The translations under genes were made by a program, and so were the position numbers. From positions 62,001-126,000 of IMG/VR virus record IMGVR_UViG_3300027712_001108: 64,000 nt of DNA, one strand, 5' to 3'. The notes below the pieces were generated by a model, which searched no databases, was not told the DNA's origin, and saw only the letters and a list, made by a program, of their open reading frames with translations. The stretch's first letter is position 1. Each line of letters opens with the position of its first letter. This stretch comes from a virus. Of the stretch, positions 1 through 64,000 are shown in pieces.

Positions 1-1756
<1,756 letters not shown>

Positions 1757-1784
1757 TTATATATAACTACCTGTATAAACACTG

Positions 1785-1792
1785 ATAAATAT
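1785..1792 (+). promoter_or_regulatory. T4-like late promoter box
   Basis: ATAAATAT ends 4 bases before the ATG at 1797, divergent from the same type of box serving the fibre gene. No ribosome-binding site fits between box and start. Confidence 0.5.
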
Positions 1793-1796
1793 CCAC

Positions 1797-2531
1797 ATGC
1801 TATTGATAACAAGTGGATGTAGTTTCAGCGAATGCCTAAGTGATTATATCGACACTTGGCCTCGGCATCTCGCTAAAGCATTGAGGTCTATACATATATC
1901 ATGTGGATTAGGATCACAAGGTAACGGGCTTATCAGCAGGAAATTACTGTACCAAGTATATACTGCATTGAAATCACACAGTGCTGACGATATTTTAGTA
2001 GGTATTATGTGGTCTGGAACAAGCAGATGGGAATGCTATCAAGAGCCAAAACCTGTTTTTGATAAAAATACGGATGGCTGGCAACACAACCCAACTGCTG
2101 TAGCAGACAACAGCCACGGCGGATGGATCATTGCCAATCACTGGTGGAAACATACGGTGTCTGATACATATTATAAAAACTATTACGATCCGGTGTACAG
2201 CCAAATACAAACACTGGAACATGTGCTAAGAACACAATGGTATCTCGAACAACATAACATCAAATACTTTATGTCATCTATGAATGGCAGTGTATTTCCA
2301 GATGATCTGTTGCAAAATCCCGAATGTCGTCATTTGACAGAAATGGTAGATTGGAACACATTTTTACCATGTGTCGGAGAGTATGAGTGGTGCAGAGACA
2401 ATACTGCATATTCGTTTAAACCCAACGATGATCATCCAACTAGCGAAATGCACGGAGAATTTGTGGACCGTATGATCATGCCATGGCTCAGAGCACAGGG
2501 TTATTTAGACAACGCCACTGCCATTTTATAA
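1797..2531 (+). CDS. SGNH/GDSL-hydrolase-like protein
   Basis: 244 residues. The N-terminus LLITSGCSFSE carries the block-I nucleophile serine in G-C-S-F-S, and PNDDHPT near residue 222 resembles the block-V Asp-x-x-His of SGNH hydrolases. Blocks II and III are not obvious. It sits divergently next to the tail fibre gene behind a late promoter box, so a role in virion assembly or in trimming host surface glycan or acyl groups is plausible. The family call is fairly safe and the substrate is unknown. Its 3' end overlaps the convergent gene ending at 2501. Confidence 0.6.
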   Translation: MLLITSGCSFSECLSDYIDTWPRHLAKALRSIHISCGLGSQGNGLISRKLLYQVYTALKSHSADDILVGIMWSGTSRWECYQEPKPVFDKNTDGWQHNPTAVADNSHGGWIIANHWWKHTVSDTYYKNYYDPVYSQIQTLEHVLRTQWYLEQHNIKYFMSSMNGSVFPDDLLQNPECRHLTEMVDWNTFLPCVGEYEWCRDNTAYSFKPNDDHPTSEMHGEFVDRMIMPWLRAQGYLDNATAIL

Positions 2532-2728
2532 GAATCCCAGGCCAATTTGACATTGGGATCTGAATTCCTCAACTGTTGTTCATGTAGTTCAGCTGAGCGA
2601 TGGTCTTCTACCCATTTTAACAGATCAGCAAGATAGGGACTTGCAGCGATTCTCAACTCGGTTCCGCCGTATACATCCTGTTGTTGAGTTGTTATATAAA
2701 GATCGCCGTATAAATTTTTGATAGACAT
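2501..2728 (-). CDS. Small hypothetical protein
   Basis: 75 residues, not recognised. It is charged and soluble, with a helical C-terminal half containing LADLLKWVEDHRSAE. The start is supported by AGGAG nine bases upstream of ATG 2728 and by a sigma70-type promoter at 2750-2778 on the same strand. The 3' end overlaps the SGNH gene tail to tail by 31 bases. Confidence 0.65.
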   Translation of the reverse strand: MSIKNLYGDLYITTQQQDVYGGTELRIAASPYLADLLKWVEDHRSAELHEQQLRNSDPNVKLAWDSYKMAVALSK

Positions 2729-2749
2729 GCTGCATTACTCCTGTTATAG

Positions 2750-2778
2750 AGTGTACGTACAACGAATACCGCAGTCAA
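2750..2778 (-). promoter_or_regulatory. Sigma70-type promoter
   Basis: On the minus strand TTGACT (2773-2778), a 17-base spacer and TACACT (2750-2755), placed 21 bases before ATG 2728. This suits early transcription by host polymerase. Confidence 0.55.
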
Positions 2779-2784
2779 CCAACA

Positions 2785-2792
2785 CTAAATAT
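2785..2792 (+). promoter_or_regulatory. T4-like late promoter box
   Basis: CTAAATAT 23 bases upstream of the endolysin ATG. The same CTAAATAT box precedes the genes at 30548 and 60569. Confidence 0.5.
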
Positions 2793-2815
2793 CCTGTTAA
2801 CACAAAGTAAACGCG

Positions 2816-3871
2816 ATGCGATATTATGAAATAGCAAACACTGCTAGTCTTGAAATGCTAGACGAAGGGTGGATTTCCAAAGCTGCAAAGTGGGCGGCTG
2901 CGGGTGCAACAGCCGCAGCATTGGGATATGTAGCAGGTGACATTACCAAACAGCCAGGCCGTGATATACAGCAAACACCTGATAGTATCGCACAGCAAAT
3001 GGATTATGCAAATAATACAGCATTGGACGAACCTGCAGGACCGTCTAGCTTGGCACCTACTACATCGCCTCGTCCTAAGGCAAGACCCGCTGATTTAACA
3101 GGCAACTCTACGCAAGGTAATACAGTAGATGTACAAACGCCAGGTCCTGACACAGTTAGACCAAAATTGAGACCCGACGATACAATAGATGTACAAACGC
3201 CAGGACCAGATACTGTCAGGCCACGGCCACGTCCAGATACTGACCTAAGTAAAATTCCGCCACCCACAATGCCACAGGACGTACTGGTTTCTAGATTGGC
3301 AACCGCAGATGCCAATGTAAAAGTAAACAACATCAGCAATAATAAAGACATAGAAAACATGTTGATAACAACTGCAACTTCTGCAGGTATAGTAGATACT
3401 GAGTTACAGGCATTTTTGGCACAGGCATATCATGAAAGCCGTAATTTTACATCAACTGTAGAGCAACGGTACGGCAAAGGCAAAAACTATTTTAAACGTG
3501 CATATGACATACGATATAACCCTGTTGCAGCAACGAGACTGGGAAATATAAAACCAGGCGACGGTGAAAAATTCAAAGGTCGTGGGTATCTGCAAATTAC
3601 GGGACGTTTTAATTATTCAAAAGCAGCCAAGGCTCTGGGGTTGCCACTGTTAGAACAACCAGAACTGTTGGAAGATCCAAAAATAGCTGCCGCAGTATCG
3701 GTATGGTTTTGGAAATGGCGAGTGCGAGCTCGCAGTTCAGGCGACTGGAACAATGTGCAAGAAATCACCAACATTGTTAATGGAGGCGACACCGCAGTCG
3801 ATGACCGAGGCGAACTGTTTGATGCGTATGGACATCTAAGATCGTTAAAACGCGAAACAAGACCTGATTGA
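2816..3871 (+). CDS. GH19 chitinase-like endolysin with leader and Pro-rich linker
   Basis: 351 residues. Residues 1-17 (MRYYEIA...MLDE) look like a capsid-targeting leader ending in the L-x-E cleavage consensus of T4 prohead protease. Residues of about 20-45 are Ala/Gly-rich and could insert in membrane. Residues of about 75-145 are a Pro-rich linker with a repeated TPGPDTVRP unit. The C-terminal 180 residues are a GH19 lysozyme/chitinase domain: AYHES with the likely catalytic Glu207, GDGEKFKGRGYLQITGR, then NIVNGG. It would cut peptidoglycan during lysis, or during entry if packaged as the leader suggests. A CTAAATAT late box precedes it. Confidence 0.85.
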   Translation: MRYYEIANTASLEMLDEGWISKAAKWAAAGATAAALGYVAGDITKQPGRDIQQTPDSIAQQMDYANNTALDEPAGPSSLAPTTSPRPKARPADLTGNSTQGNTVDVQTPGPDTVRPKLRPDDTIDVQTPGPDTVRPRPRPDTDLSKIPPPTMPQDVLVSRLATADANVKVNNISNNKDIENMLITTATSAGIVDTELQAFLAQAYHESRNFTSTVEQRYGKGKNYFKRAYDIRYNPVAATRLGNIKPGDGEKFKGRGYLQITGRFNYSKAAKALGLPLLEQPELLEDPKIAAAVSVWFWKWRVRARSSGDWNNVQEITNIVNGGDTAVDDRGELFDAYGHLRSLKRETRPD

Positions 3872-3920
3872 CAACGCTGCATCTTATCGCTATATTACTA
3901 ATGTAGACGAAAAAGAATAC

Positions 3921-3997
3921 GGGGGGTTAGCTCAATTGGTTAGAGCGCCGGACTCATAATCCGTAGGTTGCCAGTTCAAGTCTGGCACTCCCTACCA
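3921..3997 (+). tRNA. tRNA with CAT anticodon, probably tRNA-Ile2
   Basis: Complete cloverleaf, anticodon loop CTCATAA, T-loop TTCAAGT, CCA encoded. The other elongator CAT tRNA (22828) resembles tRNA-Met more closely, so this one may be the lysidine-modified Ile(AUA) tRNA. The acceptor has two G-U pairs. Confidence 0.85.
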
Positions 3998-4002
3998 AAC
4001 TT

Positions 4003-4077
4003 GCGTGTATGGTCCAGATGGATGGGCACGGGACTCTAAATCCTAGGAGGCAGGCTCAATACCTGTTATACGCACCA
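4003..4077 (+). tRNA. Amber suppressor tRNA (anticodon CTA)
   Basis: Acceptor GCGTGTA pairs with TATACGC; D-stem GTCC/GGGC; anticodon stem closes a seven-base loop CTCTAAA with U33 and anticodon CTA; T-stem GCAGG/CCTGT; discriminator A; CCA encoded. It should read UAG. Codons 34 bases downstream begin ATG TCG TAG. The amino acid identity cannot be read from the sequence. Confidence 0.85.
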
Positions 4078-4083
4078 TAAATA
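4077..4083 (+). promoter_or_regulatory. T4-like late promoter box
   Basis: ATAAATA starts on the last base of the suppressor tRNA CCA and lies upstream of the gene at 4111. Confidence 0.4.
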
Positions 4084-4110
4084 ATTCAGTGTTTAAGGAG
4101 AAATAACACC

Positions 4111-4719
4111 ATGTCGTAGATTGAAATTGCCTGTACCGAGTTAGTATTCCACTTTAATAAAAAACACTTAGAAGATCCCACTATTCCAATGTGGGTTGTT
4201 AAGACCAAAGGTGAGACGTATTACGTCCATCATGTCAGCAGTGACATGCCATGGTCTACAAAAGAAACTCCCAACAATAACAGTACCAAAGGCAGCATTA
4301 AGTTTAAACGGTGTCATCTTGTTATTGATGACAACAATGACGCTACTATCAAGCCGTTGACAATGAGCGATGCTATACGTCTCAAAAAGACAGAGCCCAA
4401 GAAAATACGACTGATTATGGATTATCGCAAACAGATAGACGAATTTGTTGAATACTGCGATGAACAAGAGATTTGGCATGATGGGGTTCACATACTGCCG
4501 GGTAGCTGTGGTTCGAGATTCTATGCAACCGATATCAAAGAAGATGACCTGCTGCTTACTCGCATGCGGTTCCCACCTAAGATGTTCCGTGAACTGATGC
4601 CCAATGAATATCTATATGCGTACTACGATAAAGTAGGACCTGATGTAGAACCACCAGATTACGACGACGATTACTACGATGACGACGAAGACGAAGATGA
4701 CGATGAGGACGCAGCCTAA
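4111..4719 (+). CDS. Conserved-type protein with in-frame TAG at codon 3 and acidic tail
   Basis: AAGGAG nine bases upstream selects ATG 4111. Codon 3 is TAG (4117-4119). The frame then stays open to TAA 4717-4719, giving 202 residues counting the amber position. The stretch after the TAG (IEIACTELVFHF, then HLEDPTIPMWVVKTKGETYY) reads as ordinary protein, and no Shine-Dalgarno site precedes the next ATG at 4189. Full-length product therefore seems to need suppression by the CTA tRNA 34 bases upstream, or reinitiation. The last 30 residues are Asp/Glu/Tyr-rich. Function unknown. Confidence 0.75.
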
Positions 4720-4771
4720 ATCGTCAAAACTGTGTCAACCAAAGAAAAATAACGTTTTTTCACGTATTTGG

Positions 4772-4799
4772 TTGACACTTTTATAATTGGCTGTATAAA
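4772..4799 (+). promoter_or_regulatory. Sigma70-type promoter
   Basis: TTGACA (4772-4777), 16-base spacer, TATAAA (4794-4799). The nearest downstream stop signal is the terminator at 5021-5050, defining a transcript of about 245 bases. Confidence 0.6.
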
Positions 4800-4805
4800 T
4801 AGATA

Positions 4806-5050
4806 TGTTGTAAGCAAAAATGGTTTTGCACAACAAACAAGGTTACAAATGCAACTCACGCTTTCCATCAATACTTTTACACAGCACGGCTATCAAGCCA
4901 AGCCGTCAACATGGCTAGTTGCTGTTGATAGTATGAATTGTGAAGATCGCGCAATTGTATCAACAGACGGGGTGTCAAGGGAAACCTAGCAGCGTAAGCA
5001 GCAAAGTTATACCAAAGCACCCCGGGAATCGAAAGATTCCTGGGTTTTTT
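4806..5050 (+). ncRNA. Short transcript between promoter and terminator; RNA or tiny ORF
   Basis: Bounded by the promoter at 4772-4799 and the terminator at 5021-5050. It holds two short overlapping frames: ATG 4849 to 4989 (46 codons, after a weak AAGG) and ATG 4820 (32 codons). Neither resembles a known protein. A small noncoding RNA or a microprotein mRNA are both possible. Confidence 0.4.
5021..5050 (+). terminator. Intrinsic terminator
   Basis: Ten-base-pair stem CCCGGGAATC / GATTCCTGGG around a GAAA tetraloop, followed by six T. Confidence 0.9.
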
Positions 5051-5099
5051 ATTAGGCAACAGGCATTGCCCAAACAGTGTCGCAGATGTTGCTAGTGTG

Positions 5100-5290
5100 G
5101 GATATGAGGGAACGTGGCCCTCACCGGACGCACTTAAAATGTTCTGGTAAACGGGCGGCCTTGGTGATGGAACTCCTTGTGTGGAGCGAAAAACCCAAGT
5201 TGATAGACGAGCACATCAGCCATCTAAAGTTAGAGATGGTGTAGTTGATGTGCTTCTCTATACACAGTAGGGCGAGCCTACTGTGGATGA
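5100..5290 (+). ncRNA. Structured noncoding region
   Basis: No convincing ORF. Stems seen: GAGGG...CCCTC near 5107; GCACATCA (5211-5218) with TGATGTGC ending at 5252, enclosing CCATCT/AGATGG; and CACAGTAGG (5263-5271) with CCTACTGTG (5277-5285). It may be a leader of the gene at 5357 or a separate RNA. Confidence 0.45.
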
Positions 5291-5319
5291 TTAATTGACA
5301 TATTGCCCAGGGTCCTGTA

Positions 5320-5327
5320 ATAAATAT
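5320..5327 (+). promoter_or_regulatory. T4-like late promoter box
   Basis: ATAAATAT 29 bases upstream of ATG 5357, which encodes a protein with an L-x-E leader. Confidence 0.45.
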
Positions 5328-5356
5328 CAAACACGAATTTGCAACAGGGATGTATT

Positions 5357-5584
5357 ATGGAAGATATTGGCAGACTTAGGAAGCTAAGCGGATTGAACGA
5401 AAGTGTGTATGCCGATGAAGCCATGCAGCATATAGAAAAGCTGATACATAAAATCAAACGTATACCCGACGATTTTATATATTTTGCAGCAAATTTGGAT
5501 CAATCCCAAGACCAAACTCACATACTTGAATTAGTAGCTAGAAGCCTAGAAAATGCTGCTGCTAAAATAAGAAATAATTCGTAA
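5357..5584 (+). CDS. Small protein with capsid-targeting-like leader
   Basis: 75 residues from ATG 5357, with GGGA upstream. Residues 1-15 (MEDIGRLRKLSGLNE) resemble the short helical leaders of packaged T4-type internal proteins and end L-N-E. The remainder is a helical, mildly acidic domain. Expected to be a minor internal or scaffold-associated head protein; function unknown. Confidence 0.6.
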   Translation: MEDIGRLRKLSGLNESVYADEAMQHIEKLIHKIKRIPDDFIYFAANLDQSQDQTHILELVARSLENAAAKIRNNS

Positions 5585-5612
5585 TCAGTATGATACCGTG
5601 GTATTATACTAT

Positions 5613-6200
5613 ATGATAGACAGATACATACCCAAGTTTCTAGACATACTGTATGATCCCACTGTGCTACAAGCAGTGCGGTTAGAAGAAATCAGAGATG
5701 CATTTCACTCTAACCAAATAATCAGTAAGAATTGTGCTATTGCTGCATTTGACAGTTTGCCTACAGCAGACAGAAATGTGTTGTACATTGGCTCATGGAT
5801 TGGATTTTTGACGCACTATATCTGCGACAACTATCCTCACTGCACAGTAACAGAACTAGACATTGATGTAAGATGTAAACTCATTAGCCAACGGTTTAAT
5901 GAACGGTTTACAAACTATATCAACAGTTATACAAGTGATGTAGAGTGTTTTGGTTACCTCAATAACTATGACACTGTAATCAATCTAAGCTGTGAACATA
6001 TTAGCAGCAACTGGATTGACAAACTACAAAAAGGCACTACATTAGTGCTACAAACGAATAACTTCAAAATTCCAGAACATGTTAACACTTGTGAAACACT
6101 GGATGAAATGCGCGAAAAATATCAGTTGAGTGAAACATACTATGCGGAAGCAACTGTGTTAAATGCGTATACAAGATTTACACTGGCTGGCAAACGCTAA
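5613..6200 (+). CDS. Class I SAM methyltransferase-like protein
   Basis: 195 residues from ATG 5613; an upstream in-frame GTG at 5598 would add five residues. NVLYIGSWIGFLTHYI near residue 62 matches motif I (hydrophobic strand, then G-x-W/x-G), followed by TVTELDID with an acidic residue at the end of strand 2. There is no canonical catalytic NPPY or DPPY, so it is probably not a DNA N6-adenine enzyme. Substrate unknown. tRNA-Cys follows 15 bases downstream. Confidence 0.55.
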   Translation: MIDRYIPKFLDILYDPTVLQAVRLEEIRDAFHSNQIISKNCAIAAFDSLPTADRNVLYIGSWIGFLTHYICDNYPHCTVTELDIDVRCKLISQRFNERFTNYINSYTSDVECFGYLNNYDTVINLSCEHISSNWIDKLQKGTTLVLQTNNFKIPEHVNTCETLDEMREKYQLSETYYAEATVLNAYTRFTLAGKR

Positions 6201-6215
6201 TCAGTGATATTAATT

Positions 6216-6289
6216 GGCCGGGTGGCGGAATGGCTACGCAGTGGATTGCAAATCCATGTACGGGGGTTCGATTCCCTCCTCGGCCTCCA
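6216..6289 (+). tRNA. tRNA-Cys (GCA)
   Basis: Acceptor GGCCGGG/CTCGGCC, anticodon GCA, T-loop TTCGATT, discriminator U, CCA encoded. Confidence 0.92.
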
Positions 6290-6437
6290 ATGTACAGTAG
6301 TTGTAGAGTTAAGCAGCGCACCCTACGTCTTTGGGATAGCGGGCGATGGGCACGACTACTGTGCGCTAAACACTGTGTCAAAAAAAGGCATTGACGCGAT
6401 ATTAACAAGGTGCTAAGTTACTTGAGTAGACAAAAAC

Positions 6438-6458
6438 GAAACGGTTTACATGCTCTTT
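6438..6458 (+). repeat. 21-base element, exact copy at 29282-29302
   Basis: Contains AACGGTTTACATGCTCTTT. Both copies stand just upstream of structured noncoding RNA. TTTACA could serve as a -35 element, but no convincing -10 lies at the right distance. Function unknown. Confidence 0.6.
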
Positions 6459-6485
6459 GAAACTGTTAGAGAATACAGATGAAAT

Positions 6486-6606
6486 AATTCTGTTTTCACA
6501 TGCACACAACGGCGTAGGCCACGCCAATGTATGGGATAACAGCTCAGCTAGTGATATAGCAGAGTTAGCGGTTCGAGTCCGCATAGTGTGCAGTTGTAAA
6601 CAGAAA
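6486..6606 (+). ncRNA. tRNA-like RNA in a long closing helix (unit 1)
   Basis: Left arm 6486-6507 (TTCTGTTTTCACATGCACAC) pairs with right arm 6586-6606 (GTGTGCAG...AAACAGAA), closing a loop with a GGCGT/ACGCC hairpin, a D-arm-like AGCTCAGCTAGTGATATAGC and a T-arm GCGG-TTCGAGT-CCGC. There is no recognisable anticodon arm and no CCA. Unit 2, immediately downstream, has the same left arm. Confidence 0.55.
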
Positions 6607-6607
6607 C

Positions 6608-6714
6608 AATTCTGTTTTCACATGTTATATAGGACGGTGGTTCGAATCCATCCTTGGGGTACGCCCCGAGTAGCTGTAGTGGTTAGAGCAAGTATAACAG
6701 TTGAAAACAGAATT
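6608..6714 (+). ncRNA. Circularly permuted tRNA-like RNA (unit 2)
   Basis: Order of parts is T-arm (GGTGG-TTCGAAT-CCATC, 6636-6652), acceptor 3' strand CTTGGGG (6653-6659), linker TACG, acceptor 5' strand CCCCGAG (6664-6670), then a D-arm-like segment TAGCTGTAGTGGTTAGAGC. The two acceptor strands pair fully (five Watson-Crick plus wobble). The flanks AATTCTGTTTTCA...TTATAT and TATAACAGTTGAAAACAG pair where the anticodon stem would be. This is the arrangement of a permuted tRNA gene, although it could instead be an uncharged structural mimic. Confidence 0.6.
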
Positions 6715-6889
6715 AGCGATTGTTGCTAGTCAGTTCCAACAACATCAAATGGTTGGACCTTGTAGATATAAGGTTACTGATAGCTAACAAAAAGTTAACT
6801 ATGATTATACACGGTAATAAAGTGTTCCATATCTTTTTTAACATCGTGTATTTATAAGGTCTGATATAGCATATCGCTATAAAAAGTTT

Positions 6890-6966
6890 TGCGGGGTAGA
6901 GCAGTCTGGTAGCTCGCTTGGCTCATAACCAAGAGGTCAGTGGTTCAAATCCACTCCCCGCAACCA
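6890..6966 (+). tRNA. Initiator-type tRNA-fMet (CAT)
   Basis: Strongly like bacterial tRNA-fMet: GCGGGGTAGAGCAGTCTGG D-arm with the initiator A11-U24 pair, loop CTCATAA, 3' end CCCCGCAACCA. The 1-72 pair is a weak U-A, and the anticodon stem lacks the full run of three G-C pairs. An initiator tRNA could favour phage translation starts. Confidence 0.88.
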
Positions 6967-7073
6967 AGCTAAACTAGCGCAGGTGGACAACACCGTAAGT
7001 CGCAAGCTACACGGTACTGCTTACTCGTAGCAGCTAAGTCGGCCTGTTGAGGTTAGAGCCAAACACACAACGT
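6967..7073 (+). other. Structured spacer between tRNAs
   Basis: No ORF. Hairpins ACCGT...ACGGT and CTGCT...AGCAG are visible. The end (CGGCCTGTTGAGGTTAGAGCC) resembles the spacer after the next tRNA (CGCCTGTAAGGGTAGAGCC), so the two spacers may be related RNA modules. Confidence 0.35.
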
Positions 7074-7151
7074 TCCTTCTAAGCTATCCAGGTGATGGTG
7101 CTCGGCTGTTAACCGAGAATAAGGCTGGTTCGAGTCCAGCAGAAGGAGCCA
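7074..7151 (+). tRNA. tRNA-Asn (GTT)
   Basis: Acceptor TCCTTCT/AGAAGGA, loop CTGTTAA, T-loop TTCGAGT, discriminator G, CCA encoded. Confidence 0.92.
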
Positions 7152-7333
7152 AATACAAACGGTACTTGCTTGAGGCCAAGTGGCTAAGTCCCAGTGGAGC
7201 AAGTTAAATCGCCTGTAAGGGTAGAGCCAACCACATAGTGCTATACATTCTGCGGTGTGTATGGCAGGGTAGGTGACGCAACGCTTTATAAAATATAACA
7301 ATATTCACAGCGGTGTCCCTACCTACAATATAC
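7152..7333 (+). other. Structured spacer between tRNAs
   Basis: No ORF of interest. Stems ACTTGCT...AGCAAGT and GGTAGG...CCTACC are visible. It shares a GGGTAGAGCCAA-type segment with the spacer at 6967-7073. Confidence 0.35.
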
Positions 7334-7423
7334 GGAACGGTGGCCGAGAGGCTTAAGGCAAGCGGTTGCTAACTGCTCGAGGGTGAGAGCCCTCCGTGGG
7401 TTCGAATCCCACCCGTTCCGCCA
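7334..7423 (+). tRNA. tRNA-Ser (GCT)
   Basis: Class II tRNA with long variable arm GAGGGTGAGAGCCCTC, loop TTGCTAA, acceptor GGAACGG/CCGTTCC, CCA encoded. Confidence 0.93.
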
Positions 7424-7431
7424 AATAACAT

Positions 7432-7532
7432 GGGGTCGCACCGGCGCTGAAATCGCCTTACAGTAAGGGCAATGCCGGGAATGGAAATAGCGGCGATTGA
7501 TTGGACATTCGATAAGGTCCTCGACTCCACCA
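7432..7532 (+). ncRNA. tRNA-like RNA with CCA end but no canonical anticodon arm
   Basis: Acceptor GGGGTCG/CGACTCC (seven pairs), discriminator A, CCA encoded, T-like arm GGAC-ATTCGATAAG-GTCC. The middle carries GGCG...CGCC, CCTTA-CAG-TAAGG and GCCG...CGGC arms. CCGGC(7441)/GCCGG(7474) and AATCGCC(7451)/GGCGATT(7492) interleave, so a pseudoknot fold is also possible. It may be a decayed tRNA or a chargeable tRNA-like RNA. Confidence 0.5.
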
Positions 7533-7544
7533 AATTATGCTATA

Positions 7545-7770
7545 TGGGCATGTGCCCAATAGGCGTAAGGCAAGCGGTTGCCAACTAATTGATCGGTATG
7601 CTGGAAATGGTATACAGGGGTGCGGGCTAAGCCAACAAGGATAGGGTGTGTAATGCTAATAAGCACCTTTGCGCTCGTTGATGTTTAACATCCGATGGTG
7701 AAACCTACCTGTACTGGACAGCGCAACGTAACAGTACAATATGGGTTCGATCCCCATTGCTGATCAATTA
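7545..7770 (+). ncRNA. Structured RNA in the tRNA cluster
   Basis: Hairpins TGGGCA-TG-TGCCCA (7545-7558) and GGCAA-GCGG-TTGCC (7569-7582), then a long-range helix AATTGATC (7588-7595) with GATCAATT (7762-7769) enclosing about 165 bases that end in a T-arm ATGGG-TTCGATC-CCCAT. The octamer ACTAATTG occurs at both ends (7584 and 7773). It may be an interrupted class II tRNA or an independent RNA. Confidence 0.4.
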
Positions 7771-7778
7771 AACTAATT

Positions 7779-7862
7779 GGGCATCAGGTCACAAGGTGTG
7801 ACAAGGGACTGTAACTCCCTCGGGGAAACCCACGCCAGGTTCGATTCCTGGGATGCCCACCA
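7779..7862 (+). tRNA. tRNA-Tyr (GTA)
   Basis: Class II bacterial tRNA-Tyr: acceptor GGGCATC/GATGCCC, loop CTGTAAC, variable arm, T-loop TTCGATT, CCA encoded. Confidence 0.9.
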
Positions 7863-7949
7863 TTACTTTGATGATACACTTTGAGTAGCAGGACAACATG
7901 TTTCGGACTGCGGGTTCAGGCGAGGTGGAAAGTGTATCTTCCAAGTAAT
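7863..7949 (+). ncRNA. Stem-loop RNA between tRNAs
   Basis: GATACACTTT (7873-7882) pairs perfectly with AAAGTGTATC (7929-7938), extended by TTACTT with AAGTAA. The 46-base apical part contains GCGGGTTCAGGCG, like a T-arm. It fills the gap from tRNA-Tyr to the next tRNA-like gene exactly. Confidence 0.45.
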
Positions 7950-7951
7950 AT

Positions 7952-8030
7952 GGGGTTGTAGCTTAATACGACAAAAGCGGCCTGGATTGGGGCGAGATGC
8001 GGGTATGCGTTAGTCCCGTTGACTCCACCA
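7952..8030 (+). ncRNA. Degenerate tRNA-like gene with CCA end
   Basis: Acceptor GGGGTTG/TGACTCC, discriminator A, CCA encoded, D-arm GCTT...AAGC. The anticodon arm is unclear (around CCTGGATTGGGG) and the T-loop is 11 bases instead of seven. Its acceptor stem closely matches the tRNA-like RNA at 7432. Confidence 0.5.
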
Positions 8031-8041
8031 AAATCTATTTA

Positions 8042-8118
8042 CGTCCAGTAGCTCAGTTGGTCAGAGCACACCCCTGATAAGGGTGGGGTCGATGATTCGA
8101 ATTCATCCTGGACGACCA
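8042..8118 (+). tRNA. tRNA-Ile (GAT)
   Basis: Acceptor CGTCCAG/CTGGACG, loop CTGATAA, T-loop TTCGAAT, CCA encoded. Confidence 0.92.
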
Positions 8119-8136
8119 AACAATGAAATGCAATAC

Positions 8137-8210
8137 GGCCCCATAGATTATGGATAGATCGCTGCCCTTTCAAGGCGGAGAAACGGGTTTGAGTCCCGTT
8201 GGGGCTGCCA
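8137..8210 (+). tRNA. tRNA-Glu (TTC)
   Basis: Acceptor GGCCCCA/TGGGGCT, loop CTTTCAA, discriminator G, CCA encoded. Confidence 0.9.
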
Positions 8211-8223
8211 AATTATAACAATG

Positions 8224-8376
8224 CGTGTGATGGCGAAATGGTAGACGCAGCGGCAGGTGAGGCCGTGGGGCTCTGCTGATAAACATTGAGCGAATGGTAG
8301 TAGGTGCGCAACGAATCCGCTAGCAATAATATGTGTAAGGTATCCCACTGTAGGTTCGAGTCCTGCTCACAGCACT
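8224..8376 (+). tRNA. Enlarged tRNA-Leu-like gene
   Basis: Leu-type D-arm TGGCGAAATGGTAGACGC and T-arm GTAGG-TTCGAGT-CCTGC. The acceptor has a bulged G, and the 3' end is CTA instead of CCA. AGCGG (8249-8253) could pair with CCGCT (8317-8321), leaving a 63-base insert where an anticodon loop should be; the insert contains GGTGAGG (possible GAG anticodon). Probably an interrupted tRNA or a pseudogene. Confidence 0.45.
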
Positions 8377-8383
8377 AAAATAT

Positions 8384-8458
8384 GCAGCCTTAGCTCAGTG
8401 GTAGAGCAACACCTCGACACGGTGAAGGCCAAAGGTTCAAATCCTTTAGGCTGCACCA
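8384..8458 (+). tRNA. tRNA-Val (GAC)
   Basis: Acceptor GCAGCCT/AGGCTGC, anticodon GAC in loop TCGACAC. Position 33 is C instead of the near-universal U. CCA encoded. Confidence 0.82.
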
Positions 8459-8484
8459 TATTAATATAATGTACACTACAAATT

Positions 8485-8561
8485 GGCCTGTTAGTCGAGT
8501 GGTTTAAGACGCTTGCCTGTCACGCAAGAGAGCACGGGTTCGATCCCCGTACAGGTCGCCA
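8485..8561 (+). tRNA. tRNA-Asp (GTC)
   Basis: Acceptor GGCCTGT/ACAGGTC, loop CTGTCAC, T-loop TTCGATC, discriminator G, CCA encoded. Confidence 0.92.
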
Positions 8562-8565
8562 AATT

Positions 8566-9609
8566 TTATGCAAACTGGTATAAATCTGCAAATGCTGTAT
8601 GTTTGTGTACGTCCCATATATTGTAGTAAAATTGTAAGCTGATATCCGTCCAACATATATTTGTTAATTCTGGTTTTCCTATGCCAGTTTTAACGATATC
8701 TAACATTCGTGCATAGTTTCTTAACGCTTTAGGACGTACTAACATATAAAGATCTTGTAAGTTTTCGCCTTCTAACTTTTTCATCTGCTCCATTACTGCA
8801 ACACATCGCTGTTTCCAATCCAGTATTGAATCGAATCTATAATCAAATACTTCATCATATAATTCTATACCAAGTGTTTGTAAGAATTTGTAATATCCAG
8901 ATGTTGCGAATGTTAAAAATGGTCGCTGATGGTAAATGGCCATCCAGGTTTTTTCAGTAACCATTATCTCATCGGTAACAGTTTCTGATATAAAACTAAA
9001 AAGACTATCAGAAAATTGTGGTGGCGGCGTTTGATTTAACGACATGTTTGCATCATTGGCAATATTAGTATTTTGCCATGCCGCTTCCAATACCAACCTG
9101 TCCGGCATCCAATATTTAAAATTGTACGGCCTATTGTTAGCTTCTGCTTCCAGCAGTGTCATGTTCCAAGACACATAGTTGTTGTCGATCATATTGAAGT
9201 ACGACATGTGATCTATAAACATACATCTGTTATGTCGGGGTTTACTGTTTAGAGATGTAAACAGTTTGTTTATAGGTAACTGATGTCCTAGCGGGGCGAT
9301 ATTGTTATCAATCGAGTGCTGTATGACAGATGATGCAAAAAACATAGTCCATGGTTTAACGCAATCTAAATCAGCAAACCTTGCATCGTGGTAATGTAAT
9401 GGAGAACATCCTGTAACTGAAAGGGATATATTGTTACCTGTGCAATAATTGTGCAAAGATACAGTATCATCATAACCCCACAAAAACTCAGGATACGGAT
9501 CATATGGTGTGAATACTACTACAGTATCTAAATTCGCAGTGTTGACAATTTTGTTGTACAAGTCGGCGTTTGTTAGACCGTAGCCATTAACTATCAATAA
9601 TGTTGACAT
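8566..9609 (-). CDS. Putative glycosyltransferase-like phage protein
   Basis: 347 residues from ATG 9609; a longer frame runs back through tRNA-Gln but is not credible. The region VTEKTWMAIYHQRPFLTFAT, followed by LGIELYDEVFDYRFD, resembles the C-terminal signature of glycosyltransferases common in large phages (E-K-T-x-x-A-I..PF...G...F.Y). The N-terminus STLLIVNGYGLTN looks like a Rossmann strand-loop. It may modify virion or host surface sugar. Family assignment is tentative. Confidence 0.5.
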   Translation of the reverse strand: MSTLLIVNGYGLTNADLYNKIVNTANLDTVVVFTPYDPYPEFLWGYDDTVSLHNYCTGNNISLSVTGCSPLHYHDARFADLDCVKPWTMFFASSVIQHSIDNNIAPLGHQLPINKLFTSLNSKPRHNRCMFIDHMSYFNMIDNNYVSWNMTLLEAEANNRPYNFKYWMPDRLVLEAAWQNTNIANDANMSLNQTPPPQFSDSLFSFISETVTDEIMVTEKTWMAIYHQRPFLTFATSGYYKFLQTLGIELYDEVFDYRFDSILDWKQRCVAVMEQMKKLEGENLQDLYMLVRPKALRNYARMLDIVKTGIGKPELTNICWTDISLQFYYNIWDVHKHTAFADLYQFA

Positions 9610-9672
9610 GATATACCTAATCGTGTATGTATTAGTATACGCATAAAACGACAAACACATAATAAGAATTAT

Positions 9673-9747
9673 TGGATCGTCGCCAAGTGGTAAGGCCGCG
9701 GTTTTTGGTACCGCTATACGGAGGTTCGAATCCTCCCGATCCAACCA
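9673..9747 (+). tRNA. tRNA-Gln (TTG)
   Basis: Acceptor TGGATCG/CGATCCA, loop TTTTGGT, T-loop TTCGAAT, CCA encoded. Confidence 0.92.
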
Positions 9748-9780
9748 TTAAATATTAGTAAAGCAACGACGTTAAATGGT

Positions 9781-9788
9781 ATAAATAA
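9781..9788 (+). promoter_or_regulatory. T4-like late promoter box
   Basis: ATAAATAA 21 bases before the HNH gene ATG. A similar box stands before four other HNH genes in the window. Confidence 0.45.
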
Positions 9789-9809
9789 TATTATAATCGG
9801 AGTAATATT

Positions 9810-10355
9810 ATGATACCTATTAGCGAATATATGAAATTGTCAAGAGACGACAGACGTGTACATCTTAAATTAAATGAACCGTGTGATGTTCGAGGCATAC
9901 GATATTCGTATAATTTGATAGGATTAGTTGCGTACTATATTAATACAAGTGTGCCGCAAAAAGGCGACAATGCAATAGTTTGTCATGCCTGTAATAATTC
10001 AGGTTGTTCAAATCCCAATCATTTATATTGGGGATCTTACAAAGATAATCATTCAGATCAAGTAGAATCTGGTACATGGCAATCACCATATGCACGTACT
10101 GTTAACAAATATGGAATTGATACTACAATCTCTATGTTAACTAAATCCGGTAAAGAAGGTGGTAAAAAACTATTAGGTCGTAGTAAATCGGACAATCATA
10201 AGAAAAGTTTGTCCAATTCTCAATATGGTACAATGTGGATAACAAATGGCATCGATAATAGAAAAATAAAAAAAGAGCAGGATGTAATACCAGAGGGATG
10301 GTATAAAGGTAGAATTCAACCACCAGCCAATCATATAAATACAGTATGCTTATAA
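9810..10355 (+). CDS. HNH homing endonuclease
   Basis: 181 residues, with GGAG upstream of ATG 9810. CHACNNSGCSNPNHLYWGS with DNHSD is the HNH core of phage homing enzymes (Cys pair, N-H-L-Y-W-G, N-H). The C-terminal part TMWITNGIDNRK with PEGWYKGR is the DNA-binding repeat often attached to HNH and GIY-YIG homing nucleases. It overlaps the next gene (leader protein, 10346) by 10 bases, so it probably invaded just upstream of that gene. Confidence 0.85.
   Translation: MIPISEYMKLSRDDRRVHLKLNEPCDVRGIRYSYNLIGLVAYYINTSVPQKGDNAIVCHACNNSGCSNPNHLYWGSYKDNHSDQVESGTWQSPYARTVNKYGIDTTISMLTKSGKEGGKKLLGRSKSDNHKKSLSNSQYGTMWITNGIDNRKIKKEQDVIPEGWYKGRIQPPANHINTVCL
10334..10341 (+). promoter_or_regulatory. T4-like late promoter box (perfect match)
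   Basis: TATAAATA, identical to the T4 consensus, inside the 3' end of the HNH gene and 4 bases before ATG 10346. Confidence 0.6.
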
Positions 10356-10657
10356 GAGAAATACTGTCAGAATTAACATTCATGGGTAGTCCTTGCACAA
10401 AGGATTGCAGCGGACACAAAGCCGGTTATGAATGGGGAATCAAACGACGCGGTAAGATTGCCAACAGTTGGAGCAACAGTTTCAACAATGGCACAAACAT
10501 TGCTGCACAGAAGATCGCAGCCAGACCACAAGGTGGTGGTAAGTTGCCTCAACACCTAAGCCAAACTCCTGCTGCGATACGCAAGCGTCAACAACGCAGT
10601 GTTATCAAACAAAATCGGGTTGCACCGCCTGCACCACCACAGAAACCCATAGCATAA
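10346..10657 (+). CDS. Small basic protein with capsid-targeting-like leader
   Basis: 103 residues. Residues 1-9 MLIREILSE end in L-S-E, a T4 prohead-protease-type site. It continues FMGSPCTKDCSGHKAGYEWG, a Cys/His cluster I remember from hypothetical proteins of T4-like marine phages, then a basic Pro/Gln-rich tail. After leader removal it could be packaged and bind DNA. The TATAAATA box just upstream indicates late expression. Confidence 0.65.
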   Translation: MLIREILSELTFMGSPCTKDCSGHKAGYEWGIKRRGKIANSWSNSFNNGTNIAAQKIAARPQGGGKLPQHLSQTPAAIRKRQQRSVIKQNRVAPPAPPQKPIA

Positions 10658-10737
10658 TTAATACCAGCGACATCTAAATCTTGTAAATCATATTATGAGA
10701 TTGCATTTGGTGTTTACAGTAAGTATAACTAATACAT

Positions 10738-10814
10738 CGGAGTGTAGCTCAGCTTGGTAGAGCGCTTGGTTTGGGACCAAGATGTCGTGGGTTCAAATCC
10801 TGTCACTCCGACCA
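10738..10814 (+). tRNA. tRNA-Pro (TGG)
   Basis: Acceptor CGGAGTG/CACTCCG, loop TTTGGGA, T-loop TTCAAAT, CCA encoded. A second Pro(TGG) gene with the same acceptor lies at 26706. Confidence 0.92.
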
Positions 10815-10833
10815 TTTTAAATCTGAGGTAACG

Positions 10834-10980
10834 ATGTCCAAGTCCAGTCTCGAATATGCAGAATTGTCGGGTATAAACATATGCCTAATGAAGTTAAGCG
10901 TTAAGAAAGATAGGACCAAAGATGAAGAAATCGTATTAAACTGGCTTAAAGCCAGATCAGATTATCTTAAAAATTTGTAA
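10834..10980 (+). CDS. Small hypothetical protein
   Basis: 48 residues from ATG 10834, preceded by GAGGT. Helical and charged; not recognised. It ends 4 bases before the radical-SAM gene and probably shares its transcript. Confidence 0.55.
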   Translation: MSKSSLEYAELSGINICLMKLSVKKDRTKDEEIVLNWLKARSDYLKNL

Positions 10981-10984
10981 TCAT

Positions 10985-12463
10985 ATGGATATTGTAATTT
11001 GTATTTTGCCAAAGATAGAGCCTAGTGCTCCGTCTGTTGGTCCTTCTATTTTAAAAAGCCATTGTATTGCAGCAGGATTTTCCTGTAAGGTGGCGGATTT
11101 TAATATAGAATTGTACAACTCTATACCAACTGATATGCAAAGTATATGGCATAGCAACGATAGTGTATTTGATAATATGCACGAGTGGTTGCCGTTATAT
11201 GAACAGACATTTAAATCTACATTTGAACAGTTTGCAGATAGACTGATAGCAGAAAACTCAACATGGATAGGACTAAGTGTATTCAGTATCAAAAGCATGT
11301 TGCCTGCAATAGAGTTGATTAAACTAATCAAACATAAGAAACCAGAACAAAAAATTGTTGTTGGTGGCGCCGGTATCTATAACGACATAACTGCGCTAAC
11401 CGCAGCAGGTGCAGACCACTGGATAGTAGGCGACGCCGAAGAAAGCATTGTGGAATTGTTAAAAGGCAATATGTCTTTTAGAGGTATAGACAACACACAT
11501 CCTTACCAAATAGACGATTTGGATTCAGCTTCCATTCCCAACTATGACGACATAGATTTTAGCCAATATGCGAATTCTAATAACAGACAAGTATATATAA
11601 CAGCAAGTAGAGGCTGTATTAGAGACTGCACATTTTGTGATGTTGCATCAATGTGGCCTAAATTTAGATTTAGAAGCAGTGCAAATGTAGTAGACGAAAT
11701 CATACAACTGCGCCAACGATACGACATTAGAAATTTCTATTTTACAGACAGTCTTATAAATGGCGGTGTTAAAATATTCAGGGATATGTGCGCAGTATTG
11801 GCACAATACAGGCAAGAAACTGGCAGCGACTGGACATTGGGTAGCCAATTCATATGCAGATCTGCTGAACAGATGCCGCCAAACGATTATGATTTAATGA
11901 AAGCAGCGGGATTTTCTTGGGTTGCAATAGGTATAGAATCTGCCAGTCAAGCTGTGCGAGATCATATGAGAAAAGGATTTACCAATGAAGATATGTGGTA
12001 CACATTCGATCAGTTACATCGGGTTGGTATAAATCTAAACATACTGCTAATAGCTGGATACCTTACAGAAACCAAAGCTGATTTTGATGAAACTCTTGAC
12101 ATGATACATCGTTTAGCTAGGGAAGATTACCTAAGCAACATAGATGCCATTAATATATTTGAAGCAATCATTTTCAAAAAAACACCGTCGTATGATATAA
12201 GCAAGCAGCTTGGTGTTATAGATATAGACAATGACACATGGCATTTGCCAGACAATACCAACAATTTAAGAGTGAGAGTTGTTCGTACATTAAAAGCGTA
12301 TACACTGATAGAACGGTACAGAGGCGATGACAAAATGTTCTGGCTTGCCAAATCTGTAATACATTCTTGTACAACTCGTTACAAAGAACTAACCGGTCGC
12401 GATTTACCAACTGATATACTAAACTATGACGAATCGCTAGAATATAACCAATTGCCTTCGTAG
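10985..12463 (+). CDS. B12-binding-type radical SAM protein
   Basis: 492 residues. The N-terminal 170 residues look like a cobalamin-binding-type Rossmann domain (VICILPKIEPSAPSVGPS; IVVGGAGIYND). The radical-SAM core starts at SRGCIRDCTFC with Cys211, Cys215 and Cys218, followed by the FYFTDS and AIGIES strands typical of this class. It would cleave SAM on a 4Fe-4S cluster; substrate unknown. Its stop codon TAG is bases 8-10 of tRNA-Arg(TCG). MetK is encoded in the same window. Confidence 0.8.
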   Translation: MDIVICILPKIEPSAPSVGPSILKSHCIAAGFSCKVADFNIELYNSIPTDMQSIWHSNDSVFDNMHEWLPLYEQTFKSTFEQFADRLIAENSTWIGLSVFSIKSMLPAIELIKLIKHKKPEQKIVVGGAGIYNDITALTAAGADHWIVGDAEESIVELLKGNMSFRGIDNTHPYQIDDLDSASIPNYDDIDFSQYANSNNRQVYITASRGCIRDCTFCDVASMWPKFRFRSSANVVDEIIQLRQRYDIRNFYFTDSLINGGVKIFRDMCAVLAQYRQETGSDWTLGSQFICRSAEQMPPNDYDLMKAAGFSWVAIGIESASQAVRDHMRKGFTNEDMWYTFDQLHRVGINLNILLIAGYLTETKADFDETLDMIHRLAREDYLSNIDAINIFEAIIFKKTPSYDISKQLGVIDIDNDTWHLPDNTNNLRVRVVRTLKAYTLIERYRGDDKMFWLAKSVIHSCTTRYKELTGRDLPTDILNYDESLEYNQLPS

Positions 12464-12529
12464 CTCAATGGATAGAGCAGCAGACTTCGAATCTGTAGGT
12501 TGGGAGTTCGAGTCTCTCCGAGGGTGCCA
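12454..12529 (+). tRNA. tRNA-Arg (TCG)
   Basis: Acceptor GCCTTCG/CGAGGGT, loop CTTCGAA, T-loop TTCGAGT, CCA encoded. The first 10 bases overlap the end of the radical-SAM gene. Confidence 0.9.
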
Positions 12530-12593
12530 TTTCGATCTATGAACATCGGTTCATCCTGTATCAGTAAGCAGGCGACGTACATGAGAGGACAAT

Positions 12594-12863
12594 ATGAAAA
12601 CGTTAGAAGAGAAAGAAGCATTTTATGCAAAATGCGCAGAGATACTAAACATACCGCATGTGTTTCATGTTCCAGTTCGTAGAAAAACACGATGGAACAC
12701 ACGCTTCTTAGGCAACGGTAGATACCCAGGCTTTGGACTAGTTCAATGCTATGGCTGTGTGGTACGAGTTGTTAGTAAACGTGGAACACGAATATTCAAA
12801 GACTATGATGAAGTCTACGAGTATTTGACCACAGTAGTACACGCATCAGCAACGGTAATTTGA
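12594..12863 (+). CDS. Small hypothetical protein
   Basis: 89 residues, with GAGG upstream of ATG 12594. Contains RRKTRWNTRFLGNGRYPGFG, then a beta-rich part and a helix YDEVYEYL. It looks like a small basic nucleic-acid-binding protein, but I do not recognise the family. Confidence 0.6.
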   Translation: MKTLEEKEAFYAKCAEILNIPHVFHVPVRRKTRWNTRFLGNGRYPGFGLVQCYGCVVRVVSKRGTRIFKDYDEVYEYLTTVVHASATVI

Positions 12864-12913
12864 TTAAGTATGTTCATACGTTATACTCTATAATCTAACA
12901 TAGAGGACTTCTA

Positions 12914-13822
12914 ATGAAAAAACTTATTGCACTTATTATAATTGCTGTATTGGCAATTGCTGCATGGTATTATCATCCAAAGACTATGCAGCTTTATACC
13001 AGTAATACGTTTACTCCTAGCTTTGTTGTAGACTATGCAAAATGTGGTACCTATCCTGTAATTTCCGGTGCCAGTGTTACGTTTGGATCAGGCTCCACAT
13101 GTGCTGCGGGTCGTGTTGTATCACAGCATGGTTATACAAATATTACCAAAATAACAGCTACTATTGACCTTAGCAAGGTTACACAGAATTATGTTAATGC
13201 GGCTGTGTATATGGTAGAGGATCCAACTAAACCTTCTACACAGCCATCAGGTAGCAATTATTGCGATGCAGGTGGCAACAACAACAATTGGAACTGTAGA
13301 GAACTTGATATTATAGAGACTAATGGGAACAAAATAACACAGACTACCATGCATTTGGGATCTGGCGGCAGCAGTGCACCGCAACGCTATGAATATAGTT
13401 TTTCAGATACTGCCAACACGTCGTGCTTTAATTACAGCAACATGAAAAACGACCCTGCCGCCGGTACACACAGTTTAGTAGACATAATTGATATGTCAAA
13501 ACCATTCCAAATGACTACGGTGTTTGACTATACCACACCCGGTATGACAGTAACATACAGTCAAAACGGTAAAAGCGTAGTTGTGTATGATACCGCAGAC
13601 GGCAGTGGTGCAGAAGGCAGTGGTACACTGGATATGAACGACTTGATCAACAGTATGGCTGTGGGCTATTGGTTAGAGCTTAGTTTTTGGCAAGGCTACA
13701 GCCCAACTGGTCCAAATGGTACATGGTGGAATGGTTCATGTAGTTGGGGCAGTCTTTGCAACAGCAGTGGGCAATACTGGACTATTACTGATATAGTAGT
13801 AACAGCAGATAGCGAAATTTGA
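12914..13822 (+). CDS. Secreted or anchored glucanase-like protein (clan GH-B fold?)
   Basis: 302 residues. Residues 2-20 are a hydrophobic signal or anchor (KKLIALIIIAVLAIAAWYY). The remainder is Ser/Thr/Asn-rich and beta-type. NWNCRELDIIETNGN holds E-L-D-I-I-E, the E-x-D-x-x-E catalytic pattern of GH7/GH16 concanavalin-like glucanases, followed by TTMHLG. It may degrade exopolysaccharide outside the cell or act on the virion. Several Cys suggest disulfides and export. The glycosidase call rests on one motif plus fold-like composition. Confidence 0.5.
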   Translation: MKKLIALIIIAVLAIAAWYYHPKTMQLYTSNTFTPSFVVDYAKCGTYPVISGASVTFGSGSTCAAGRVVSQHGYTNITKITATIDLSKVTQNYVNAAVYMVEDPTKPSTQPSGSNYCDAGGNNNNWNCRELDIIETNGNKITQTTMHLGSGGSSAPQRYEYSFSDTANTSCFNYSNMKNDPAAGTHSLVDIIDMSKPFQMTTVFDYTTPGMTVTYSQNGKSVVVYDTADGSGAEGSGTLDMNDLINSMAVGYWLELSFWQGYSPTGPNGTWWNGSCSWGSLCNSSGQYWTITDIVVTADSEI

Positions 13823-13848
13823 TAACTAAAATTAGAAAGGAGGCAAAC

Positions 13849-14007
13849 ATGAAACAGAATAAACTTGTCAGTAAACTGTATCGTGCTTGTCTCGACCACG
13901 ACGAGAAGACCCTTGACAAACTTCGCAAGATGGAGTTTAAGAAGATCTTTAAGCACCGAGCCGAGAACAAGCCGTTCGGTACTAATTGGACCGTAGTAAG
14001 GTTCTAA
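13849..14007 (+). CDS. Small basic hypothetical protein
   Basis: 52 residues from ATG 13849, chosen because AAAGGAGG stands 7 bases upstream. Lys-rich helix (KTLDKLRKMEFKKIF), ending in TNWTVVRF. Not recognised. It lies between the glucanase-like gene and a tRNA. Confidence 0.6.
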   Translation: MKQNKLVSKLYRACLDHDEKTLDKLRKMEFKKIFKHRAENKPFGTNWTVVRF

Positions 14008-14015
14008 ACAACAAT

Positions 14016-14093
14016 GGGCCTGTAGTGTATCGCGGTGTACACGCTAGCCTGAAAGGCTAGAAAAGGATGTTCGAGTCAAGCCCCGGCCTACCA
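14016..14093 (+). tRNA. tRNA-Phe-like (GAA), degenerate
   Basis: Good anticodon arm CTAGC-CTGAAAG-GCTAG with anticodon GAA and CCA encoded. However, the T-stem has two mismatches and the acceptor has one. An intact tRNA-Phe(GAA) exists at 19932, so this copy may be decaying. Confidence 0.6.
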
Positions 14094-14143
14094 AAAACGT
14101 ATAAGTAACAATTAGATAGCATCAAAAGGGAAACAGATGCCAA

Positions 14144-14230
14144 ACGACGGTCATAGTAACTAGCCATCAAGAACAGTTGGTATGATCGTCGTACCCGTGC
14201 TCTTGATGGCCTAAACATCAAGGAGCACCA
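14144..14230 (+). promoter_or_regulatory. Pseudoknot leader with alternative SD-sequestering hairpin
   Basis: Stem A: ACGACGGTCATA (14144-14155) with TATGATCGTCGT (14181-14192), 12 pairs. Stem B: GCCATCAAGA (14163-14172) with TCTTGATGGC (14201-14210), 10 pairs. The stems interleave, forming an H-type pseudoknot with 7-8 base linkers. The 3' strand of B can alternatively pair as CTTGATG with CATCAAG (14216-14222), covering the ribosome-binding site AAGGAG before ATG 14231. The design is that of a translational riboswitch or protein-binding switch. Confidence 0.65.
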
Positions 14231-14560
14231 ATGAACCAAGTTATATATAATGGATTCGATTTGCTTAGCAATTGGATAGCTAGAACAACTGGTAAACCGC
14301 AGGCATTCTTAATAGCCTGTGCAGTTGTAATTTTTTGGGCTGTAACAGGTCCGTTATTTGGATTTAGCGATACGTGGCAGCTGGTAATCAACACCAGTAC
14401 TACTATTATTACATTCTTAATGGTATTCTTGTTGCAGAATACAGGTAACAGAACTATTGAGGAAATGCATGCTAGACTACGGGGTATGGAGCAGCAAAAT
14501 TCTCAAATAATTGCTGCACTTAACCAAATAACTGTTGACCGTATGTCAATAGATGTGTAA
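14231..14560 (+). CDS. Low-affinity iron permease family membrane protein
   Basis: 109 residues. Two membrane spans (about residues 25-45 and 52-75) and the signature GFSDTWQLVINTSTTIITFL with MVFLLQNTGNR, characteristic of the low-affinity iron permease family (Fet4-like, PF04120 type), then a cytoplasmic helix. It could alter metal or ion flux of the host membrane. AAGGAG precedes the ATG and lies in the switchable leader at 14144-14230. Confidence 0.75.
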   Translation: MNQVIYNGFDLLSNWIARTTGKPQAFLIACAVVIFWAVTGPLFGFSDTWQLVINTSTTIITFLMVFLLQNTGNRTIEEMHARLRGMEQQNSQIIAALNQITVDRMSIDV

Positions 14561-14589
14561 ATTATATACACAACAAAAGGAGTCGTGTT

Positions 14590-14769
14590 ATGAAACGTAA
14601 ACAGCTAAAAGCGCCTAAACCGCGCAATCCCATTGTTAATATTGTCATGTTCCGCAGCGGTGCCGGTGTACATGACAAGCCCAACAAAGCCAAACGAGCA
14701 GCTAACAAAGTTGCTATGAAAAAGCAGGTCAGGGACAGTTTTGACCCTGACCGCAGTTTTGCAGCATGA
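14590..14769 (+). CDS. Small basic hypothetical protein
   Basis: 59 residues from ATG 14590 after AAAGGAGT. Very basic N-terminus (MKRKQLKAPKPRNP), then MFRSGAGVHDKPNKAKR. The coding sequence includes a perfect hairpin GGTCAGGG/CCCTGACC. Its TGA overlaps the ATG of the radical-SAM gene (ATGA), so the two are translationally coupled. Confidence 0.65.
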   Translation: MKRKQLKAPKPRNPIVNIVMFRSGAGVHDKPNKAKRAANKVAMKKQVRDSFDPDRSFAA

Positions 14770-15851
14770 CAGATACTAAACCATTTTGTTCTGCACCATG
14801 GACAAGTATTCAACATGGCTCTGTACTTCATCAAGGTGGTACATGCCCATGCTGCGAGTGGAATGGTAAAATATACAAAGGCGGTATTAAACAGTATTTG
14901 GAATCAGACTGGCTGCGCAGTGTTAAAGAAACCATGCAATCATATGACATGGATATAATCAATTCAACTTGTAAATCTTGTTTAGAAGTCGAAAAGCTAA
15001 ACATGCGGTCTAAGAGAAATCTAATAGACAACTGGATCGAATCTACCACTCTTGAATTTGACAAAATTGGATTAGTGGATTATCGGGCTAGCAATTTATG
15101 CAATTTAAAATGCAGAATGTGTTTTCCCAGTAACAGTTCTATGATTGCCAAAGAGATGAATATAGACATAGATAACAGCAACAATTTCGTTGATGATATT
15201 TACGAATATGATTTAAAAGATGTTGCTATTGTTAATATCGTAGGCGGCGAACCCAGTATAGATGATAAAGTTTTTAAGTTCCTAGATTGGTTAATTCTAA
15301 ACAACTGGCATGAACAAATGGAGTTGACTATTACAACTAATGCAACAAATACCAATAAAAACTGGATTGATCGCATTTCGAAATTTAAAAGATTAAATGT
15401 TATAATAAGTGTAGATGGTATAGGTGATGTATATGAATATATTAGAACAAATGCCAAATGGGACAGTGTAAGTAAAAACATATCCGTATACGAATCTATG
15501 CCAAATATTAGTGTAGCTTTTCAAATAACAGGCAGTATGTATAATATACCTGTAATAGAAAAATGGTTACCATGGTTTTTAGATAAGGAATATGCAAACA
15601 TATATCCGGTAGAAAGCCAACTGCATTTGACATTGGCGGCATTATCACCGGATATTAAACAAGAGAAAATTGCGTATTTAAAAACCATAAACTCTCATAT
15701 GGCAGCATCTACTATACAGATGTTAGAAAATGCAACATATGACAAGGCGGTACATTGCGCATTCGTTGATGATACTAATAAGTTAGACGGCATACGACAA
15801 ACAGACATTACCAGTATTGATACTGTTTTCGAACGAATACTGCGCCCGTAG
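14766..15851 (+). CDS. Radical SAM protein, short N-terminal Cys module type
   Basis: 361 residues. Residues 1-80 carry CSAPW, CPCCEW and CKSC, an auxiliary Cys module as in SPASM/twitch-type enzymes but placed first. The radical-SAM motif CNLKCRMC uses Cys112, Cys116 and Cys119; VGGEPS follows as the GGE SAM-binding motif. Substrate unknown, with peptide or RNA modification both possible. It ends with TAG inside tRNA-Lys(TTT). Confidence 0.8.
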   Translation: MTDTKPFCSAPWTSIQHGSVLHQGGTCPCCEWNGKIYKGGIKQYLESDWLRSVKETMQSYDMDIINSTCKSCLEVEKLNMRSKRNLIDNWIESTTLEFDKIGLVDYRASNLCNLKCRMCFPSNSSMIAKEMNIDIDNSNNFVDDIYEYDLKDVAIVNIVGGEPSIDDKVFKFLDWLILNNWHEQMELTITTNATNTNKNWIDRISKFKRLNVIISVDGIGDVYEYIRTNAKWDSVSKNISVYESMPNISVAFQITGSMYNIPVIEKWLPWFLDKEYANIYPVESQLHLTLAALSPDIKQEKIAYLKTINSHMAASTIQMLENATYDKAVHCAFVDDTNKLDGIRQTDITSIDTVFERILRP

Positions 15852-15918
15852 CTTAGTTGGTCTAAAGCAACCGACTTTTAATCGGTGATCCTGGGTTCAA
15901 ATCCCAGCGGGCACACCA
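15842..15918 (+). tRNA. tRNA-Lys (TTT)
   Basis: Loop CTTTTAA, T-loop TTCAAAT, CCA encoded. Acceptor GCGCCCG/CGGGCAC has a C2-A71 mismatch, shared with the Lys(CTT) gene at 19314. Confidence 0.88.
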
Positions 15919-15995
15919 TTATTTTTTTATATAACACTATTATACTTTTAAATACTGTTATCATTGACACTGCTGTCGTATAGATTGAATAGATA

Positions 15996-16949
15996 ATGAA
16001 ACTTAACTTGCCTGATCATAGACTATTTAAAGATTTCAAACATATTAATCTTAACGTGGATCTAACATTATGTTGGACACCTGCTGCTGGCGGTCATTTT
16101 ATTTGTAATGCAATTTCAGATGTTAAAAATATACCAAATTCAGTGAATGAATATGGACACAGTGATTCATTATGGAACTATATGGATTTATATAACATAG
16201 AACATGAAAATATGGTCGAGTATCTTGATACAGTATATGATATTGCAAGCAACTTAGACTTTTCAAAAAAACGTATGGTATTGCGGTCTCATGGGTATCC
16301 TTTGTTATTATCTAACATTGTCAACTATAGTTCTAAAGAAATAGTAATCATACATCCAGATGAGGAAAGCAAATATTTACTATCTATATTATCAGCAATT
16401 AAACATAACTTCAATCCTGTATTAGATATCAGTGCTATTGTAGATCTAGTAGATAGGGTACAGAAGTCCAATATCAAAGTACATGCAGACGATCTAATAC
16501 TATTAACTGAACAAATTGTAACGTATATTGATCGCAACGTTGATATAAACACTGCTGGGATAATATGGTATTATTTTTTACATTGCAAAAAACATAATTT
16601 AATATCAACAAAATCAATCTTCAATGACTTTATAAAAGATTTATTTAAGAATTGTATTATGTATGATAATATTACACCTGATTGCGGACTGACAGATATA
16701 GTAGAATATCTGTCACAGTTTGGTAATTGTAAGGTTATAAATTACATAGACCTATTTTTTAAATTAAAAATACCATCAGATGGACTGCTAGCTAAATTAG
16801 ATAAAACAGAAATATATAACTACAGTAAAGCAAATTTAAAGTTAATAATTAAGTTTTTATCATTGGTAGATGACACGGAAGCTGCTAAAATAAAAGACTA
16901 CATTGCTGCATTTAAACATTATTTAGAAGAAAGTATACGTTCAGTATAA
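15996..16949 (+). CDS. Unknown protein of a three-member family (GG-motif N-terminus)
   Basis: 317 residues, AT-rich. The N-terminal strand LTLCWTPAAGGHFICNAISD is similar in pattern to MGGSGGERIASIAAYYL (18414 gene) and YTPGHFGTWICWLIN (26005 gene). The pattern, a strand followed by a Gly-rich loop and a helix, recalls sulfotransferase-like P-loop proteins, but no textbook Walker A is present. The C-terminal half is helical. Function not assigned. Confidence 0.6.
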   Translation: MKLNLPDHRLFKDFKHINLNVDLTLCWTPAAGGHFICNAISDVKNIPNSVNEYGHSDSLWNYMDLYNIEHENMVEYLDTVYDIASNLDFSKKRMVLRSHGYPLLLSNIVNYSSKEIVIIHPDEESKYLLSILSAIKHNFNPVLDISAIVDLVDRVQKSNIKVHADDLILLTEQIVTYIDRNVDINTAGIIWYYFLHCKKHNLISTKSIFNDFIKDLFKNCIMYDNITPDCGLTDIVEYLSQFGNCKVINYIDLFFKLKIPSDGLLAKLDKTEIYNYSKANLKLIIKFLSLVDDTEAAKIKDYIAAFKHYLEESIRSV

Positions 16950-16965
16950 ATTCAGGAGAACTCGA

Positions 16966-17118
16966 TTGACTGTAGAAGAAAGATTGGCAAAATTAGAAGC
17001 AATCGTTGAATTGCTCATTGACGATCCTGTAGTTAGACATAAAATTGAAGTTGCTAGATTGAAGTCTGGTAGTAACAAGAATCCTCTTAGATTCGAAATA
17101 AAGGCAAATTATCAATAA
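16966..17118 (+). CDS. Small coiled-coil protein, TTG start
   Basis: 50 residues. TTG 16966 is chosen because AGGAGA lies 8 bases upstream and no ATG or GTG is available. Residues 2-20 (TVEERLAKLEAIVELLID) form a heptad-like helix, followed by a basic tail. The TAA overlaps the ATG of the next gene (TAATG). Confidence 0.6.
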   Translation: MTVEERLAKLEAIVELLIDDPVVRHKIEVARLKSGSNKNPLRFEIKANYQ

Positions 17119-17519
17119 TGATTGAATGTTTGATCATGGGAGACAGCATTGCTGTTGGCATTGCACAGCAACGCACCGAATGCGTAGTTGAAGCCAAAGC
17201 TGGTATCAACAGTATGGATTATGTTAACGGACTGTACTTTTTCTATGCAGTACCTAAAGCAAAGACCACTGTAATCAGTCTTGGTAGCAATGATCGGGAT
17301 ACTAGCGAAACATACCCTGTACTGGTCACGCTGCGCGATGAAATCAAAGGCTCCGTGCTTTGGATCCTGCCTGCAAAACAAGACGAAGTACGCAATATCA
17401 TGCTAACTATTGCACGCGAACGTGGCGATGCAGTTGCAGATACTCGTGCATGGCCATTGTCACTGGATGGTGTTCATCCTACTACAAAAGGATACCAAGG
17501 ACTTGCAGAGTCCTTTTAA
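17118..17519 (+). CDS. SGNH/GDSL hydrolase
   Basis: 133 residues. All blocks are visible: MGDSIAVG (block I, catalytic Ser), Gly in AKAGINS (block II), SLGSND (block III, Asn) and DGVHPT (block V, Asp and His). It is therefore probably an active esterase/lipase-like enzyme, perhaps acting on acylated cell-surface sugars. No signal peptide. Coupled to the small coiled-coil gene before it. Confidence 0.8.
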   Translation: MIECLIMGDSIAVGIAQQRTECVVEAKAGINSMDYVNGLYFFYAVPKAKTTVISLGSNDRDTSETYPVLVTLRDEIKGSVLWILPAKQDEVRNIMLTIARERGDAVADTRAWPLSLDGVHPTTKGYQGLAESF

Positions 17520-17526
17520 AGACAAT

Positions 17527-17603
17527 GCATCCGTAGCTCAACTGGATAGAGCGTGGGCCTACGAAGCCTGAGGTTGGGAGTTCGAATCTCTCCGGGTGCA
17601 CCA
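17527..17603 (+). tRNA. tRNA-Arg (ACG)
   Basis: Acceptor GCATCCG/CGGGTGC, loop CTACGAA; A34 is expected to become inosine in the host. CCA encoded. Confidence 0.9.
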
Positions 17604-17608
17604 ATAAT

Positions 17609-17698
17609 GGATGGGTGTTAGAGTGGTTGATTATGCACCCTTGGAAAGGGTGTCTGGATGCGAGTCCAGCGAGGGTTCGAATCCCTCCTCGTCCGCCA
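17609..17698 (+). tRNA. tRNA-Ser (GGA)
   Basis: Class II: loop TTGGAAA, variable arm, acceptor GGATGGG/CTCGTCC, discriminator G, CCA encoded. Confidence 0.9.
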
Positions 17699-17717
17699 TA
17701 TAAAAGGTAAGTTAGCT

Positions 17718-17990
17718 ATGACAATATACAAACATGTTTATCTTGCTGCATCATGGACAGATGACGATTTGGATCGCATACGAGAATTACGCAAAACTCA
17801 TGCACAGCAAGAAGGCAATGCAGATTTACCTAAAGACGTTCGAAAAGATCATCAACGCCATGTGAAAGCCTACACTATATTGTTAGAATACTTTTATGGT
17901 ACTGGGCGTTTTGCCAACACTAACAATAGTGCTGCTTTATGGCCAGATGAGTTAGAAATACATATGCAGATTGCACTATCGCATCTGTAG
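17718..17990 (+). CDS. Small hypothetical protein
   Basis: 90 residues from ATG 17718. Helical with many charged residues (DDDLDRIRELRKTHAQQ; VRKDHQRHVKAYTILLEYFYG). Not recognised. It is one of only two genes in the window whose TAG stop lies outside a tRNA. Confidence 0.6.
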   Translation: MTIYKHVYLAASWTDDDLDRIRELRKTHAQQEGNADLPKDVRKDHQRHVKAYTILLEYFYGTGRFANTNNSAALWPDELEIHMQIALSHL

Positions 17991-18052
17991 AATAACAGAG
18001 ATACATAGAACTGATGCCAGAGTCTGGTTTAATGGAACTGTGGAGAACGCAG

Positions 18053-18134
18053 TGGCCTATGCGCTGACACATACGGTTTTAAAGCCGGTAATCTGTTATA
18101 GCAGGTCCGTGGGTTCGAATCCCACTCAGTCATG
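18053..18134 (+). tRNA. tRNA-Leu/Ser-like remnant
   Basis: Good T-arm GTGGG-TTCGAAT-CCCAC and a variable-arm hairpin CTGTTATAGCAG. The anticodon hairpin CGGT...GCCG encloses TTTAAA. No matching 5' acceptor strand or CCA is seen. Likely a decayed class II tRNA. Confidence 0.35.
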
Positions 18135-18161
18135 TAAAAATAAACGTGTGATAAACAGGGG

Positions 18162-18380
18162 GTTGCCTATGTTACAGCGCCAAGCGAGAACCAAGTACTA
18201 AAACTTTGGTACGATATACAACACACTATACCAGTCTACTGGTCTAGTAAAGAATCAATTAAACAGTTCAAAACTGCCAGCGAACACATGCAAAAGCATG
18301 GAGTAAACTATCGTATGAACAACAAGGATGGGTATGCGAATGCATATCACAGCTTGAATAATATTGATATCATTCAGTAA
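18162..18380 (+). pseudogene. Short coding remnant without a usable start
   Basis: A protein-like frame (APSENQVLKLWYDIQHTIPV... ending NIDIIQ) is open from 18144 to TAA 18378-18380 but has no ATG, GTG or TTG near its beginning. ATG 18169, with GGGGG upstream, is in another frame and stops after ten codons. A small frameshift, or truncation by the adjacent tRNA-like sequence, would explain this. Confidence 0.45.
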
Positions 18381-18413
18381 ATATGCTAGATTTAATATAG
18401 TAGGCATGACAAT

Positions 18414-19307
18414 ATGAAAAACTATGTACTAGTTAGATTTATGGGTGGTAGTGGCGGTGAACGAATTGCCAGTATAGCAGCATATTATTTGGATCAAGAA
18501 TACCAGTCGATAGTTACTAGTCATAACAGGTTTATGTTCAACGATTTGTTTAATACTGCGCTTCAGCTAGAAGCACCATCCGATGATCTAGTTAATAAAC
18601 TTAATATACCAAACACATATTGGTATAATATGGATGCTGAGATGATAAGCACTGTTGTGGAAAGTTTTAAACAACAACACCCGTTTAGATCAGTCGGTAA
18701 AACGCATTATCATTTTGATAAAAACTTAGATTATTCAGTTGCATTTAAAGGATTTAAAATACTAGATTTAAAACCCAGTCATAATAAATTGTGGTTAATA
18801 AATGCATTGCAATTATATAAAACTGCATGCAATATAGAAACTACACAATTATCACATAACGGTATATATACAGGCAAATTCTACCATGCAATAACCGATC
18901 ATTTTAATACACACGGATGGTGGCCTGAATATTGGATGTGGTATGGCCCTATACCATGGAACGAGTTCATAGATAAAGTTTGTTTAGATATCGTATCTGA
19001 ATTAGAACACAACACTGTTATTAGTACACCAGGCATGTTATTAGAATCTGCAAATATAGTAACAGATATTAAATTATCATGGACAGACGAGTTTTGTAAA
19101 TTTATTGGTATATCTGAATTAATACCGGAACATCGCGCAGAGATGGTTGAATGGGTAACCGGTAATTTAAAAATACTAGAACATTTAGGACTAGCTGATA
19201 AAATCAATGAAAATTTATCAGCAACAGAACAGGTACAGTTATTGAAATCTACATTTGTACCTATATATGATGATATCATATATGAAAAGTTCAACATACG
19301 TATATAA
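18414..19307 (+). CDS. Unknown protein of a three-member family (GG-motif N-terminus)
   Basis: 297 residues. The N-terminus YVLVRFMGGSGGERIAS is a strand followed by a Gly-rich loop (GGSGGE), then helices. The C-terminal third is helical with several Trp. Related in layout to the genes at 15996 and 26005; possibly a sulfotransferase-like or nucleotide-binding fold, not proven. Confidence 0.6.
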   Translation: MKNYVLVRFMGGSGGERIASIAAYYLDQEYQSIVTSHNRFMFNDLFNTALQLEAPSDDLVNKLNIPNTYWYNMDAEMISTVVESFKQQHPFRSVGKTHYHFDKNLDYSVAFKGFKILDLKPSHNKLWLINALQLYKTACNIETTQLSHNGIYTGKFYHAITDHFNTHGWWPEYWMWYGPIPWNEFIDKVCLDIVSELEHNTVISTPGMLLESANIVTDIKLSWTDEFCKFIGISELIPEHRAEMVEWVTGNLKILEHLGLADKINENLSATEQVQLLKSTFVPIYDDIIYEKFNIRI

Positions 19308-19313
19308 CATTAT

Positions 19314-19390
19314 GCGCCGATAGCTCAGTGGTCTAGAGCAGGGAGCTCTTAACTCCAAGGTCGTGGGTTCAAATCCCACTCGGCACACCA
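19314..19390 (+). tRNA. tRNA-Lys (CTT)
   Basis: Loop CTCTTAA, T-loop TTCAAAT, CCA encoded. Acceptor GCGCCGA/TCGGCAC with a C2-A71 mismatch like the Lys(TTT) gene. Confidence 0.88.
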
Positions 19391-19393
19391 ACA

Positions 19394-19696
19394 ATGAACG
19401 CAAAGGAACACGCAATTGGGATGTCTTACCACGAACTAGATACGTATATCCGTTCCAACACAGATCGCTACAGACTGTATGATTGGCAACAGATAGAACA
19501 GATGCGTAATGATCTAGCTGCATACGGCAGTGAATTAAGTTCACTCAGCCTTAGAAGAGCGCAAGACAGTGAACTTGTTGATGCTGTAATCAAATTACGA
19601 CAGGAATTACGCGACGAGAAGAACTATGCGTTAAGTGATAGATTGCGTGATATACTAACAGCATCGGATTATAATATAGCCGATGTTAAGAAATAA
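19394..19696 (+). CDS. Hypothetical protein with CysRS-tail-like C-terminus
   Basis: 100 residues starting three bases after tRNA-Lys(CTT). The last 35 residues (KLRQELRDEKNYALSDRLRD, then ILTASDYNIADVKK) follow the pattern of the C-terminal helical domain of cysteinyl-tRNA synthetase (R..K.YA.AD.IRD.L...I...D). No catalytic domain is present. It may bind tRNA or act as a fragment with new function. Confidence 0.55.
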   Translation: MNAKEHAIGMSYHELDTYIRSNTDRYRLYDWQQIEQMRNDLAAYGSELSSLSLRRAQDSELVDAVIKLRQELRDEKNYALSDRLRDILTASDYNIADVKK

Positions 19697-19698
19697 AA

Positions 19699-19902
19699 TT
19701 ACATTCCAAGCAGTGTTTTTATCATTGGCAGAAGATGATCTAGCACAGTAAGAGTCACTACCATGGCAATAACTGAAATGGATATCCAGTTTTTACGTCG
19801 ACTGTCGCTTATCAGCGTAAAGGCAACCATTTCGTTGCCTAGCAAACGGAATACCATTTCTAAACGCTCCGGTGGTTCCGGTGGTGTAAAATTTTCATTC
19901 AT
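19699..19902 (-). CDS. Small single-span membrane protein
   Basis: 67 residues from ATG 19902, supported by AAGGAA upstream on the minus strand. N-terminal Pro/Glu-rich segment, then one hydrophobic span (about residues 41-60, ISISVIAMVVTLTVL). Not recognised. A larger frame through tRNA-Phe is not credible. Confidence 0.55.
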   Translation of the reverse strand: MNENFTPPEPPERLEMVFRLLGNEMVAFTLISDSRRKNWISISVIAMVVTLTVLDHLLPMIKTLLGM

Positions 19903-19931
19903 AGCTATTCCTTTTGAATATTTATGAATAT

Positions 19932-20007
19932 CCCTAGATAGCTCAGTTGGTAGAGCACGTGCCTGAAGAGCATGGTGTCGGCGGTTCGAGTCCGTCTCTA
20001 GGGGCCA
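19932..20007 (+). tRNA. tRNA-Phe (GAA)
   Basis: Acceptor CCCTAGA/TCTAGGG, loop CTGAAGA, T-loop TTCGAGT, discriminator G, CCA encoded. Confidence 0.88.
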
Positions 20008-20056
20008 ATTACAATTTTTATGAAAACAATTGCATTTTCTTAAAAATATAATAAAT

Positions 20057-20085
20057 CTGTTATCGTTTTTACATAAAACTGTTAC
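20057..20085 (+). promoter_or_regulatory. Candidate Pho box of pstS
   Basis: Three heptamers at exact 11-base spacing: CTGTTAT (20057), TTTACAT (20068) and CTGTTAC (20079), separated by four-base linkers, like proteobacterial PhoB boxes (CTGTCAT-N4-CTGTCAT). A hairpin AATGAAGG/CCTTCATT follows in the leader before ATG 20146. Confidence 0.6.
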
Positions 20086-20145
20086 ATTAATACCACATAC
20101 TTGTAATGAAGGGAAGGCCTTCATTGCCATGTATAGGGGAATTTA

Positions 20146-21135
20146 ATGAAAATATTAGCACTAAGCGTTGCGCTTACACTAGCAGCATTCACGACTGCGT
20201 CTGCCAAAGACGTTGTACAATTAACAGGAAGTTCTACAGTTTTGCCATTTGCCACAATTGCTGCTGAAGCATTTGGTGAAAATTACAAATTTGGCACGCC
20301 AATTGTTGAAGGTGGTGGTACTGGTGCAGGTATTGCAAAGTTTTGTGAAACTGATGATGCCGAATCAGTTGATATTGCTGATGCATCACGCAAGATGAAG
20401 TCAGGCGAATTGTCGCTGTGCCACAAGAACGGTGTTAGTAAAGTTCTTGAAGTGCGTATTGGCTATGATGGTATCGTATTTGCATCTGCTGCAAGCGGGC
20501 CAGAGTTTGCCTTTACTCCCAGTGACTGGTTCAAGGCACTGGCTGCTGAAGTTGACATAGACGGCAAGCTAGTACCCAATCCCTATACCAAGTGGAACCA
20601 AGTTGACCCCAAGTTGCCCGACCAAGAGATTTTGGTATTCATCCCAGGTACCAAACACGGCACACGCGAAGTATTTGACCAAAAGGTCGTCACCAAAGGT
20701 TGCACAGTATTCAAATCTGACAAACTGTTCAAAGCCCGCGATGGCAAGGCAGATGGTTGTACTGTACTGCGTAAAGATGGTCGTGCTGTGGAGATTGACG
20801 GCGACTACACCGAAACTCTAAAGCGTCTCGAAGCCAACCCAACATCTATGGGTGTATTCGGCTTGTCGTTCTATGAGAACAATACTGACAAACTGCGTGT
20901 GGCTACCTTCCAGGGTGTGGTTCCTAATAAAGAAACCATTGCTGCTGGCAAGTATGCAGTATCACGTCCGCTGTTCATGTATGTTAAGACACAACATTTT
21001 GGTACTACTCCTGGTTTGAAAGAGTTTGTACAATACGTTGTATCTGACGAACTGGCTGGCCCAAATGGCGTTATGGTAGAAGCTGGGCTTGTAGCTGATC
21101 CCAAGCTAGCAGAGACTCAAGCAAAAGTTAAGTGA
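20146..21135 (+). CDS. pstS: PstS-like phosphate-binding protein
   Basis: 329 residues. Signal peptide of about residues 1-20 (MKILALSVALTLAAFTTASA). Mature part begins KDVVQLTGSSTVLPF, with the S-S/T phosphate-binding turn, then EGGGTGAGIAKFC and DIADASR, as in PstS-type periplasmic phosphate-binding proteins. It would feed the host Pst ABC transporter during infection. The upstream Pho box suggests induction by the host PhoB under phosphate starvation. No other pst gene is in the window. Confidence 0.88.
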   Translation: MKILALSVALTLAAFTTASAKDVVQLTGSSTVLPFATIAAEAFGENYKFGTPIVEGGGTGAGIAKFCETDDAESVDIADASRKMKSGELSLCHKNGVSKVLEVRIGYDGIVFASAASGPEFAFTPSDWFKALAAEVDIDGKLVPNPYTKWNQVDPKLPDQEILVFIPGTKHGTREVFDQKVVTKGCTVFKSDKLFKARDGKADGCTVLRKDGRAVEIDGDYTETLKRLEANPTSMGVFGLSFYENNTDKLRVATFQGVVPNKETIAAGKYAVSRPLFMYVKTQHFGTTPGLKEFVQYVVSDELAGPNGVMVEAGLVADPKLAETQAKVK

Positions 21136-21197
21136 TTGACCAACGGATGGTGCTCTACACAGGGCACCATCAACTACAATAAAATAGCCAAACAGTA

Positions 21198-21226
21198 TTG
21201 ACATATACTACACAATAGTATACTTA
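21198..21226 (+). promoter_or_regulatory. Sigma70-type promoter
   Basis: TTGACA (21198-21203), 17-base spacer, TACTTA (21221-21226), 35 bases before ATG 21261. Confidence 0.55.
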
Positions 21227-21260
21227 CTGTGTTACAGATACACACAGTTGGAGATATACG

Positions 21261-21593
21261 ATGCCTTGCAGCGATGGCGGATACAGCGACGAAGTTCGTG
21301 TTAGCCGAGATGAAGTTCAAGAACATACAATGTTGGAAGCTGCCATGTGCGGTATACTTACCGTGCTTGCAAAAAATGATTCTAATAACGACTTGGATTA
21401 TTTTTTCAAGAATGTCGATTGGAAAGAAGCTGGAGTCAAACGTAAGACACTTGAGATGTGGTGGCGTAAGCACAAGAAGCAAGATGAAGAACGTCGTGCT
21501 CGCGAAGCTGCTGCCCGCAACAAAGAACAACTCAAAGCCAGTGCAATCAACAAACTCACTGCGGAAGAACGTGCTGCACTGGGACTTTTGTAA
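21261..21593 (+). CDS. Hypothetical early protein
   Basis: 110 residues, with GGAG upstream. Begins MPCSDGGYSDE and ends with a long Lys/Arg/Glu/Ala helix and KLTAEERAALGL. I recall similar proteins in T4-like phages but no function. First gene after the promoter at 21198 and probably cotranscribed with the HAD gene. Confidence 0.65.
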   Translation: MPCSDGGYSDEVRVSRDEVQEHTMLEAAMCGILTVLAKNDSNNDLDYFFKNVDWKEAGVKRKTLEMWWRKHKKQDEERRAREAAARNKEQLKASAINKLTAEERAALGLL

Positions 21594-21614
21594 CAAATCA
21601 AGAAAGATAGACGC

Positions 21615-22130
21615 ATGAAATACTTGGCATTTTTAGACATAGATGGTGTTTTTACATCTGCTCGTGTACAATATGCGTCTGCAAACTCCAATGATATGTG
21701 GAACAAATTCGACCCCACTGCAATCGAGTTTATGAACAAGTTGCACGACAGAGTCAAGGATCTGCATTTTGTTTTGATTTCAACATGGAAAGAACACTTG
21801 CGCGAAGCTGATGAACAAACTGCGCATTGGATAATTGCAGCTTTTCGTAATGCAGGATTTCGCGGCGAATTTGCATCGCCGTGGAAGACCAATCCTGACA
21901 ACTTTGCTCGCTTTTATGAGAAAGGTATGACTCGCGCCAATGAGATCAAAGAATATCTAGAAGTGTATGCACCAAGTAATCAAGACTATATCATCTTTGA
22001 TGACAACGACTACGGGTTCGAAACTGTACTTGGTAAGAATCGCTGGGTGCATACCGACGGAAACAATGGTATCCTGTTGAAACACATGTACAATGCCATG
22101 AGCATTGTAGGTGAATGGGATACAAAATAA
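21615..22130 (+). CDS. HAD-superfamily protein of the RNA-repair-associated type
   Basis: 171 residues. FLDIDGVF is HAD motif I (two catalytic Asp), LISTWKEH gives the motif II Ser/Thr region and IIFDDNDYG the motif IV acidic pair. The layout matches the HAD domain seen in 'Swiss army knife' RNA-repair proteins. A nucleotide or RNA-end phosphatase role is likely. The structured RNA at 22131 starts directly after its stop codon. Confidence 0.7.
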   Translation: MKYLAFLDIDGVFTSARVQYASANSNDMWNKFDPTAIEFMNKLHDRVKDLHFVLISTWKEHLREADEQTAHWIIAAFRNAGFRGEFASPWKTNPDNFARFYEKGMTRANEIKEYLEVYAPSNQDYIIFDDNDYGFETVLGKNRWVHTDGNNGILLKHMYNAMSIVGEWDTK

Positions 22131-22348
22131 AAGTATCAGGCGGTTGGCTTAGAAGCAGCCATCCTTTGAAGAGTGGAACCAAGCACCATTGGACGCCAAA
22201 GAACCTGTATCGGGCTGCAAACGATTGCAAGTGGTGTAGGAGATTGCTATATGGAAAAATGCGGATAGTAACAGAGTCCCCAGTGACTACAAAGTAGTGC
22301 AACTGTACGGCAACTGTTTTCCTTTGGCGTAGCAGCACACTGATACTT
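22131..22348 (+). ncRNA. Structured RNA carrying a 23S rRNA GTPase-associated-centre mimic
   Basis: Closed by AAGTATCAG (22131-22139) with CTGATACTT (22340-22348). Bases 22143-22163, including GGCTTAGAAGCAGCC, are identical to E. coli 23S rRNA around A1067 (about nt 1059-1079), the L11/EF-G/thiostrepton site. TTTGAAGA follows where rRNA has TTTAAAGA, then the second hairpin is altered. A further helix ACGCCAAAG (22193-22201) / CTTTGGCGT (22322-22330) makes a multi-way junction. No ORF fits. Confidence 0.8.
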
Positions 22349-22359
22349 GTTTTAAACAG

Positions 22360-22388
22360 TTGACAACCACAACTGAAAAGTATATAAC
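22360..22388 (+). promoter_or_regulatory. Sigma70-type promoter
   Basis: TTGACA (22360-22365), 17-base spacer, TATAAC (22383-22388); serves the gene at 22421. Confidence 0.65.
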
Positions 22389-22420
22389 AAACTACAATAT
22401 AAACGTTAAAAGGAAATCAA

Positions 22421-22624
22421 ATGGACGCGACTCTTTTAATTATGGGCATGGCACTGTTTGCATGGCTTAATCATTCTCTTGCTACTCAGCGTGGTCGCAA
22501 TGCTGTAGGTTGGGCAGTTGGGGGTTTAATTTTTGGACTACTGTCTACCATCTTGCTGTTGATTTTGGGTAAAACTGAAGCACGTGAAGTTGAGATTTAT
22601 AAAAAATCCAACAGCGGCCAATAA
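22421..22624 (+). CDS. Small membrane protein
   Basis: 67 residues, AAAGGAAA upstream. Two hydrophobic spans (about residues 2-18 and 28-50), then a charged tail ending KKSNSGQ. Not recognised; an early inner-membrane protein from its promoter type. Confidence 0.65.
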   Translation: MDATLLIMGMALFAWLNHSLATQRGRNAVGWAVGGLIFGLLSTILLLILGKTEAREVEIYKKSNSGQ

Positions 22625-22636
22625 CTCGATAATCGA

Positions 22637-22711
22637 CCTGACTTAGTGATAGCGGTAGCACGTCGGTCTGTGGAACCGATAGGGATGGTTCGAGCCCATC
22701 AGTCAGGACCA
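22637..22711 (+). tRNA. tRNA-His (GTG) without G-1
   Basis: Acceptor CCTGACT/AGTCAGG, loop CTGTGGA, T-loop TTCGAGC, CCA encoded. The base before position 1 is A and the discriminator is A, so the usual G-1:C73 identity pair is absent, as known for a group of Alphaproteobacteria. Confidence 0.88.
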
Positions 22712-22724
22712 TAAATAAAATTAT

Positions 22725-22800
22725 AGGGGTATAGCTCAGCTGGTAGAGCGTCGGTCTCCAAAACCGAATGTCGCGGGTTCGAATCCTGCTGCCCCTGCCA
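22725..22800 (+). tRNA. tRNA-Trp (CCA)
   Basis: Acceptor AGGGGTA/TGCCCCT, loop CTCCAAA, T-loop TTCGAAT, discriminator G, CCA encoded. Confidence 0.93.
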
Positions 22801-22827
22801 TATTAACACTTACACGACACAATATAT

Positions 22828-22904
22828 GGCGTAGTAGCTCAGCTGGTTAGAGCACGCGACTCATAATCGCGGGGTCGATGGTTCAAGTCCATCCTACGCC
22901 ACCA
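22828..22904 (+). tRNA. Elongator tRNA-Met (CAT)
   Basis: Acceptor GGCGTAG/CTACGCC, loop CTCATAA, T-loop TTCAAGT, CCA encoded. Closely like bacterial elongator tRNA-Met. Confidence 0.9.
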
Positions 22905-22963
22905 AACATTTTTATTGTATATCGGCTAGAGATGATATATAATAGTGTTATAAAAGAAAACGT

Positions 22964-23093
22964 TCCCTAGTAGCTCAGGGGCAGAGCAGCTGACTGGGTC
23001 CGAAAATACTGTAAAGTGGATTTGTGGAGTTCGAAACTCCTAGGACAAAATTTAATCAGCGAGTCGGTGGTTCGAAACCATCCTAGGGAGCCA
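22964..23093 (+). tRNA. tRNA-Asn (GTT) interrupted by a 55-base insert
   Basis: Outer cloverleaf is complete: acceptor TCCCTAG/CTAGGGA, anticodon stem GCTGA (22989-22993)/TCAGC (23056-23060), T-loop TTCGAAA, discriminator G, CCA. Removing 22997-23051 leaves loop CTGTTAA (Asn). The insert contains GTCC...GGAC around a T-arm-like GGAG-TTCGAAA-CTCC. It is far too short for a group I intron; a recombination duplicate of a tRNA 3' part is possible. Confidence 0.65.
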
Positions 23094-23480
23094 AAAATTT
23101 CAGAAGGCAGCGTAGCTTGCACGGATGAGTGTACCACTGCAAACCAAACTTAACTGTTTTGAGTTTTGTATGTCGCCACATCGAGGTCGGGAGATCTATT
23201 CCCTATATGAGTTAGCCAAGGCTCACTCATACTGGACAAGAGTAGATCATAACCTTGGGAACCCGGACGCTGAAAAGGGGATGCATACCCGTGCCTTTTG
23301 ATTTACCATGGTCCGGAAACGCCTCTTAACAATGCGCAACATTTATAGCAGGGATTTACCTGTGAACCCCAAGGACGCTTGGGACTACGGACATCAAGGG
23401 GTAATAAGCCCCACTTTATTAAACTATACAGTTGCTGAAATCACTTGCATTTCATACCCATAGACGTTAAATATATACAG
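23094..23480 (+). ncRNA. Structured noncoding region
   Basis: No credible ORF over about 430 bases. Hairpins include CCCAAG-GACG-CTTGGG near 23370, GGCTCACTCATA with TATGAGTTAGCC near 23205, and AAGGGG...CCCC near 23398. Probably an RNA processed from the tRNA transcript. Confidence 0.45.
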
Positions 23481-23525
23481 TGCGGTAAGGTGCTGCACAA
23501 AACACACACATAGAGGAAATACACC

Positions 23526-23843
23526 ATGTCTGATTCAAATTTTGATTACCAACGCATCGCAGAAGATGTTGCAGAGAACGTTAAGAAATTGATTCCCGAA
23601 GTCAAGTTCAACAAGAACGGATATGAAATCCGCAGCGACATTCTCAAAGAAGCCAAAGACCTTATTGCACAGGACTTCCACTACAAGTGGCAAGGTTGGG
23701 AAATGAGCGCAGAACGCACTTCAACTGGACAAGTTGTTACCAGCGTTGCTATGCCTCAATTTCCTGGACTTGACAAAGTTCTTGAAGCTGCTGAAAAAAT
23801 GTACGAGTTTGTCAACAACGGCAATGTTCGTAAAAGCAAGTAA
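23526..23843 (+). CDS. Hypothetical protein
   Basis: 105 residues, with AGAGGAAA upstream of ATG 23526. Acidic helical N-terminus (RIAEDVAENVKKLIPEVKF), a Trp-containing middle (YKWQGWEMSAE) and a basic end. Codon use is more G/C-rich than in the AT-rich neighbours. Not recognised. A 12-pair hairpin follows it. Confidence 0.65.
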   Translation: MSDSNFDYQRIAEDVAENVKKLIPEVKFNKNGYEIRSDILKEAKDLIAQDFHYKWQGWEMSAERTSTGQVVTSVAMPQFPGLDKVLEAAEKMYEFVNNGNVRKSK

Positions 23844-23853
23844 CTGCTAACAT

Positions 23854-23879
23854 TTGTGGTGGGATTAGTCCCACCACAA
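23854..23879 (+). terminator. Strong hairpin, possible terminator
   Basis: TTGTGGTGGGA-TTAG-TCCCACCACAA, 11 perfect pairs just after the stop codon. Only a weak T-rich tract follows. Confidence 0.5.
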
Positions 23880-23894
23880 TTGACACTTTATTAT

Positions 23895-23971
<77 letters not shown>

Positions 23972-24006
23972 TAAAGTGCCAATTAACGTGGTATAAATAA
24001 CAGCAT

Positions 24007-24080
24007 GCGGGTGTTGTGTAATGGTAAGACCTTAGCCTTCCAAGCTAAAGACACGGGTTCGATTCCCGTCACCCGCTCCA
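24007..24080 (+). tRNA. tRNA-Gly (TCC)
   Basis: Acceptor GCGGGTG/CACCCGC, loop CTTCCAA, discriminator U, CCA encoded. Confidence 0.93.
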
Positions 24081-24093
24081 AAAACAAAGCAAC

Positions 24094-24771
24094 ATGTTCA
24101 CATATCAACACATACGCAATGAAATAAAACAACTGTGCAAGTCGCGTCCAGCAGCTATGATACCGTCGTGGGTACTGGACTATATGATGAAACATATAGT
24201 TGTTTTGCCGCCTGGCAGCATTGTGGTAGAATTGGGTACCTTTGTCGGTGGTACAACAGTGCTTATGGCTGATGCAAATCCCACAGTGATCGTACACACC
24301 TACGATATCAACCAGTTTGACAAATATGAAGACAGCGCAATGTTGCAACACATGCGCGACATATACGAATTACCATTGTTACAGGCCACTGACATTATTG
24401 AAATGCAACGCTTGCATTTAGAAGACTATGATAATATAGTGATGCATGTCGATGATACAACTAACATTGCAGAAACTGATATCGCAGTTGCACTGGTAGA
24501 TGATAACAGAGACGAAGCTGCATTACTCAATGTATTACAACAGTTGTGGCCTAAAATGGCACAAGGCGGAGTTGTACTGGGAGACGATATAGACTCGCCG
24601 GAAATATACAATGCGTTTGCTAAATTTGCAAAACTTCAAAATATAGAGTTGACAATCTATAGCAAATGCGTTAAATTAGTTAAAACAAACAACGTGTTCG
24701 ATAACAGACAGTTTGACTTTAAAGATACACTACTACACAAACCACACATAGAAGATTGCGAAAAAATATGA
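24094..24771 (+). CDS. Class I SAM methyltransferase
   Basis: 225 residues. VVELGTFVGGTTVLMA is motif I, VHTYDIN gives the acidic residue of strand 2, and GGVVLGDDID the strand-5 region with metal-binding-type acidic residues, as in class 24 methyltransferases acting on small molecules or sugars. It starts 13 bases after tRNA-Gly. Substrate unknown. Confidence 0.7.
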   Translation: MFTYQHIRNEIKQLCKSRPAAMIPSWVLDYMMKHIVVLPPGSIVVELGTFVGGTTVLMADANPTVIVHTYDINQFDKYEDSAMLQHMRDIYELPLLQATDIIEMQRLHLEDYDNIVMHVDDTTNIAETDIAVALVDDNRDEAALLNVLQQLWPKMAQGGVVLGDDIDSPEIYNAFAKFAKLQNIELTIYSKCVKLVKTNNVFDNRQFDFKDTLLHKPHIEDCEKI

Positions 24772-24881
24772 AAAAAGCCATTAACAAAGCAAACGAACAC
24801 AAGCAAATGCTTATGTTGCGACGTGGTTTGGTAGGACGTAAGACACGCAAGCAAAAGCGAATGGCGCCTGCTGCTGGTTAA
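24768..24881 (+). CDS. Very small basic protein
   Basis: 37 residues; ATG 24768 overlaps the TGA of the methyltransferase gene (ATGA). Highly basic (RRGLVGRKTRKQKRMAP), suggesting RNA or DNA binding. tRNA-Ala follows 7 bases later. Confidence 0.5.
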   Translation: MKKAINKANEHKQMLMLRRGLVGRKTRKQKRMAPAAG

Positions 24882-24888
24882 AGAATTT

Positions 24889-24962
24889 GGGCTGTTGGTA
24901 TAGTGGGAACACAGTAGCTTTGCAAGCTTCAGTCACCGGTTCGACCCCGGTACGGTCCACCA
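24889..24962 (+). tRNA. tRNA-Ala (TGC)
   Basis: Acceptor GGGCTGT/ACGGTCC with the G3-U70 pair that defines alanine identity; loop TTTGCAA; CCA encoded. Confidence 0.92.
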
Positions 24963-24986
24963 AATTAGAATTCGATGGTAGACTTG

Positions 24987-24994
24987 ATAAATAA
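24987..24994 (+). promoter_or_regulatory. T4-like late promoter box
   Basis: ATAAATAA 20 bases before the HNH gene ATG. Confidence 0.45.
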
Positions 24995-25014
24995 AATTAA
25001 AGGAGTCTACCAGC

Positions 25015-25461
25015 ATGCCGAGCGGAGTTAAAGGAACTGGTGCAAGTTATAAAACTTATAAATGTTTGTATTGCAGTAAAGATCAAAAATGTGGTAACAG
25101 TAAAGTAAACAAATACTGTGATAATAAATGTAAGGCAGCATATGAATATATCTACAAGTACATACCACTTGTTGAAAGCGGTCAATGTGCAGCCGGTAGT
25201 AATCCTTTAAGACGATATATTTTAGAAAGAGATAATCACACTTGTACTGAATGCGCCTGCGGAGACGAACACAATGGAAAACCATTAACGCTGCATATAG
25301 ATCATATTGACGGTGATAGCGATAATAACTTTCCAAAAAACTTAAGAACACTATGCCCGAATTGCCATAGTCAAACAGATACATTTGGCAATGCAGGTAG
25401 CGGAAATAGATACAAGAAGACTGCAAAACGAAACTTGTATTTACAACAATATAAATCCTAA
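25015..25461 (+). CDS. HNH endonuclease
   Basis: 148 residues, AAAGGAG upstream. N-terminal zinc-binding Cys pairs (CLYC, CDNKC), then the HNH core HIDHIDGDSDNNFPKNLR with CPNCH. The same core appears in the gene at 35184. A free-standing homing or restriction-like nuclease inserted between tRNA-Ala and tRNA-Val. Confidence 0.87.
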   Translation: MPSGVKGTGASYKTYKCLYCSKDQKCGNSKVNKYCDNKCKAAYEYIYKYIPLVESGQCAAGSNPLRRYILERDNHTCTECACGDEHNGKPLTLHIDHIDGDSDNNFPKNLRTLCPNCHSQTDTFGNAGSGNRYKKTAKRNLYLQQYKS

Positions 25462-25462
25462 T

Positions 25463-25537
25463 GCGGAATTAGCTCAGTGGTAGAGCGTTTGGTTTACATC
25501 CAAGATGTCGGGGGTTCGAACCCCTCATTCCGCACCA
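25463..25537 (+). tRNA. tRNA-Val (TAC)
   Basis: Acceptor GCGGAAT/ATTCCGC, loop TTTACAT, T-loop TTCGAAC, CCA encoded. Confidence 0.92.
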
Positions 25538-25907
25538 TATAACTGCCTATGCTATAGAATATGCGCCGAGCGTCAACTCTATCTAGGGAAGAAGCGCGAT
25601 GTATGTCATAGAAAACTTAAACTACCGCTTGAACTATAGAGCATATGTAGTATATAATATAATACTACCACATATTTGCATATGCCATAGATAAAGCAAA
25701 CAAACGGTGTTCAACACGATAGAGTGATCCCACTGAGGGGACAACATGGTGAGAACAATACTACTAGACTATTGCCGATGTTATAGAATGAGACGGTTGC
25801 AGATACCAGTTTCGTCATGATAAGGCAACACTAACCTGCTTAGACTATAGAATTTTTTGTTTACTACATCCAAAAAATCATAGTCAACGCAGCATAACTA
25901 ATAGAAT
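25538..25907 (+). other. Noncoding stretch between tRNA-Val and tRNA-Thr
   Basis: No ORF. Contains the hairpin GTAGTAT-ATAATATA-ATACTAC near 25650 inside CATATG...CATATG, and CTATAGA-type words recurring about every 50-100 bases. May be a processed RNA spacer; no family recognised. Confidence 0.35.
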
Positions 25908-25983
<76 letters not shown>

Positions 25984-26004
25984 TTTAACATGGATTATAG
26001 TTAA

Positions 26005-26715
26005 TTGGATTTAGAATTTATACCAGTTTTATATACTCCGGGACATTTTGGTACTTGGATTTGTTGGTTAATAAATCAACATTTGAGATTTCCAAAATAT
26101 GAATCTAGTCCTAAAAATCGAGATAGTCGAGACGTAATAATTGCAGCAGATATAGGATCAATTGAATCTAACTTTTATTGCTACAATTTATCTGACTGGG
26201 ATGCATATTACGCAGATGTCATACATCCAATAGCCGCAAATAACAAAAATCTAAATAAGTTTTCATTTAAATTCCATCCCAGTCACAATTTTAGAAAAGA
26301 CGATAAATCGTTAGATGTAGATGGCATTAATAAAATATTTTCATATATAGGTGTGAAGAAAACTGTTATCACATTTGTAGATAATACCTTAGTAAACGAA
26401 ATAAAAAAACGTTGGGAATATTTAGAAGACTACGAGTATGGTGCAGCTGATGCAGAAATGTTATATCAATGGCAACTTGCTAATATTCCAAATTACAATA
26501 AAATAAATGCAGATTATTTGTTATTAGATGCTGGTAAAATGTTATTGGGATCCGCGGAAGAATACAAAAAATTAACAGACTTTATTGATGAACCACCATT
26601 GGATAATTTTAAAGAACTAAGCAAGTTGCATTACGACTTTTCATTTTATTTTATGAATAGTATTAATAAAATTGCCATGGAGTTAAAAAACTATAATTAC
26701 AAAGTCGGAGTGTAG
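26005..26715 (+). CDS. Unknown protein of a three-member family (GG-motif N-terminus)
   Basis: 236 residues from TTG 26005; no Shine-Dalgarno site is evident. An upstream in-frame ATG (25990) is followed by TAA after four codons. The N-terminus FIPVLYTPGHFGTWICWLIN aligns in pattern with the genes at 15996 and 18414. The TAG stop falls within tRNA-Pro. Very AT-rich. The start is uncertain and the function unknown. Confidence 0.55.
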   Translation: MDLEFIPVLYTPGHFGTWICWLINQHLRFPKYESSPKNRDSRDVIIAADIGSIESNFYCYNLSDWDAYYADVIHPIAANNKNLNKFSFKFHPSHNFRKDDKSLDVDGINKIFSYIGVKKTVITFVDNTLVNEIKKRWEYLEDYEYGAADAEMLYQWQLANIPNYNKINADYLLLDAGKMLLGSAEEYKKLTDFIDEPPLDNFKELSKLHYDFSFYFMNSINKIAMELKNYNYKVGV

Positions 26716-26782
26716 CGCAGCCTGGTAGCGCAACTGCTTTGGGAGCAGTGGGTCGGGAGTTCGAATCTCTCCACTCCGACCA
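26706..26782 (+). tRNA. tRNA-Pro (TGG), second copy
   Basis: Acceptor CGGAGTG/CACTCCG identical to the first Pro gene, loop TTTGGGA, D-arm of different sequence, CCA encoded. Confidence 0.92.
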
Positions 26783-26808
26783 TTTTATCACGGGACGTTT
26801 AAACTTTT

Positions 26809-27978
26809 ATGACATCAGATCCCATTGACTGTTTTTACGCTAAAAATCATGCATTGGTATGGAGTAATGGATCTATTGCGCCTTGTTGCAATTACAAGGA
26901 TGGCGAAGATCCTATCGGCAATTATACCAACGTGTTTGAGTTTTTTAACAGCCCTGAAATGGCGCAGTTACGAGAAGATCACGCCAATGGTGTCAAACGT
27001 CAAGGTTGCCGTAAATGTTGGTCAGTTGAAGATATTGGCGGTACTAGCTATAGAAAACCCAGCAATCCCGATCACACAGGACAACTAAAAGGTTTAGATA
27101 TCGCCCTTGGTAGAACCTGCACATTGAAATGCAGAACCTGCGGTGCATTTGCTAGCAGTGCATGGGAAAGCGAATTAAAGTCGCGTGGTATACATAAGGA
27201 TTGGGGTAAACTTACCAGTGATGAAATACCAACGGCGGCATACGATCACATTGAGCAGTTAGACATCCAGGGCGGCGAACCGTTTCTCGATAAAAGACTA
27301 CCAGGCATATTAAATCATCTGCATACAAATGGTATCAGTAAGAATGTAAACTTGACTATTATCACCAATTTAGAATGGTTTCCAGACCAACGATTTACTG
27401 AACCGTTGAAACGATTTAAAAATCTACTAATCAAAATCAGTATTGATGGTGTGGGTACTAGAAACGAATATATGCGCAGTGGCAGTACGTGGGCAAACAC
27501 AATTAATACTGTTGAAAAATGGGGTCAGTTCAAACACAGTAAACCAGATAGCAATATAAAAATAGTAATCAGTCACACTATAAGCACTTTTAACTTTTTG
27601 TATTACGATGAAATGGTAGAAGAAACTGGTAAACTACGCACTTTACAGGGACTTGAAGATTTAGAACTCTGGGCGCATTATGCATTAGAGAATGAATGGC
27701 ATAATTGTTTCCTATTGCCAGATTCTCTTAAAGAAGAAGCTATAGGTATATGGGAGCAAGGTACTATACAGCCGTGGGAATATCAAACTTTTCGACATAA
27801 TACAGTAAGTATGCTATCTCAAGCGAGACCTATCCCACCGTTGCCGTTTGATAAATGGTGGTATAACAATGCCGAAATGGATAATATCAGAGGTCAGTCA
27901 ATACAAGATGCGCTGCCGGAATTAGTAAGCATGTTTGAAAAACACGGGCTCTTTTATAAAGATCAATGGACTAGGTAA
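26809..27978 (+). CDS. Radical SAM protein, short N-terminal Cys module type
   Basis: 389 residues. N-terminal Cys module (DCFYAKN, APCCNYKD, GCRKCW), then CTLKCRTC with Cys104, Cys108 and Cys111, and QGGEPF as the GGE motif. Same layout as the genes at 14766 and 33549, so three paralogues are present. Substrate unknown; the set may modify a peptide, protein or RNA. Confidence 0.8.
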   Translation: MTSDPIDCFYAKNHALVWSNGSIAPCCNYKDGEDPIGNYTNVFEFFNSPEMAQLREDHANGVKRQGCRKCWSVEDIGGTSYRKPSNPDHTGQLKGLDIALGRTCTLKCRTCGAFASSAWESELKSRGIHKDWGKLTSDEIPTAAYDHIEQLDIQGGEPFLDKRLPGILNHLHTNGISKNVNLTIITNLEWFPDQRFTEPLKRFKNLLIKISIDGVGTRNEYMRSGSTWANTINTVEKWGQFKHSKPDSNIKIVISHTISTFNFLYYDEMVEETGKLRTLQGLEDLELWAHYALENEWHNCFLLPDSLKEEAIGIWEQGTIQPWEYQTFRHNTVSMLSQARPIPPLPFDKWWYNNAEMDNIRGQSIQDALPELVSMFEKHGLFYKDQWTR

Positions 27979-28028
27979 ATATTTTAGATATAGTGCGACC
28001 GTGGTGATCGTAGTATTGCGTGTCTACC

Positions 28029-28036
28029 ATAAATAA
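28029..28036 (+). promoter_or_regulatory. T4-like late promoter box
   Basis: ATAAATAA followed by AGT and the HNH ATG at 28040; nearly the same junction precedes the HNH gene at 35184. Confidence 0.5.
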
Positions 28037-28039
28037 AGT

Positions 28040-28612
28040 ATGGAACATATCTGTGATCTCGGCTGCGGACGTACAGCAACATATTACTCTAAATGGACAA
28101 AACGTTATAGATGCGAGGCTAAGTCGCAGCAGTGTCCTGCTGTTAAAAATAAAAATATAACAAAATGTAAACAAGCACACGCAGACGGCAGGCACGGTTA
28201 TACTCATAATTCTAAATCTGCATGGTCAAAAGGTTTAACAAAAGAAACAAGCATAGCAGTTGCTAGAATATCAGTGCTTAATAGCCGTCCTCGTAAAGAT
28301 GAAACTGCAAGGCTTGCAAAAAACCGTTATCGAGAACAATGTAGATTCAAGTTAACAACCGCAGATCTAACTAAAATACCCGGCTATGAATTATTAGCAA
28401 TACACGGACAATATTGTAAACATACTAATCCAAACGGAGTAGTTAAAGATCACAGATTGTCGGTACACGAAGCATATAATTTAGGGTTAGATACAACATT
28501 AGTAAGTCATCCTGCTAATTGTGAATTTATGTTACACAAGAAAAATGCTGCAAAGACACTAAAATCGTCTATTACAGTAGAAGAACTAATTGCGACCGTG
28601 GCGAAATGGTAG
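28040..28612 (+). CDS. HNH-like endonuclease with N-terminal zinc module
   Basis: 190 residues. The N-terminus CDLGCGRTATYY, with RCEAKSQQCP, is a zinc-binding module also found in the HNH protein at 35184. The C-terminal VVKDHRLSVHEAYNLG with SHPANCEFMLHKKNAA is the D-H...H-P-x-N-C...N variant shared with the HNH protein at 45150. The TAG stop is inside tRNA-Leu(GAG). Confidence 0.75.
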   Translation: MEHICDLGCGRTATYYSKWTKRYRCEAKSQQCPAVKNKNITKCKQAHADGRHGYTHNSKSAWSKGLTKETSIAVARISVLNSRPRKDETARLAKNRYREQCRFKLTTADLTKIPGYELLAIHGQYCKHTNPNGVVKDHRLSVHEAYNLGLDTTLVSHPANCEFMLHKKNAAKTLKSSITVEELIATVAKW

Positions 28613-28675
28613 ACGCTGTAGTTTGAGGGACTATTGCCGCAAGGTGTGAGAGTTCGAGTCTCTCTGGTCGCACCA
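28592..28675 (+). tRNA. tRNA-Leu (GAG)
   Basis: Class II: acceptor GCGACCG/TGGTCGC, loop TTGAGGG with G37, variable arm GCCGCAAGGT, CCA encoded. Its first 21 bases overlap the HNH gene. Confidence 0.9.
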
Positions 28676-28685
28676 ATTATAGCTA

Positions 28686-28714
28686 TTGACAAGTTATCAG
28701 TTCTATGTTATCGT
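28686..28714 (+). promoter_or_regulatory. Possible sigma70-type promoter
   Basis: TTGACA (28686-28691) with TTATCG or TATCGT 16-17 bases downstream, ahead of ATG 28749. Confidence 0.4.
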
Positions 28715-28748
28715 CAATCAACAGTATTACATTGAACAAGGTGATGGC

Positions 28749-29129
28749 ATGTCTAGCAAAACTGATCAATTAATTGCCAAAGCACTCAGTACGTTTAGTG
28801 AAGACGAAGCTATTGCATGTTTGCGTATGGCTCGTAAGCACAACACTGGCGGTACCGCTACACAATCGACTGCATCAGCTGAACGAGATTGGGAAGCACT
28901 TGCTCGCAAATATCACAAAGCTGCATACGAGCTACAAGAAGAACTCAAGATAGTAAAAAGGCAAAGGCAACTTTATGCAGATTCGTCTGCACGTCATTCA
29001 CTTGATGCAAAGTTTGCCAAACAACAAGCAGAAACTATATCCCAAGACATGAAAAATCGTATAGTATACTGTGTAGTTATGCTAGTTCTTGCTGCATGCA
29101 CGTCATTTGCAATTGGTTATATAATTTGA
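28749..29129 (+). CDS. C-tail-anchored coiled-coil protein, DUF2786-like N-terminus
   Basis: 126 residues; ATG 28749 chosen for AAGG 11 bases upstream. Residues 6-30 (DQLIAKALSTFSEDEAIACL) follow the DUF2786 pattern (K-A-L-S-T..E-A-x-x-C-L). Residues of about 45-100 are helical and charged, and the last 22 are a membrane span. Exact role unknown. Confidence 0.6.
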   Translation: MSSKTDQLIAKALSTFSEDEAIACLRMARKHNTGGTATQSTASAERDWEALARKYHKAAYELQEELKIVKRQRQLYADSSARHSLDAKFAKQQAETISQDMKNRIVYCVVMLVLAACTSFAIGYII

Positions 29130-29150
29130 TAAAATGTTTATACAATGGTG

Positions 29151-29178
29151 TTGACAACTGGTATATTACAAGTTAAAG
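29151..29178 (+). promoter_or_regulatory. Candidate promoter of the long RNA
   Basis: TTGACA (29151-29156), 16-base spacer, TTAAAG. A second TTGACA with the same 16-base spacing and the same TTAAAG lies about 88 bases downstream (near 29239). Confidence 0.45.
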
Positions 29179-29281
29179 TAACACATGTAAGCAGCAATAA
29201 ACGAAGTTGAACTGTTGCTTACAAAAAATAAAAAACAGTTGACATGCTGTGTGTAAGATGTTAAAGTTATCAAGTAAGCAA

Positions 29282-29302
29282 GAAACGGTTTACATGCTCT
29301 TT
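29282..29302 (+). repeat. 21-base element, exact copy of 6438-6458
   Basis: Contains AACGGTTTACATGCTCTTT, within the 5' part of the long RNA region. Confidence 0.6.
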
Positions 29303-30076
29303 ATAAACGACACTGTGTTTACACAGACATATTGGGTAGTAACACTGTTAAGTAGCATTTGGTGATTCTTATGTGAAACAACAGGGTTAAACGCTTTCAA
29401 CAATAAGTTGGGATGTTACAATTAATCACTGTATCTACCGACTGACGATAGAGTAACAGTATGTCGATGCAAACACAGTTAGCTTTAATACACCTAACAA
29501 CAGCGAATGCTCGTTGCTGCTGAAAGAAACGACGGATGATGCAGCTTTAAAGTCCGTTGAACGCTTCTGTTGTAGATGTATTAGAGTTTGGATGATACGG
29601 CCGTTGAGAAACGTGAATATCATCTATGAGATTGGGGGTTTAGCCTCAATAGGATAAGTGCAGTGATGCACCCAAAGCCGGAAAGCCTACATACCGGCGC
29701 TAGTAAAATAGTCCATCTAAACAAGCCTGAACCAGTGTTGACTCGGGCAACCGAAAGCAACACCCGTCCGTAGAAAGGCGGTAGGCAGTAAGTTAGGAGC
29801 TCTGTCCGAAAGGATAGTCGCAGAGCCAGTCGGTGAGCGATAAGAGGGTTGGCGCCCAAACAGAGTTCAGCCAAACTAACGAATGCTGACAGTTAACAGG
29901 TAGTTACAGTGTCTGAGCCCGCAAGCAAAGGCATGGTAGCATTTCAAGAGTGGAAGGGTTAGGCCCCGGATACTTGAAGAAAGGTCAAGTAGTTCGCAAG
30001 ACGAAAGACACGAGGTGTGTTGTATTGGGTATGCCAAAAGCATATTCAGCAGCGGTGGTAGCACATCTCAGATAGG

Positions 30077-30153
30077 TTGCAAATAACTCAGCGGTAGAGT
30101 AATTCCCTTCTAAGGAATCGGCGAAGGTTCAATCCCTTCTTTGATAAATGCAA
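30077..30153 (+). tRNA. tRNA-Arg-like (TCT) element embedded in the long RNA
   Basis: D-arm ACTC/GAGT, anticodon arm ATTCC-CTTCTAA-GGAAT and T-arm GAAGG-TTCAATC-CCTTC are perfect. The acceptor is TTGCAAA against TTTG-CAA, split by a 7-base insert ATAAATG, and no CCA is present. It is likely a structural domain of the long RNA, not a working tRNA. Confidence 0.6.
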
Positions 30154-30469
30154 AGTCTACCACGGTATGTTGTGTAAGGTGTCAAATACTTGAGGCGCAA
30201 GCCAATCAAGTTCAACAAAGCTCGCAAGGCAGCGTTGATTTGTACTAGAAGATTCGTAGCTCGCAAGGCTTAATGGTTCGCAAGATCAACGGATAATAAG
30301 GTGCAGAATAGCAGCATATGACGAGTCTACTGCCTGACTCTAAAAACGGCGACACTGTTAGTGGACCAGATTACCGCAAGGGATCTAGTGGATGTCGGAA
30401 GAAAGCAACTCGCAAGGTTGGTAATAATGTCCGAAGCATTAACATCGAACGTGTAATCTCAGCGTTTTC

Positions 30470-30494
30470 AAAAAAGGCCCTTAGGGGCCTTTTT
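30470..30494 (+). terminator. Intrinsic terminator of the long RNA
   Basis: AGGCCC-TTAG-GGGCCT with an A-run before and five T after; could work in both directions. Confidence 0.88.
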
Positions 30495-30512
30495 GCATGA
30501 CTGAAACATCTG

Positions 30513-30520
30513 CTAAATAT
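30513..30520 (+). promoter_or_regulatory. T4-like late promoter box
   Basis: CTAAATAT 27 bases before ATG 30548. Confidence 0.5.
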
Positions 30521-30547
30521 CTGTGCAACATTTAGCGAGCTCACATC

Positions 30548-31225
30548 ATGCGTATCAACGAAATCTTAAACGAAGCAGAAACACCAAAAGTGGACATAGA
30601 GCATTATGGAAATTGGACAATAAGCATGAGCAAAGATCCAGTTATAATGAAAGCCATAACCGGAGACACGGCACAATTTGTTGCAAAAGTCACTAATAAA
30701 CGTCGTCCGCAAGCTGTGTTTTTTGGAGTAGGTACTACTCAGGGTGCAGCCAGAGACGATGCCATGTCAAAAGCTGTTGACCAAGAACGTCCAGACATGC
30801 ATGTAAAATATTCTTTAATACAAGGCAAGCTAAACGTACCGTTTTTTCGCGAATATTCTTCAGATAATCGTAATACGTATGTTAAATTCATAAAAGATGA
30901 CATCGGTAACACATCACTTGTGTTAGCAAACGACCAGTATGCTAGAGAATTTGGTAAATCATTATCAGAGTTGGGATTCAGTAGATGTACGCCGACACCC
31001 AATTTTGGTATGAATTTCACTATAACAGGCGATATGTTGTCAACTTATGGTCTTATACCTAATATGCGATATTCATTGAGCGCATATGACACAGACAATG
31101 ACGGCAATCAATTGTTTCAGTTAATACCCGAATCAAGATCACAAGGTCCGTGGGATAAGATGATTATGCGCACACCGGGACTTACTATTGCTGCAATACC
31201 AATGCGCGACACAATAAATAAATAA
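30548..31225 (+). CDS. Hypothetical protein with capsid-targeting-like leader
   Basis: 225 residues. Residues 1-9 MRINEILNE end in L-N-E, a T4 prohead-protease-type cleavage site, followed by AETPKVD. The rest is a mixed alpha/beta domain with no motif I recognise. Late box upstream. Probably packaged in the head or processed during maturation. Confidence 0.65.
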   Translation: MRINEILNEAETPKVDIEHYGNWTISMSKDPVIMKAITGDTAQFVAKVTNKRRPQAVFFGVGTTQGAARDDAMSKAVDQERPDMHVKYSLIQGKLNVPFFREYSSDNRNTYVKFIKDDIGNTSLVLANDQYAREFGKSLSELGFSRCTPTPNFGMNFTITGDMLSTYGLIPNMRYSLSAYDTDNDGNQLFQLIPESRSQGPWDKMIMRTPGLTIAAIPMRDTINK

Positions 31226-31432
31226 TTGTGATATTATCTAACTGATATCTAACATAAATTTTTAAGTATTTTGCATGATTAATGTCTCAGTTGATCCATT
31301 AAAAATATCTAGCAGCATGCGTTGACAGACTGCTGGTCCTCGAACACACTATGCATGTGATGTTTCTAATCGGACACATATACCGGTAGCAACTCATTAC
31401 ATAGCACAACAGTACAAAATGGAGAACCAAAA

Positions 31433-32665
31433 ATGTCAAGTGCAACGACTCTTGTCGCTAATAACACACAGGTAAATGCGACTGCTATAACAACTGCAAC
31501 GGCAAGTTCTAAGCAGAACTATGCTGCTGTTCGCAATAAACGCTTTTCTAATAAAAAAGGTATTAGTGTAAGTATTGATAAACGCTGGAACGATACTATT
31601 GCAGCATTACCTGCCAAAGAGCAAGCATCAATCAGTCAACAATTAACCAATGCTGTTGCAGAGTTTCGCAGACGTATGCCTCATGTAAAATCCTGGACAG
31701 ACTTGGATTTGGTAGAGGCTAAATCACTGATGATGAGTACCGTATATATCGACATAACTATCCAGCGTCTGCCAGACCCCGACTGGATATTGAAAATCAT
31801 AAACAAGTTTAAAGAATCCATGGTGACACCAATTGCAGTGTATAAAGACGAACACGGCGTATATCATGCTCGCGACGGACAGCATACTTTGATTGTGTTA
31901 TGGATTATTGCTACTAAAATTCTTGGCATTAATCCCGACAATGTGCAAATACCTGTCAACATTTACAAAGACAAGACCCGTGCAGAAGTTCGTGAAAATT
32001 TTATCAGCTCTAACAGCGACGGCAAATTGCAACTGGATGCATTTGATATCTACGAGCAAAAAATCTGCGGCGTTCGTGTAGACGGTAGCAAAAACCCGGA
32101 CTGGCTGCAAACAGAACTCAAACAACGTCATATTGAAAACAATGGCATGTTTGTAACAGCTAAAAAGTTTGGCGATGCCGACGAACCGGGTGCAATTAGT
32201 CGTTTACACGAAATTAATAAAATGCAAGCTGTTGCGGTAAAGAACTGCTGCGAGTATCTTAAGATAGTAGGATGCAACAACCGTGCAGTAGAAGAAAAAG
32301 AAATGGTGATGATGGGTCAGTTTTTTGATCGTTGTTATCATGCAGAACAAAACTACAAAACCAATAAGAAAGACCAATTACCAAATGTAGTTGTAACGCC
32401 ATCTTTTATAAAAGATCTTGCAACTACTACTACAAAATTATGGAATGCAGATTTTAAACCAGACAGTAAGTTTTGGAAAAAAGGTGCAGTTGCATATGTT
32501 AATTGGCATACATCTGTAGACATTAAAACCAAAGCCAAGTTTATGCCTGAACCTGTACACGGTATGCCATTTATGTTAGCATGTCTAGATAAACATTTTT
32601 CATATGCTATTCCACTTAATAGCAGCACATCAGAGTTTACCCCCGCAGAAAAGGATCTATTCTAA
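31433..32665 (+). CDS. ParB/Srx-fold protein
   Basis: 410 residues, GGAG upstream. After a Ser/Thr-rich N-terminus of about 40 residues, TPIAVYKDEHGVYHARDGQH carries the ParB/sulfiredoxin-fold core (D-G-Q-H in place of D-G-x-H-R), followed by a helical C-terminal region. ParB-like folds occur in DNA-binding proteins, nucleases and some NTP-using enzymes. Its TAA overlaps the ATG of the HNH gene, suggesting the two act together, for example on host DNA. Confidence 0.65.
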   Translation: MSSATTLVANNTQVNATAITTATASSKQNYAAVRNKRFSNKKGISVSIDKRWNDTIAALPAKEQASISQQLTNAVAEFRRRMPHVKSWTDLDLVEAKSLMMSTVYIDITIQRLPDPDWILKIINKFKESMVTPIAVYKDEHGVYHARDGQHTLIVLWIIATKILGINPDNVQIPVNIYKDKTRAEVRENFISSNSDGKLQLDAFDIYEQKICGVRVDGSKNPDWLQTELKQRHIENNGMFVTAKKFGDADEPGAISRLHEINKMQAVAVKNCCEYLKIVGCNNRAVEEKEMVMMGQFFDRCYHAEQNYKTNKKDQLPNVVVTPSFIKDLATTTTKLWNADFKPDSKFWKKGAVAYVNWHTSVDIKTKAKFMPEPVHGMPFMLACLDKHFSYAIPLNSSTSEFTPAEKDLF

Positions 32666-33147
32666 TGCTGTATGCAGAATATGACATTGTAAAATCCTCA
32701 GCAGTATTACGCACAGAAGTTGGTAATGTTTGTACTGTACCAGGGTGTAAAGAGCATATTACCCAAATGCGAGGTCCAGGCAGTAGCGTGCTGTGCAGAA
32801 ATCATCAACTCTATATGAGAGAGTACGGCGGTATGGGACGTATAGATAGACCGTGGACGTTTCATCGTAAACGATTTTGTATCGAATGTGGATTTAATCC
32901 ATACGAAGATACCAAAAATAAGTATTTTTATTTAAAAGATATAAATCCAGATCTCTGGCACAGGTTATGCAGAGGTAAACTAGTTGGTGATCATATAATC
33001 AGACCATCAGAGGGCGGCACAGATGAAGAGGATAATATACAAACATTGTGCAGACTTTGCGATAGTGATAAGACTACTATTAACGAAGACTGGCGTAAAG
33101 GCGACAAACGGCGACTAGACGAAGATAATAATGTAATAGACGATTGA
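32665..33147 (+). CDS. HNH endonuclease coupled to ParB-like gene
   Basis: 160 residues, ATG overlapping the previous stop (TAATG). Cys pairs CTVPGC and CRNH, then CIECGF, followed by GDHIIRPSEGGTDEEDNIQT and LCRLCD, a Cys-rich HNH core. Unlike the homing-type HNH genes here it has no late box of its own and is embedded in an operon, so it may be a stable phage function (host DNA degradation or defence) instead of a selfish gene. Confidence 0.8.
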   Translation: MLYAEYDIVKSSAVLRTEVGNVCTVPGCKEHITQMRGPGSSVLCRNHQLYMREYGGMGRIDRPWTFHRKRFCIECGFNPYEDTKNKYFYLKDINPDLWHRLCRGKLVGDHIIRPSEGGTDEEDNIQTLCRLCDSDKTTINEDWRKGDKRRLDEDNNVIDD

Positions 33148-33226
33148 GTAAAATGTCTATATGACTACTTTTACTATTGATGTATATAGATACATCTTAT
33201 ATAATTAACACATACGGAGAAATATC

Positions 33227-33436
33227 ATGGCTAAAAAATCTATCACTAAAATCAGTGACAAGCTGGTCAAAGTAAACGAAAATTTCACTGTTAACATCTA
33301 CGACAACGGTTTTATGATCGAAGTTGGTGGGCGTGACAGAGAAGACAACTGGACCGCGGTAAAACTTATGGTTAACAATATAGAAGAACTTGTTACACTT
33401 ATCCGTGAAACAGTCGAAATGGAAATTAGTAACTAA
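33227..33436 (+). CDS. Small hypothetical protein
   Basis: 69 residues, CGGAGAAA upstream. A compact beta-alpha domain ending in an acidic helix (NIEELVTLIRETVEMEIS). Not recognised. Confidence 0.65.
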   Translation: MAKKSITKISDKLVKVNENFTVNIYDNGFMIEVGGRDREDNWTAVKLMVNNIEELVTLIRETVEMEISN

Positions 33437-33444
33437 CACACACA

Positions 33445-33534
33445 GGAGGGATGGCCGAGAGGTTGATGGCTCTAGTCTTGAAAACTAGCGAGGGTGAAAG
33501 CCCTCCGTGGGTTCGAATCCCACTCCCTCCGCCA
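33445..33534 (+). tRNA. tRNA-Ser (TGA)
   Basis: Class II: acceptor GGAGGGA/TCCCTCC, loop CTTGAAA, variable arm GAGGGTGAAAGCCCTC, CCA encoded. Confidence 0.92.
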
Positions 33535-33548
33535 ATAATAATGCCAGC

Positions 33549-34685
33549 ATGACAAAGTTTTGTATACACAGCAATGCTGGCATCAGTTTAGTATCTGCAA
33601 CTGGTAAATTGATGCCGTGCTGTAAGTATAATGCAGATGACAATATCAGCAGCATTTACAACGTAACTACATTAAACGGGTTACATGACACGCCGCAATA
33701 TAAGCAGATGCAAGCACAGCTAAATGCTGGCATTTTTCCCACAGGTTGCAACTATTGCAAGACTACAGAAACTGCTGGTAGACAAAGTCGCAGACAACAT
33801 ACAAATCAAATGTATGACGATTTGAATATGTACGTACCAGGCCATGTGCAAGACATGGAAATTGCACTGGACTATACTTGTAACATGATGTGCAGAATGT
33901 GCAATCCAGGTGCTAGCAGCAAATGGAATATTGCACAATCTGTAATAAAGCAATTTGCAGAGCAGAAGATTGAATTAGATGGCAATAACAAATACCGTTC
34001 ATACCAAGATCAACTGCGCAGCGTATTAGACAATACTGATCTTAGCCATGCTAGAATAGTAAAAATAGAAGGCGGTGAACCGTTCTATGCTAAAAATTTA
34101 GAATGGTTCTTAGACAAACTAGATAAAGAAGTACTTGATAAAAGCAAACTATACATAAACATATTCACCAATGGCAGCATATATCCATCTGTTACGGTGC
34201 TGGAAAAACTAGCAAAATTGAACGCTGCAATCATATTCAGTATTGATGCAGTAGGTGAATTAGCTAGTACAATTCGCTGGGGTGTAGATTGGAACGTCAT
34301 TGCTGACAACATAGGCAAATGGCGCAAATTTGTTGATGCAAATCCACAAATGTCATTGCAAACCAACATAACAGTAAGCTTGCTTAATGTTAATAGACTG
34401 TCACCACTGCTGGCATTTTGTAAAAAATTGAATATAGATATAAACTTCAGCGAGTTAACATTCCCACATTACCTTAGTATCTATCAGCTACCCAAATCTG
34501 TTAGACAGCGTTGGACATACGATGACGAAACGCTAACTGGTATGATAATGGCAGATGTTGCGATTGAACCGGAATTTGCCAAGTTCATAGCCAGTGTAAA
34601 TATACTAGATGCATATCAAGGCTACAGTTTCGAAACTGTTAACAATGAGATGTATCAACTAATACAATCTCTATCCCCATGTTAA
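33549..34685 (+). CDS. Radical SAM protein, short N-terminal Cys module type
   Basis: 378 residues from ATG 33549. N-terminal module FCIHSNAG, MPCCKYN and CNYCK; radical-SAM motif CNMMCRMC with Cys111, Cys115 and Cys118; IEGGEPF. Third paralogue of this kind (with 14766 and 26809). It starts 15 bases after tRNA-Ser(TGA). Confidence 0.8.
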   Translation: MTKFCIHSNAGISLVSATGKLMPCCKYNADDNISSIYNVTTLNGLHDTPQYKQMQAQLNAGIFPTGCNYCKTTETAGRQSRRQHTNQMYDDLNMYVPGHVQDMEIALDYTCNMMCRMCNPGASSKWNIAQSVIKQFAEQKIELDGNNKYRSYQDQLRSVLDNTDLSHARIVKIEGGEPFYAKNLEWFLDKLDKEVLDKSKLYINIFTNGSIYPSVTVLEKLAKLNAAIIFSIDAVGELASTIRWGVDWNVIADNIGKWRKFVDANPQMSLQTNITVSLLNVNRLSPLLAFCKKLNIDINFSELTFPHYLSIYQLPKSVRQRWTYDDETLTGMIMADVAIEPEFAKFIASVNILDAYQGYSFETVNNEMYQLIQSLSPC

Positions 34686-34689
34686 CACA

Positions 34690-34900
34690 TAGAGGGTCTT
34701 ATCAACAAAGGTCGGATGTAACAACAAGGTTCAATACAATAAATGACCCGTCTACCGAGATAAGCGTATGCTGAAGTACGTCAGCGTTCAGTAGGCTACA
34801 TGATGTGAAGGTGGCAGTGTTGCTGGTAATGCTAAAGAGTTGATAACTCAAACCAGCGTTAAAAATGAAGATTTATTGGCATTTTTCCTTAGACAAATTC
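34690..34900 (+). ncRNA. Possible structured RNA
   Basis: No ORF in about 240 bases. GGGTC/GACCC and CTTATC/GATAAG helices interleave (pseudoknot-like), and GAGTT-GAT-AACTC forms a hairpin near 34840. Lies before tRNA-Gly. Confidence 0.35.
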
Positions 34901-34931
34901 AAAAACAGACTATATATTAACAGTAAGATAT

Positions 34932-35006
34932 GCGGGTGTAGCTCAGGGGTAGAGCGTCTGGTTGCCAACCACAAGGTCGTGAGTTCGAATCTCATCACCC
35001 GCTCCA
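34932..35006 (+). tRNA. tRNA-Gly (GCC)
   Basis: Acceptor GCGGGTG/CACCCGC, loop TTGCCAA, discriminator U, CCA encoded. Confidence 0.93.
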
Positions 35007-35172
35007 AAATTTAACTATATCTATAACGGGCGTGTGGTCCAAGCACCATGTTGGGTATGTGATCAACAAACGAACAGTACAAGTTCAACCGTCGCATGTT
35101 GTAGAAAAGATTCGTGCTGCAAGTCGTTGACAACAGCTGGTATAATAGATTGTAGTGTGTATGCCGACTTTG

Positions 35173-35180
35173 ATAAATAA
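35173..35180 (+). promoter_or_regulatory. T4-like late promoter box
   Basis: ATAAATAA followed by AGT and the ATG of the HNH gene. Confidence 0.5.
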
Positions 35181-35183
35181 AGT

Positions 35184-35810
35184 ATGGAAAACACAATTAT
35201 ACCAATAGATCGATACTGCGACAGTGGATGCGGCCATTTAGCACAATTTTTTAGTACTAACACTGGTCGATACAGGTGTACAAAGAGTGCAAGTAGCTGC
35301 CCTGCTAATAAAGCAAAAAATAGTAGTGCATTAAAACAAGCACATAAAGACGGTAAATTACCTAAATTTACCGACGACATGCGACTTAAAAGCCAAATAA
35401 GTTTTCGTCGAAATTTGGTAAAAGAACATGCATTTGAAGATCTCGGTCATACATTGCGCAAAAAAATTGTAATAGAAGATCAGGAATATAAATGTGCGCA
35501 TTGCGAATTAGAAGAATGGATGGGATTACGTATAACATTAGAGCTTGACCATATAGACGGTAATCGATCTAATAATGTTAGAAATAATTTACGATGTTTA
35601 TGTCCGAACTGCCATAGTATCACCGATACATGGAAAATGGGACAACATAAAGGAAAGAAATCTAGAAAATGCAGCGATGATGAAATAATTGCAGCATTTA
35701 ATAAAACCGGCAGTATAAATGCGGCCCTTAAAGCATTAAATATGAATTGGGGGTCAGTTAGTACTGTTAAAAAAGTGTTGTTTAAATATGGAATCATAAA
35801 CGAAATTTAG
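35184..35810 (+). CDS. HNH homing endonuclease
   Basis: 208 residues. N-terminal zinc module CDSGCGHLAQFF with RCTKSASSCP, shared with the gene at 28040. HNH core LELDHIDGNRSNNVRNNLR with CPNCH, shared with the gene at 25015. The C-terminal helix-turn-helix-like DDEIIAAFNKTGSINAALKA is probably for DNA recognition. These shared modules show domain shuffling among the HNH genes of the window. The TAG stop overlaps the first base of tRNA-Leu(TAG). Confidence 0.87.
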   Translation: MENTIIPIDRYCDSGCGHLAQFFSTNTGRYRCTKSASSCPANKAKNSSALKQAHKDGKLPKFTDDMRLKSQISFRRNLVKEHAFEDLGHTLRKKIVIEDQEYKCAHCELEEWMGLRITLELDHIDGNRSNNVRNNLRCLCPNCHSITDTWKMGQHKGKKSRKCSDDEIIAAFNKTGSINAALKALNMNWGSVSTVKKVLFKYGIINEI

Positions 35811-35893
35811 CCTCTGTGGTGAAACGGTAGACACACTGCGCTTAGGACGCAGCGCCGCAAGGTGTGGGGGTTCAAATCCCTCCAGAGGCACCA
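35810..35893 (+). tRNA. tRNA-Leu (TAG)
   Basis: Class II: acceptor GCCTCTG/CAGAGGC, loop CTTAGGA, variable arm GCCGCAAGGT, CCA encoded. Confidence 0.92.
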
Positions 35894-35910
35894 ATTTTAA
35901 AGGAAACAGT

Positions 35911-36150
35911 ATGAAGTGGCGAGATTTAAAAGACGACCCACCAACTGGCAATGAATATGCTGTTTTACTTTTTCCTTGTAAAGCAGATTGCGGTGTACTT
36001 TACACAGTAAGTAATCCGCATTATGCTAAAGGCCAGTATGCACTAGATGCCGGTTATACACACTGGTTTGAATTCGAACTAGCACCTGATCATAAAAAAT
36101 GGCAGCAATGGCAAGACGAATTGTTGCCGATGGGATTGACTACACAGTAA
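35911..36150 (+). CDS. Small hypothetical protein
   Basis: 79 residues, AAAGGAAA upstream. Begins MKWRDLKDDPPTGNEYAVLL, the typical opening of small DUF551-like phage proteins (W..I.d..P..g..VL), with HWFEFEL later. Function unknown. Confidence 0.6.
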   Translation: MKWRDLKDDPPTGNEYAVLLFPCKADCGVLYTVSNPHYAKGQYALDAGYTHWFEFELAPDHKKWQQWQDELLPMGLTTQ

Positions 36151-36173
36151 TACTGTACTATAAATAAAAATAT

Positions 36174-36256
36174 GCGGGCGTGGTGTAACGGTAGCCACAG
36201 GAGACTTAAAATCTCCCGCCTAGTGCGTGTCGGTTCGATTCCGACCGCCCGCACCA
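36174..36256 (+). tRNA. tRNA-Leu (TAA)
   Basis: Class II: acceptor GCGGGCG/CGCCCGC, loop CTTAAAA, T-loop TTCGATT, CCA encoded. An intrinsic terminator follows directly, closing the tRNA-rich half. Confidence 0.92.
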
Positions 36257-36262
36257 AAATTC

Positions 36263-36293
36263 AAAAAGGCGCAACGCAAGTTGCGTCTTTTTT
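36263..36293 (+). terminator. Intrinsic terminator
   Basis: GCGCAAC-GCAA-GTTGCGT stem followed by CTTTTTT, with an A-run before it. Confidence 0.85.
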
Positions 36294-36354
36294 GTCTATT
36301 GCATTTAAATAGTTGCGGCAATATAGTTTAATTCTAGAATGGAATTTAAATGAA

Positions 36355-36597
36355 ATGACTCCTCAAGAAATCTCAGACTACAAACTAAAATGGCGTGCCA
36401 ATGGTGTTGCTGTACCGTTACACAGCGATCTCGATGTAGCTGGTAAAGACTGGTGCAGACGTCGTCTAGAACGTCATCAGTGGGCATTCAATCCACACAC
36501 AGCAGTATATGCACACACGTTTTTGTTTGAAGATGCTGCAAATGCAGAAGCATTCGTCGAACATTTCAAGCTTGACAACCACATGGTCCAGTCTTAG
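36355..36597 (+). CDS. Small hypothetical protein
   Basis: 80 residues from ATG 36355; earlier in-frame TTG codons exist but lack support. Contains WCRRRLERHQWAF and TFLFEDAANAEAFVEHF, a small alpha/beta domain. Ends with TAG followed two codons later by TAA. Not recognised. Confidence 0.6.
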   Translation: MTPQEISDYKLKWRANGVAVPLHSDLDVAGKDWCRRRLERHQWAFNPHTAVYAHTFLFEDAANAEAFVEHFKLDNHMVQS

Positions 36598-36660
36598 ACA
36601 AAATAATATCTTGCATGTTCTATCCTATGTAGGATAAAATATACGATAAGGAGATATTAT

Positions 36661-37278
36661 ATGTTTACAAACTTGTTTAAAGATCTGGACCGTAATTTAC
36701 TTGTTAAATTAGTCATAATCCAGTCACTATTAATCACCATTAGCAACTATCTAGTACACTATAAGTTTGCCATTGCTGGTTTCCCACTGGCCTATAGCAT
36801 CTGGTGCACGCCACTGTTCATGGTTATAACTGATCTCATCACACGCTTGAGTGGCAAGCCACTGGCACGCGGTGTGTTGGTAGCAGCACTGATCCCAGGT
36901 ATGATAGGCACTGCGCTTGGTGCTTGGATATACGGCAGCGACTTACTAGGTGGCACACGACTCACAGTAGCCAGCGGCGTTTGCTACTTGTTGCCAATGT
37001 TGCTAGATGTCAGTATCTTTGCTTGGTTGCGCACACGCATCAAAGCTTGGTATGTAGCACCTGCTGTTAGCGGTATCATTACCACTATCATTATGACTTA
37101 CTTGTTCTGGTTTGCTGCGTTTGCAGGAGATGGTGGACAGTTTAGCGATACTTGGCACATCATGGCTACCAACCAGATACTAGTCAAGTGTGTGCTTAAT
37201 ATACTGATACTGTTGCCGGCATACAAGCTGCTGTTGGATTGGTTGCAAGGCGGTCTAGAGGACTCGCGAACAGCATGA
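36661..37278 (+). CDS. yhhQ: Queuosine precursor transporter (YhhQ/VUT family)
   Basis: 205 residues, AAGGAG upstream. Six or so membrane spans. LLITISNYLVHY, then FMVITDLITRLSGKPLARGV and LDVSIFAWLRTRIKAWYVAP, match E. coli YhhQ closely in order and spacing. It would import 7-deazaguanine precursors (preQ0/preQ1) for tRNA queuosine or for phage DNA modification. First gene of a coupled operon with the methyltransferase (37275) and ligase (38057). Confidence 0.85.
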   Translation: MFTNLFKDLDRNLLVKLVIIQSLLITISNYLVHYKFAIAGFPLAYSIWCTPLFMVITDLITRLSGKPLARGVLVAALIPGMIGTALGAWIYGSDLLGGTRLTVASGVCYLLPMLLDVSIFAWLRTRIKAWYVAPAVSGIITTIIMTYLFWFAAFAGDGGQFSDTWHIMATNQILVKCVLNILILLPAYKLLLDWLQGGLEDSRTA

Positions 37279-38060
37279 GTGAAACTCCCTGGCGAAACTA
37301 TAGCACTTACTGGGATCATCTGCCTCCACCAATGAGGCCCACTCCCAGTATAATAGATGTGATGACGAGCAATAGCACACCGGGGCATGTGCTGTTGTTG
37401 GGAGTTACACCTGAGATACATGCTGCGTTTGATCACGTCACTGCGATAGATCGAGATTCCAGCATGATTGCTAATGTTTGGCCAGGGAACACCGATAACA
37501 AACAAGTACAGCAGGGTTCATGGACAGAAATGGATTGGCCTGAGGCCACATTCGATACCATAATAGGTGACTGCGCTATACCCTTGCTTACAGATGTTGA
37601 CAGCATTGCCGCATTTCAAACTCGTTGCCTCCATTGGCTTAAACCCGGCGGTAGCTTTGTGCATAGATTGATGCAGCGACCAGAAACGGCTGTGACCAGA
37701 CATGATATTGCCCGTGAATTGTCTGGTCCGGCTACAATAAACTTCCATGCCATGCGGTGGCGCATGCAGCAGTGTATAGCTGCTGACAACAACGGTGTGG
37801 CACCTGCTATGAAAGTACGCGAATTGTTTGAATCGCTAGTACCAGATAGAGATGCGCTATGTGACATCACTGGTTGGAAACGAATAGATGTAGACAGCAT
37901 TGACCTTTATAAGGGCAATACCAACCGTATATTCTTTGGTAGCCAACAACAGTGGCGCAATACAATCCCTGCTAACGCAGTGGACATACGCTGGACATAT
38001 GTGTTTGATCATGATATCAGCGAAGATTTTCCTGTAATGCGTTGGAGAAAACCACTATGA
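37275..38060 (+). CDS. Class I SAM methyltransferase
   Basis: 261 residues; ATG overlaps the yhhQ stop (ATGA). HVLLLGVTPEI is motif I, VTAIDRDSSMI gives the acidic strand-2 end, and DTIIGDCAIPLL and LKPGGSFVHR match strands 4-5 of small-molecule methyltransferases. Coupled by ATGA to the ligase gene. Substrate probably made or activated by its neighbours. Confidence 0.75.
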   Translation: MSETPWRNYSTYWDHLPPPMRPTPSIIDVMTSNSTPGHVLLLGVTPEIHAAFDHVTAIDRDSSMIANVWPGNTDNKQVQQGSWTEMDWPEATFDTIIGDCAIPLLTDVDSIAAFQTRCLHWLKPGGSFVHRLMQRPETAVTRHDIARELSGPATINFHAMRWRMQQCIAADNNGVAPAMKVRELFESLVPDRDALCDITGWKRIDVDSIDLYKGNTNRIFFGSQQQWRNTIPANAVDIRWTYVFDHDISEDFPVMRWRKPL

Positions 38061-39394
38061 ATTTAGAAGGTATTGTATGGCCGCGTATGTACCAAGGCCC
38101 TAACTTGGTACTAATGGCTATGCTGGCAGAGCTTGATCGTACCATGTGGTTAGATCCTGATGTGATAGAAGCCGAACAGTTTGGTCAGCTTCGTTTGATA
38201 ATAGCGCATCACATGGCGCATAGCCCGCAGTTTGCCGCACGTATGTGTGCTGCGGGGTTAACAGCAACAGAAATTACAGATCCTGTCAGTTTTAGAAAAC
38301 TACCTACTCTGACGCGATTGGACATACAACAAGCAGGCGACAGTTTCTACAGCAGATATATTCCTAAAAGTCACGGACAACCGGGCGAAACTCGCACCAG
38401 TGGTAGCACAGGCGAACCTGTAAGAATACGCAAGACACAGATTGATGCACTGTACTGGACTGCACATGCAATTAGAGATCACTTGTGGGCTCGTAGAGAT
38501 TTTCGTCACAAGCTGTTAAGCATACGTGCTGACATCTTCAAGTACGGCGAGAACCCCAATTGGGGACAGCCTATGTCTGATATATGGCAAACAGGACTTA
38601 GCATAGGCATGCCTGCCACATTCGATATGCGTGAGCAATTAAAAATCATCAAAGAATTCCAGCCTGGTATACTATTGATCTATCCCAACAATCTCAGTAT
38701 TATACTGGACGAAATGGAACTTGATGGTGGTGACTTCAGCTACATCAAACATGTCAAAACCATAGGTGAAACTGTACATCAATGGCAGCGAGATAAGACA
38801 CAGCGTGTTTTGGGATTAAAGATAGAAGACAACTACAGCAGCAATGAAATGGGCTGTATGGCTATACAGTGTCCTACAACTGACAACTATCATGTGATGA
38901 CTGAAACTGTTATAGTAGAAATACTGAATGATGACAACCAACCCTGCGCACCGGGTGAAGTTGGACGTTTGGTAGTTACAGATCTGCATAATCATGCTAG
39001 CCCACTAATACGTTATGATATCGGCGACTGGGCAGAAGCAGGCGAACGCTGTAGCTGCGGACGTGGATTGCCAACTATTAGACGCTTTATAGGTCGTGAA
39101 CACAGCATATTGACTCGACCGGATGGTACACGTATATGGCCTATATTCTATGGTGCCAAAATGAATGACATAGCACCGGTACGTCAATATCAGTTCCGTC
39201 AAAAGACTCTCACCGGCATGGAGTTCCGTTGCTTTACAGAAGAGCCACTAACTGAAGCACAGCGTTCAGGATTGATAGCATTGGTGCAGGATGCACTGGG
39301 CTATCCATATGAAATGGATCTTGTTGAATACAGACAACCTTTGCCAACTACTGGCAGAGGCAAGTTCCAAGAATTTATACGTGAAATTCCCTAA
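38057..39394 (+). CDS. PaaK/CapK-like adenylate-forming ligase
   Basis: 445 residues from ATG 38057. TSGSTGEPVRIRKT is the AMP-binding P-loop, NYSSNEMG the A5 motif and IRYDIGDWAE the A7 motif; CSCGRGLP is the Cys cluster of phenylacetate-CoA-ligase relatives, and the C-terminal GRGKFQEFI matches the end of the family. It would activate a carboxylate as acyl-AMP, perhaps passing it to an amine or CoA. With yhhQ and a methyltransferase it forms a three-gene pathway of unknown product. Confidence 0.8.
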   Translation: MNLEGIVWPRMYQGPNLVLMAMLAELDRTMWLDPDVIEAEQFGQLRLIIAHHMAHSPQFAARMCAAGLTATEITDPVSFRKLPTLTRLDIQQAGDSFYSRYIPKSHGQPGETRTSGSTGEPVRIRKTQIDALYWTAHAIRDHLWARRDFRHKLLSIRADIFKYGENPNWGQPMSDIWQTGLSIGMPATFDMREQLKIIKEFQPGILLIYPNNLSIILDEMELDGGDFSYIKHVKTIGETVHQWQRDKTQRVLGLKIEDNYSSNEMGCMAIQCPTTDNYHVMTETVIVEILNDDNQPCAPGEVGRLVVTDLHNHASPLIRYDIGDWAEAGERCSCGRGLPTIRRFIGREHSILTRPDGTRIWPIFYGAKMNDIAPVRQYQFRQKTLTGMEFRCFTEEPLTEAQRSGLIALVQDALGYPYEMDLVEYRQPLPTTGRGKFQEFIREIP

Positions 39395-39410
39395 TATAGG
39401 CATTAACTCC

Positions 39411-39764
39411 ATGAGCGAACTAAAACAGATGATTGTCATGCGCAAGGATCTAAACATGCGCAAAGGCAAGATGGTGGCACAGGGTGCGCATGCCAGCATG
39501 AAAGCACTGCTGGAAAACATGGAGCACCCTAGCATCAAGCAATGGTTAAGCGGCCCGTTTGCCAAAATTGCTGTAACTGTGGACAGCGAAGAAGAACTGT
39601 TTGCAGTGATGAATAACGCCAAAGCAGCAGGATTGATTACCACCCTGATTACAGATGCAGGACGCACTGAGTTTAACGGTGTGGCAACCAATACCTGCAT
39701 TGCAGTAGGACCTGCATCCAATGAAGACCTTGCACCTATCACCGGACATCTAAAACTGCTGTGA
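39411..39764 (+). CDS. pth2: Peptidyl-tRNA hydrolase, Pth2 type
   Basis: 117 residues from ATG 39411. MRKDLNMRKGKMVAQGAHAS is the Pth2 signature (K-G-K-x-x-A-Q-x-x-H-A), with TLITDAGRTEF, then AVGPASNEDLAPITGHLKL. Full length for the archaeal/eukaryal-type enzyme, which is rarer in bacteria. It frees tRNAs from abortive peptidyl-tRNA, fitting a phage that encodes its own tRNA set. Confidence 0.85.
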   Translation: MSELKQMIVMRKDLNMRKGKMVAQGAHASMKALLENMEHPSIKQWLSGPFAKIAVTVDSEEELFAVMNNAKAAGLITTLITDAGRTEFNGVATNTCIAVGPASNEDLAPITGHLKLL

Positions 39765-39829
39765 ATTAACGGTTGCATTTTCTACAATTGTATGTTACAG
39801 TGACTATGCGAAAAAAGGTTTGTAGTAGC

Positions 39830-40000
39830 GGTTGGTAATCCTGAAACCCTGAGACAAGTGAGGTGAGAACGCCCGTCTCACACACCAGCAATGGTAAAGT
39901 AGCGCAAGCGAAGAGATGCAGGAATCCTGTCTGTATGGCAGGTTGAAAACTGGGAACCTGCCACTTGTCAATACCCATTAAGATCGGCAGTAGGCCAACC
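39830..40000 (+). ncRNA. Structured RNA upstream of gene at 40024
   Basis: Nested helices GGTTGG (39830)/CCAACC (39995), GACAAGTG (near 39853)/CACTTGTC (near 39963) and GGCAGGTT (39937)/AACCTGCC (39955), with an alternative TGAGAC/GTCTCA. It ends 24 bases before an ATG, so it may be a structured leader (riboswitch or protein site) or a separate RNA. Confidence 0.55.
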
Positions 40001-40023
40001 ACATTAACCACAAGGCACGCAAA

Positions 40024-40581
40024 ATGAATAGATATAAAGAATCCTTCAACGTAGGCGATATTGTAATTGCTGTAAATGGCAAAAGACCCTACCGTGTTAC
40101 CAGCATATGGGGCAATCGTGTAGAAGGTCGTTATCTACACAGCGAGAATCCTGCAAGGTTTACACAAGGCCAGGTAAAACACTACGATGAAAACGAAAAA
40201 TCTCAAAAAGACAAGGGGAAAGAAATGAGTCAATCCATTTACCAAGTAACGCTAGAAGATGGTACTACTACATTCGGTACCAAAGCCGGTGCAACTGCAC
40301 AAGGCAAAATCCTTATTGAAGAAAAAGGCACTGGCAAAATTATTATTGTAGACGAGGCTATGCTCGAAGAACAACTGCCTTACACGTTTGCAGTTCGTAC
40401 TCAAGGCAACACTCAACACTACATCGGCAAGCCAGGCGCTGTTGAAAAAGGCGACATCGTTATCGTAATGGATGGCGGCGTTGACAAGTTTACAGTGGGT
40501 ATGGTGTCTGCTGTTGACACTAAGAACAAAACTGCTACAAAGCCGTTCAATGGCCGCAAGCTGATTACTGAAGCTATCTAA
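40024..40581 (+). CDS. Two-domain protein with possible internal start
   Basis: 185 residues. Residues 1-55 contain GDIVIAVNGKRPYRVTSIWG; the C-terminal part repeats the theme, GDIVIVMDGGVDKFTVGMVS, so two SH3/KOW-like barrels are likely. AAGGGG upstream of an internal in-frame ATG at 40228 could yield a shorter 117-residue form. Function unknown. Confidence 0.65.
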   Translation: MNRYKESFNVGDIVIAVNGKRPYRVTSIWGNRVEGRYLHSENPARFTQGQVKHYDENEKSQKDKGKEMSQSIYQVTLEDGTTTFGTKAGATAQGKILIEEKGTGKIIIVDEAMLEEQLPYTFAVRTQGNTQHYIGKPGAVEKGDIVIVMDGGVDKFTVGMVSAVDTKNKTATKPFNGRKLITEAI

Positions 40582-40599
40582 CACAACAAGGATCAAACT

Positions 40600-40860
40600 A
40601 TGAACAGCGAACAAGAACACAAAGTTGTCTTTGCACCCGGCTGCTTTGATGATTTTGAAGGTACACAAGAAGAACTCGATGCATTTATGGCAGAGATTTT
40701 AGAAATGCTAAAATCTGAAGACATTCGAGAACATGCATCAACGGATGGCAATATCATTGCAATCCCACATGTGTATGACAACGAAGATGAGGACGATGTG
40801 GCAGCAGTAGAAGCATACACTGCACAGCTAAATGCAGCAAGAAAGCGTATGCTCAACTAA
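40600..40860 (+). CDS. Conserved-type small acidic protein
   Basis: 86 residues, AAGGATC upstream. VVFAPGCFDDFEGTQEELDA is a run I remember from T4-like marine phage proteins of unknown role. Acidic, helical. Coupled closely to the gene before. Confidence 0.65.
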   Translation: MNSEQEHKVVFAPGCFDDFEGTQEELDAFMAEILEMLKSEDIREHASTDGNIIAIPHVYDNEDEDDVAAVEAYTAQLNAARKRMLN

Positions 40861-40864
40861 ATAG
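40857..40864 (+). promoter_or_regulatory. T4-like late promoter box
   Basis: CTAAATAG overlapping the previous stop codon, 4 bases before ATG 40869. Confidence 0.4.
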
Positions 40865-40868
40865 TTTC

Positions 40869-41015
40869 ATGAGATTACATGAAATTGCAAAAAAGCCGCA
40901 GACTATAAAATCTGCAACCACAAAAAGTGGCATGATCAACCGCAAAAAAGCCAATGCTGCGGTTGATCCTCACGGCTATTTTAAATCAACCAGCGCATAC
41001 AAGAACGTGCGCTAA
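40869..41015 (+). CDS. Small basic protein with leader-like N-terminus
   Basis: 48 residues. Starts MRLHEIAKK, like MRYYEIAN (2816) and MRINEILNE (30548), but lacks the L-x-E site. Lys-rich. A late box lies directly upstream. Possibly a small packaged protein. Confidence 0.55.
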   Translation: MRLHEIAKKPQTIKSATTKSGMINRKKANAAVDPHGYFKSTSAYKNVR

Positions 41016-41020
41016 CGCAA

Positions 41021-41305
41021 TTATAGCATTGGATCGTCTAACCAACGTATAATTGCAAACTTCAACATAGATACAGCACGTTCGGGTGTAAGGTTGAACC
41101 ATTCACCTTTCAATCGCAAGTATCCCAACTCTGTATGCAGCTTCTTTTCTAGTATACGCACACGATGTTCTGGCACAGGTTCTGTGTGATGAATCTTTAA
41201 CGGTGCAGGATTGCCTGTTTGCAGTGTAGACAAGCGTTTAGCAACATCTTTGCTAAAGCCTATCTTCTGTCTGTCAGTGTCTGTTCCAATGATATACAAA
41301 TACAT
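41021..41305 (-). CDS. GIY-YIG-type nuclease (T5orf172/Mug113 class)
   Basis: 94 residues from ATG 41305; the frame extends 12 codons further upstream. MYLYIIGTDTDRQKIGFS is the GIY-YIG opening strand, RLSTLQTGNP follows, then a conserved EKKLH and GEWFNLTPE. Matches the small T5orf172-like nucleases of phages. Oriented against its neighbours. Confidence 0.75.
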   Translation of the reverse strand: MYLYIIGTDTDRQKIGFSKDVAKRLSTLQTGNPAPLKIHHTEPVPEHRVRILEKKLHTELGYLRLKGEWFNLTPERAVSMLKFAIIRWLDDPML

Positions 41306-41351
41306 GAAGATACTTAGTTGCAATTTTGCACAGATAGTCAACTATTTCTGC

Positions 41352-41379
41352 TTGACACTGCTCAACGACTTGTTTATAC
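41352..41379 (+). promoter_or_regulatory. Sigma70-type promoter
   Basis: TTGACA (41352-41357), 16-base spacer, TTATAC (41374-41379); drives the AAA ATPase gene. Confidence 0.6.
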
Positions 41380-41418
41380 ACAGCACAACGAACACACAGA
41401 CATCGAAAGGACTATCTT

Positions 41419-42402
41419 ATGCAAGACGTTACTATTATGGCAGGCAGCTACCGCAATCAATCTCTTAACGACGTGCGCTGCATGTTGGTGCAGCCTATTA
41501 AGATGGGTAGCCGCGGATGGTACGGCAACTTCCAAGTGCCTGGCTTGGGCAGCATTCGTGTGCAATTGCCCAACGAATCCAGTTTGACCTATCACGGCAC
41601 ACTGAAGTCGCCAGAGTTGGTTGCAGCAGAAGAAATTACCGACGAACAAATTGCCAAGCGTATTGAGGATCGTTTCAAAATCCTTGATGAAATTACCGCA
41701 GGTGTTGCATCTGACACTGTGCGCAGTTTGATTGTCAGCGGTGCACCCGGCATGGGTAAGAGCGTTGGTATCCAGAACATCTTGGATCGCGAAATGTCGT
41801 TGAACGGCATTGAATACAACAAGATCAGCGGTAGCATTGTCAGTGCGTTTCAACTGTATCAAGTGTTGTTTGACAATGCAGAGCCCAACAGCGTGTTGAT
41901 TTTGGATGACTGCGACAGCCTGCTGTTTGACTCGGACTGTGTTAACTTGCTGAAAGCTGCGCTGGAAAGCGGCGACCGTCCTCGTATGGTCAGCTATAAC
42001 AGCGAAAGCGTTGTTAAACTGGGCATGCCTAAAACGTTTGAATTCAATGGGCGTGTGATTTTTATCACCAACTTGGACTTCCAACAGATCATTGACAAGG
42101 ATCGCGGCGCTGCTAAACACATCTCTGCACTGGTTGACCGTAGCTTGTATTTGGATCTTAGCATGCACACCCGTCGTGAGATTTGGTGCAGGGTTGAGAC
42201 CATGGTTCGCCGGCATCGCATGCTTAAATCGTTTTACTTTGACGAGCACGTCATTGACATGCTGTTGGAATACATCAAAGAACGCCGCGATGACTTCCGT
42301 CGGCTCAGCTTGCGGACTGTGGTTCAGCTGGCACAGTTTGCTAAAACCAGCCCCGACGGTTGGCGCCGAATGAGCGAAGCATTCCAGATCCGGCCGCGCT
42401 AA
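41419..42402 (+). CDS. AAA-type ATPase
   Basis: 327 residues. SGAPGMGKSVGI is Walker A, VLILDDCDSLLF Walker B, and FITNLDF the sensor-1 Asn. Arg-rich C-terminal lid (RRDDFRRLSLRT). The N-terminal 90 residues are a beta domain. Clamp-loader, helicase-loader or chaperone roles are possible. A second ATPase of similar plan lies at 48421. G/C-richer codon use than the AT-rich genes of 15-27 kb. Confidence 0.75.
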   Translation: MQDVTIMAGSYRNQSLNDVRCMLVQPIKMGSRGWYGNFQVPGLGSIRVQLPNESSLTYHGTLKSPELVAAEEITDEQIAKRIEDRFKILDEITAGVASDTVRSLIVSGAPGMGKSVGIQNILDREMSLNGIEYNKISGSIVSAFQLYQVLFDNAEPNSVLILDDCDSLLFDSDCVNLLKAALESGDRPRMVSYNSESVVKLGMPKTFEFNGRVIFITNLDFQQIIDKDRGAAKHISALVDRSLYLDLSMHTRREIWCRVETMVRRHRMLKSFYFDEHVIDMLLEYIKERRDDFRRLSLRTVVQLAQFAKTSPDGWRRMSEAFQIRPR

Positions 42403-42644
42403 TGGCAACCAAGTTAAGAACAATTGAGGAAACAATACGTTTGTTTCCTCATCATGTGCGGATTAAACCTGTAAAGGTCGCTGGCGGCAGACGTTCGCAA
42501 ATGCGCGAGTGGCTGTCTGAACAGCAAATACGAGTACATCACTTATACGGCGATGCAGCAGATGTATATTGGGATACAGGTTGGGTCAACTTCTATTTCA
42601 AGCATGATACACAAGCAATGCTGTTCAAATTGAAGTGGTTATAA
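42402..42644 (+). CDS. Small hypothetical protein
   Basis: 80 residues; ATG overlaps the ATPase stop (TAATG), so it is coupled to it. Basic in the middle (KVAGGRRSQMREWL), ends WVNFYFKHDTQAMLFKLKWL. Not recognised. Confidence 0.6.
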   Translation: MATKLRTIEETIRLFPHHVRIKPVKVAGGRRSQMREWLSEQQIRVHHLYGDAADVYWDTGWVNFYFKHDTQAMLFKLKWL

Positions 42645-42671
42645 ACCTATGGCATATCAATGGAGTCGCAA

Positions 42672-43331
42672 ATGTCAGATGTTGAACTAGTAATGCAGCC
42701 AGCTAGATACTGGCGTATCAAGTTGTATGGTTATGGCGGTGAATTGGTATTTGGTACCAGTTCCAAAGAAGAAATGGAATACTGGGAAAGTGAACAAGCT
42801 CGTATTGACACCGACTGCCCCGAAGATGAAACTCCATTTGAACATTATATGTGGGAACAGGACAGCGAAGGTGCAGATTTTCCTAATGTACCAGAGAAGT
42901 TTCGCAGAGACGGTGGGTGGTATGACCAAGATGATCTGGCCCATTCGAATGGAGTAGAGTATTCTGCTGCCTACATTGCCATTGAAGAAGTAGAAAGTGC
43001 AACCTGGGATGCAGAAGCTATCAGAGAAGTGATTGAAGATGCAAGTCTGCCCGACTTTGTTGCAGCCAATTCAATCTCTGTAGGATCAGAAGAGTTCTAC
43101 CCCGATGTTACTCACGTGTTCTGCGGCACCAGCGACGAAAAAGGCATGTTTTTCGAAGGTATTTTTGAAACACATGGTCCACTGGATTTATTCAAACTCA
43201 GCTTTAAGACCACTGAATTTCCCAATGGATATGAAATTGTCGATTGGGTACAGTACGATGGTGCTGATATCGAAAGTTATAATAGCGATACCAACGGTAA
43301 AAGCATGGATATTGGTTTTATCGAACTATAA
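42672..43331 (+). CDS. Acidic hypothetical protein
   Basis: 219 residues from ATG 42672 (GGAG 8 bases upstream). Strongly acidic and rich in Trp/Tyr, with PARYWRIKLYGYGGELVFG at the N-terminus. No transmembrane segment. A DNA-mimic or inhibitor role is possible but unsupported. A terminator follows. Confidence 0.6.
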   Translation: MSDVELVMQPARYWRIKLYGYGGELVFGTSSKEEMEYWESEQARIDTDCPEDETPFEHYMWEQDSEGADFPNVPEKFRRDGGWYDQDDLAHSNGVEYSAAYIAIEEVESATWDAEAIREVIEDASLPDFVAANSISVGSEEFYPDVTHVFCGTSDEKGMFFEGIFETHGPLDLFKLSFKTTEFPNGYEIVDWVQYDGADIESYNSDTNGKSMDIGFIEL

Positions 43332-43356
43332 AAACAAAGGGTTATCTATCAACTTT

Positions 43357-43389
43357 GCCGCAGCATACACCTAGTGTGCTGCGGCTTTT
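43357..43389 (+). terminator. Intrinsic terminator
   Basis: GCCGCAGCA...TGCTGCGGC stem with ACAC/GTGT extension, then TTTT. Confidence 0.8.
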
Positions 43390-43504
43390 CAATGACCAAT
43401 TTTCAACGATTGCGGGCAATGCATAGCAGTTATGCAATTGCAGCAATTGCTTTTTGCACCGCAGCATGCTATATAGTATGTACACAGAGAGAAGGGAAAA
43501 CATC

Positions 43505-43729
43505 ATGTTTATTACTATGATCACACGAATCATTACCGACGCTATACACGCAATTGCAGTGTATAAGATGAAACAACGCACTATCAAAGAGCTTAATATG
43601 CTGTCAGACAGGGATCTGTTGGATATTGGCATCACTCGTTATGACATTGCTGATATTGCAAAATACGATGCCAGTATGAAAATGTTTGCCAAAAGCAATG
43701 TATCTAGCTGGAATGTTGAAAATGCCTAA
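43505..43729 (+). CDS. DUF1127-domain protein
   Basis: 74 residues from ATG 43505, AAGGGA upstream. RTIKELNMLSDRDLLDIGIT then RYDIADIA is a clear DUF1127 motif (L..L.D..L.DIG..R.DI). Such small proteins are widespread in Alphaproteobacteria, where several affect RNA turnover or phosphate and carbon metabolism. A phage copy may take over that regulation. It overlaps the next gene. Confidence 0.8.
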   Translation: MFITMITRIITDAIHAIAVYKMKQRTIKELNMLSDRDLLDIGITRYDIADIAKYDASMKMFAKSNVSSWNVENA

Positions 43730-43904
43730 CAAATTTTTAACAATGATCATGGGTTTAAAGAATTTATTTAAACCTGATCCCTATCGTGAATATACCATGG
43801 AACAGCGTAGGTTGAATCGGTATCTCAGTCAGGCCACTGACAGATACCATTTAGAACAACTGGAACGCGAATACATGAAAGACCATAAAACAGCTTGGCG
43901 CTAA
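43722..43904 (+). CDS. DUF3563-like small protein
   Basis: 60 residues; ATG 43722 lies inside the end of the DUF1127 gene. YLSQATDRYHLEQLEREY fits the short DUF3563-type motif (YL..A.D...LE.R.R), also typical of Alpha- and Betaproteobacteria. A perfect hairpin TTGGCGCTA/TAGCGCCAA covers its stop codon. Confidence 0.55.
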   Translation: MPNKFLTMIMGLKNLFKPDPYREYTMEQRRLNRYLSQATDRYHLEQLEREYMKDHKTAWR

Positions 43905-43935
43905 TCTAGCGCCAACTGCTGCAACGGAGAATATT

Positions 43936-43995
43936 ATGTGCCACTGGCCTTACACAGATGAAGAATTAGATTTCATCAATGGGAAAAAACGTTAA
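43936..43995 (+). CDS. Possible 19-residue microprotein
   Basis: ATG 43936 with GGAG eight bases upstream encodes MCHWPYTDEELDFINGKKR. The good ribosome site and the position in an operon support it; its shortness does not. Confidence 0.35.
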   Translation: MCHWPYTDEELDFINGKKR

Positions 43996-44062
43996 TCTGT
44001 TGTTATGTTACAATTATGCAACATATCGTGTTGCAAATTAAACATAACTTATACAGTAAGAG

Positions 44063-44091
44063 TTGACATTACCCGATAAATTATGTAATAT
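44063..44091 (+). promoter_or_regulatory. Sigma70-type promoter
   Basis: TTGACA (44063-44068), 17-base spacer, TAATAT (44086-44091), ahead of the outer-membrane protein gene. Confidence 0.65.
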
Positions 44092-44155
44092 ATACATACG
44101 AAAAGAACGCAAAGTCGACTCACGTTCTTATATGTATCAAACAAAGGAAAATCAA

Positions 44156-44713
44156 ATGAAAAAGACTATTTTTGCACTGGCAGCTATTGCGGCACTTGCT
44201 GGAACTGCTGCGGTTGCTAACACTACAGTTGCGCTGACTTACGGCCAGGATTATACTGCGGCTGGCTTCGGTGAGAAGACCAGCGAAACTACTGGTATTG
44301 CTATTTCGCAGTCATACGGTGATTACAAAGTTGGCGTTTCTTACAGCGGCAACACCGATGCACAAAATCTAGAAGCAACTATTGGACATCGATTCGCACT
44401 TAACGATCAAGTAAGCGTGGGTGCTAAACTTGGTTTGGGTGAACGTTTTGACACTGCTGATTTTGCATACTACACACTGAGCGGCGATGTAGGTGTTAAA
44501 GTCAACGACAAGCTGACTTGGACTGCAATCAACTATCGCTATCGCAATGCATTTGACACTGCGAACGATTACGAATCCCATCGTGTAGGCACTGGTGTTA
44601 GCTATGCACTGACTGATGCGGTTGCAGTCAATGCAACTGTTTATCGCAAATTCGATAACAACTTCGATGCCACTGGCAACACTGCTGAAATTGGTCTTGC
44701 ATACCGATTCTAA
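44156..44713 (+). CDS. Outer-membrane beta-barrel protein
   Basis: 185 residues from ATG 44156 (AAGGAAAA upstream). Signal peptide MKKTIFALAAIAALAGTAAVA. The mature part shows eight or so amphipathic strands with alternating polar/hydrophobic residues (VSVGAKLGLGERF; AVAVNATVYRKFDN) and ends IGLAYRF, with the C-terminal Phe needed for BAM insertion. A phage-encoded porin-like barrel could mask receptors, block superinfection or alter permeability. Own early promoter and terminator. Confidence 0.82.
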   Translation: MKKTIFALAAIAALAGTAAVANTTVALTYGQDYTAAGFGEKTSETTGIAISQSYGDYKVGVSYSGNTDAQNLEATIGHRFALNDQVSVGAKLGLGERFDTADFAYYTLSGDVGVKVNDKLTWTAINYRYRNAFDTANDYESHRVGTGVSYALTDAVAVNATVYRKFDNNFDATGNTAEIGLAYRF

Positions 44714-44740
44714 TAGTTTAAACTCGCTCCTTTACAAAAG

Positions 44741-44772
44741 ACCCTGGGTGTAAAAACTCAGGGTTTCTTTTT
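44741..44772 (+). terminator. Intrinsic terminator
   Basis: ACCCTGGG/CTCAGGGT stem, then TTCTTTTT. Confidence 0.85.
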
Positions 44773-44777
44773 GACTA

Positions 44778-44806
44778 TTGACGACTCTTATAACCTCTGC
44801 TATTAT
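44778..44806 (+). promoter_or_regulatory. Sigma70-type promoter
   Basis: TTGACG (44778-44783), 17-base spacer, TATTAT (44801-44806). Confidence 0.6.
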
Positions 44807-44833
44807 TACAGTATGATAATATGGAGAACGGCA

Positions 44834-45043
44834 ATGAATCGTGTGATTGATGTTGTAGCGTATATGGCACCTGCTGTATTCGTTGTGTTTTTGCTATATG
44901 ATATTGTTGCATATCAAGAACATCTGGCGATAGATGTCATTGGACTGGGCGGATGGCTCAGCTATGTATATGAACGCAGAGACAATACAGTGTTGAAACT
45001 GCGTATGATAAAACTGATTAATGAGGTAACAAAAAAAGCATAA
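44834..45043 (+). CDS. Small membrane protein
   Basis: 69 residues from ATG 44834 (GGAG upstream); an in-frame ATG at 44813 would add seven residues. One or two membrane spans (VAYMAPAVFVVFLLYDIVAY), then a basic tail. TAATG overlap with the phosphatase fragment next to it. Confidence 0.55.
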   Translation: MNRVIDVVAYMAPAVFVVFLLYDIVAYQEHLAIDVIGLGGWLSYVYERRDNTVLKLRMIKLINEVTKKA

Positions 45044-45120
45044 TGCTTGACATAATCACAAACCCTGCTAAGGACATTTGGTTCATCAGCGACACACATT
45101 TTGGCCATTATACTAAATAA
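45043..45120 (+). pseudogene. 5' fragment of metallophosphatase gene
   Basis: 25 codons: MLDIITNPAKDIWFISDTHF then GHYTK and TAA. DTHFGH is the first metal-binding motif of calcineurin-like phosphatases. The frame is cut by the HNH cassette (45113-46001), and the rest of the enzyme resumes at 45994. Confidence 0.75.
45113..45120 (+). promoter_or_regulatory. T4-like late promoter box
   Basis: CTAAATAA at the insertion point, 29 bases before the HNH ATG; it also supplies the stop codon of the phosphatase fragment. Confidence 0.45.
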
Positions 45121-45149
45121 AATACAGATTGTATTTTATAAGGAATATC

Positions 45150-46001
45150 ATGCCTAAAATTAAATTTGAATGTGCAACATGTGGTAATCAAGGTGAAAAA
45201 TATAAATCACAGTTAAAAAATAAAAACTATTGTTCATCTCAATGTGGTAATAAAGCTAAATCATTAAAAGGCCCTTTAAACGGTAACTATGGTAAAAACT
45301 GGTCATATGATCAAAAATTAAAACAATCGATTTTAATAAAATCTAAAGTGGATGATGATTATAGATCCGCAGCAGGAAGTGCAAATAAAGGCAAACACTT
45401 TTCACAAGAACGGATTGCAGCAATGCATTCCCACAGAAGTCCCGATAGTTACAGGCATTACCCATCTGAAGAAGTACGAATTAAAATAGGTATAAAATCC
45501 GCTGAAAAATTCAACGAACAATATAACATAAATTTTCGTAATATAATGGAAACATCAGGACATTGGATTCCATTAGAAAATGTTTCAGACTATAATCTAT
45601 ATAAAAAAGAAGCCCATTGGATAAGTCATATGTGGGATTTAATTGTAGATATCAACCAAGTAACTCTGCTGAATACACATAAAGTATTTCATCCTATTAA
45701 TAACAAAACAGGTTGTGTACGAGATCATATGTATTCTAAATTAGACGGGTTTAATGCAGGTGTACCACCTGAAATATTACGTCATCCTGCTAATTGCATG
45801 ATAATAACACATAGTCAAAATGCTAGTAAAGGGCACCATTCATTGATATCCATTGACAAACTGTTTGAATTAATACACAGTTATACTGGTAATTGGAACG
45901 AACATACAATTGCGTTAAATAAAATTAACAATTACAACAACGGATTTAGATGGTCTAAATCCTATTATATAAACAAAATGAAAGGAGGTTGTCATGGATA
46001 A
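45150..46001 (+). CDS. HNH homing endonuclease inserted in phosphatase gene
   Basis: 283 residues from ATG 45150 (AAGGAA upstream). N-terminal zinc module CATCGNQG...CSSQCGNK, then a NUMOD3-like repeat GPLNGNYGKNWSYDQKLK used by homing enzymes for DNA recognition. C-terminal core VRDHMYSKLDGFNAG with RHPANCMIITHSQNAS is like the gene at 28040. AT-rich relative to the flanks. Its end overlaps the new start of the phosphatase gene. Confidence 0.87.
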   Translation: MPKIKFECATCGNQGEKYKSQLKNKNYCSSQCGNKAKSLKGPLNGNYGKNWSYDQKLKQSILIKSKVDDDYRSAAGSANKGKHFSQERIAAMHSHRSPDSYRHYPSEEVRIKIGIKSAEKFNEQYNINFRNIMETSGHWIPLENVSDYNLYKKEAHWISHMWDLIVDINQVTLLNTHKVFHPINNKTGCVRDHMYSKLDGFNAGVPPEILRHPANCMIITHSQNASKGHHSLISIDKLFELIHSYTGNWNEHTIALNKINNYNNGFRWSKSYYINKMKGGCHG

Positions 46002-46537
46002 AAATATTTGGTTTATCAGTGACACACACTTTTGGCCACGCCAATTTTCTTAACTTCAAACACACAGACGGAGAATATATTCGCAAGTTTGACAACGTTC
46101 AAGCCATGGACGACTGCATGACTACTCATTGGAATGAAAATATCAAGCCGGGTGATAAAGTATATCACCTCGGTGATGTTGCAATGGGCGGCCCTGCTGT
46201 AGTCAAAAGCATAGGTAGGCTCAATGGACATAAACGTCTCATTGTTGGCAATCACGATGTACTCAAAGGCGAACTGCTGAATCAATTCCACAAAATTTCA
46301 ATGTGGCGTGTATTCCGCGAACATGACTTTATTTGCAGCCATGTGCCGTTGCGTGAAGATTCAATGATGACCACGTTCAATCTGCATGGTCATATACACA
46401 AACATCCTAGCCCTAGCAATCGGCATATGAACATCTGTGTGGAACATCATGACTACAAGCCTGTGCATTTGGATACAATCCTTGCAGAACTGGCACGGCG
46501 CAAGTCAACGATTGGAGAAATTCCTCGTGCGTATTGA
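45994..46537 (+). pseudogene. Metallophosphatase, main part, frameshifted
   Basis: ATG 45994 reads MDKNIWFISDTHF and then leaves the frame; skipping one base at 46030 restores GHANFLNFKHTDG and the rest of a calcineurin-like phosphatase (HLGDVAMGG, GNHD, CSHVP, NLHGHIH) up to 46537. The restored enzyme would be about 180 residues, probably acting on phosphodiesters. An extra base in CACTTTTGG, compared with CATTTTGG in the upstream fragment, causes the shift. Confidence 0.7.
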
Positions 46538-46787
46538 GTTGTTAATCAGATCGGGCAAGTTGGTTGCACGGCTGATCGACAGTAGCTTTAGACCCAACGA
46601 TGTAGTAAGTGAAAGCAGCATAGATTTAAAAGATCTTGCTGCTGCATTGCCACAACACACACTTGCACCCACTATAGACGGGGACATGTATGTGCATTCG
46701 CCGCATAAAACAAGTCCGCAAGTGATAACCAGAGAAGAAAACGAAGCACAGGTATTGGCTGAACGAAAAAACACAGATACCCGTTGA
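46527..46787 (+). CDS. Small hypothetical protein, GTG start
   Basis: 86 residues from GTG 46527, overlapping the phosphatase end by 11 bases. Contains SGKLVARLIDSSFRPNDVVS and a Pro/Thr-rich end. Not recognised. Its last bases overlap the promoter of the next gene. Confidence 0.5.
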   Translation: MRIELLIRSGKLVARLIDSSFRPNDVVSESSIDLKDLAAALPQHTLAPTIDGDMYVHSPHKTSPQVITREENEAQVLAERKNTDTR

Positions 46788-46811
46788 CAACGGCATTATA
46801 TATGTTATTGT
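46784..46811 (+). promoter_or_regulatory. Sigma70-type promoter
   Basis: TTGACA (46784-46789), 16-base spacer, TATTGT (46806-46811). Confidence 0.55.
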
Positions 46812-46840
46812 GCAGTTGTAGATAGCAACAGGAGACAGAC

Positions 46841-47281
46841 ATGAGCAAGGTAATTGTATTCGACATCGATGGAACCATTGCTGACATGGAGCACCGTCGG
46901 CATTGGGTTGCAACTAAACCCAAGAACTGGCCCGCATTCAATGCAGGCATGGCACGCGATACTGTGCATAAAGACATTGCTGGCCTCATGGACATGTTTG
47001 CTGACCTGGATTACACTATCCTGCTGTGCAGCGGCCGTGGCGAAGAATCTCGTGCAGTTACCGAGCAGTGGCTGGCAGATAACGACCTGCCTTACCGGCA
47101 ACTGTACATGCGCGGTCTGCAAGACTATCGCCAGGACAGCATTGTCAAAGTAGAACTGCTGGCACAGATCCGTGTTCAGCATGGCAATCCTTGGCTGTGG
47201 TTTGACGATCGTAACCAAGTCGTAGATGCGATCCGTGCAGAAGGCGTTCGTGTTCTGCAAGTAGCCCCCGGAAACTTTTAA
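46841..47281 (+). CDS. Polynucleotide 3'-phosphatase-like HAD protein
   Basis: 146 residues. VFDIDGTIADMEHRRHW is HAD motif I of the T4 Pnkp/PseT phosphatase type, LLCSGRGEESRAVTEQWL motif II with the long helix, and WLWFDDRNQVVDAI motif IV. The kinase half of Pnkp is absent. It would remove 3'-phosphates or 2',3'-cyclic ends of cleaved RNA. It abuts the receiver-like gene at 47282, an RNA-repair-type pair. Confidence 0.82.
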   Translation: MSKVIVFDIDGTIADMEHRRHWVATKPKNWPAFNAGMARDTVHKDIAGLMDMFADLDYTILLCSGRGEESRAVTEQWLADNDLPYRQLYMRGLQDYRQDSIVKVELLAQIRVQHGNPWLWFDDRNQVVDAIRAEGVRVLQVAPGNF

Positions 47282-47659
47282 ATGACTTACAAAATGTTTC
47301 TGGACGACGAGCGTGTACCCAATTTCCTTGGCCTCAAGGGATATGACTATCCCACCAAAGGAAATTGGGTCATCGTGCGCAGCATGCAAGCTGCCATTGA
47401 CTGCATCAAGGAAAACGGCATCCCGTTCTTCATTGCATTCGACCATGATTTGGAAGATGCGCACTATGATGGCAAGGAAGGTCACGAACGTACTGGCTAT
47501 GAGTTTGCCAAATGGTTCTGGGATTATGTTTTGGACAACAACATTGTGTTGCCTGACAACTTTGATTGGGTTGTTCACAGTATGAATCCCACTGGTGCAG
47601 AAAACATACGCCGTTATATGGCAAACTATATGCGTCATTACAAGAGCGAACACCCGTGA
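47282..47659 (+). CDS. Cyclic-phosphate processing receiver-like protein
   Basis: 125 residues beginning one base after the phosphatase stop. MFLDDERVP, then FIAFDHDLED and VVHSMNPTGAENI match the cREC-type family predicted to handle cyclic phosphate RNA ends. Without partner kinase or ligase in the window, its exact reaction is inferred from the family and context only. Confidence 0.7.
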   Translation: MTYKMFLDDERVPNFLGLKGYDYPTKGNWVIVRSMQAAIDCIKENGIPFFIAFDHDLEDAHYDGKEGHERTGYEFAKWFWDYVLDNNIVLPDNFDWVVHSMNPTGAENIRRYMANYMRHYKSEHP

Positions 47660-47853
47660 AGCTGTCAGAACGAAATCAAGACAGACTACAACTACTAAAA
47701 CTCTGGGTCCGACTACATTCGTATCATACGTCTGGCGTGTTGACACTTACATATTTGGACCCAGAGTACCCTGCTTGGTTCAAAGCAGCAGTGGAAGAAT
47801 ATATCACAGCGTTAGAACAATATAAAGACAAATATTCTAAAAAATCCCGTTGA
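47656..47853 (+). CDS. Small hypothetical protein, GTG start
   Basis: 65 residues; GTG 47656 overlaps the previous TGA. Helical (NQDRLQLLKLWVRLHSYH; AAVEEYITALEQYKDKY). The promoter of the next gene lies at its end. Not recognised. Confidence 0.55.
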   Translation: MKLSERNQDRLQLLKLWVRLHSYHTSGVLTLTYLDPEYPAWFKAAVEEYITALEQYKDKYSKKSR

Positions 47854-47877
47854 CACTGTCTGCTGTGATGTTATTGT
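47850..47877 (+). promoter_or_regulatory. Sigma70-type promoter
   Basis: TTGACA (47850-47855), 16-base spacer, TATTGT (47872-47877). Same -10 and spacing as the promoter at 46784. Confidence 0.55.
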
Positions 47878-47915
47878 CACTGTACAGAGACACACAATAC
47901 ACGCTGGAGCACACT

Positions 47916-48329
47916 ATGTCTTACACGTTTGACGCCAACATTGTTTCCGACTTGCACAAAGATGCATACGGTTATCGTCCTACCAGCGTGTTCTGGATCG
48001 ACTGGAACAACGGCTCCGATAGCTACAAACAGAAAATGTGGGACTACTTGCTTGAAGATCTCGATGCCGAACTGGCTCGCGAGCGTGACGAGCAAGCGTT
48101 GGCTGTGTTCAGCTATGAAACACAGATCGCAAATAACATTGCTCTAGGCGCAGCAGACCGTGCTACTGCTATCCGTTGGATGATGCAGTCCATGGAACTC
48201 GGCGAGAATGATCTCTACTACGGCGGCTCGTTGGTTTGCTACAAGTTGGGCTTGCCTTACCACATGGAGACTGAGTTCGACGACATCTGCAAGCAGATGC
48301 TTGCTGCCTTTCAAAAAGAAGCAGCATGA
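47916..48329 (+). CDS. Hypothetical early protein
   Basis: 137 residues from ATG 47916 (GGAG upstream). SYTFDANIVSDLHKDAYGYR, then SVFWIDWNN and ATAIRWMMQ, a run seen in hypothetical proteins of large T4-like phages. Function unknown. Confidence 0.65.
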   Translation: MSYTFDANIVSDLHKDAYGYRPTSVFWIDWNNGSDSYKQKMWDYLLEDLDAELARERDEQALAVFSYETQIANNIALGAADRATAIRWMMQSMELGENDLYYGGSLVCYKLGLPYHMETEFDDICKQMLAAFQKEAA

Positions 48330-48420
48330 AAACATTGACAGCGAGCATGACTACTGCTATGCTCACTGAGTTAAACAAAATACGAACACACACTTATCAT
48401 ACAAGCACACAGAGGCAACA

Positions 48421-49479
48421 ATGACCCACTATCTCAAAGACGGCAACTCTTTCCGAGTGGCAGACGACAACAGTCTTGACATTCACAATCTGTTGCCTGC
48501 TGGCAACTATATTGTCAAGACGGATATGTTCGGCAACTTCTTCCTTGAACAGGTAGAATCGTTTACAGCACCTAGCAAAATCTACGGCGACACACTGAAG
48601 TTGGCAGATCGTATGCTGAATACCTATCACAATCGTCCTGCTAGCACCGGTGTGTTGCTGACTGGTGAAAAAGGTTCGGGTAAAACGCTGCTCAGCAAGA
48701 TGCTCAGCATCAAAGCTGCCGAAACAGGTGTTCCCACTATCATTATCAACAGCCCGTGGAAAGGCGACGGGTTCAACAAGCTGATGCAAGATATCAGCCA
48801 GCCGTGCATTGTGCTGTTTGACGAGTTTGAAAAAGTCTATGACGGCGATGACCAAGAAGCTATCCTCACGCTGTTGGATGGTGTGTTCATTACCAAGAAA
48901 CTGTTTGTGTTGACCTGCAACGACAAATGGCGTATTGACTCGCACATGCGCAACCGTCCGGGCCGTATCTATTACATGCTGGACTATGTTGGGCTTAGCA
49001 CTGCATTTGTTCGTGAATACTGCGAAGACAACCTACTTGACAAGACGCAAGTTGATTCAGTATGCAATGCATCAAGCCTGTTTACCAGCTTCAACTTTGA
49101 CATGCTCAAAGCCATGGTTGAAGAAATGAACCGCTACGGCGAAACTCCGCAAGAAGTGTTGAAGTTCCTCAACGCGAAGCCTGAGTTCATGGCAGCAGAC
49201 ACTTTTAATGTAGAAGCCATCATTGACCATGAAACTGTTAAAGCAGACGACCTGGGTAACAATCAATGGCGCGGCAATCCGCTGCGTGAAGAAGTGGAAA
49301 TCAGCGTTCGCACTGTCGACGAAGATGATGACACTGAGTGGGTAGAATACACGTTCACTGCGGACAATCTCAAAAAGGTCGATGGTACCAAAGGTCGCTT
49401 TGTGTTTACCACGGACAAGGGAACTGTTATCCTTACTCGTGTTAAACCCCCGTCGTTTGACTACTGGGCTGCAATGTAA
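48421..49479 (+). CDS. AAA-type ATPase
   Basis: 352 residues. LLTGEKGSGKTLLSKML is Walker A, CIVLFDEFEKVYD Walker B, and FVLTCNDKWRI the sensor-1 Asn; an Arg pair (MRNRPGRI) follows as the arginine finger region. After about residue 255 there is an extra acidic C-terminal domain. Role unknown; protein or DNA remodelling. A terminator follows. Confidence 0.78.
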   Translation: MTHYLKDGNSFRVADDNSLDIHNLLPAGNYIVKTDMFGNFFLEQVESFTAPSKIYGDTLKLADRMLNTYHNRPASTGVLLTGEKGSGKTLLSKMLSIKAAETGVPTIIINSPWKGDGFNKLMQDISQPCIVLFDEFEKVYDGDDQEAILTLLDGVFITKKLFVLTCNDKWRIDSHMRNRPGRIYYMLDYVGLSTAFVREYCEDNLLDKTQVDSVCNASSLFTSFNFDMLKAMVEEMNRYGETPQEVLKFLNAKPEFMAADTFNVEAIIDHETVKADDLGNNQWRGNPLREEVEISVRTVDEDDDTEWVEYTFTADNLKKVDGTKGRFVFTTDKGTVILTRVKPPSFDYWAAM

Positions 49480-49494
49480 GCTACTATACTACCG

Positions 49495-49527
49495 GAATAG
49501 GGCGCTACGGCGTCCTATTCTATTTTT
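49495..49527 (+). terminator. Intrinsic terminator
   Basis: GAATAGG...CCTATTC stem with CGC-TACG-GCG top, then TATTTTT. Confidence 0.85.
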
Positions 49528-49544
49528 CAATATAAAGGCATCAC

Positions 49545-50186
49545 ATGATAAGACCATTTATACACTCAACAGATTTGCCTATTATAGACAGGCTGTGCAA
49601 TGTTAGATCTAAATTTTGGATAGCAGGTGGTACTGTGCTGAATTGGTACCAGCATAAGCCTGCGGATAGTGATATCGATTTGTTTTTTCACAGCGAAAAA
49701 GATTTCGATAAAATGAACAAGTTGTTCACCAATGCATATGAAATTGCCACGTCTATAGATAGTGTGTTACCTAAATTTGCAGTAAAAAAAACTTACGAAA
49801 CCATAGACAGCGACATCTTTATAACTGACAGGCATGCGTCTGATAATGCTGTAACTTACTCTGTAACTATAAGTGGCGCATCGCATCCGTTGTGGAAAGT
49901 GCAGTTAATCAAACGTCGATTCTATAAAAACATTGAAGACGTTATTGACGATTTTGATATTACTGTGTGTCAAATTGCAACGGACAGTTACAACAAAATC
50001 GTCACTAGCAAGCACTTTGCAGAAGATGTTGCAGCCAAGCGATTGCGATTTGTAAACATGACACCCAGCAGTGCCAAACGTTTGATAAAATATTGGGCAT
50101 ATGGCTTTACTCCCACGGATGATGATATACAATCAGTAATAGACTATCTAGATTTAGACTTGACTCGCAGAGAGGATGATTATTAA
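49545..50186 (+). CDS. Nucleotidyltransferase-fold protein
   Basis: 213 residues. FWIAGGTVLNWYQ, then PADSDIDLFF, is the G-G...D-x-D signature of the Pol-beta-like nucleotidyltransferases (poly(A) polymerase and CCA-adding enzyme head). The C-terminal half is helical with AKRLIKYWAYGF. As nearly all tRNAs here encode CCA, a repair or tailing role is as likely as CCA addition. AT-richer than the ATPase before it. Confidence 0.65.
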   Translation: MIRPFIHSTDLPIIDRLCNVRSKFWIAGGTVLNWYQHKPADSDIDLFFHSEKDFDKMNKLFTNAYEIATSIDSVLPKFAVKKTYETIDSDIFITDRHASDNAVTYSVTISGASHPLWKVQLIKRRFYKNIEDVIDDFDITVCQIATDSYNKIVTSKHFAEDVAAKRLRFVNMTPSSAKRLIKYWAYGFTPTDDDIQSVIDYLDLDLTRREDDY

Positions 50187-50593
50187 TGAATAACAATCAA
50201 CGTCACCAAGCTACGTGGAGCAAGCTCAGCCCTGTTCCATCTATGCATTATCATCCACACAGTGCCAGTCATATTGTGTATTGGAATGGAGTAGGCATGA
50301 CCCGTAGCACTGCACTTATGCTTGTAGGTGCATGGTGGAACTTTATGTGGCCTACTCCCAAAATGAAAACCAAATCCTATGAGGAGTTCGTCAATGCATA
50401 CAGACTGGGTGCATTTGGCAATGTAAACTGGGATGATATGATCAAAAGCGATCCGCAACAATACTTTACACAAATTACCAAGCTGGTTGTCAATTCTAAA
50501 ACTCATTCTATTCAGGACTTGGTAAAGCAATACACTGTGCAAGAAGCATTGTCGTGGTTTAAAACCGAAAATGAATCTGTGATAGAAGACTAA
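50186..50593 (+). CDS. Hypothetical protein
   Basis: 135 residues; ATG overlaps the previous stop (TAATG). Contains IVYWNGVGMTRSTALMLVGA then WWNFMWPTPKMKTKSY, not recognised. Coupled to the nucleotidyltransferase gene. Confidence 0.6.
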   Translation: MNNNQRHQATWSKLSPVPSMHYHPHSASHIVYWNGVGMTRSTALMLVGAWWNFMWPTPKMKTKSYEEFVNAYRLGAFGNVNWDDMIKSDPQQYFTQITKLVVNSKTHSIQDLVKQYTVQEALSWFKTENESVIED

Positions 50594-50634
50594 TCCGCAG
50601 TATAGTAGCATGTAATATCAAAATAGGAACACAA

Positions 50635-51726
50635 ATGTCATATCTTTTTACAAGCGAAAGTGTCAGTGAAGGACACCCTGACAAAGTAGCAGATGCTATT
50701 AGCGATGCTGTGCTAGACATGGTTATGTCGCATTATGATTCAAGTATGCGATGTGCATGTGAAACACTGGTAACTACCAATCAAGTTGTGCTAGCAGGCG
50801 AATACAAAGGTATTCTCGGCACCAGTGCAGTAGATGATACTGTGCGAAGTGTTATACGCAACATCGGCTATGAGCAAACTGGATTTGACTGGCGTACCGT
50901 TAACATTCTCAATTTGATGCATGGACAAAGCGCAGACATTGCATTGGGTACAGACGACTTTGGCGCAGGTGATCAGGGGCTGATGTTTGGCTATGCTACT
51001 ACCGAAACTGAAAGCTATATGCCCAGTGCTATCTATTGGAGCCACGAGATTCTACGCAAGCTAACTGCTGCTCGCAAAGACGGTACTATGCCTTGGCTAG
51101 GACCTGATGCAAAAAGCCAAGTTACGTTTGAATACGATAACAATAACAAGCCTGTAGGCATTGCCAAAGTTGTTTGCAGTACACAGCACAATGAACACAT
51201 TACCATACAGGAAGTTCGTGAAACTGTTGAACTGCTTATTCGTTCTGTACTGCCGCAACAGTATTTGACCAACACTGAATTCTACATCAATCCCACTGGA
51301 CGTTTTGTAATTGGCGGTCCTGATGGCGATACCGGACTAACTGGACGCAAGATCATCGTGGACAGCTACGGTGGGTATGCTCCTCACGGTGGCGGTGCGT
51401 TCTCAGGCAAGGATCCTACCAAAGTTGACCGCAGTGCAGCTTATATGATGCGTTATATTGCTAAAAACATTGTAGCAAGTGGTAAGGCTGATTGGGCAAC
51501 TGTGCAAGTAAGCTATGCAATCGGTCTTAAAGATCCCATGAGCTTCTATGTGGAAAGCAACGGCGACAGCAGAAATCTTACCAATTGGGTCCGAGACAAC
51601 GTTGACTTAACTCCTGCAGGCATTATAAATCGTTTCAAGTTGTTCAGTCCGATATACAGTTCAACTACCAATTATGGACATTTTGGCAAGACTGACTTGC
51701 CGTGGGAAAAGGTAGACCTATTCTAA
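50635..51726 (+). CDS. metK: S-adenosylmethionine synthetase
   Basis: 363 residues, near full length for MetK (about 385). SEGHPDKVADAISDAVLD, GAGDQGLMFGYA and GGAFSGKDPTKVDRSAAY are the substrate and metal-binding signatures, all intact. It makes SAM from methionine and ATP in the cytoplasm. In this window it would supply four radical-SAM enzymes and three methyltransferases. Followed with TAATG overlap by the UV endonuclease gene. Confidence 0.95.
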   Translation: MSYLFTSESVSEGHPDKVADAISDAVLDMVMSHYDSSMRCACETLVTTNQVVLAGEYKGILGTSAVDDTVRSVIRNIGYEQTGFDWRTVNILNLMHGQSADIALGTDDFGAGDQGLMFGYATTETESYMPSAIYWSHEILRKLTAARKDGTMPWLGPDAKSQVTFEYDNNNKPVGIAKVVCSTQHNEHITIQEVRETVELLIRSVLPQQYLTNTEFYINPTGRFVIGGPDGDTGLTGRKIIVDSYGGYAPHGGGAFSGKDPTKVDRSAAYMMRYIAKNIVASGKADWATVQVSYAIGLKDPMSFYVESNGDSRNLTNWVRDNVDLTPAGIINRFKLFSPIYSSTTNYGHFGKTDLPWEKVDLF

Positions 51727-52751
51727 TGGAACACACTGCAACTAAGAAGCTGGGCTTTGCTTGCAAATGGTTGGATGACCCCAGTGAAGCTGGTATGAAA
51801 ATCAATGCTCGTAACCGAGAAATTAACACCAGCACAACCACTGTTACATGGCTGAATCGCCAAACTCGCGAAGTGGCTGAGCAGCGACTGTGGGATCTTA
51901 TGGTCCATAATATCGCTGCTAATAGACTGCTGGTATCAGCAGTTGCAAAGCTGCCAGAGTCTCAGCGTATGGTGCGACTGGGCAGTGATATGCTGCCTGT
52001 TTACACAGAAGCATCGTGGCGGTATTTTTGGCAGAAAACAGACGTTAAAAGGTATGCGGAACAAGAGTTTATCAAAGTAGGAGATGTGGCTCGCGACGCT
52101 GGTGTGCGACTCAGTATGCATCCAGGGCAGTACTGTGTTCTTGCCAGTACCACAGATACTATTGTAGAGCGCAGCATTGAAGAATTTGAATACCATGCCG
52201 ATATGGCACGTTGGATGGGGTATGGACAGCAGTTCCAAGACTTTAAAATCAATGTGCATATCAGCGGCCGTCAAGGTCCTGACGGCATCAGAAAAGTTTT
52301 GCCTCGACTGTCCACAGAAGCACGTAACTGCATTACTATTGAGAATGACGAGAACAGTTGGGGTCTTGATGCCAGTTTGGAATTGGAAAAAGATGTGCCG
52401 CTTGTACTTGATATTCATCACCATTGGATTCGCACAGGCGAGTATATTCAAGCCAACGACGACCGAGTCAAACGTGTTGCCGACAGCTGGCGCGGTGTAC
52501 GCCCTGCCATGCACTACAGCGTTAGCCGAGAAGACTATCTTGTGGGATTTGACCACACGGTGCTACCTGATATGACAACACTGCTAGCAGCAGGTTACAA
52601 GAAAGGCAAGCTGCGTGCGCACAGTGATTTCTATTGGAATACTGCTGCCAATGATTGGGCGCTTAGCTTTAACCATGACTTTGATATTATGCTAGAAAGT
52701 AAAGGAAAGAATCTTTCAAGCACGCGGCTGTTTGAATATCTCACAGCTTAA
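51726..52751 (+). CDS. uvsE: UV damage endonuclease (UvdE/UvsE)
   Basis: 341 residues from ATG 51726. TIM-barrel metal sites: RLSMHPGQYCVL, INVHISGRQGPDG, TIENDE, LVLDIHHHWI, MHYSVS, RAHSDFYW, with the His/Glu/Asp ligands expected in UVDE. It nicks DNA 5' to UV photoproducts, useful to a virus in sunlit water. Coupled to metK. Confidence 0.93.
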   Translation: MEHTATKKLGFACKWLDDPSEAGMKINARNREINTSTTTVTWLNRQTREVAEQRLWDLMVHNIAANRLLVSAVAKLPESQRMVRLGSDMLPVYTEASWRYFWQKTDVKRYAEQEFIKVGDVARDAGVRLSMHPGQYCVLASTTDTIVERSIEEFEYHADMARWMGYGQQFQDFKINVHISGRQGPDGIRKVLPRLSTEARNCITIENDENSWGLDASLELEKDVPLVLDIHHHWIRTGEYIQANDDRVKRVADSWRGVRPAMHYSVSREDYLVGFDHTVLPDMTTLLAAGYKKGKLRAHSDFYWNTAANDWALSFNHDFDIMLESKGKNLSSTRLFEYLTA

Positions 52752-52789
52752 CTAGACTATACACTGTCGATAGCCTGTCCAGGCGGTTG

Positions 52790-53340
52790 AATTGGACTGC
52801 TCACCTTCTACGGGGAGGGATGCACGTGGGCGACAGCACGGCTAATGCGCACTAACCCATTGATGGTGGGATGCGAAGCTTCCGGACATACCTCCGGTTC
52901 TGCAATATAAATCAAAAGCTCTGCGCACTAGGATAAAAACAACAGCAGTACGACAAGTTAAAAACTATTTTTGACACTTGGGATAGCGACGGTAATCCCA
53001 CATCTATGAAATCCAGTGGTAGTGTTAGTCCGTAGGCCATTGGACGAGATGGGCAAGCATTTAGCGTAAAAGGGAGGCAATCGTAACAGCCCCTTGCTTA
53101 TAGCAATATAAGTTGCAAACAGATGGACAGGTGAAAAGACTCAGCGAAAAGCTCTACCTTTTTAGCCACATGATGACATGCTACAGTCGTCTTGTGGCTA
53201 TGGATCTAGCGAAAATAAAAGAAGATATGATAATAATCCATCATCCAATAAGTATCAGAATTGGCGATTGAGTTGATGAATAGAGCCTGCGATATGAAAG
53301 CAACGACAGTCGCAGTGTGTTGAAGACACACTTGGTAGGA
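52790..53340 (+). ncRNA. Structured noncoding region with internal promoter
   Basis: No credible ORF over about 650 bases. Helices: TAGCCACA (53163)/TGTGGCTA (53193), AGTGTGT (53314)/ACACACT (53326), TCCGG...CCGGT-type pairs near 52890, and GGGAGGC...GCCCC near 53070. A sigma70-type promoter at 52971 suggests that at least the second half is transcribed separately. Confidence 0.45.
52971..52998 (+). promoter_or_regulatory. Possible sigma70-type promoter
   Basis: TTGACA (52971-52976), 16-base spacer, TAATCC (52993-52998), inside the noncoding region. Confidence 0.45.
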
Positions 53341-53433
53341 TTGAAAAATATTATGGCATTTAAGGCAAATTCAGATTAACAATCTGTACATGCGAATGTA
53401 TATTGCGCATAATTGGTATATCAGGGACACAGA

Positions 53434-53676
53434 ATGTTTTGGGATCAAGAATCAAGTGGTGGCGCAATAGCATTGGGTGTGCATCCCAGTCATGTAACAC
53501 AATATAGTTTAGATAGCTATTTCGAATTCTGCATACATTGTGGTAACACTGATCTTGCACCGGGAGGTTGGGATGCATGGGAAGCAGAATGTACTAAAGA
53601 ACCTGAACAACATCGCGTGGCAAGACTGCTGGGTGCTACTACTGAATTCGTCAATTCAACATTGGATAATATATGA
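53434..53676 (+). CDS. Small Cys-containing hypothetical protein
   Basis: 80 residues from ATG 53434 (AGGGA upstream). FEFCIHCGNTDLAPGGWDAWE has one Cys pair that could take part in metal binding. Not recognised. Confidence 0.6.
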   Translation: MFWDQESSGGAIALGVHPSHVTQYSLDSYFEFCIHCGNTDLAPGGWDAWEAECTKEPEQHRVARLLGATTEFVNSTLDNI

Positions 53677-53715
53677 TAGATTATGGATTAATCTAGATGC
53701 CGTACCCAAGCGCAG

Positions 53716-53743
53716 TTGACATACTGTAATCAGTATGTTATGT
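53716..53743 (+). promoter_or_regulatory. Sigma70-type promoter
   Basis: TTGACA (53716-53721), 16-base spacer, TTATGT (53738-53743). Confidence 0.5.
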
Positions 53744-53779
53744 GATTACATCAATAACTGAATATAGGGGATATTCGAA

Positions 53780-54367
53780 ATGTTTAAAAATAGGTTAGTA
53801 TGGATGGTACTGGTTCTTTTGCTTGTACTGTTTACAGCCAGTCAGGTGTTTGCAGGGTCATGTGATCAACTACAAGTACCAGGCATGACTGACAGTCAGT
53901 TGATTGACCTAAAGAAGAAGTGTGTTGATATGGCAGGTAACATTTCTTCTGTTGGTAATACTAGTGTAACCGACCTGTCGCAGTATGCAGAGCTAGGACA
54001 GAAATACGGCATTGCTCTTAGCGAAGTTGCCAAGAGTATTGGCGTTACTGTTAACGAACTTGCACAAACACCTGTTGGACAGTTTATGCTGGTTATGGTT
54101 GCATACAAGGTCATGGGTAACGACTTGCTGGGTATTGTTGGCAGCTTCCTGTGGTTTACAATTATGATCCCGCTGTGGGTATACATGTTTCATCGCATGG
54201 TACTGAGCACTCGCAGTATTAAAGAAACGTTTGATAACACGGGAAAATTAGCCAGTCGTGTTGTAAATCCCACAGATTGGGGCGATGCACCTGGTGTGAT
54301 TGCGATTATCATGATGTTTGTGATGTTGTTTATCTGTATCAGCGGCTTTATTATGGCATTTGGTTGA
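53780..54367 (+). CDS. Exported membrane protein
   Basis: 195 residues, AGGGGA upstream. N-terminal signal or anchor (WMVLVLLLVLFTASQVFAG), a soluble segment with two Cys (CDQL...KKCVDMAG), then two more spans (GSFLWFTIMIPLWVYMFH; IAIIMMFVMLFICISGF). Early promoter. Function unknown; holin-like roles are not excluded. Confidence 0.6.
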   Translation: MFKNRLVWMVLVLLLVLFTASQVFAGSCDQLQVPGMTDSQLIDLKKKCVDMAGNISSVGNTSVTDLSQYAELGQKYGIALSEVAKSIGVTVNELAQTPVGQFMLVMVAYKVMGNDLLGIVGSFLWFTIMIPLWVYMFHRMVLSTRSIKETFDNTGKLASRVVNPTDWGDAPGVIAIIMMFVMLFICISGFIMAFG

Positions 54368-54374
54368 TAGGTGT

Positions 54375-54833
54375 ATGATGAAAGAAGAACTTGAAAAACA
54401 GCTGGTTGAAAAGTATCCGTTGATTTTCAACCAGCGTTTCGAAATTTCCTGTGGCGATGGGTGGTATCAGCTAATCGATACACTGTGCGGTACCATCCAA
54501 GGTCATGTCAACAGTGTTGAACGGCAGCGTACCTGGGCATTGGAAAAAAATGCCAAAGGTATAGATATAGATAATCCCTATGAAGTACCCGAACCTGTTG
54601 TGCAAGTGAATGTACAACAGATTAAAGAAAAGTTTGGCACTCTGCGATTCTATACTACCGGCGGTGATGCATATATTCATGGTGCCATAAACATGGCAGA
54701 TACTATGAGTGAACACATTTGCGAAGAATGTGGTAATGTGGGCAAACGGCGATCTGGTACTTGGATCAGAACACTGTGCGATCAACACTTTGTTGCAACA
54801 GCACTGGGTGCAGCAGATGAATTTCTTGATTGA
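54375..54833 (+). CDS. Zinc-ribbon-containing hypothetical protein
   Basis: 152 residues from ATG 54375. VQQIKEKFGTLRFYT, then HICEECGNVGKRRSG and LCDQH form a family I recall from many large phages, with a CxxC and a further Cys/His pair suited to zinc. Function unknown. Confidence 0.65.
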   Translation: MMKEELEKQLVEKYPLIFNQRFEISCGDGWYQLIDTLCGTIQGHVNSVERQRTWALEKNAKGIDIDNPYEVPEPVVQVNVQQIKEKFGTLRFYTTGGDAYIHGAINMADTMSEHICEECGNVGKRRSGTWIRTLCDQHFVATALGAADEFLD

Positions 54834-54852
54834 CATCTGCTGCACCCCACAC

Positions 54853-54860
54853 TATAAATA
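54853..54860 (+). promoter_or_regulatory. T4-like late promoter box (perfect match)
   Basis: TATAAATA 51 bases before the nadM start. Its presence before an NAD-salvage gene is unexpected and may be chance. Confidence 0.35.
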
Positions 54861-54911
54861 GACATGTGATGGGATAGACCTGTCGCGCTAACATCAATAG
54901 TAGGATTTACT

Positions 54912-55967
54912 ATGTCATACGAATTCGATATGGCCGTATTCATCGGTCGATTTGAGCCTTTTACTATCGCACATGCAACAGTTGTGCAAAAAGCTCTTAA
55001 CAGTGCCAAAAAAGTAACAGTTGTTATTGGTTCTGCAAATACTCCCAGAAATCATCGAAACCCCTGGACATATGAAGAACGTGCTGCAATAATCAAAGCA
55101 GCCTTTCCCAATGATGCTGATCGCATTATTACTACTCCTTTGGAAGATACTATCTACAACGATGAAAAGTGGACCAAGGACGTTCAAGCTGCTGTTAATG
55201 ATGCATTTACTGAAGCGTTTGGTGCATGGCATCCACTGGCCAAAGTTGCGCTGATTGGGCACGGCAAAGACAATACCAGTTTTTATCTTAGCTTGTTCCC
55301 GCAATGGGGTAGCATCAATGTTGAGAACATCGGTGGTATTTCTGCAACTGATGTACGCGATTGGTATTTTGGCAGCGACAGCGAATATTTTCAACGTATT
55401 AATAGTGCAGTGTTGCCTGCTAGCACAGATGCATTCTTGACTGAGTTTCGAAAAACACCAGACTTTGAAAACATCCGTGATGAATATGAGTTTGTTGCCA
55501 AGTACAAGCGTGCCTGGGATGCTGCGCCATTCAAGCCCACATTTGTCACAGTAGATACAGTTGTTGTGCAAAGCGGTCATGTGCTGCTAGTGCAACGTGG
55601 TGCTCGTCCTGGTAAAGGCTTGTGGGCATTGCCTGGTGGATTTCTTGAACAGGGCGAATGGATACAAGACGGTGCTATTCGTGAACTGCGTGAAGAAACC
55701 AAAATCAAAGTACCTGAGCCTGTGCTGCGCGGTAACATCAAAGCAAGTCGTGTGTTTGACGATCCCAATCGCAGCGCCCGTGGACGTACTATTACACATG
55801 CATACTTGATTCACTTGCCTCCTGCAACTGCACTGCCTAAGATCAAAGGCAGTGACGATGCAGTAAAAGCAAAATGGATGCCTATTGCAGATGTCAAACG
55901 CAGCATGATGTTTGAAGATCACTATGATATCGTTCAAACAATGATTGACATGCTCAAACTCAAGTGA
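54912..55967 (+). CDS. nadM: Bifunctional NMN adenylyltransferase / Nudix hydrolase
   Basis: 351 residues. Residues 1-180: MAVFIGRFEPFTIAHATVV with the T/H-x-x-H nucleotidyl-transfer motif and GSANTPRNHRNPW, as in NadM-type NMN adenylyltransferase. Residues 205-350: Nudix domain with GGFLEQGEWIQDGAIREL then REETKI, the complete G-x5-E-x7-R-E-x2-E-E box. The fusion occurs in KVP40-type phages. It makes NAD from NMN; the Nudix part may hydrolyse ADP-ribose. Works with NadV at 56779. Confidence 0.92.
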   Translation: MSYEFDMAVFIGRFEPFTIAHATVVQKALNSAKKVTVVIGSANTPRNHRNPWTYEERAAIIKAAFPNDADRIITTPLEDTIYNDEKWTKDVQAAVNDAFTEAFGAWHPLAKVALIGHGKDNTSFYLSLFPQWGSINVENIGGISATDVRDWYFGSDSEYFQRINSAVLPASTDAFLTEFRKTPDFENIRDEYEFVAKYKRAWDAAPFKPTFVTVDTVVVQSGHVLLVQRGARPGKGLWALPGGFLEQGEWIQDGAIRELREETKIKVPEPVLRGNIKASRVFDDPNRSARGRTITHAYLIHLPPATALPKIKGSDDAVKAKWMPIADVKRSMMFEDHYDIVQTMIDMLKLK

Positions 55968-55976
55968 GGAATCTAA

Positions 55977-56378
55977 ATGAAAATCGGTGTAACCGGTACC
56001 CGTAGTGGTATGAACGAAATACAATTTGCAGCAGTTCAAGATTACCTGTCTCAATTTGTGCCAGCTGATACAGAATTACATCATGGCGATTGTGTGGGAG
56101 TAGATGTTGAAGTTGCAATCCTTGCACAGTTACTTGGTATGCGTACAGTCTGTCATCCACCTAGCAATGACGAATTACGTGCTAACCATGCTAGCGACGA
56201 GATCCGAGAACCTCTCAGCTACTTTGCTCGCAATCGCAACATTGTAGACGATACAGATGTGCTGATAGTTGTACCTTATCAAGATGTCCATCAAACGAAC
56301 GGCGGTACATGGTATACACATGATTACGCCAAGAAGAAGGGTAAGGCTCTGGTTGTGTTCTTTCCTGGGAGATGCTAA
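55977..56378 (+). CDS. SLOG-type Rossmann protein in NAD cluster
   Basis: 133 residues. MKIGVTGTRSGM opens the Rossmann strand, LHHGDCVGVDVEVA follows, then ARNRNIVDDTDVLIVVPY and TNGGTWYTHDYAKKKGK, the pattern of SLOG/DprA-like nucleotide-binding proteins. Lying between nadM and nadV, it may bind an NAD-derived nucleotide such as a cyclic ADP-ribose signal or ADP-ribose. That role is inference from context. Confidence 0.65.
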   Translation: MKIGVTGTRSGMNEIQFAAVQDYLSQFVPADTELHHGDCVGVDVEVAILAQLLGMRTVCHPPSNDELRANHASDEIREPLSYFARNRNIVDDTDVLIVVPYQDVHQTNGGTWYTHDYAKKKGKALVVFFPGRC

Positions 56379-56407
56379 TGTCACAATATAATAAAGGAGA
56401 TCTAAAA

Positions 56408-56716
56408 ATGGTTAAGCCAATTGCACCATCTGATGTATCTGCTTTACAAGTAGAACTGTTTCCAGATTTTGTAATAGAAACATGGAACACTGTTATTGCT
56501 AAAAAATGGTCAGGCACACAAAGTCGTATTCTGCAAGATGATATAGTGCTGAAATTAATTGCTGCATCGCCTATGTTGATTACCAGAGGTGACGTATTTG
56601 CCCGACATTGGCTTGACATTGAAGATCTGTACCGTGCCGAAGGCTGGGTAGTCGAATACGATACGCCCGCATATAGTGAAGGCTACGATGCTTACTTTGT
56701 GTTCAAAAAGAAGTAA
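56408..56716 (+). CDS. Small hypothetical protein
   Basis: 102 residues from ATG 56408 (AAAGGAG upstream). VKPIAPSDVSALQVELFPDF, then ARHWLDIEDLYRAEGW and AYFVFKK, a small alpha/beta protein common in T4-like phages as far as I recall. Lies within the NAD cluster. Function unknown. Confidence 0.6.
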   Translation: MVKPIAPSDVSALQVELFPDFVIETWNTVIAKKWSGTQSRILQDDIVLKLIAASPMLITRGDVFARHWLDIEDLYRAEGWVVEYDTPAYSEGYDAYFVFKKK

Positions 56717-56778
56717 ACCGCACTACCAAAGTCCAACTGATAGACAGTTGGCATCTAACTCAAGGGAGACTTGAAAAA

Positions 56779-58161
56779 ATGACTAACTTAATTCTCAATA
56801 CAGACAGCTACAAAGCCAGCCATTGGGGCCAATACCCTGCTGGCACCGAGCGAGTATACAGCTACATTGAAAGCCGAGGCGGGCGATTTGATCGCACTGT
56901 GGTATTTGGTCCGCAGATGTTTATCAAGAACACGCTGATGAAAGGCGTTACAGTTGATGACGTTAAAGAAGCCAAAGAGATGTGGCCTGCACATGGTGAA
57001 CCTTTCAACGAAGAAGGTTGGATGGACATTGCTGTTCGACTCAAAGGCAAGCTGCCGTTGCTGATCAAAGCAGTACCGGAAGGTACTGTATTGCCTACGC
57101 ACAACGCTATGGTTACACTGGAAAACACTGACCACAAGCATTTTTGGTTGACCAGCTACATCGAAACTGCACTGCTTCGTGCTGTTTGGTACCCGACCAC
57201 TGTTGCTACGCTCAGCTGGCACATCAAGCAGATGATCAAAGCTGCAATCGATAAGACCAGCGATGTGCCTGAGCAGATTGCATTCAAGCTGCACGACTTT
57301 GGTGCTAGAGGTGTAAGCAGCGAAGAGACTGCCGGCATTGGCGGCGCTGCACACCTTGTGAACTTTATGGGTACTGATACCATGAGTGGTGTTGTTGCTG
57401 CCAAGCGTTATTACAACGAGCCAATGGCAGGCTTTAGTATTCCTGCTGCTGAACACAGCACTATGACCAGCTGGGGTCGTGATCACGAAGCAGACGCATA
57501 TTCTAACATGATTGACCGTTACGGCAAGCCGGGTGCTGTGTTTGCCGTAGTCAGCGACAGCTATGACTTTTGGCATGCAGTAAGTAGCATCTGGGGAGAA
57601 CAACTACGCCAGCGTGTGATAGACAGTGGTGCTACACTAGTTGTGCGTCCCGACAGCGGTGATCCTACCACTGTGCCAGTTAAAGCAATTGAACTACTGG
57701 CAGAGAAGTTTGGCTACACTGTGAACAGCAAAGGCTACAAGGTACTGCCTAACTGTGTGCGAGTGATCCAAGGTGACGGCATCACAATCGAAAGCATCGT
57801 TACACTGCTTGCCAACTTGGAAACTGCTGGATTTGCCATCGACAACCTTGCGTTTGGTATGGGCGGCGGACTTGGACAGATGGTCAACCGCGACACGCAG
57901 AAGTTTGCCATGAAAGCCAGTGCTGCTATGGTTAACGGCGAATGGCGCGATGTTTACAAAGATCCTGTCACTGACCACGGCAAGCAAAGCAAGCGTGGAC
58001 GACTGGCACTGATCCGTGAAAACGGCAAGTGGGAGACTGTTGGCGAAAGCGGCTGGGCGTGGGCCAATTACCTAGAACCTGTATTCCGCGATGGTGAACT
58101 GCTGCGTGACCAGACATTTGCAGACGTTCGTGCGCACAGCAACCGTACTGCATTGGACTAA
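56779..58161 (+). CDS. nadV: Nicotinamide phosphoribosyltransferase
   Basis: 460 residues, close to full-length NadV/NAMPT. LNTDSYKASHWGQYPAGTE at the start, then FKLHDFGARGVSS, GFSIPAAEHSTMTSWG, VVRPDSGDP and FGMGGGLGQMVNRDT are the family blocks holding the catalytic His and PRPP-binding residues. It converts nicotinamide and PRPP to NMN, which NadM then turns into NAD: the two-step salvage by which some phages undo NAD-depleting defences. Confidence 0.95.
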   Translation: MTNLILNTDSYKASHWGQYPAGTERVYSYIESRGGRFDRTVVFGPQMFIKNTLMKGVTVDDVKEAKEMWPAHGEPFNEEGWMDIAVRLKGKLPLLIKAVPEGTVLPTHNAMVTLENTDHKHFWLTSYIETALLRAVWYPTTVATLSWHIKQMIKAAIDKTSDVPEQIAFKLHDFGARGVSSEETAGIGGAAHLVNFMGTDTMSGVVAAKRYYNEPMAGFSIPAAEHSTMTSWGRDHEADAYSNMIDRYGKPGAVFAVVSDSYDFWHAVSSIWGEQLRQRVIDSGATLVVRPDSGDPTTVPVKAIELLAEKFGYTVNSKGYKVLPNCVRVIQGDGITIESIVTLLANLETAGFAIDNLAFGMGGGLGQMVNRDTQKFAMKASAAMVNGEWRDVYKDPVTDHGKQSKRGRLALIRENGKWETVGESGWAWANYLEPVFRDGELLRDQTFADVRAHSNRTALD

Positions 58162-58183
58162 CCGGTTATTTAATATAAAAGAT

Positions 58184-58206
58184 AAAAGCGGGCAATGCTC
58201 GCTTTT
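58184..58206. terminator. Bidirectional terminator between convergent genes
   Basis: AAAAGCG...CGCTTTT stem between the nadV stop and the end of the minus-strand gene; A/T tails on both sides. Confidence 0.7.
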
Positions 58207-58777
58207 ATACAACTAACGGATCTGTAATCACAGGTGTACCATCTGCACGTTGCATGATATTTTCGTCATGCAAATCTAAATAAAACTTACCATGTATGTT
58301 AGGTAAGTCTGCTAACACTCTAGCAACATCAGGCCAACGTGTTGCTATCTTATCTACAAATTCTTGGTATTCAGATAATCGTAAGCTTATTGGCGGATCA
58401 GTGAGTTCGTTTGGTAAATCACCACTTAGCCTGTCCAATGGTTCTATACGTATAGCATATGTGGTTTTGTTGATACGAATAGGTCTGCCTTTTATTTTAG
58501 GCACTGCTGATAAATTTTGATGATGTATTGCATAATTCAAATATGCCAGATATGCAGGATCATTGTTAAAAACTTTGAATACCCATGGATAGCCAGGTCG
58601 CTCGAATACTGTGCCAAATCCGCCGCTGCCTAATTCTTCAAACCCCAATTCTTCCAGTTCGAATTTGAACTTTTCCCATGCATTAGTTGGATCTACTCTA
58701 TCACCGATTTCTTTGGCAGCAATGCCCGCGGGCGACTGTTTGATAACCTGTGCACCTTTTAATTCTGCTATAAGCAT
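58205..58777 (-). CDS. Protein-kinase-like fold protein
   Basis: 190 residues. LGSGGFGTVFERPGYPWVFK is a glycine-rich loop with the Val and Lys of the kinase N-lobe, YLDLHDENIM a catalytic-loop-like D-x-x-x-N, and VITDPLV stands in for DFG. It is shorter than a full kinase (about 250 residues) and may be an active small kinase or a pseudokinase. Overlaps the stop of the gene upstream by one base. Preceded on the minus strand by a late box. Confidence 0.65.
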   Translation of the reverse strand: MLIAELKGAQVIKQSPAGIAAKEIGDRVDPTNAWEKFKFELEELGFEELGSGGFGTVFERPGYPWVFKVFNNDPAYLAYLNYAIHHQNLSAVPKIKGRPIRINKTTYAIRIEPLDRLSGDLPNELTDPPISLRLSEYQEFVDKIATRWPDVARVLADLPNIHGKFYLDLHDENIMQRADGTPVITDPLVV

Positions 58778-59400
58778 CAGTCTTCTGGGCCTAATCCAGA
58801 TTTACGCAGCATGTCTTTAAGTCCGGCAACATGATCAGCAGCAGATTTCTTTTCTTCGCCTTTTACTTTGTAACGGTCGTTGCCTATAGTAGCCAATGTA
58901 CCGCCTATAAACTGTTTGATGATGTGTTGTGCAAAAGCAACTGCACTGGATATAGGCATTCCTGATTTACGTGCAATAGCAGACGCAAGTTCTACTAGTG
59001 TAAATTCACCTAATTCACGTATGGTTTTCAATGCAATAGATGTAAGACGTACTTGATCTCCCATGGCATCTTGAACACCTTGTGGTACTGCTGCGCCTGC
59101 ATCATTGTCTTTCTCTGACCAGCCATACCTTTTATCGCCCAGTCGTTCTATACAGCAACCAAACTTACCTACAACTGCTCGTAATAAATCGGCAACTGGA
59201 TGGTCGTCATCTGGGTGTAACATTCGTATTCTATCAGCCCATTCCTTAACACTGATACCTTCGTCACCTGCATCTTTAACAGCTTCCAATGCATCCAGTA
59301 TGCGAGTTTGCATAGCAGGTGCATGCTTTTTAAGTTCACGTTCTATTTGAAAGTTAATAGACGGTCTGTCAGATATTGATTCTCTTAGTTTTCTTTTCAT
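58777..59400 (-). CDS. Winged-helix-like hypothetical protein
   Basis: 207 residues, AAGG upstream. Residues of about 30-95 and 115-180 each look like winged-helix units (ILDALEAVKDAGDEGISVKE; LTSIALKTIRELGEFTLVEL). The N-terminus MKRKLRESISD includes L-R-E, so processing is possible. Translationally coupled to the kinase-like gene. Role unknown. Confidence 0.6.
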   Translation of the reverse strand: MKRKLRESISDRPSINFQIERELKKHAPAMQTRILDALEAVKDAGDEGISVKEWADRIRMLHPDDDHPVADLLRAVVGKFGCCIERLGDKRYGWSEKDNDAGAAVPQGVQDAMGDQVRLTSIALKTIRELGEFTLVELASAIARKSGMPISSAVAFAQHIIKQFIGGTLATIGNDRYKVKGEEKKSAADHVAGLKDMLRKSGLGPED

Positions 59401-59424
59401 AGCATGCAGCCTTATATGGTCTAT

Positions 59425-59431
59425 TATTTAT
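59425..59431 (-). promoter_or_regulatory. T4-like late promoter box
   Basis: ATAAATA on the minus strand, 24 bases before ATG 59400. Confidence 0.45.
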
Positions 59432-59445
59432 TGGAATTTTACCAC

Positions 59446-59473
59446 TTGACAACAGTCAACTAACTGCTATATT
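59446..59473 (+). promoter_or_regulatory. Sigma70-type promoter
   Basis: TTGACA (59446-59451), 16-base spacer, TATATT (59468-59473). Divergent from the late box of the minus-strand pair. Confidence 0.65.
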
Positions 59474-59504
59474 ACACACATACAAACACACACAGGAGAA
59501 CTAG

Positions 59505-59900
59505 ATGAGTGTTACTAAAGGTGTACTTTATGTTGGAGGCGGACTGCTTGCAGTAGCAGTGTTGTTTGGTGTTGCCACACCCATTCTCAGCGTGCTAACT
59601 GCACCTGGGCGTGTGCTTACTGAAACCATGGGCACCACGAACATTATCAACAACTATGAAATGTTCTTTGATCTCAATGCAGGCTATCAACGTCGCATGG
59701 GCGACATTGCTGGTCATAAAGATGCAGTTGCCACTGCCGCTGGCAATGAAAAGAATCGCTTGACAGTTGAACTGTTGGGTATGAAGAACACTTGCCGTGA
59801 CTTGGTTACTCGCTACAATGCAGAAAGCGCCAAACAGAATCGTGCGCTGTTTAAAGCAGCCAATCTGCCTGGCGAACTTGACATCAACACTTGCAACTGA
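59505..59900 (+). CDS. Membrane-anchored hypothetical protein
   Basis: 131 residues, AGGAGAA upstream. One N-terminal span (VLYVGGGLLAVAVLFGVAT), then a helical soluble domain (NIINNYEMFFDLNAGYQRRM) with two Cys. The topology is reminiscent of membrane-anchored LemA-like phage proteins; not confirmed. Coupled to a lipoprotein-like gene, so both probably act at the envelope. Confidence 0.6.
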   Translation: MSVTKGVLYVGGGLLAVAVLFGVATPILSVLTAPGRVLTETMGTTNIINNYEMFFDLNAGYQRRMGDIAGHKDAVATAAGNEKNRLTVELLGMKNTCRDLVTRYNAESAKQNRALFKAANLPGELDINTCN

Positions 59901-59912
59901 TAGGATAATAAA

Positions 59913-60458
59913 ATGACAACGAAACGGATTCTCACTAGCTTGGCACTTGTTGCTGGCCTTGGTTTGACATTGATGGCTGGTAGCTGTGATGTGCAGCCCA
60001 ATACTTCAACAAAAAACAGTGAAGCCAGTAAAGCTGCTGCCGCTGCCAACTCTATTAGCTTTGCTGCTGGCAATGCTGAAATCGACAACATCAAGAAGCG
60101 TTTGCAATTGACAAGCGACCCTGCGCTGATGGGTTATATCGTTCTGTTCAATGACATGGGGCAACCCGTCATCTATACCACTGTCAAAGGCAAGGTTACT
60201 TCGGGTGGTAAGCGTCTGACTGCACCTTTCCAAGAAACTGCTCTTACACGCGGCGGAGTTGGTGAAGTAAGTTCGAGTGACTTTACCGATGCACCCAGCG
60301 ATGAAGGCACATGGGGTTCCAGCAATCCATACATTTACTTCTGGACTACCGAAGGTCAATACATCCAGTGGAGCGGTAATTACCTCTACAGCGACAAACC
60401 GTTCCGTTTGAACAGTACTCCGTCTGTGGTACTTGTACAACCTGTACCTGCTAACTAA
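59913..60458 (+). CDS. Putative lipoprotein
   Basis: 181 residues. Signal peptide ILTSLALVAGLGLTLMAGS followed by Cys25, a loose lipobox. The mature protein starts with a Ser/Ala/Asn linker, then a beta-rich domain (GYIVLFNDMGQPVIYTTVKG). Envelope localisation likely, perhaps superinfection exclusion; function not shown. Confidence 0.65.
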   Translation: MTTKRILTSLALVAGLGLTLMAGSCDVQPNTSTKNSEASKAAAAANSISFAAGNAEIDNIKKRLQLTSDPALMGYIVLFNDMGQPVIYTTVKGKVTSGGKRLTAPFQETALTRGGVGEVSSSDFTDAPSDEGTWGSSNPYIYFWTTEGQYIQWSGNYLYSDKPFRLNSTPSVVLVQPVPAN

Positions 60459-60524
60459 CTAAAATCTCACAATTGACACAGTGAGGCAGCATGCGATTAC
60501 ATGCTGCCTCTATTCATATCATTG

Positions 60525-60532
60525 CTAAATAT
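60525..60532 (+). promoter_or_regulatory. T4-like late promoter box
   Basis: CTAAATAT 36 bases before the giant virion protein ATG. Confidence 0.5.
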
Positions 60533-60568
60533 CTAGTACATGTTATCAAGTATCTGGAAATTCACACA

Positions 60569-63500
60569 ATGAAAATCAAAAATATCACATCGCGAATTAA
60601 GTTGGCAGAAGCACCTGGTACCGGACAAGCGACTCAGGTACGTCCTGCTACTAATGTGCCACGCGGTATGCGCAATTCTACAGGCAATGGTCCTAAAAAA
60701 CCCACTAACTTTGCAGCAAACGACAATATTGTTAAAAAAGCCGCTGACATGATTGGTAGTACAGGTGCATCAGCTGAAGAAATTGTAGCAAGTCCATGGT
60801 ATGCAAGATGGTACGATACATTTGCAGATGGTGCAAAATTTGCGGGCAAAGGTGCCTGGAATGGTGTTAAGATTGCCGGTAAAGTTGCAAGCAAAGTTGC
60901 ATTGCCATTGCTGGCGTGTGTGGCCATATATGACGGCTATACTCAAATAACTGCCATAGATAAAAATGATACCAATCGTAGAAATAAAATAATTGCTATA
61001 GTAACTAAACTTGTGGCAGATTATGGATTTCCGGCAGTTGCAGGATATCTCGGTGCAATGGCAGGTGGTGCAGTTGGTGCATGGGTAGGCGGAGTAGGTG
61101 CGGCACCTGGTGCATTGATAGGAGGTATTGCCGGAGAAGCTGCTGCGTTTATTACACAATGGCAATATGGTGATAATATAGATCAAGCAATTGAAGATCT
61201 AGTAGATAATGTTCTTATGGATGCACCGCCATTGCGAAAAGCAACAGGTACATACACTGCACCGTATGATGTATCCAACGACGAACAAGGTGCACCGTTA
61301 CCCTATGACGATATTGTGCCTAATCCAATTGTCAATCCAAATTCGAATCCTGTTGTAGATCCTTCTACACCAGTTGTAACTAAACCTGCTGCTGTAACTG
61401 CATCACCCACTGCACAAAATACTGCTAAAAAACCTGAAAGTAAACCAAAAACTGCTGTAACACCAAGTGCTGCAAGTACTACTACAAGACCACCGACTGC
61501 TAAGTTGCCAGTTACAACATCTACACCAACTGTGCCTCAAACTCCAAAGGTTACAATACCTAAAACTCCTACAACTGCAACACAGCCTAATTATGATGAG
61601 TTAACATTCAAGCAGGCATTTGCTCGTGCCAGAGAACGTGCAAGACAATTGTCACCTGATGATGCAGGCAAGTATACATTTACATGGCGTGGTAAACCAT
61701 ATCAAACAAATTACAAAGGCAGTGGCACTGCTGCCAGACCAAATGAGCCTTATATATCTCAGAAAAAGCAGCGCGGTATGATGAGTACTGCACCAATAAA
61801 AAATCCATACGAAAATCCAAAAAACGAAAGCATGAATTTTGCTGTTGATGAAGGAGTGTTAGACGTACTTGGCAGACTTGGTACAGGTATCAAAGGGTTG
61901 TTTAAAGGCGGTAAAGCACTTACCGCAGCAGAGAAAGCAGCAGCTGAAGCCGCCGAAGTCGCAGCAAAAGCTGCTAGAGCATTAGAGAAGACACTGTCTA
62001 ACGGTAGGAAATATAGATACGACGAACTTAAAAAAGTCTGGTATGATGTTGAAAAAGAAGCTACCATAGGTAAAAAAGCAGCACAAGTAAATTCTGCCAG
62101 TGTAGAAGGTCGTGAGCTATATGCTATACGATCTGCAAAAATAGATGCAGAGGCTGCGGCTTCGGCAGGTACCACTGCATCTAAAATTACACCAGAGGTT
62201 AAAGCATTATTACGCAAAAAGCCGCCAGAAAGTTGGACAGTTGCAGAACTTACAAGCTTGGGTCTTAAAATAGAGGATGTGCCATTTTTATCTGCTGCTA
62301 GATCAGTGGGGCTTGACATTGCTGCAACTGCTGACGAAATTGTCAAGGCGCCATGGTATAGTGCATGGAGCAAGCTTGTACATGTCACCGGAGTTGTTTC
62401 TAATAATCTATTAATGGCTGCAATAAATGGTGCAGTGCCTGTATTTGAAGCAATTGGAAAACTACAACAACTTGATAAAAATGATCCAAATTATCAACGT
62501 AGACGAAACGAAATATGGGCAGAGTGTATTGCAAAAATTGGTGTACAGGCAACTGCTGCTATACTAGGTGCCGCAATTGCTCGTAAGTTAGTAGGTAAAG
62601 TCACAGCTAATAACAAAGCAAAATGGGTAGCAACACTGGTTGGAGAGTTTGCAGGGTTGACTGCTGAACAAATTTTCATAGATCCAAGTATAGAATCTAT
62701 AGTGCAAAAAGCCAGCGACGTTATAACAGGAACTACAATACCCAGAGGGCAGGTGACTGATCCCACAACCGGTGAACCTCAGACAAACGCAGATGGCACA
62801 CCTGCAAATTACGGCGATGTTACAAATAATCCATTGTATAAGAAGGCATATAACTGGGCAGTAAAATCTGGATATACAGGTGATGGTCCTGCTAGATTTG
62901 CCATGATGATTTATAAACAAGGGCCAAATGGTCCTCTTGTTAATCAACTAAATGAAACTATTTTAGTTGGATGGCTCTACAAACAACTACAAGAGTCAAC
63001 AGATGCACGACGCACTATTAACATCCACAATAGTATTAGATCTATACTAGCAGAACGTACCAATGCCGATGCAATTGAACGTGTTGCATTCACATTGGTG
63101 GAATCTGGTATATTCAATGAAGATGCCGATAGTGATAACTTTATGACCAATGTCACTGCTGCCATTGCAGCCAATACCAAAGGCGACAAAGTAGGCGCAC
63201 AAAAAGCCCTTGATGCTGCAAAATTGAATAACCCAGCCACAGGCACTGATCAAACCAATCAAAAGAAAATGCTGGATCAATTGACCAAAGCAAATCCCAG
63301 CCTGGCCGTACCCAATACCAATCCAAACTCTACTCAAAATCAAACACCAAATCCCAATGCCACACAGAGTAATGTTGAAGAAGCCGGCGGCATCGGCGGC
63401 GGCATGTCTGGTGGTGCAATACACGGTCAGGCAGTTGGTGCTAATGCAACAGAAGTAATTCAAGCCTATAATGAATTTGCAGCACAATATCCCATTGCTA

Positions 63501-64000
63501 AATTCCTGCTAGATATTGCACCAATAACTGGTACCGCAACAAGTATTATTGACGCATCGCAAGATCTTCGCGATGGCAAATATGGGCAGGCTGCATTAGA
63601 TATGTTAGGTGCATTGCCTGGATTTAAAATAGGCAAGTATCTGAGTCGTGGTTTGCAAAATGCAGTACATGCTATTAATAAAGGTGCACGAGCTGGCAAT
63701 ATAGGCAATGCCGCATCTAACCTGATTGGTAATACAATTGGATCTGCAAGTGAAAGCATTGCACCTAAGATGGGCGATCACGTCATGTTGGAATTGGCAG
63801 ATGGTCGTATGATAGTTGCTCCTATATCAGAGCTTCGCGGCAACAGTATGATTGTTACGCTGGATGAAACTGGACATCAATGGCTGGATGAAAGTCCAAG
63901 TCATGACGCACTTAAAATAGGTGATGGCACACAGTCAATAAGCAGCACTGCACAGTTTTGGAACAGTATGATAGATACACTTGTGCATGATACTCCTTCA
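60569..64000 (+). CDS. Very long internal virion protein (3' end outside window)
   Basis: Open from ATG 60569 to the window end (1144 codons, no stop). Residues 1-14 MKIKNITSRIKLAE form a leader ending L-A-E. A module AEEIVASPWYARWYDTF...DKNDTNRRNKI is repeated about 500 residues later as ADEIVKAPWYSAWSKLV...DKNDPNYQRRRNEI; each precedes Ala/Gly-rich membrane-active-looking segments. Between them are a Pro/Thr linker and FKQAFARARERARQLSPD, then TFTWRGKPYQTNY, seen in phage internal proteins. EEAGGIGGGMSGGAI lies further on. Probably a packaged polyprotein-like component ejected with DNA. Confidence 0.75.
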   Translation, partial: MKIKNITSRIKLAEAPGTGQATQVRPATNVPRGMRNSTGNGPKKPTNFAANDNIVKKAADMIGSTGASAEEIVASPWYARWYDTFADGAKFAGKGAWNGVKIAGKVASKVALPLLACVAIYDGYTQITAIDKNDTNRRNKIIAIVTKLVADYGFPAVAGYLGAMAGGAVGAWVGGVGAAPGALIGGIAGEAAAFITQWQYGDNIDQAIEDLVDNVLMDAPPLRKATGTYTAPYDVSNDEQGAPLPYDDIVPNPIVNPNSNPVVDPSTPVVTKPAAVTASPTAQNTAKKPESKPKTAVTPSAASTTTRPPTAKLPVTTSTPTVPQTPKVTIPKTPTTATQPNYDELTFKQAFARARERARQLSPDDAGKYTFTWRGKPYQTNYKGSGTAARPNEPYISQKKQRGMMSTAPIKNPYENPKNESMNFAVDEGVLDVLGRLGTGIKGLFKGGKALTAAEKAAAEAAEVAAKAARALEKTLSNGRKYRYDELKKVWYDVEKEATIGKKAAQVNSASVEGRELYAIRSAKIDAEAAASAGTTASKITPEVKALLRKKPPESWTVAELTSLGLKIEDVPFLSAARSVGLDIAATADEIVKAPWYSAWSKLVHVTGVVSNNLLMAAINGAVPVFEAIGKLQQLDKNDPNYQRRRNEIWAECIAKIGVQATAAILGAAIARKLVGKVTANNKAKWVATLVGEFAGLTAEQIFIDPSIESIVQKASDVITGTTIPRGQVTDPTTGEPQTNADGTPANYGDVTNNPLYKKAYNWAVKSGYTGDGPARFAMMIYKQGPNGPLVNQLNETILVGWLYKQLQESTDARRTINIHNSIRSILAERTNADAIERVAFTLVESGIFNEDADSDNFMTNVTAAIAANTKGDKVGAQKALDAAKLNNPATGTDQTNQKKMLDQLTKANPSLAVPNTNPNSTQNQTPNPNATQSNVEEAGGIGGGMSGGAIHGQAVGANATEVIQAYNEFAAQYPIAKFLLDIAPITGTATSIIDASQDLRDGKYGQAALDMLGALPGFKIGKYLSRGLQNAVHAINKGARAGNIGNAASNLIGNTIGSASESIAPKMGDHVMLELADGRMIVAPISELRGNSMIVTLDETGHQWLDESPSHDALKIGDGTQSISSTAQFWNSMIDTLVHDTPS

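What the first reader, a model, noticed from the sequence alone, without database searches (positions are those of the whole stretch)
4003..4719. Amber-suppressor tRNA directly upstream of a gene with TAG as codon 3
The tRNA at 4003-4077 has anticodon CTA in a well-formed cloverleaf. 34 bases later a strong ribosome site leads to ATG TCG TAG, after which the frame is open and protein-like for about 200 codons, with no other ribosome site before the next ATG. TAG is not generally recoded here (a few genes stop at TAG), so this looks like a private switch: the gene is expressed only when the suppressor is charged and abundant, timing it during infection. Suppressor tRNAs in fully recoded phages are known; a single early TAG paired with its own suppressor is different.
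Basis: partly seen in the sequence, partly recalled or inferred. Interest (0 to 1): 0.92.

Follow-up and report, generated by a model that had tools for sequence, protein, structure and literature searches.

The report
Suppressor tRNA switch for phage genes
Many unrelated large phages put a stop codon two to nine codons into a small operon (often one for a peptidyl-tRNA-hydrolase-like protein) and carry, usually close by, the suppressor tRNA that reads that stop, so the operon can apparently be made only after the phage has made its own tRNA: a natural nonsense-suppression switch.

Summary
The window has a CTA tRNA (4003-4077) and, 34 nt on, a gene starting ATG TCG TAG. Of 121 distinct relatives, 93 keep ATG-N-TAG at the start, mostly at 40-55% protein identity. 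In nearly all others the early stop sits elsewhere in the operon: in an upstream PTH2-like gene (18 TAG, one TGA) or a leader peptide before a terminator (5); only 3 Paenibacillus sequences lack it. An independent scan of the PTH2-like family gives early TAG in 62 of 65. A CTA tRNA lies nearby in 72/93 and 54/62 loci; the next anticodon reaches 16 and 18. Atu_ph07, whose PTH2 gene has early TGA, has a TCA tRNA and no CTA tRNA found; its relative Phosso, with TAG, has two CTA tRNAs. UAG is followed by a purine in 150 of 151 cases. Codons after the TAG are under purifying selection; TAG is otherwise a normal stop. Best reading: the operon is gated by the phage's own suppressor tRNA. Shown: anatomy, conservation, stop/anticodon covariation. 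Inferred: protein made only by suppression; purpose (licensing by the phage tRNA set, or feedback on peptidyl-tRNA). No such natural circuit was found in the papers searched.

The parts
3868..3896 (+). Promoter-like site TTGACA-17-TATATT just upstream of the two tRNAs, placed so that tRNA-Met, suppressor tRNA and the TAG gene could be one transcript (inferred)
   Evidence: 11 of 12 consensus matches; consensus match only (2.7 promoter-like sites expected by chance in the region)
3921..3997 (+). tRNA-Met (CAT), 5 nt upstream of the suppressor tRNA
   Evidence: 68.4 bits
4003..4077 (+). Amber suppressor tRNA, anticodon CTA at 4036-4038, discriminator A, CCA encoded; isotype unresolved
   Evidence: RF00005 41.1 bits; ARAGORN at lower threshold; sequence
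4095..4100 (+). Ribosome-binding site AAGGAG, 10 nt before ATG
   Evidence: similar sites before the ATG of most relatives
4111..4719 (+). HFNKKH-family gene, 202 aa when TAG is read as an amino acid (P0001); no Pfam or PHROG family
4117..4119 (+). Conserved in-frame TAG, codon 3, followed by A (TAG ATT)
   Evidence: TAG in 93 of 121 distinct relatives, followed by A in 85 and G in 8
4120..4350 (+). N-terminal domain (about residues 4-80), almost invariant VFHFNKKHLEDPTIPMW ... PWSTKETPDN.HTKGSIK
   Evidence: stand-alone in Rhizobium phage RHph_I1_18
4393..4635 (+). C-terminal domain (about residues 95-175), weak ferredoxin/S10-like fold match, followed by an acidic tail
   Evidence: best Z 7.1, not above background

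Best explanation
It is a nonsense-suppression switch. A phage-encoded suppressor tRNA (anticodon CUA; UCA in one phage) must read an in-frame stop at codon 2-9 of the first gene of a small operon before the operon's protein can be made. Without the tRNA, the host release factor ends translation after a few residues and nothing useful is made; once the phage tRNA is transcribed, matured and charged, ribosomes read through and full-length protein appears. In four relatives the stop lies in a leader peptide whose frame, after the UAG, runs straight through an intrinsic terminator to the next gene's start, so readthrough should also act as transcription antitermination. The gated products are a PTH2-fold (peptidyl-tRNA-hydrolase-like) protein and/or the HFNKKH protein of this window. 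Shown by sequence: anatomy, conservation, specific co-location of the CTA tRNA, covariation of stop and anticodon. Inferred: that full-length protein depends on suppression in vivo. Less sure (about 0.35): that the purpose is to license the operon by the state of the phage's own tRNA set, as a coherent feed-forward loop.
For: (1) TAG at the same place in 93 of 121 distinct HFNKKH proteins, mostly at 40-55% identity to the window's, and in the isolate RHph_I1_18 (MSEFM*NESC.., not annotated, CTA tRNA 30 nt downstream). (2) Where the gene itself lacks TAG, the stop is in the upstream PTH2-like gene (18 operons with TAG, one with TGA) or in a leader (5); only 3 Paenibacillus members lack any; the place of the stop moved 8 times on the tree, its presence changed once. 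(3) Independent scan of the PTH2-like family: 62 of 65 start with an early TAG. (4) CTA tRNA in 72/93 and 54/62 loci, next anticodon 16 and 18; five more by Rfam. (5) Covariation: Atu_ph07 has PTH2 with early TGA, a TCA tRNA (60.1 bits) and no CTA tRNA among those read; Phosso has PTH2 with early TAG and two CTA tRNAs. (6) UAG is followed by A 85 / G 8 in HFNKKH and A 46 / G 11 / C 1 in PTH2, against A 26 T 22 C 16 G 7 at ordinary TAG stops of the same loci; a 3' purine favours suppression (established knowledge, from memory). (7) Codons 4-26 under purifying selection. (8) Four of five leaders stay open through the terminator. (9) Six of six mycobacteriophages read (C1 and C2) have ATG/GTG-TAG-GTG in PTH2 and a CTA tRNA just downstream. 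(10) Canonical PTH2s at eight other phage places have no early stop.
Against: No protein, ribosome-profiling or tRNA-charging data. 12-16 of 93 HFNKKH TAG loci and 8 of 62 PTH2 loci show no CTA tRNA within the 3-5 kb held; a pattern search of 12 whole records gave no convincing extra one. tRNA isotype could not be assigned. The window tRNA is a weak cloverleaf. The covariation rests on one phage pair. In mycobacteriophages the codon after TAG is GTG, a possible start. One leader (L132) closes three codons after the TAG. Huge phage LR756501 has a second internal TAG and may be globally recoded.
Confidence: 0.82

Rival explanations
1. Start-stop re-initiation: ribosomes initiate at ATG, terminate at the UAG after a few codons and re-initiate at the codon next to it (mostly AUU, a rare start codon known from infC), so the tRNA is not needed.
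For: The codon after TAG is ATT in 64 of 93 HFNKKH and 35 of 58 PTH2 genes; in mycobacteriophages it is GTG.
Against: The strong starts ATG, GTG, TTG are almost never there (one ATG in the 151 genes tabulated), while GTA, GTT, ACT, AAC, AAA, CTT and GGC occur. In RHph_I1_18 it is AAC. It does not explain the CTA tRNA beside the gene or the TGA/TCA pair in Atu_ph07, nor why the stop is TAG rather than TAA.
Confidence: 0.07
2. The phages are globally recoded (TAG as a sense codon, genetic code 15) and this is one TAG among many.
For: Suppressor CTA tRNAs and TAG recoding are common in jumbo phages (PMC13037316); LR756501 PTH2 has a further internal TAG.
Against: 8 of 63 window ORFs end in TAG; 71 of 756 long ORFs in the relatives' loci end in TAG; among all genes of those loci, early TAGs recur only in the HFNKKH and PTH2-like families and one homing endonuclease with the same start.
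Confidence: 0.03
3. Same hardware, different input: the early UAG measures termination or peptidyl-tRNA drop-off (RF1 supply) rather than suppressor tRNA supply. When release is slow, readthrough rises and the peptidyl-tRNA-hydrolase-like protein is made to clean up: a feedback loop.
For: The gated gene is a PTH2-fold protein (53 of 53 match PF01981; the model matches PTH2 crystal structures, E 3e-8); AUG-few codons-stop resembles the minigenes that cause peptidyl-tRNA drop-off, and early drop-off is recycled by Pth (PMC10192219, abstract).
Against: Needs the suppressor tRNA anyway; in the window and most of its relatives the gated protein is HFNKKH, with no PTH2 seen beside it; the 3' A context suggests selection for efficient readthrough; most members of this PTH2 subtype lack the Lys of canonical KGK.
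Confidence: 0.25
4. The suppressor tRNA mainly serves another purpose (for example readthrough of host or phage UAG stops) and PTH2/HFNKKH is its antidote, made in proportion to suppression through its own UAG.
For: Tight linkage of tRNA and gene; PTH activity would clear peptidyl-tRNAs produced by misread stops (inference).
Against: No other conserved UAG target was found in the loci scanned. Purpose not testable here.
Confidence: 0.2

Closest known systems
Phage stop-codon recoding with suppressor tRNAs (genetic code 15; crAss-like and jumbo phages; PMC9523058, PMC10607447, PMC13037316)
   Same: Phage-encoded CUA tRNA reads UAG in a host that uses the standard code; suppressor supply may control when genes are expressed.
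   Different: There many genes hold TAGs and TAG is largely lost as a stop. Here one stop at codon 2-9 of one operon, TAG still used as a stop elsewhere, the tRNA usually beside it, and the stop's early position conserved.
Synthetic suppressor-tRNA feed-forward 'leak dampener' (Ho et al. 2020, PMC7969014)
   Same: A gene with an in-frame nonsense codon and its suppressor tRNA together form a coherent feed-forward loop.
   Different: Man-made in E. coli. The phage module is natural and widespread, and also occurs with opal and in leader/terminator form.
Selenocysteine and pyrrolysine decoding
   Same: A dedicated tRNA reads a stop codon at a conserved place in specific genes.
   Different: Those insert a special residue at a functional site with dedicated enzymes or factors. 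Here the site is at the very N-terminus, the spacing to the domain varies, TAG can be TGA, and no PheRS/PylRS-type synthetase was found in the record.
RF2 (prfB) autoregulation and leader-peptide attenuators
   Same: Early in-frame stop or leader peptide gates expression by decoding efficiency (known from memory).
   Different: prfB uses +1 frameshifting at UGA and senses RF2; classical attenuators sense charged sense-codon tRNAs. Here 0-frame nonsense suppression by a phage tRNA.
PTH2 peptidyl-tRNA hydrolase (PF01981)
   Same: PTH2-like members match PF01981 and the crystal structures 2zv3, 3erj, 1q7s.
   Different: Most gated members replace the KGK(I/L) stretch by GYQ(A/V) and carry the early stop; canonical phage PTH2s do not.

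Membership tests
Globally recoded phage (genetic code 15) | TAG absent or rare as a true stop and present inside many genes | tested here: not met
   8 of 63 window ORFs end in TAG, one gene with a convincing early internal TAG; 71 of 756 ORFs in relatives' loci end in TAG
Globally recoded phage (genetic code 15) | Encodes a CTA suppressor tRNA | tested here: met
   tRNA 4003-4077
Pyrrolysine system | PylRS-type synthetase in the genome | tested here: not met
   no PF01409 match in the 157,923-base record (record may be incomplete; a host could supply one)
Pyrrolysine system | tRNA-Pyl shape (6-bp anticodon stem, 3-nt variable loop, very small D-loop) | tested here: not met
   read by eye: 5-position anticodon stem with one mismatch, 4-nt variable loop, 8-nt D-loop with GG; 'Pyl' is only ARAGORN's label for any CTA anticodon
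Nonsense-suppression switch (proposed) | Early in-frame stop conserved while the protein diverges | tested here: met
Nonsense-suppression switch (proposed) | Matching suppressor tRNA in the same genome, covarying with the stop | tested here: met
   (one TGA/TCA pair; 72/93 and 54/62 loci with CTA)
Nonsense-suppression switch (proposed) | Full-length protein made only when the tRNA is present | not testable with these tools
   needs reporter, proteomics or tRNA deletion
PTH2 (PF01981), for the relatives' gated gene | Sequence profile and fold | tested here: met
   (53 of 53 at E<=0.01)
PTH2 (PF01981), for the relatives' gated gene | Canonical Lys of the KGK motif | tested here: not met
   GYQ(A/V)VQ in place of KGKIAAQ in the huge-phage and mycobacteriophage members; rhizobial members keep GK
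PTH2, for the window protein | PF01981 match | tested here: not met
   no Pfam family; elsewhere in the record only a weak hint (E 0.0015; no PTH2-like frame stood out on a quick motif look)

The most novel reading that the evidence does not exclude
A widespread natural class of gene regulation: phages gate an operon for a PTH2-like and/or HFNKKH protein by a dedicated suppressor tRNA, at the level of translation (stop inside the gene) or of transcription (UAG readthrough through a terminator), with stop and anticodon co-evolving, so that the operon reads out the state of the phage's own tRNA pool.
Probability: 0.65. Interest if true: 0.96.

Novelty: new variant of a known kind. Interest (0 to 1): 0.93.

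Why it matters
Suppressor tRNAs in phages that are not recoded have had no known target: the Atu_ph07, XacN1 and Summit papers say so or leave it open (PMC6102473, PMC5852040, PMC9022506). This gives a concrete, testable target in Atu_ph07 and in nearly 200 mycobacteriophage records, shows that annotation cuts or misses these genes (RHph_I1_18 gene not annotated, Phosso PTH2 start misplaced), and offers a natural counterpart to a circuit that synthetic biologists built by hand.

Tried and rejected
Searching Pfam, PHROGs and solved structures for the window protein gave nothing; its C-terminal domain gives only a middling S10/ACT-like match (Z 7.1, the typical level for models without a clear relative), so no function is claimed. 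The tRNA isotype was sought by comparing suppressors with other tRNAs of the same loci, anticodon loop masked: votes scattered over Val, Met, Thr, Arg, Lys, left open. A synonymous-site constraint seen between the window and L003 in codons 4-26 did not hold clearly across 234 pairs. A pattern search for CTA tRNAs in 12 whole records gave chance-level hits (control counts similar). Early TAGs were sought in all genes of the loci: apart from HFNKKH, PTH2-like and a homing endonuclease, only unsupported singletons and duplicates. XacN1, which has CUA suppressors and a PTH2, was checked as a prediction: its canonical PTH2 (ORF295) has no early stop, so its target stays unknown. The genome-contig scan gave only a Paenibacillus relative without early stop.

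Full report
WHAT WAS CLAIMED AND WHETHER IT IS THERE. The window (64 kb of a 157,923-base virus record) holds 34 tRNA genes by ARAGORN. The CTA tRNA is not among those, but Rfam's tRNA model finds it at 4003-4074 with 41.1 bits, above its cut-off of 29, and ARAGORN finds it at a lower threshold with anticodon cta and an encoded CCA. It follows tRNA-Met(CAT) by 5 nt, and a promoter-like TTGACA-17-TATATT lies before both. 34 nt after the suppressor tRNA comes ATG TCG TAG, preceded by AAGGAG at 4095-4100; reading the TAG as an amino acid gives 202 residues (P0001). In the window 8 of 63 long ORFs end in TAG, and no other gene has a comparable coding stretch right behind an early TAG.

THE EARLY TAG IS DEEPLY CONSERVED. 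A scan of IMG/VR found 239 relatives and fetched the best 80; nearly all begin ATG-N(1-4)-TAG, most often followed by ATT GAA, although their proteins are mostly 40-55% identical to the window's. Adding scans with an alignment, with the Rhizobium phage and with a Paenibacillus relative, there are 121 distinct downstream proteins, of which 93 have the TAG within 14 codons of the conserved FHFN motif. The TAG is usually codon 3, sometimes 2, 4, 5 or later; the spacing to the domain also varies by one or two codons, so it is the early position, not a residue in the fold, that is kept. Codons 4-26, between TAG and the next Met, are the most constrained at the protein level (pN 0.075, pS 0.65), so they are translated. 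An isolate shows the same: Rhizobium phage RHph_I1_18 (MN988519) has MSEFM*NESCREVIFHFNK.., not annotated, with an annotated 'tRNA-Pyl(cta)' about 30 nt downstream.

WHEN THE GENE LACKS THE TAG, THE OPERON STILL HAS IT. In members without a TAG in the gene, reading upstream showed an early TAG in a neighbouring gene (L005, L203, L208, L211, L212, L218, L220, L222 and others), always of the same family: PTH2-like. All 18 distinct PTH2-like genes beside HFNKKH genes in the first loci start with an early stop, 17 TAG and one TGA. Five other members (L056, L108, L130, L132, L156) have a normal ATG but are preceded by a short leader ATG-..-TAG and an intrinsic terminator; in four of these the frame after the TAG is open for 25-39 codons, straight through the terminator hairpin, and ends overlapping or shortly before the start of the gene (the distances printed refer to an internal ATG, the true starts are read). 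Readthrough would thus act as antitermination. On a tree of 120 members the place of the early stop changes at least 8 times while its presence changes once: only three Paenibacillus sequences lack it.

THE PTH2-LIKE FAMILY IS AN INDEPENDENT TEST. A scan with the PTH2-like alignment found 309 relatives; of 65 distinct ones among the best 80, 62 begin with an ATG and a TAG a few codons later (59 strict, 3 with a later in-frame ATG), one is truncated, one unclear and one without. Many of these have no HFNKKH gene nearby. All 53 aligned members match PF01981, and the predicted model (pLDDT 92.5) matches PTH2 crystal structures. In named records: huge phages LR756500, LR756501 and LR756502 (ATG-X(1-2)-TAG-ATT), and mycobacteriophages of clusters C1 and C2 (Alice, I3, Cane17: ATG TAG GTG; Myrna, Phabba, ScoobyDoobyDoo: GTG TAG GTG), six of six with a CTA tRNA shortly downstream; 198 phage records hold this gene. 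In contrast, canonical PTH2 genes of XacN1, SCTP-2, RAS14, phiM12, Sandalphon, LR745208, LR756511 and the other copy in LR756500 have no early stop.

THE SUPPRESSOR TRNA IS SPECIFICALLY LINKED. Of the 93 TAG loci of HFNKKH, 72 hold a CTA tRNA (ARAGORN) and the next anticodon, CAT, is in 16; within 400 nt upstream or 350 nt downstream of the gene start there are 29 CTA tRNAs and at most 2 of any other anticodon. In 62 PTH2 loci CTA is in 54, the next in 18. Rfam finds five more CTA tRNAs in HFNKKH loci. These phages carry tRNA clusters, so the other anticodons are the right control.

STOP AND ANTICODON COVARY. Sinorhizobium phage Phosso and Agrobacterium phage Atu_ph07 share the operon (PTH2 73% identical). 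Phosso's PTH2 truly starts ATG AAG TAT TAG; the annotated start is downstream. Atu_ph07's starts ATG ATT GGC GAA CAC TTT TGA, also in an IMG/VR record of the same length. Phosso has two ordinary CTA tRNAs, one about 4.5 kb upstream of the operon; Atu_ph07 has none among the tRNAs read but has an ordinary 75-nt TCA tRNA at 430713-430787, 60.1 bits. Its authors reported that UCA suppressor, left its target open, and listed the PTH (gp256) separately (PMC6102473). One pair only, but it is the change the suppression model predicts.

CONTEXT. The base after the UAG is A in 85 and G in 8 of 93 HFNKKH genes, and A 46, G 11, C 1 of 58 PTH2 genes; ordinary TAG stops of long ORFs in the same loci have A 26, T 22, C 16, G 7. 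Relatedness inflates the formal p-values, but two unrelated families agree. A 3' purine, A above all, is known to favour amber suppression (from memory, not from a paper read here).

MECHANISM. Most likely the host release factor ends the tiny ORF until the phage suppressor tRNA is present; then the operon is expressed. That makes expression depend on transcription, maturation and charging of a phage tRNA, a coherent feed-forward loop as built artificially by Ho et al. (PMC7969014). Why a PTH2-like operon is gated so is inferred. Two readings are open: licensing by the phage tRNA set, or feedback on peptidyl-tRNA, since an AUG-few codons-stop frame resembles minigenes that shed peptidyl-tRNA, and early drop-off is cleared by Pth (PMC10192219). 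The PTH2 subtype lacks the canonical KGK lysine in most members, so hydrolase activity is not assured. HFNKKH function is unknown.

RIVALS. Re-initiation at the codon after UAG is disfavoured: ATT is common there, but true starts are nearly absent and non-starts occur (AAC in RHph_I1_18), and it explains neither the tRNA nor the TGA/TCA pair. Global recoding is excluded for the window and most relatives, not for a few huge phages (LR756501 has another TAG in PTH2). Error or pseudogene is excluded by conservation in isolates and independent assemblies. The record has no PheRS/PylRS-type synthetase and no RF1-domain gene by profile search.

LITERATURE. Nine searches of open papers found global recoding, unexplained suppressor tRNAs (Atu_ph07; XacN1, PMC5852040; Summit, PMC9022506, abstract) and the synthetic circuit, but no natural early-stop operon with its own suppressor. 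Subscription journals and preprints were not searched, so novelty is provisional.

LIMITS. No expression data; isotype unknown; 12-16 HFNKKH loci and 8 PTH2 loci without a CTA tRNA in the flanks held; IMG/VR records may be fragments; the sets were taken from the best-scoring relatives, so the more distant parts of both families were not sampled evenly.

Noticed in passing
window 30012-30465: GOLLD RNA (Rfam, 217 bits) with a tRNA-Arg(TCT) at 30077-30147 inside it.
   Followed up: no
window 39853-39969: skipping-rope RNA (Rfam RF02924, 49.8 bits, cut-off 36.7).
   Followed up: no
L147:3119-3788, also L149, L194, L195: A GIY-YIG/NUMOD3 homing-endonuclease gene that begins with the same start (MA*IEY) as HFNKKH genes, upstream of one, as if it had copied or split the gated start.
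   Followed up: partly
L266 (LR756501, 735-kb phage): PTH2-like gene has the early TAG and a second internal TAG, so this phage may be globally recoded.
   Followed up: no
L010:6156-6241: A match to the selenocysteine tRNA family (53.4 bits, cut-off 47) in a contig with an early-TAG HFNKKH gene and no CTA tRNA in the flanks.
   Followed up: no
L086 and L230-L232 (Paenibacillus type): HFNKKH relatives, in L086 in a tRNA cluster, without any early stop: the only clade lacking it.
   Followed up: partly
L021:2714-2794 (-): freshwater-2 RNA (Rfam RF02980, 78 bits) next to a suppressor tRNA.
   Followed up: no
L384:1371-1441 and L267:1472-1543 (mycobacteriophages Phabba, Myrna): tRNAs annotated as Arg(tct) and Ser read as CTA by ARAGORN: probable mis-annotated suppressors.
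   Followed up: partly

What the first reader, a model, noticed from the sequence alone, without database searches (positions are those of the whole stretch)
22131..22348. Phage RNA containing a copy of the 23S rRNA GTPase-associated centre
Twenty-one consecutive bases (22143-22163, including GGCTTAGAAGCAGCC) equal bacterial 23S rRNA around A1067, the binding site of L11 and thiostrepton and contact point of EF-G. The following bases keep TTT-x-AAGA at the right place, while the second loop of the centre differs. The segment sits in a compact RNA of 218 bases closed by a 9-pair helix that begins at the stop codon of an RNA-repair-type HAD gene. It could titrate L11 or L10/L12, damp RelA activation, or decoy translational GTPases or thiopeptides.
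Basis: partly seen in the sequence, partly recalled or inferred. Interest (0 to 1): 0.93.

Follow-up and report, generated by a model that had tools for sequence, protein, structure and literature searches.

The report
Phage RNA mimicking ribosome's GTPase-associated centre
Many large bacterial viruses carry, usually among their tRNA genes, a previously undescribed small RNA that rebuilds the spot on the bacterial ribosome where protein L11 sits, which suggests (not yet tested) that they use it as a decoy to capture that protein.

Summary
Window 22131-22348 is one member of an undescribed structured RNA class: 134 distinct examples, nearly all in large phages. Each has a variable 9-bp closing helix in place of 23S helix 42, the whole H43 hairpin (A1067 loop), and, after a 50-390 nt insert, the second GAC hairpin (A1095 loop, GCGUANNAGC). 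A covariance model built without the window finds it at E=1e-26 with the same ends. Covariation is very strong (score 0.678 vs 0.164±0.012 shuffled, 0/500). Real 23S hits score far lower. Rfam 15 has no match, and the searchable papers describe nothing like it. In 134 loci all 758 tRNAs found lie on the RNA's strand, often 1-12 nt away, so it looks like a stable trans-acting RNA of tRNA operons. The GAC tertiary and L11-site bases are invariant, A1061 (used in the E. coli 58-mer shown to bind L11) is common, and A1067 is relaxed. No helix-42 kink-turn, sarcin-ricin loop or other 23S piece is present. Best reading: a decoy that folds as the GAC and binds host L11; downstream effects are inferred. 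Function is untested.

The parts
22131..22348 (+). complete GAC-mimic RNA (218 nt)
   Evidence: model R2, built without the window: 95.9 bits, E=1.1e-26, these exact ends; R1 101 bits
22131..22139 (+). P1 5' strand (replaces 23S helix 42)
   Evidence: pairs with 22340-22348; 9 bp with changes on both sides in all nine pairs
22140..22170 (+). helix-43 hairpin and 1082-1086 lonely pair = 23S 1056-1086; A1067 is 22151, U1060 is 22144
   Evidence: 21-nt identity; 1058-1080, 1057-1081, 1082-1086 covary in relatives
22171..22174 (+). 5' strand of helix 44 = 23S 1087-1090 (GAGU; A1088 at 22172)
   Evidence: G1087-C1102 and U1090-A1101 pairs in 98/99 and 99/99 relatives
22175..22326 (+). variable insert in helix 44 between 1090 and 1091, closed by P3 (22175-22178 with 22319-22322) and ending in linker UUUG
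   Evidence: P3 pairs 99/99, 98/99, 92/99 with 3-6 pair types at exact register; no other 23S similarity
22327..22339 (+). 3' half of helix 44 with the second GAC loop = 23S 1091-1103 (GCGUAGCAGCACA; A1095 at 22331)
   Evidence: 1091-1094 and 1098-1101 invariant, A1095 36/37, in relatives found without using this element as a search word
22340..22348 (+). P1 3' strand
   Evidence: as P1 5' strand
21615..22130 (+). upstream HAD_SAK_2 gene whose stop codon abuts the RNA (neighbour, not shown to be functionally linked)
   Evidence: Pfam PF18143 E=1.6e-15

Best explanation
The RNA is a stable, trans-acting, phage-encoded mimic of the ribosomal GTPase-associated centre (23S nt 1056-1103), expressed with the phage's tRNA operon. 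Shown here: it keeps the GAC secondary structure and the invariant tertiary-contact bases, with an independent domain inserted in helix 44. Inferred: it folds like the GAC and binds host ribosomal protein uL11 (RplK), which the phages tested do not encode themselves. It thereby sequesters newly made or exchangeable L11, leaving part of the ribosomes L11-poor and so relaxed: poorly able to activate RelA/(p)ppGpp and altered in factor-dependent steps. From general knowledge, the L11-L1 operon is autoregulated by L1, so the host would not compensate for L11 capture. The variable insert probably serves stability or a second, lineage-specific partner. Confidence by step: a new RNA class with a GAC core ~0.97; binds L11 ~0.65; acts by titrating L11 ~0.4.
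For: (1) Structure: 94% of cells paired, covariation score 0.678 vs 0.164+-0.012 shuffled, 0/500; slid controls <=0.173. (2) U1060, C1072, A1077, A1084, A1085, G1087 and A1088 are invariant in members found only through the 3' motif; 1091-1094 and 1098-1101 are invariant (A1095 36/37) in members found only through the 5' motif. (3) Position 1061 is A in 24/56 of the former but U in 22/22 sampled bacterial 23S; the U1061A 58-mer is the isolated GAC RNA that folds and binds L11 in vitro (PMC10161774). (4) A1067, the factor, tRNA-elbow and thiopeptide contact, is not A in 12/56 but is A in 22/22 sampled 23S: fold and L11 site are kept while the factor contact is relaxed. (5) No recurrent protein neighbour (best family in 15/134 loci), 758/758 tRNAs co-directional, tRNA ends 1-12 nt away: a trans-acting stable RNA rather than a leader. 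(6) No L11 gene in 20 carrying genomes, control 14/14.
Against: No expression, binding or infection data exist here. The same conservation would be seen if any other GAC-fold ligand were the target. L11 is abundant, so titration needs high RNA copy number. Some carriers encode L12-like or EF-Tu-like proteins, which could point to stalk or GTPase biology instead. The window's own copy has one broken pair (1057x1081) and A1084G. The 23S comparison set is small and was found by similarity.
Confidence: 0.5

Rival explanations
1. Decoy for translational GTPases (EF-G, IF2, EF-Tu, RF3) or for RelA with its tRNA: the RNA offers the A1067/A1095 face to factors and slows or redirects host translation.
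For: Both loops are kept. EF-G is reported to bind isolated GAC oligoribonucleotides (Munishkin & Wool 1997, cited in PMC5829649). EF-Tu-type genes occur in 3/31 and L12-type domains over cut-off in 4/31 carrying records.
Against: A1067 is G/U in 12/56 members found without using that loop. No sarcin-ricin mimic above chance (4 vs 1.7 expected). No other 23S piece in the insert. Isolated GAC is thought to bind factors only weakly (general knowledge).
Confidence: 0.15
2. Decoy or bait for a host defence enzyme, rRNA-modifying enzyme or toxin that recognises the GAC, in the same spirit in which phage tRNAs answer tRNA-cleaving defences.
For: Lies in tRNA arrays, beside RNA-repair genes in several loci: HAD_SAK_2 in the window, RNA ligase/PNK phrog_8238 in L241, 2'-5' RNA ligase in XacN1.
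Against: No GAC-directed phage-defence nuclease is known to the author; RNA-repair neighbours are not consistent across loci.
Confidence: 0.12
3. Scaffold: the RNA binds L11 (or L11 plus tRNA) as part of a phage ribonucleoprotein, for instance a particle that stores or protects phage tRNAs; A1067 in the ribosome stacks on the tRNA elbow (PMC5829649).
For: Tight, co-directional association with tRNA genes; very variable but always present, helically closed insert.
Against: About 30% of members have no tRNA within the flanks examined; A1067 relaxed.
Confidence: 0.13
4. Cis-acting ribosomal-protein-type leader controlling a neighbouring gene.
For: Known r-protein leaders work by mimicking rRNA sites; several members lie close before an ORF.
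Against: No conserved downstream gene among 134 loci, neighbours often tRNAs.
Confidence: 0.05
5. Assembly chimera or recent accidental capture of host rRNA.
For: 21-nt identity to 23S.
Against: Isolated, finished phage genomes carry it (pf16, UNO-G1W1, BF, GAP32, CBB, XacN1). Members share derived features absent from 23S (insert at 1090/1091, UUUG linker, A1101 with U1090) and covary.
Confidence: 0.005

Closest known systems
Bacterial 23S rRNA GTPase-associated centre (58-nt L11-binding domain, helices 42-44)
   Same: H43 hairpin, 1082-1086 lonely pair, 1087-1102, 1090-1101, 1091-1100, 1092-1099 pairs, invariant U1060/A1088 and both loops
   Different: Not part of an rRNA; helix 42 is a plain variable 9-bp helix; a 50-390 nt domain is inserted between 1090 and 1091 with linker UUUG; 1101 is A (paired with U1090) and the 3' element is CACA instead of CUCA
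Ribosomal-protein mRNA leaders that mimic rRNA (e.g. L10 leader)
   Same: Principle: an RNA copy of an rRNA binding site captures a ribosomal protein
   Different: Viral, apparently trans-acting, in tRNA operons, no linked r-protein gene; no Rfam leader model matches
GOLLD / ROOL and other large structured phage RNAs beside tRNA genes
   Same: Structured non-coding RNA of large phages near tRNAs; GOLLD occurs in the same phage (30012-30465) and in 6/30 carriers
   Different: No detectable relation in sequence or structure; only this RNA has the GAC core
Phage-encoded ribosomal proteins (e.g. bL12, bS21)
   Same: Phage modulation of the host ribosome, possibly of the stalk; 4/31 carriers have an L12-type domain over the Pfam cut-off
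   Different: Here the element is an RNA, not a protein

Membership tests
23S rRNA GAC fold (as a structural module) | H43 hairpin GGCUUAGAAGCAGCC with A1067 loop | tested here: met
   exact in window; 0-3 mismatches in 56 members found through the 3' motif
23S rRNA GAC fold (as a structural module) | H44 hairpin with GUAAUA-type loop and A1095 | tested here: met
   22327-22336; A1095 36/37 in members found through the 5' motif
23S rRNA GAC fold (as a structural module) | tertiary-contact bases U1060, A1088 and lonely pair 1082-1086 | tested here: met
   U1060/A1088 99/99; 1082-1086 paired 90/99 as UA, CG or AU
23S rRNA GAC fold (as a structural module) | binds ribosomal protein L11 | not testable with these tools
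   no biochemical data; inference from the isolated 58-mer (PMC10161774)
LSU rRNA (Rfam) | match to LSU rRNA model / surrounding 23S sequence | tested here: not met
   no Rfam match up to E=10; insert has no 23S similarity above shuffles
Ribosomal L10 leader / L10-L12 binding site | helix-42 kink-turn | tested here: not met
   P1 is a continuous helix of about 9 bp, pairing falls towards background beyond; no Rfam L10 leader match
Ribosomal-protein leader (cis) | conserved downstream gene | tested here: not met
   most recurrent neighbour family in 15/134 loci, GIY-YIG type by sequence inspection
Full translational-factor binding site mimic | sarcin-ricin loop in addition to GAC | tested here: not met
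   4 near matches vs 1.7 expected
tRNA / tmRNA | ARAGORN or Rfam call over the RNA | tested here: not met
   none over 22131-22348

The most novel reading that the evidence does not exclude
A widespread class of viral RNAs that rebuild the ribosome's GTPase-associated centre outside the ribosome and sequester ribosomal protein L11 in trans, making host ribosomes relaxed (RelA-insensitive) and reprogramming translation during infection: viral mimicry of a functional rRNA centre.
Probability: 0.4. Interest if true: 0.96.

Novelty: categorically new. Interest (0 to 1): 0.92.

Why it matters
Viral stable RNAs that mimic an rRNA functional centre do not appear to have been described (no Rfam 15 family; nothing found in the open-access papers searched, which exclude preprints and most subscription journals). 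It would give phages an RNA route to a ribosomal protein and perhaps to the stringent response. It supplies over a hundred natural variants of one of the most studied RNA-protein modules, in which fold-critical and factor-contact bases are separated by evolution. It is directly testable with isolated phages such as pf16, UNO-G1W1, Milchi, BF and GAP32.

Tried and rejected
Assembly chimera with rRNA: rejected (isolate genomes, shared derived features, covariation). Sarcin-ricin mimic in the insert (seen by eye in L019 and L154): 4 matches vs 1.7 expected, rejected. Other 23S fragments in the insert: no excess over shuffles. Known Rfam family: none at E<=10 for the region, none over the RNA in 15 relatives' loci. 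Single-sequence thermodynamic folding: uninformative (z=-1.4; z about 0). Cis-regulatory leader: no consistent neighbour gene. Phage-encoded L11 partner: none in 20 carriers. Chromosomal bacterial family: 3' motif in 1 of 398 Bacillota genomes, the index one, and none in E. coli genomes by a short BLAST; members in bacterial contigs sit by phage-type genes where checked. Promoter/terminator consensus scan: at background. Plasmid BLAST list was mostly real rRNA and was replaced by a 3'-motif query. Caveat handled: conservation of motif positions used in a search is biased, so 5' conservation is quoted for members found by the 3' motif and vice versa; membership still required a loose match to the other motif. 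Model R1 contained the window, so an independent model R2 was built.

Full report
OBSERVATION. The window is bases 62001-126000 of a 157,923-bp virus record. At 22131-22348, directly after the stop codon of a HAD_SAK_2 gene (PF18143, E=1.6e-15), lies a 218-nt segment. Its bases 22143-22163 equal 23S rRNA 1059-1079, and its ends form an exact 9-bp helix. Rfam 15 has no match here up to E=10, while the same window has 34 gathering-level hits including GOLLD, skipping-rope and tRNAs.

IT IS A CLASS. BLASTN with the segment finds intergenic matches in unrelated isolated phages: Pseudomonas UNO-G1W1, pf16, Milchi and Astolliot, Aeromonas 4_4572, Xanthomonas XacN1, Cronobacter GAP32, Pectobacterium CBB (contexts). 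A consensus query adds Serratia BF, several Erwinia jumbo phages, Kaldavass and XbC2. An exact 21-mer scan of IMG/VR gave 78 contigs; only one (L067) shows the 23S continuation. Lining up the others showed that most carry, further downstream, CUUUGGCGUANNAGCACA followed by the complement of the 5' flank. That is the second GAC hairpin (23S 1091-1103). In all there are 134 distinct RNAs, 99 of them under 80% identity to one another in the core.

ANATOMY (E. coli 23S numbering). P1 (9 bp, replacing helix 42) - 1056 - H43 1057-1081 with the A1067 loop - lonely pair 1082-1086 - GAGU (1087-1090) - P3 with a variable domain - linker UUUG - GC GUANNA GC (1091-1100) - ACA - P1'. In 99 representatives pairing is near complete with extensive two-sided change. 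P1 inner pairs 98/99 and 99/99; 1058-1080 98/99 (TA, GC, AT, CG); 1057-1081 96/99; 1082-1086 90/99 (TA, CG, AT); 1087-1102 98/99; U1090-A1101 99/99. P3 is 99/99, 98/99 and 92/99 at one exact register and much lower at other registers. On alignment A1 the whole structure scores 94.0% paired and covariation 0.678, against shuffles of 67.3% and 0.164+-0.012 (0/500) and slid structures of at most 0.173. P1 was not required for the 97 representatives admitted on motif mismatches alone, and pairs in 76-97 of them at each of the nine positions.

INDEPENDENT CHECK. Model R2, built from 15 subfamily members without the window, finds window 22131-22348 at 95.9 bits, E=1.1e-26, as the only hit in the window, and recovers distant members at 70-158 bits. 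Real 23S GACs score 48 bits over 63 nt. The insert shows no similarity to the rest of 23S beyond shuffles. About a quarter of the representatives share an insert module, GNCACCCCGNAANNGGUAAGGNC, with one two-sided covarying pair.

CONTEXT. 93 of 134 loci have a tRNA within 5 kb and 79 within 500 nt. Every one of 758 tRNAs found in the flanks is on the RNA's strand; in 29 loci a tRNA lies within 15 nt upstream and in 30 within 15 nt downstream. tRNA density falls from 1.25/kb in the first kb to 0.3-0.5/kb at 3-5 kb; the outermost bin (6 kb and beyond) is high because all farther tRNAs are pooled there. No protein family recurs (best 15/134). There is mostly one copy per genome in 30 records of 99-519 kb. 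It is rare in bacteria: 1 of 398 Bacillota genomes, none in E. coli genomes by a short BLAST. Bacterial members L241 and L248 lie among phage-type genes. One 909-kb Pseudomonas plasmid carries it inside an 11-tRNA array.

WHAT IT PROBABLY DOES. Conservation separates possible targets. In members found only through the 3' motif, U1060, C1072, A1077, A1084, A1085, G1087 and A1088 are invariant, while A1067 is G or U in 12/56, 1068 is A in 10/56 and 1070 is G in 12/56. In 22 distinct sampled bacterial 23S sequences 1061, 1067, 1068 and 1070 do not vary (a small set found by similarity). 1061 is A in 24/56 phage RNAs; U1061A is the variant used for the isolated 58-nt E. coli GAC, which folds and binds L11 (PMC10161774). 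Selection therefore appears to keep the tertiary fold and the L11-binding domain and to relax A1067, the contact for factors, thiopeptides and the tRNA elbow (PMC5829649). Helix 42 is reduced to a plain helix without a kink-turn, arguing against L10/L12. The sarcin-ricin loop is absent. The phages tested carry no L11 gene. The simplest mechanism is capture of host L11 in trans. Relaxation of RelA control is the natural consequence (L11-deficient cells are relaxed, relC; general knowledge), but is inference. Rivals (GTPase decoy, defence bait, tRNA-storage scaffold) remain open.

NOVELTY. Literature searches, and look-ups in two surveys of structured RNAs (PMC2864571, PMC8040213), found no description. 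Preprints and most subscription papers were not searchable. As an RNA class with an embedded rRNA functional centre in viruses, it is outside the kinds known to me; the underlying principle, an RNA copy of an rRNA site capturing a ribosomal protein, is known from r-protein mRNA leaders.

Noticed in passing
window 22964-23090: A tRNA not called by ARAGORN but scoring 45 bits with Rfam; 127 nt long, with an insertion of roughly 50 nt in the anticodon region, so possibly an intron-bearing tRNA.
   Followed up: partly
window 23100-23440: About 340 nt without a convincing gene or gathering-level Rfam hit, beside the tRNAs; possibly another structured RNA.
   Followed up: partly
window 30012-30465: GOLLD RNA (217 bits) containing a tRNA-Arg (30077-30147), in the same phage; GOLLD also in 6 of 30 GAC-RNA carriers, twice in XacN1.
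   Followed up: partly
L329 (CP136011.1, 909-kb plasmid of Pseudomonas sp. FeN3W): A megaplasmid with an 11-tRNA array, the GAC RNA, its own EF-Tu gene, aminoacyl-tRNA hydrolase and SspB.
   Followed up: partly
G014, G006, W01 (UNO-G1W1), G012: GAC-RNA carriers encoding ribosomal L12-type domains over the Pfam cut-off; enrichment over other large phages not tested.
   Followed up: partly
L084 (Astolliot), record of L175: A second, weaker, tandem copy of the RNA close to the first.
   Followed up: no
L248 and two other loci: A Ro60-like RNA-binding protein gene (phrog_850) within 2 kb of the RNA; other loci have an RNA ligase/polynucleotide kinase gene nearby.
   Followed up: partly
L095, L121, L129, L158, L159, L185: A second tolerated insertion site in the GAC core, a hairpin inserted after 1077 in H43.
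   Followed up: no
window 20146-21135: A PBP-superfamily (PstS-like) substrate-binding protein gene (PF12849, E=1.6e-48) in the phage.
   Followed up: no

What the first reader, a model, noticed from the sequence alone, without database searches (positions are those of the whole stretch)
29180..30494. 1.3-kb ornate noncoding RNA with embedded tRNA-like domain
A region with no credible ORF contains many long-range helices, repeated C-GCAA-G tetraloops, a tRNA-Arg(TCT)-like domain whose acceptor is split by seven bases, a plausible promoter and a strong terminator. The features match the general style of GOLLD and ROOL RNAs of phages, which are linked to tRNA clusters and can form cages. It may be a divergent member or a new class.
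Basis: partly seen in the sequence, partly recalled or inferred. Interest (0 to 1): 0.78.

Follow-up and report, generated by a model that had tools for sequence, protein, structure and literature searches.

The report
Phage cage RNA with tRNA mimic
This phage gene makes a GOLLD RNA, a family known to build hollow RNA cages, and the tRNA inside it turns out not to be a working tRNA but a conserved, end-less tRNA look-alike that a whole class of these cage RNAs carries, including one in the classic lab phage phiCbK.

Summary
Rfam RF02032 matches full length at 30012-30465 (217 bits, cut-off 150). So this is not a new class. The conserved RNA is about 29617-30465. The stretch 29180-29616 is a non-conserved leader behind two sigma70-type promoters, and a terminator ends at 30494.

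The "split-acceptor tRNA" is the useful part. Among 58 viral GOLLD loci with the same insert (41 distinct sequences), the insert is a tRNA body cut off after four acceptor pairs. The three missing pairs are at chance level. None of 50 ARAGORN-called inserts encodes CCA, against 644 of 662 neighbouring free tRNAs. All four helices covary strongly. The inserts resemble each other more than any free tRNA (38 of 41), swap between GOLLD bodies, and differ most at the anticodon. They occur with their own 5' domain, in tRNA-dense phages. phiCbK-like Caulobacter phages carry one annotated as tRNA-Lys or tRNA-Gly.

Best reading: a cage RNA whose interior linker holds a dedicated, translation-incompetent tRNA mimic that binds a tRNA-recognising partner. 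Partner and cage are inferred. tRNAs in GOLLD linkers were known; their nature as a separate mimic lineage I did not find in readable papers.

The parts
29151..29179 (+). Predicted sigma70-type promoter 1 (TTGACA-17-TAAAGT)
   Evidence: relatives have equally strong promoters upstream of the core
29239..29267 (+). Predicted promoter 2 (TTGACA-17-TAAAGT, same spacing)
29186..29616 (+). Non-conserved 5' leader, weakly structured (z about -2); start of transcript inferred from promoter 1
29617..30078 (+). Conserved 5' domain of the tRNA-mimic type of GOLLD, structured and covarying
30012..30465 (+). GOLLD 3' domain (Rfam RF02032, whole model)
30073..30078 (+). TAGGTT motif that opens the linker, near-invariant in relatives
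30080..30143 (+). tRNA mimic: 4-bp acceptor 30080-30083/30140-30143, D arm 30086-30100, anticodon arm 30102-30118 (loop CUUCUAA, triplet UCU at 30109-30111), T arm 30123-30139; no CCA
30150..30155 (+). GCAAAG motif that closes the linker
30471..30494 (+). Intrinsic terminator hairpin with U tract
3921..36256 (+). Array of 33 free tRNA genes around the RNA, all encoding CCA

Best explanation
Shown by sequence: the region encodes a GOLLD RNA made of a structured 5' domain (29617-30078), the conserved GOLLD 3' domain (30012-30465) and, in the linker inside the 3' domain, a tRNA mimic (30080-30143) that keeps the D, anticodon and T arms and four acceptor pairs but lacks the other three acceptor pairs and CCA. 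The mimic is a dedicated module with its own lineage. It is exchanged between GOLLD genes and changes fastest at the anticodon. Inferred: the RNA is transcribed from 29151/29239 to 30494, assembles through its 5' and 3' domains into a cage like GOLLD env-38, and holds one mimic per chain in the cage interior, where the env-38 linker lies. The mimic cannot be charged or used for decoding. Its folded body and anticodon loop most likely bind a tRNA-recognising partner (a host tRNA-directed enzyme, a translation factor or the ribosome) and hold it at or in the cage during infection by a phage that carries its own large tRNA set. Membership in GOLLD is about 0.98 certain; the confidence below is for the mechanism as a whole.
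For: RF02032 full-length hit, 217 bits. Mimic helices: 99.2% of cells paired against 34-46% when slid, 16 of 18 pairs with changes on both sides. Pairs at acceptor positions 3-70, 2-71 and 1-72 are 19, 22 and 19 of 41 against 21, 21.8 and 19.3 in shuffles, while the four core pairs are 39-40 of 41. CCA in 0 of 50 mimics against 644 of 662 free tRNAs. 38 of 41 mimics are nearer to another mimic than to any of 532 free tRNAs (0.89 against 0.75 mean identity). L075 and L077 are identical for 75 nt upstream and 300 nt downstream but only 59% alike in the mimic, while L075 and L229 share an identical mimic on bodies about 78% alike. At least 21 anticodon changes on the body tree of 47 rows. phiCbK and CcrMagneto differ inside the mimic only in the anticodon loop, and phiCbK has lost U33. 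Loci with the mimic hold 1.76 tRNAs per kb against 0.19 for GOLLD loci without. The env-38 linker lies inside a 14-mer cage, and ribosomes are reported to pull down with GOLLD (PMC12286853). No separate small RNA was seen for the pseudo-tRNA inside a mycobacterial GOLLD (PMC6582537).
Against: No transcript, cage or binding partner has been shown for any member with the mimic. Its 5' domain shares no detectable sequence profile with that of the GOLLDs without it, so the oligomer could differ from env-38. In the window the anticodon loop is canonical and a free tRNA-Arg(TCT) also exists, so a translational use cannot be fully excluded from this genome alone. A Lactobacillus prophage GOLLD is dispensable for phage production in the laboratory (quoted in PMC7567579).
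Confidence: 0.5

Rival explanations
1. The embedded domain is a decoy for host tRNA-directed immunity: its anticodon arm draws anticodon nucleases or tRNA-cleaving toxins away from real tRNAs, and the loop changes in an arms race.
For: The anticodon triplet differs more often than other unpaired positions in 13 sister pairs (odds ratio 4.4, p 0.0035). phiCbK against CcrMagneto: all mimic differences lie in the anticodon loop. Dense tRNA arrays around it. Thirty of 35 seven-base loops have U36, a triplet class that includes Lys and Asn.
Against: No link to any defence system was tested. The loop could vary because it is free. An enzyme would have to reach the inside of a closed cage. phiCbK has lost U33 and A37, which a nuclease of real anticodon loops might need.
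Confidence: 0.2
2. The mimic is only a compact structural filler for the linker; any stable fold of the right end-to-end distance would serve.
For: GOLLDs without the mimic have other linkers at that place. L039 keeps part of the same 5' domain and has lost the mimic.
Against: A filler would not keep a tRNA body specifically: 7-base loop in 35 of 41, U33 in 34 of 35, TTC T-loop in 38 of 41 and GG D-loop in 40 of 41, with strong covariation.
Confidence: 0.2
3. A tRNA gene that happens to overlap GOLLD, cut out by host enzymes and used in translation.
For: ARAGORN of 58 as tRNAs; depositors annotated those of Caulobacter and Mesorhizobium phages as tRNA genes; loop architecture is mostly canonical.
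Against: Only four acceptor pairs are constrained, no CCA in any, 8- or 9-base loops in 6 of 41, U33 lost in phiCbK, and no separate expression of the mycobacterial one (PMC6582537).
Confidence: 0.04
4. A decayed tRNA that inserted into GOLLD by chance (pseudogene).
For: Missing acceptor end; called a pseudo-tRNA in mycobacteria (PMC6582537).
Against: Compensatory changes in 16 of 18 pairs, and retention across at least 41 distinct sequences, AT-rich metagenomic phages as well as GC-rich Caulobacter phages.
Confidence: 0.02

Closest known systems
GOLLD RNA (RF02032; env-38 cryo-EM structure, PMC12286853)
   Same: Whole conserved 3' domain, length about 850 nt, phage location near tRNAs, linker position; [quoted passage not shown]
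   Different: 5' domain of another sequence family than the GOLLDs without a mimic; linker is a folded tRNA mimic and not a disordered stretch; longer leader in this phage; cage not shown
Mycobacterial GOLLD with a pseudo-tRNA inside (M. aubagnense, PMC6582537)
   Same: A tRNA-like element inside GOLLD, within a large tRNA cluster with an HNH endonuclease; element not expressed separately
   Different: Described there as one pseudo-tRNA gene; here shown as a conserved truncated module in many phages. Its sequence was not compared here
Bacterial Y RNAs (YrlA), which mimic tRNAs (Chen 2014, cited in PMC9569102)
   Same: A noncoding RNA with a tRNA-like module that cannot work as a tRNA (my knowledge of the family)
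   Different: Small host RNAs; no Rfam Y-RNA hit here. A comparison of kind, not of descent
ROOL RNA
   Same: Large phage RNA near tRNAs that forms a cage with an interior linker
   Different: Unrelated sequence and fold; no Rfam hit to it in this region

Membership tests
GOLLD | Match to the conserved 3' domain model above Rfam's gathering score | tested here: met
   217.1 bits against 150, model 1-416
GOLLD | Conserved 3' region with a less conserved 5' region, total near 800 nt or more | tested here: met
   Core 29617-30465, 5' domain conserved only in the mimic type
GOLLD | Encoded in phages or prophages, often near tRNAs | tested here: met
   157,923-bp virus record with 33 free tRNAs in the window
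GOLLD | Same 5' domain as env-38 | not tested
   env-38 sequence was not at hand; mimic-type and other GOLLDs do not share a detectable 5' profile
GOLLD | Expression during lysis; closed 14-mer cage | not testable with these tools
   -
functional tRNA | Seven-pair acceptor stem and CCA end (encoded, as in this phage's other tRNAs) | tested here: not met
   Four constrained pairs; no CCA while 33 of 33 other tRNAs encode it
functional tRNA | D and T arms, seven-base anticodon loop with U33 | tested here: met
   Window loop CUUCUAA; 34 of 35 relatives with 7-base loops keep U33; phiCbK does not
ROOL | Match to its Rfam model | tested here: not met
   No hit at E up to 1
bacterial Y RNA (YrlA) | Match to a Y-RNA family model | tested here: not met
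   No hit at E up to 1

The most novel reading that the evidence does not exclude
A class of phage RNA cages carries, inside the cage, an exchangeable tRNA mimic with a fast-changing anticodon loop that baits host enzymes attacking tRNAs: a counter-defence device made of RNA alone, present unnoticed in the model phage phiCbK.
Probability: 0.15. Interest if true: 0.92.

Novelty: new variant of a known kind. Interest (0 to 1): 0.6.

Why it matters
The function of GOLLD cages is unknown. If the linker element is a dedicated tRNA mimic and not a tRNA, the cage question becomes concrete: which tRNA-binding molecule does it hold? The finding also offers a tractable system, phiCbK and its relatives on Caulobacter crescentus, where natural variants differ almost only in the mimic's anticodon loop (CUU against UCC), and it shows that some annotated phage tRNA genes are parts of a large RNA. 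The phiCbK genome paper reports that Rfam analysis found no functional RNA other than tRNAs (PMC3556154).

Tried and rejected
New RNA class: rejected by the Rfam hit. ROOL or group II intron: no hit. Whole 29180-30494 as conserved RNA: conservation starts near 29617. Split acceptor with seven-base bulge: the extra pairs are at chance level. Mimic as recent copy of a neighbouring phage tRNA: own-locus free tRNAs are at most 74% alike. Homologue of the downstream protein to find syntenic phages: none found. Direct blastn of the window RNA against phage records: no match; a relative's RNA found Caulobacter and rhizobial phages. Bacterial genomes: 65 pattern matches; none matched my GOLLD profiles, and 18 checked with Rfam gave no GOLLD. 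Free-energy z-scores alone say little.

Full report
Identity. cmscan against all of Rfam places GOLLD (RF02032) at 30012-30465, 217.1 bits, cut-off 150, complete model; the whole 157.9-kb virus record has this one copy. No other family except tRNA reaches E 1 in 28700-30700.

Extent. Alignment of the upstream parts of 35 relatives shows conservation from about 29617 onward and none before. The 5' domain 29617-30078 is structured: in 23 relatives 103 consensus pairs, 78 of them with changes on both sides in at least one sequence. Two promoters with TTGACA-17-TAAAGT lie at 29151 and 29239, which leaves a leader of roughly 340-430 nt that is not conserved and folds only slightly better than shuffles (z -1.96). 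Strong promoters (11/12 or better) occur upstream of the core in 22 of 35 relatives against 0.1 expected, at distances that vary from next to the core to several hundred bases, so a variable leader is usual. The terminator is at 30471-30494.

Relatives. A pattern for the 3' end that is blind to the linker found about 110 viral GOLLD loci. Of 74 distinct 3' domains long enough to judge, 15 carry a tRNA-like insert and 59 do not; a structural score separates them cleanly (49-53 against at most 39). A second pattern raised the set to 58 loci with the insert, 41 distinct insert sequences. The insert goes with a 5' domain whose profile hits 57 of these loci and, outside them, only L039 (besides L001, the window's own locus), which has lost the insert; the iterated 5' profile of the other GOLLDs hits none of the insert type. 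Loci with the insert have nine times more tRNAs per kb (1.76 against 0.19).

The insert is not a tRNA. It has the D, anticodon and T helices and four acceptor pairs: 99.2% of cells paired, 16 of 18 pairs with changes on both sides, slid controls at 34-46%. Above the fourth pair nothing is left: positions 3-70, 2-71 and 1-72 pair no more often than with shuffled partners. None of the 50 inserts that ARAGORN calls encodes CCA; 644 of 662 distinct free tRNAs in the same loci do, and 33 of 33 in the window.

The insert is a dedicated module. 38 of 41 inserts are nearer to another insert than to any of 532 free tRNAs. Modules move: L075 and L077 are identical on both sides (75 and 300 nt) with inserts 59% alike, while the contigs around are 82-85% alike; L075 and L229 have the same insert on bodies about 78% alike. 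On a tree of the body the anticodon changes at least 21 times among 47 rows (several branches of that tree are weak and long branches meet). Most seven-base loops have U33 (34 of 35) and U36 (30 of 35, against 226 of 659 free tRNAs; the test ignores relatedness). In 13 disjoint sister pairs the anticodon triplet differs more often than other unpaired positions (odds ratio 4.4, p 0.0035; small numbers, one test among several).

Cultured phages. phiCbK and 17 other Caulobacter records, Sinorhizobium phage Phosso and Mesorhizobium phage Cp1R7A-A1 match this RNA. The examples checked score 165-194 bits for GOLLD. In GenBank the insert is annotated as tRNA-Lys (CcrMagneto, Karma, Swift, Ccr5, RBC57), tRNA-Gly (phiCbK and others) or tRNA-Leu (Cp1R7A-A1). 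CcrMagneto and phiCbK inserts differ only in the anticodon loop (CCTCTTAAG against CCGTCCTAG, one closing base on either side), and phiCbK's loop has no U33. The 2012 phiCbK paper reports no functional RNA other than tRNAs by Rfam (PMC3556154).

What was known. GOLLD env-38 forms a 14-mer cage with the linker inside; [quoted passage not shown] A pseudo-tRNA inside the GOLLD of M. aubagnense was reported and no separate expression was seen (PMC6582537). A GOLLD of a Lactobacillus prophage accumulates in lysis and is dispensable (quoted in PMC7567579). I could not read Weinberg 2009 or Morgado 2020, so the truncation may have been noticed there.

Mechanism. Shown: family, structure of the insert, its lineage, swapping, lack of a charging end. 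Inferred: transcription, cage, interior display, partner binding. A conserved tRNA body without a charging end argues for binding by something that reads the tRNA elbow and anticodon arm. The variable anticodon fits either a decoy or a swappable specificity; the data do not decide.

Limits. Loci were found by exact DNA patterns, so the share with inserts is approximate. Some metagenomic contigs are near-duplicates; I worked with distinct sequences. The cassette swap rests mainly on one very clean pair of contigs plus the overall discordance.

Noticed in passing
L302 1142-1213 (phiCbK JX100813.1 102638-102709) and L298 1591-1662 (CcrMagneto): Annotated tRNA-Gly and tRNA-Lys genes are the mimic inside a GOLLD RNA; GenBank annotation and published tRNA counts of phiCbK-like phages probably include a non-tRNA.
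   Followed up: yes
L298 698-1017, L300 699-1017, L302 250-568, L303 155-473, minus strand: A permuted tmRNA (RF04321, about 71 bits) lies beside GOLLD in phiCbK-like phages and is not annotated in the records shown.
   Followed up: no
window 56779-58161 and 54912-55967: Nicotinamide phosphoribosyltransferase and a cytidylyltransferase-NUDIX protein: a likely phage NAD salvage pair.
   Followed up: no
window 10985-12463, 14766-15851, 26809-27978, 33507-34685: Several radical SAM proteins (one with a B12-binding domain, one with a SPASM domain) are scattered among the tRNA genes.
   Followed up: no
window 39853-39969: Skipping-rope RNA (RF02924), 49.8 bits, above its cut-off.
   Followed up: no
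window 32665-33147: HNH endonuclease a few genes downstream of GOLLD; GOLLD and HNH genes are also reported together in mycobacterial tRNA clusters (PMC9569102).
   Followed up: partly
window 29151-29310: The two promoters share spacing and the -10 sequence, and both are followed by a similar GTAAGCA motif, as if duplicated.
   Followed up: partly
L039 (IMGVR_UViG_3300034072_000926): A GOLLD with part of the mimic-type 5' domain but a short linker without the mimic: a natural loss.
   Followed up: partly
L012 9813-10209: A tmRNA (RF00023) lies about 2.5 kb downstream of a GOLLD without the mimic.
   Followed up: no
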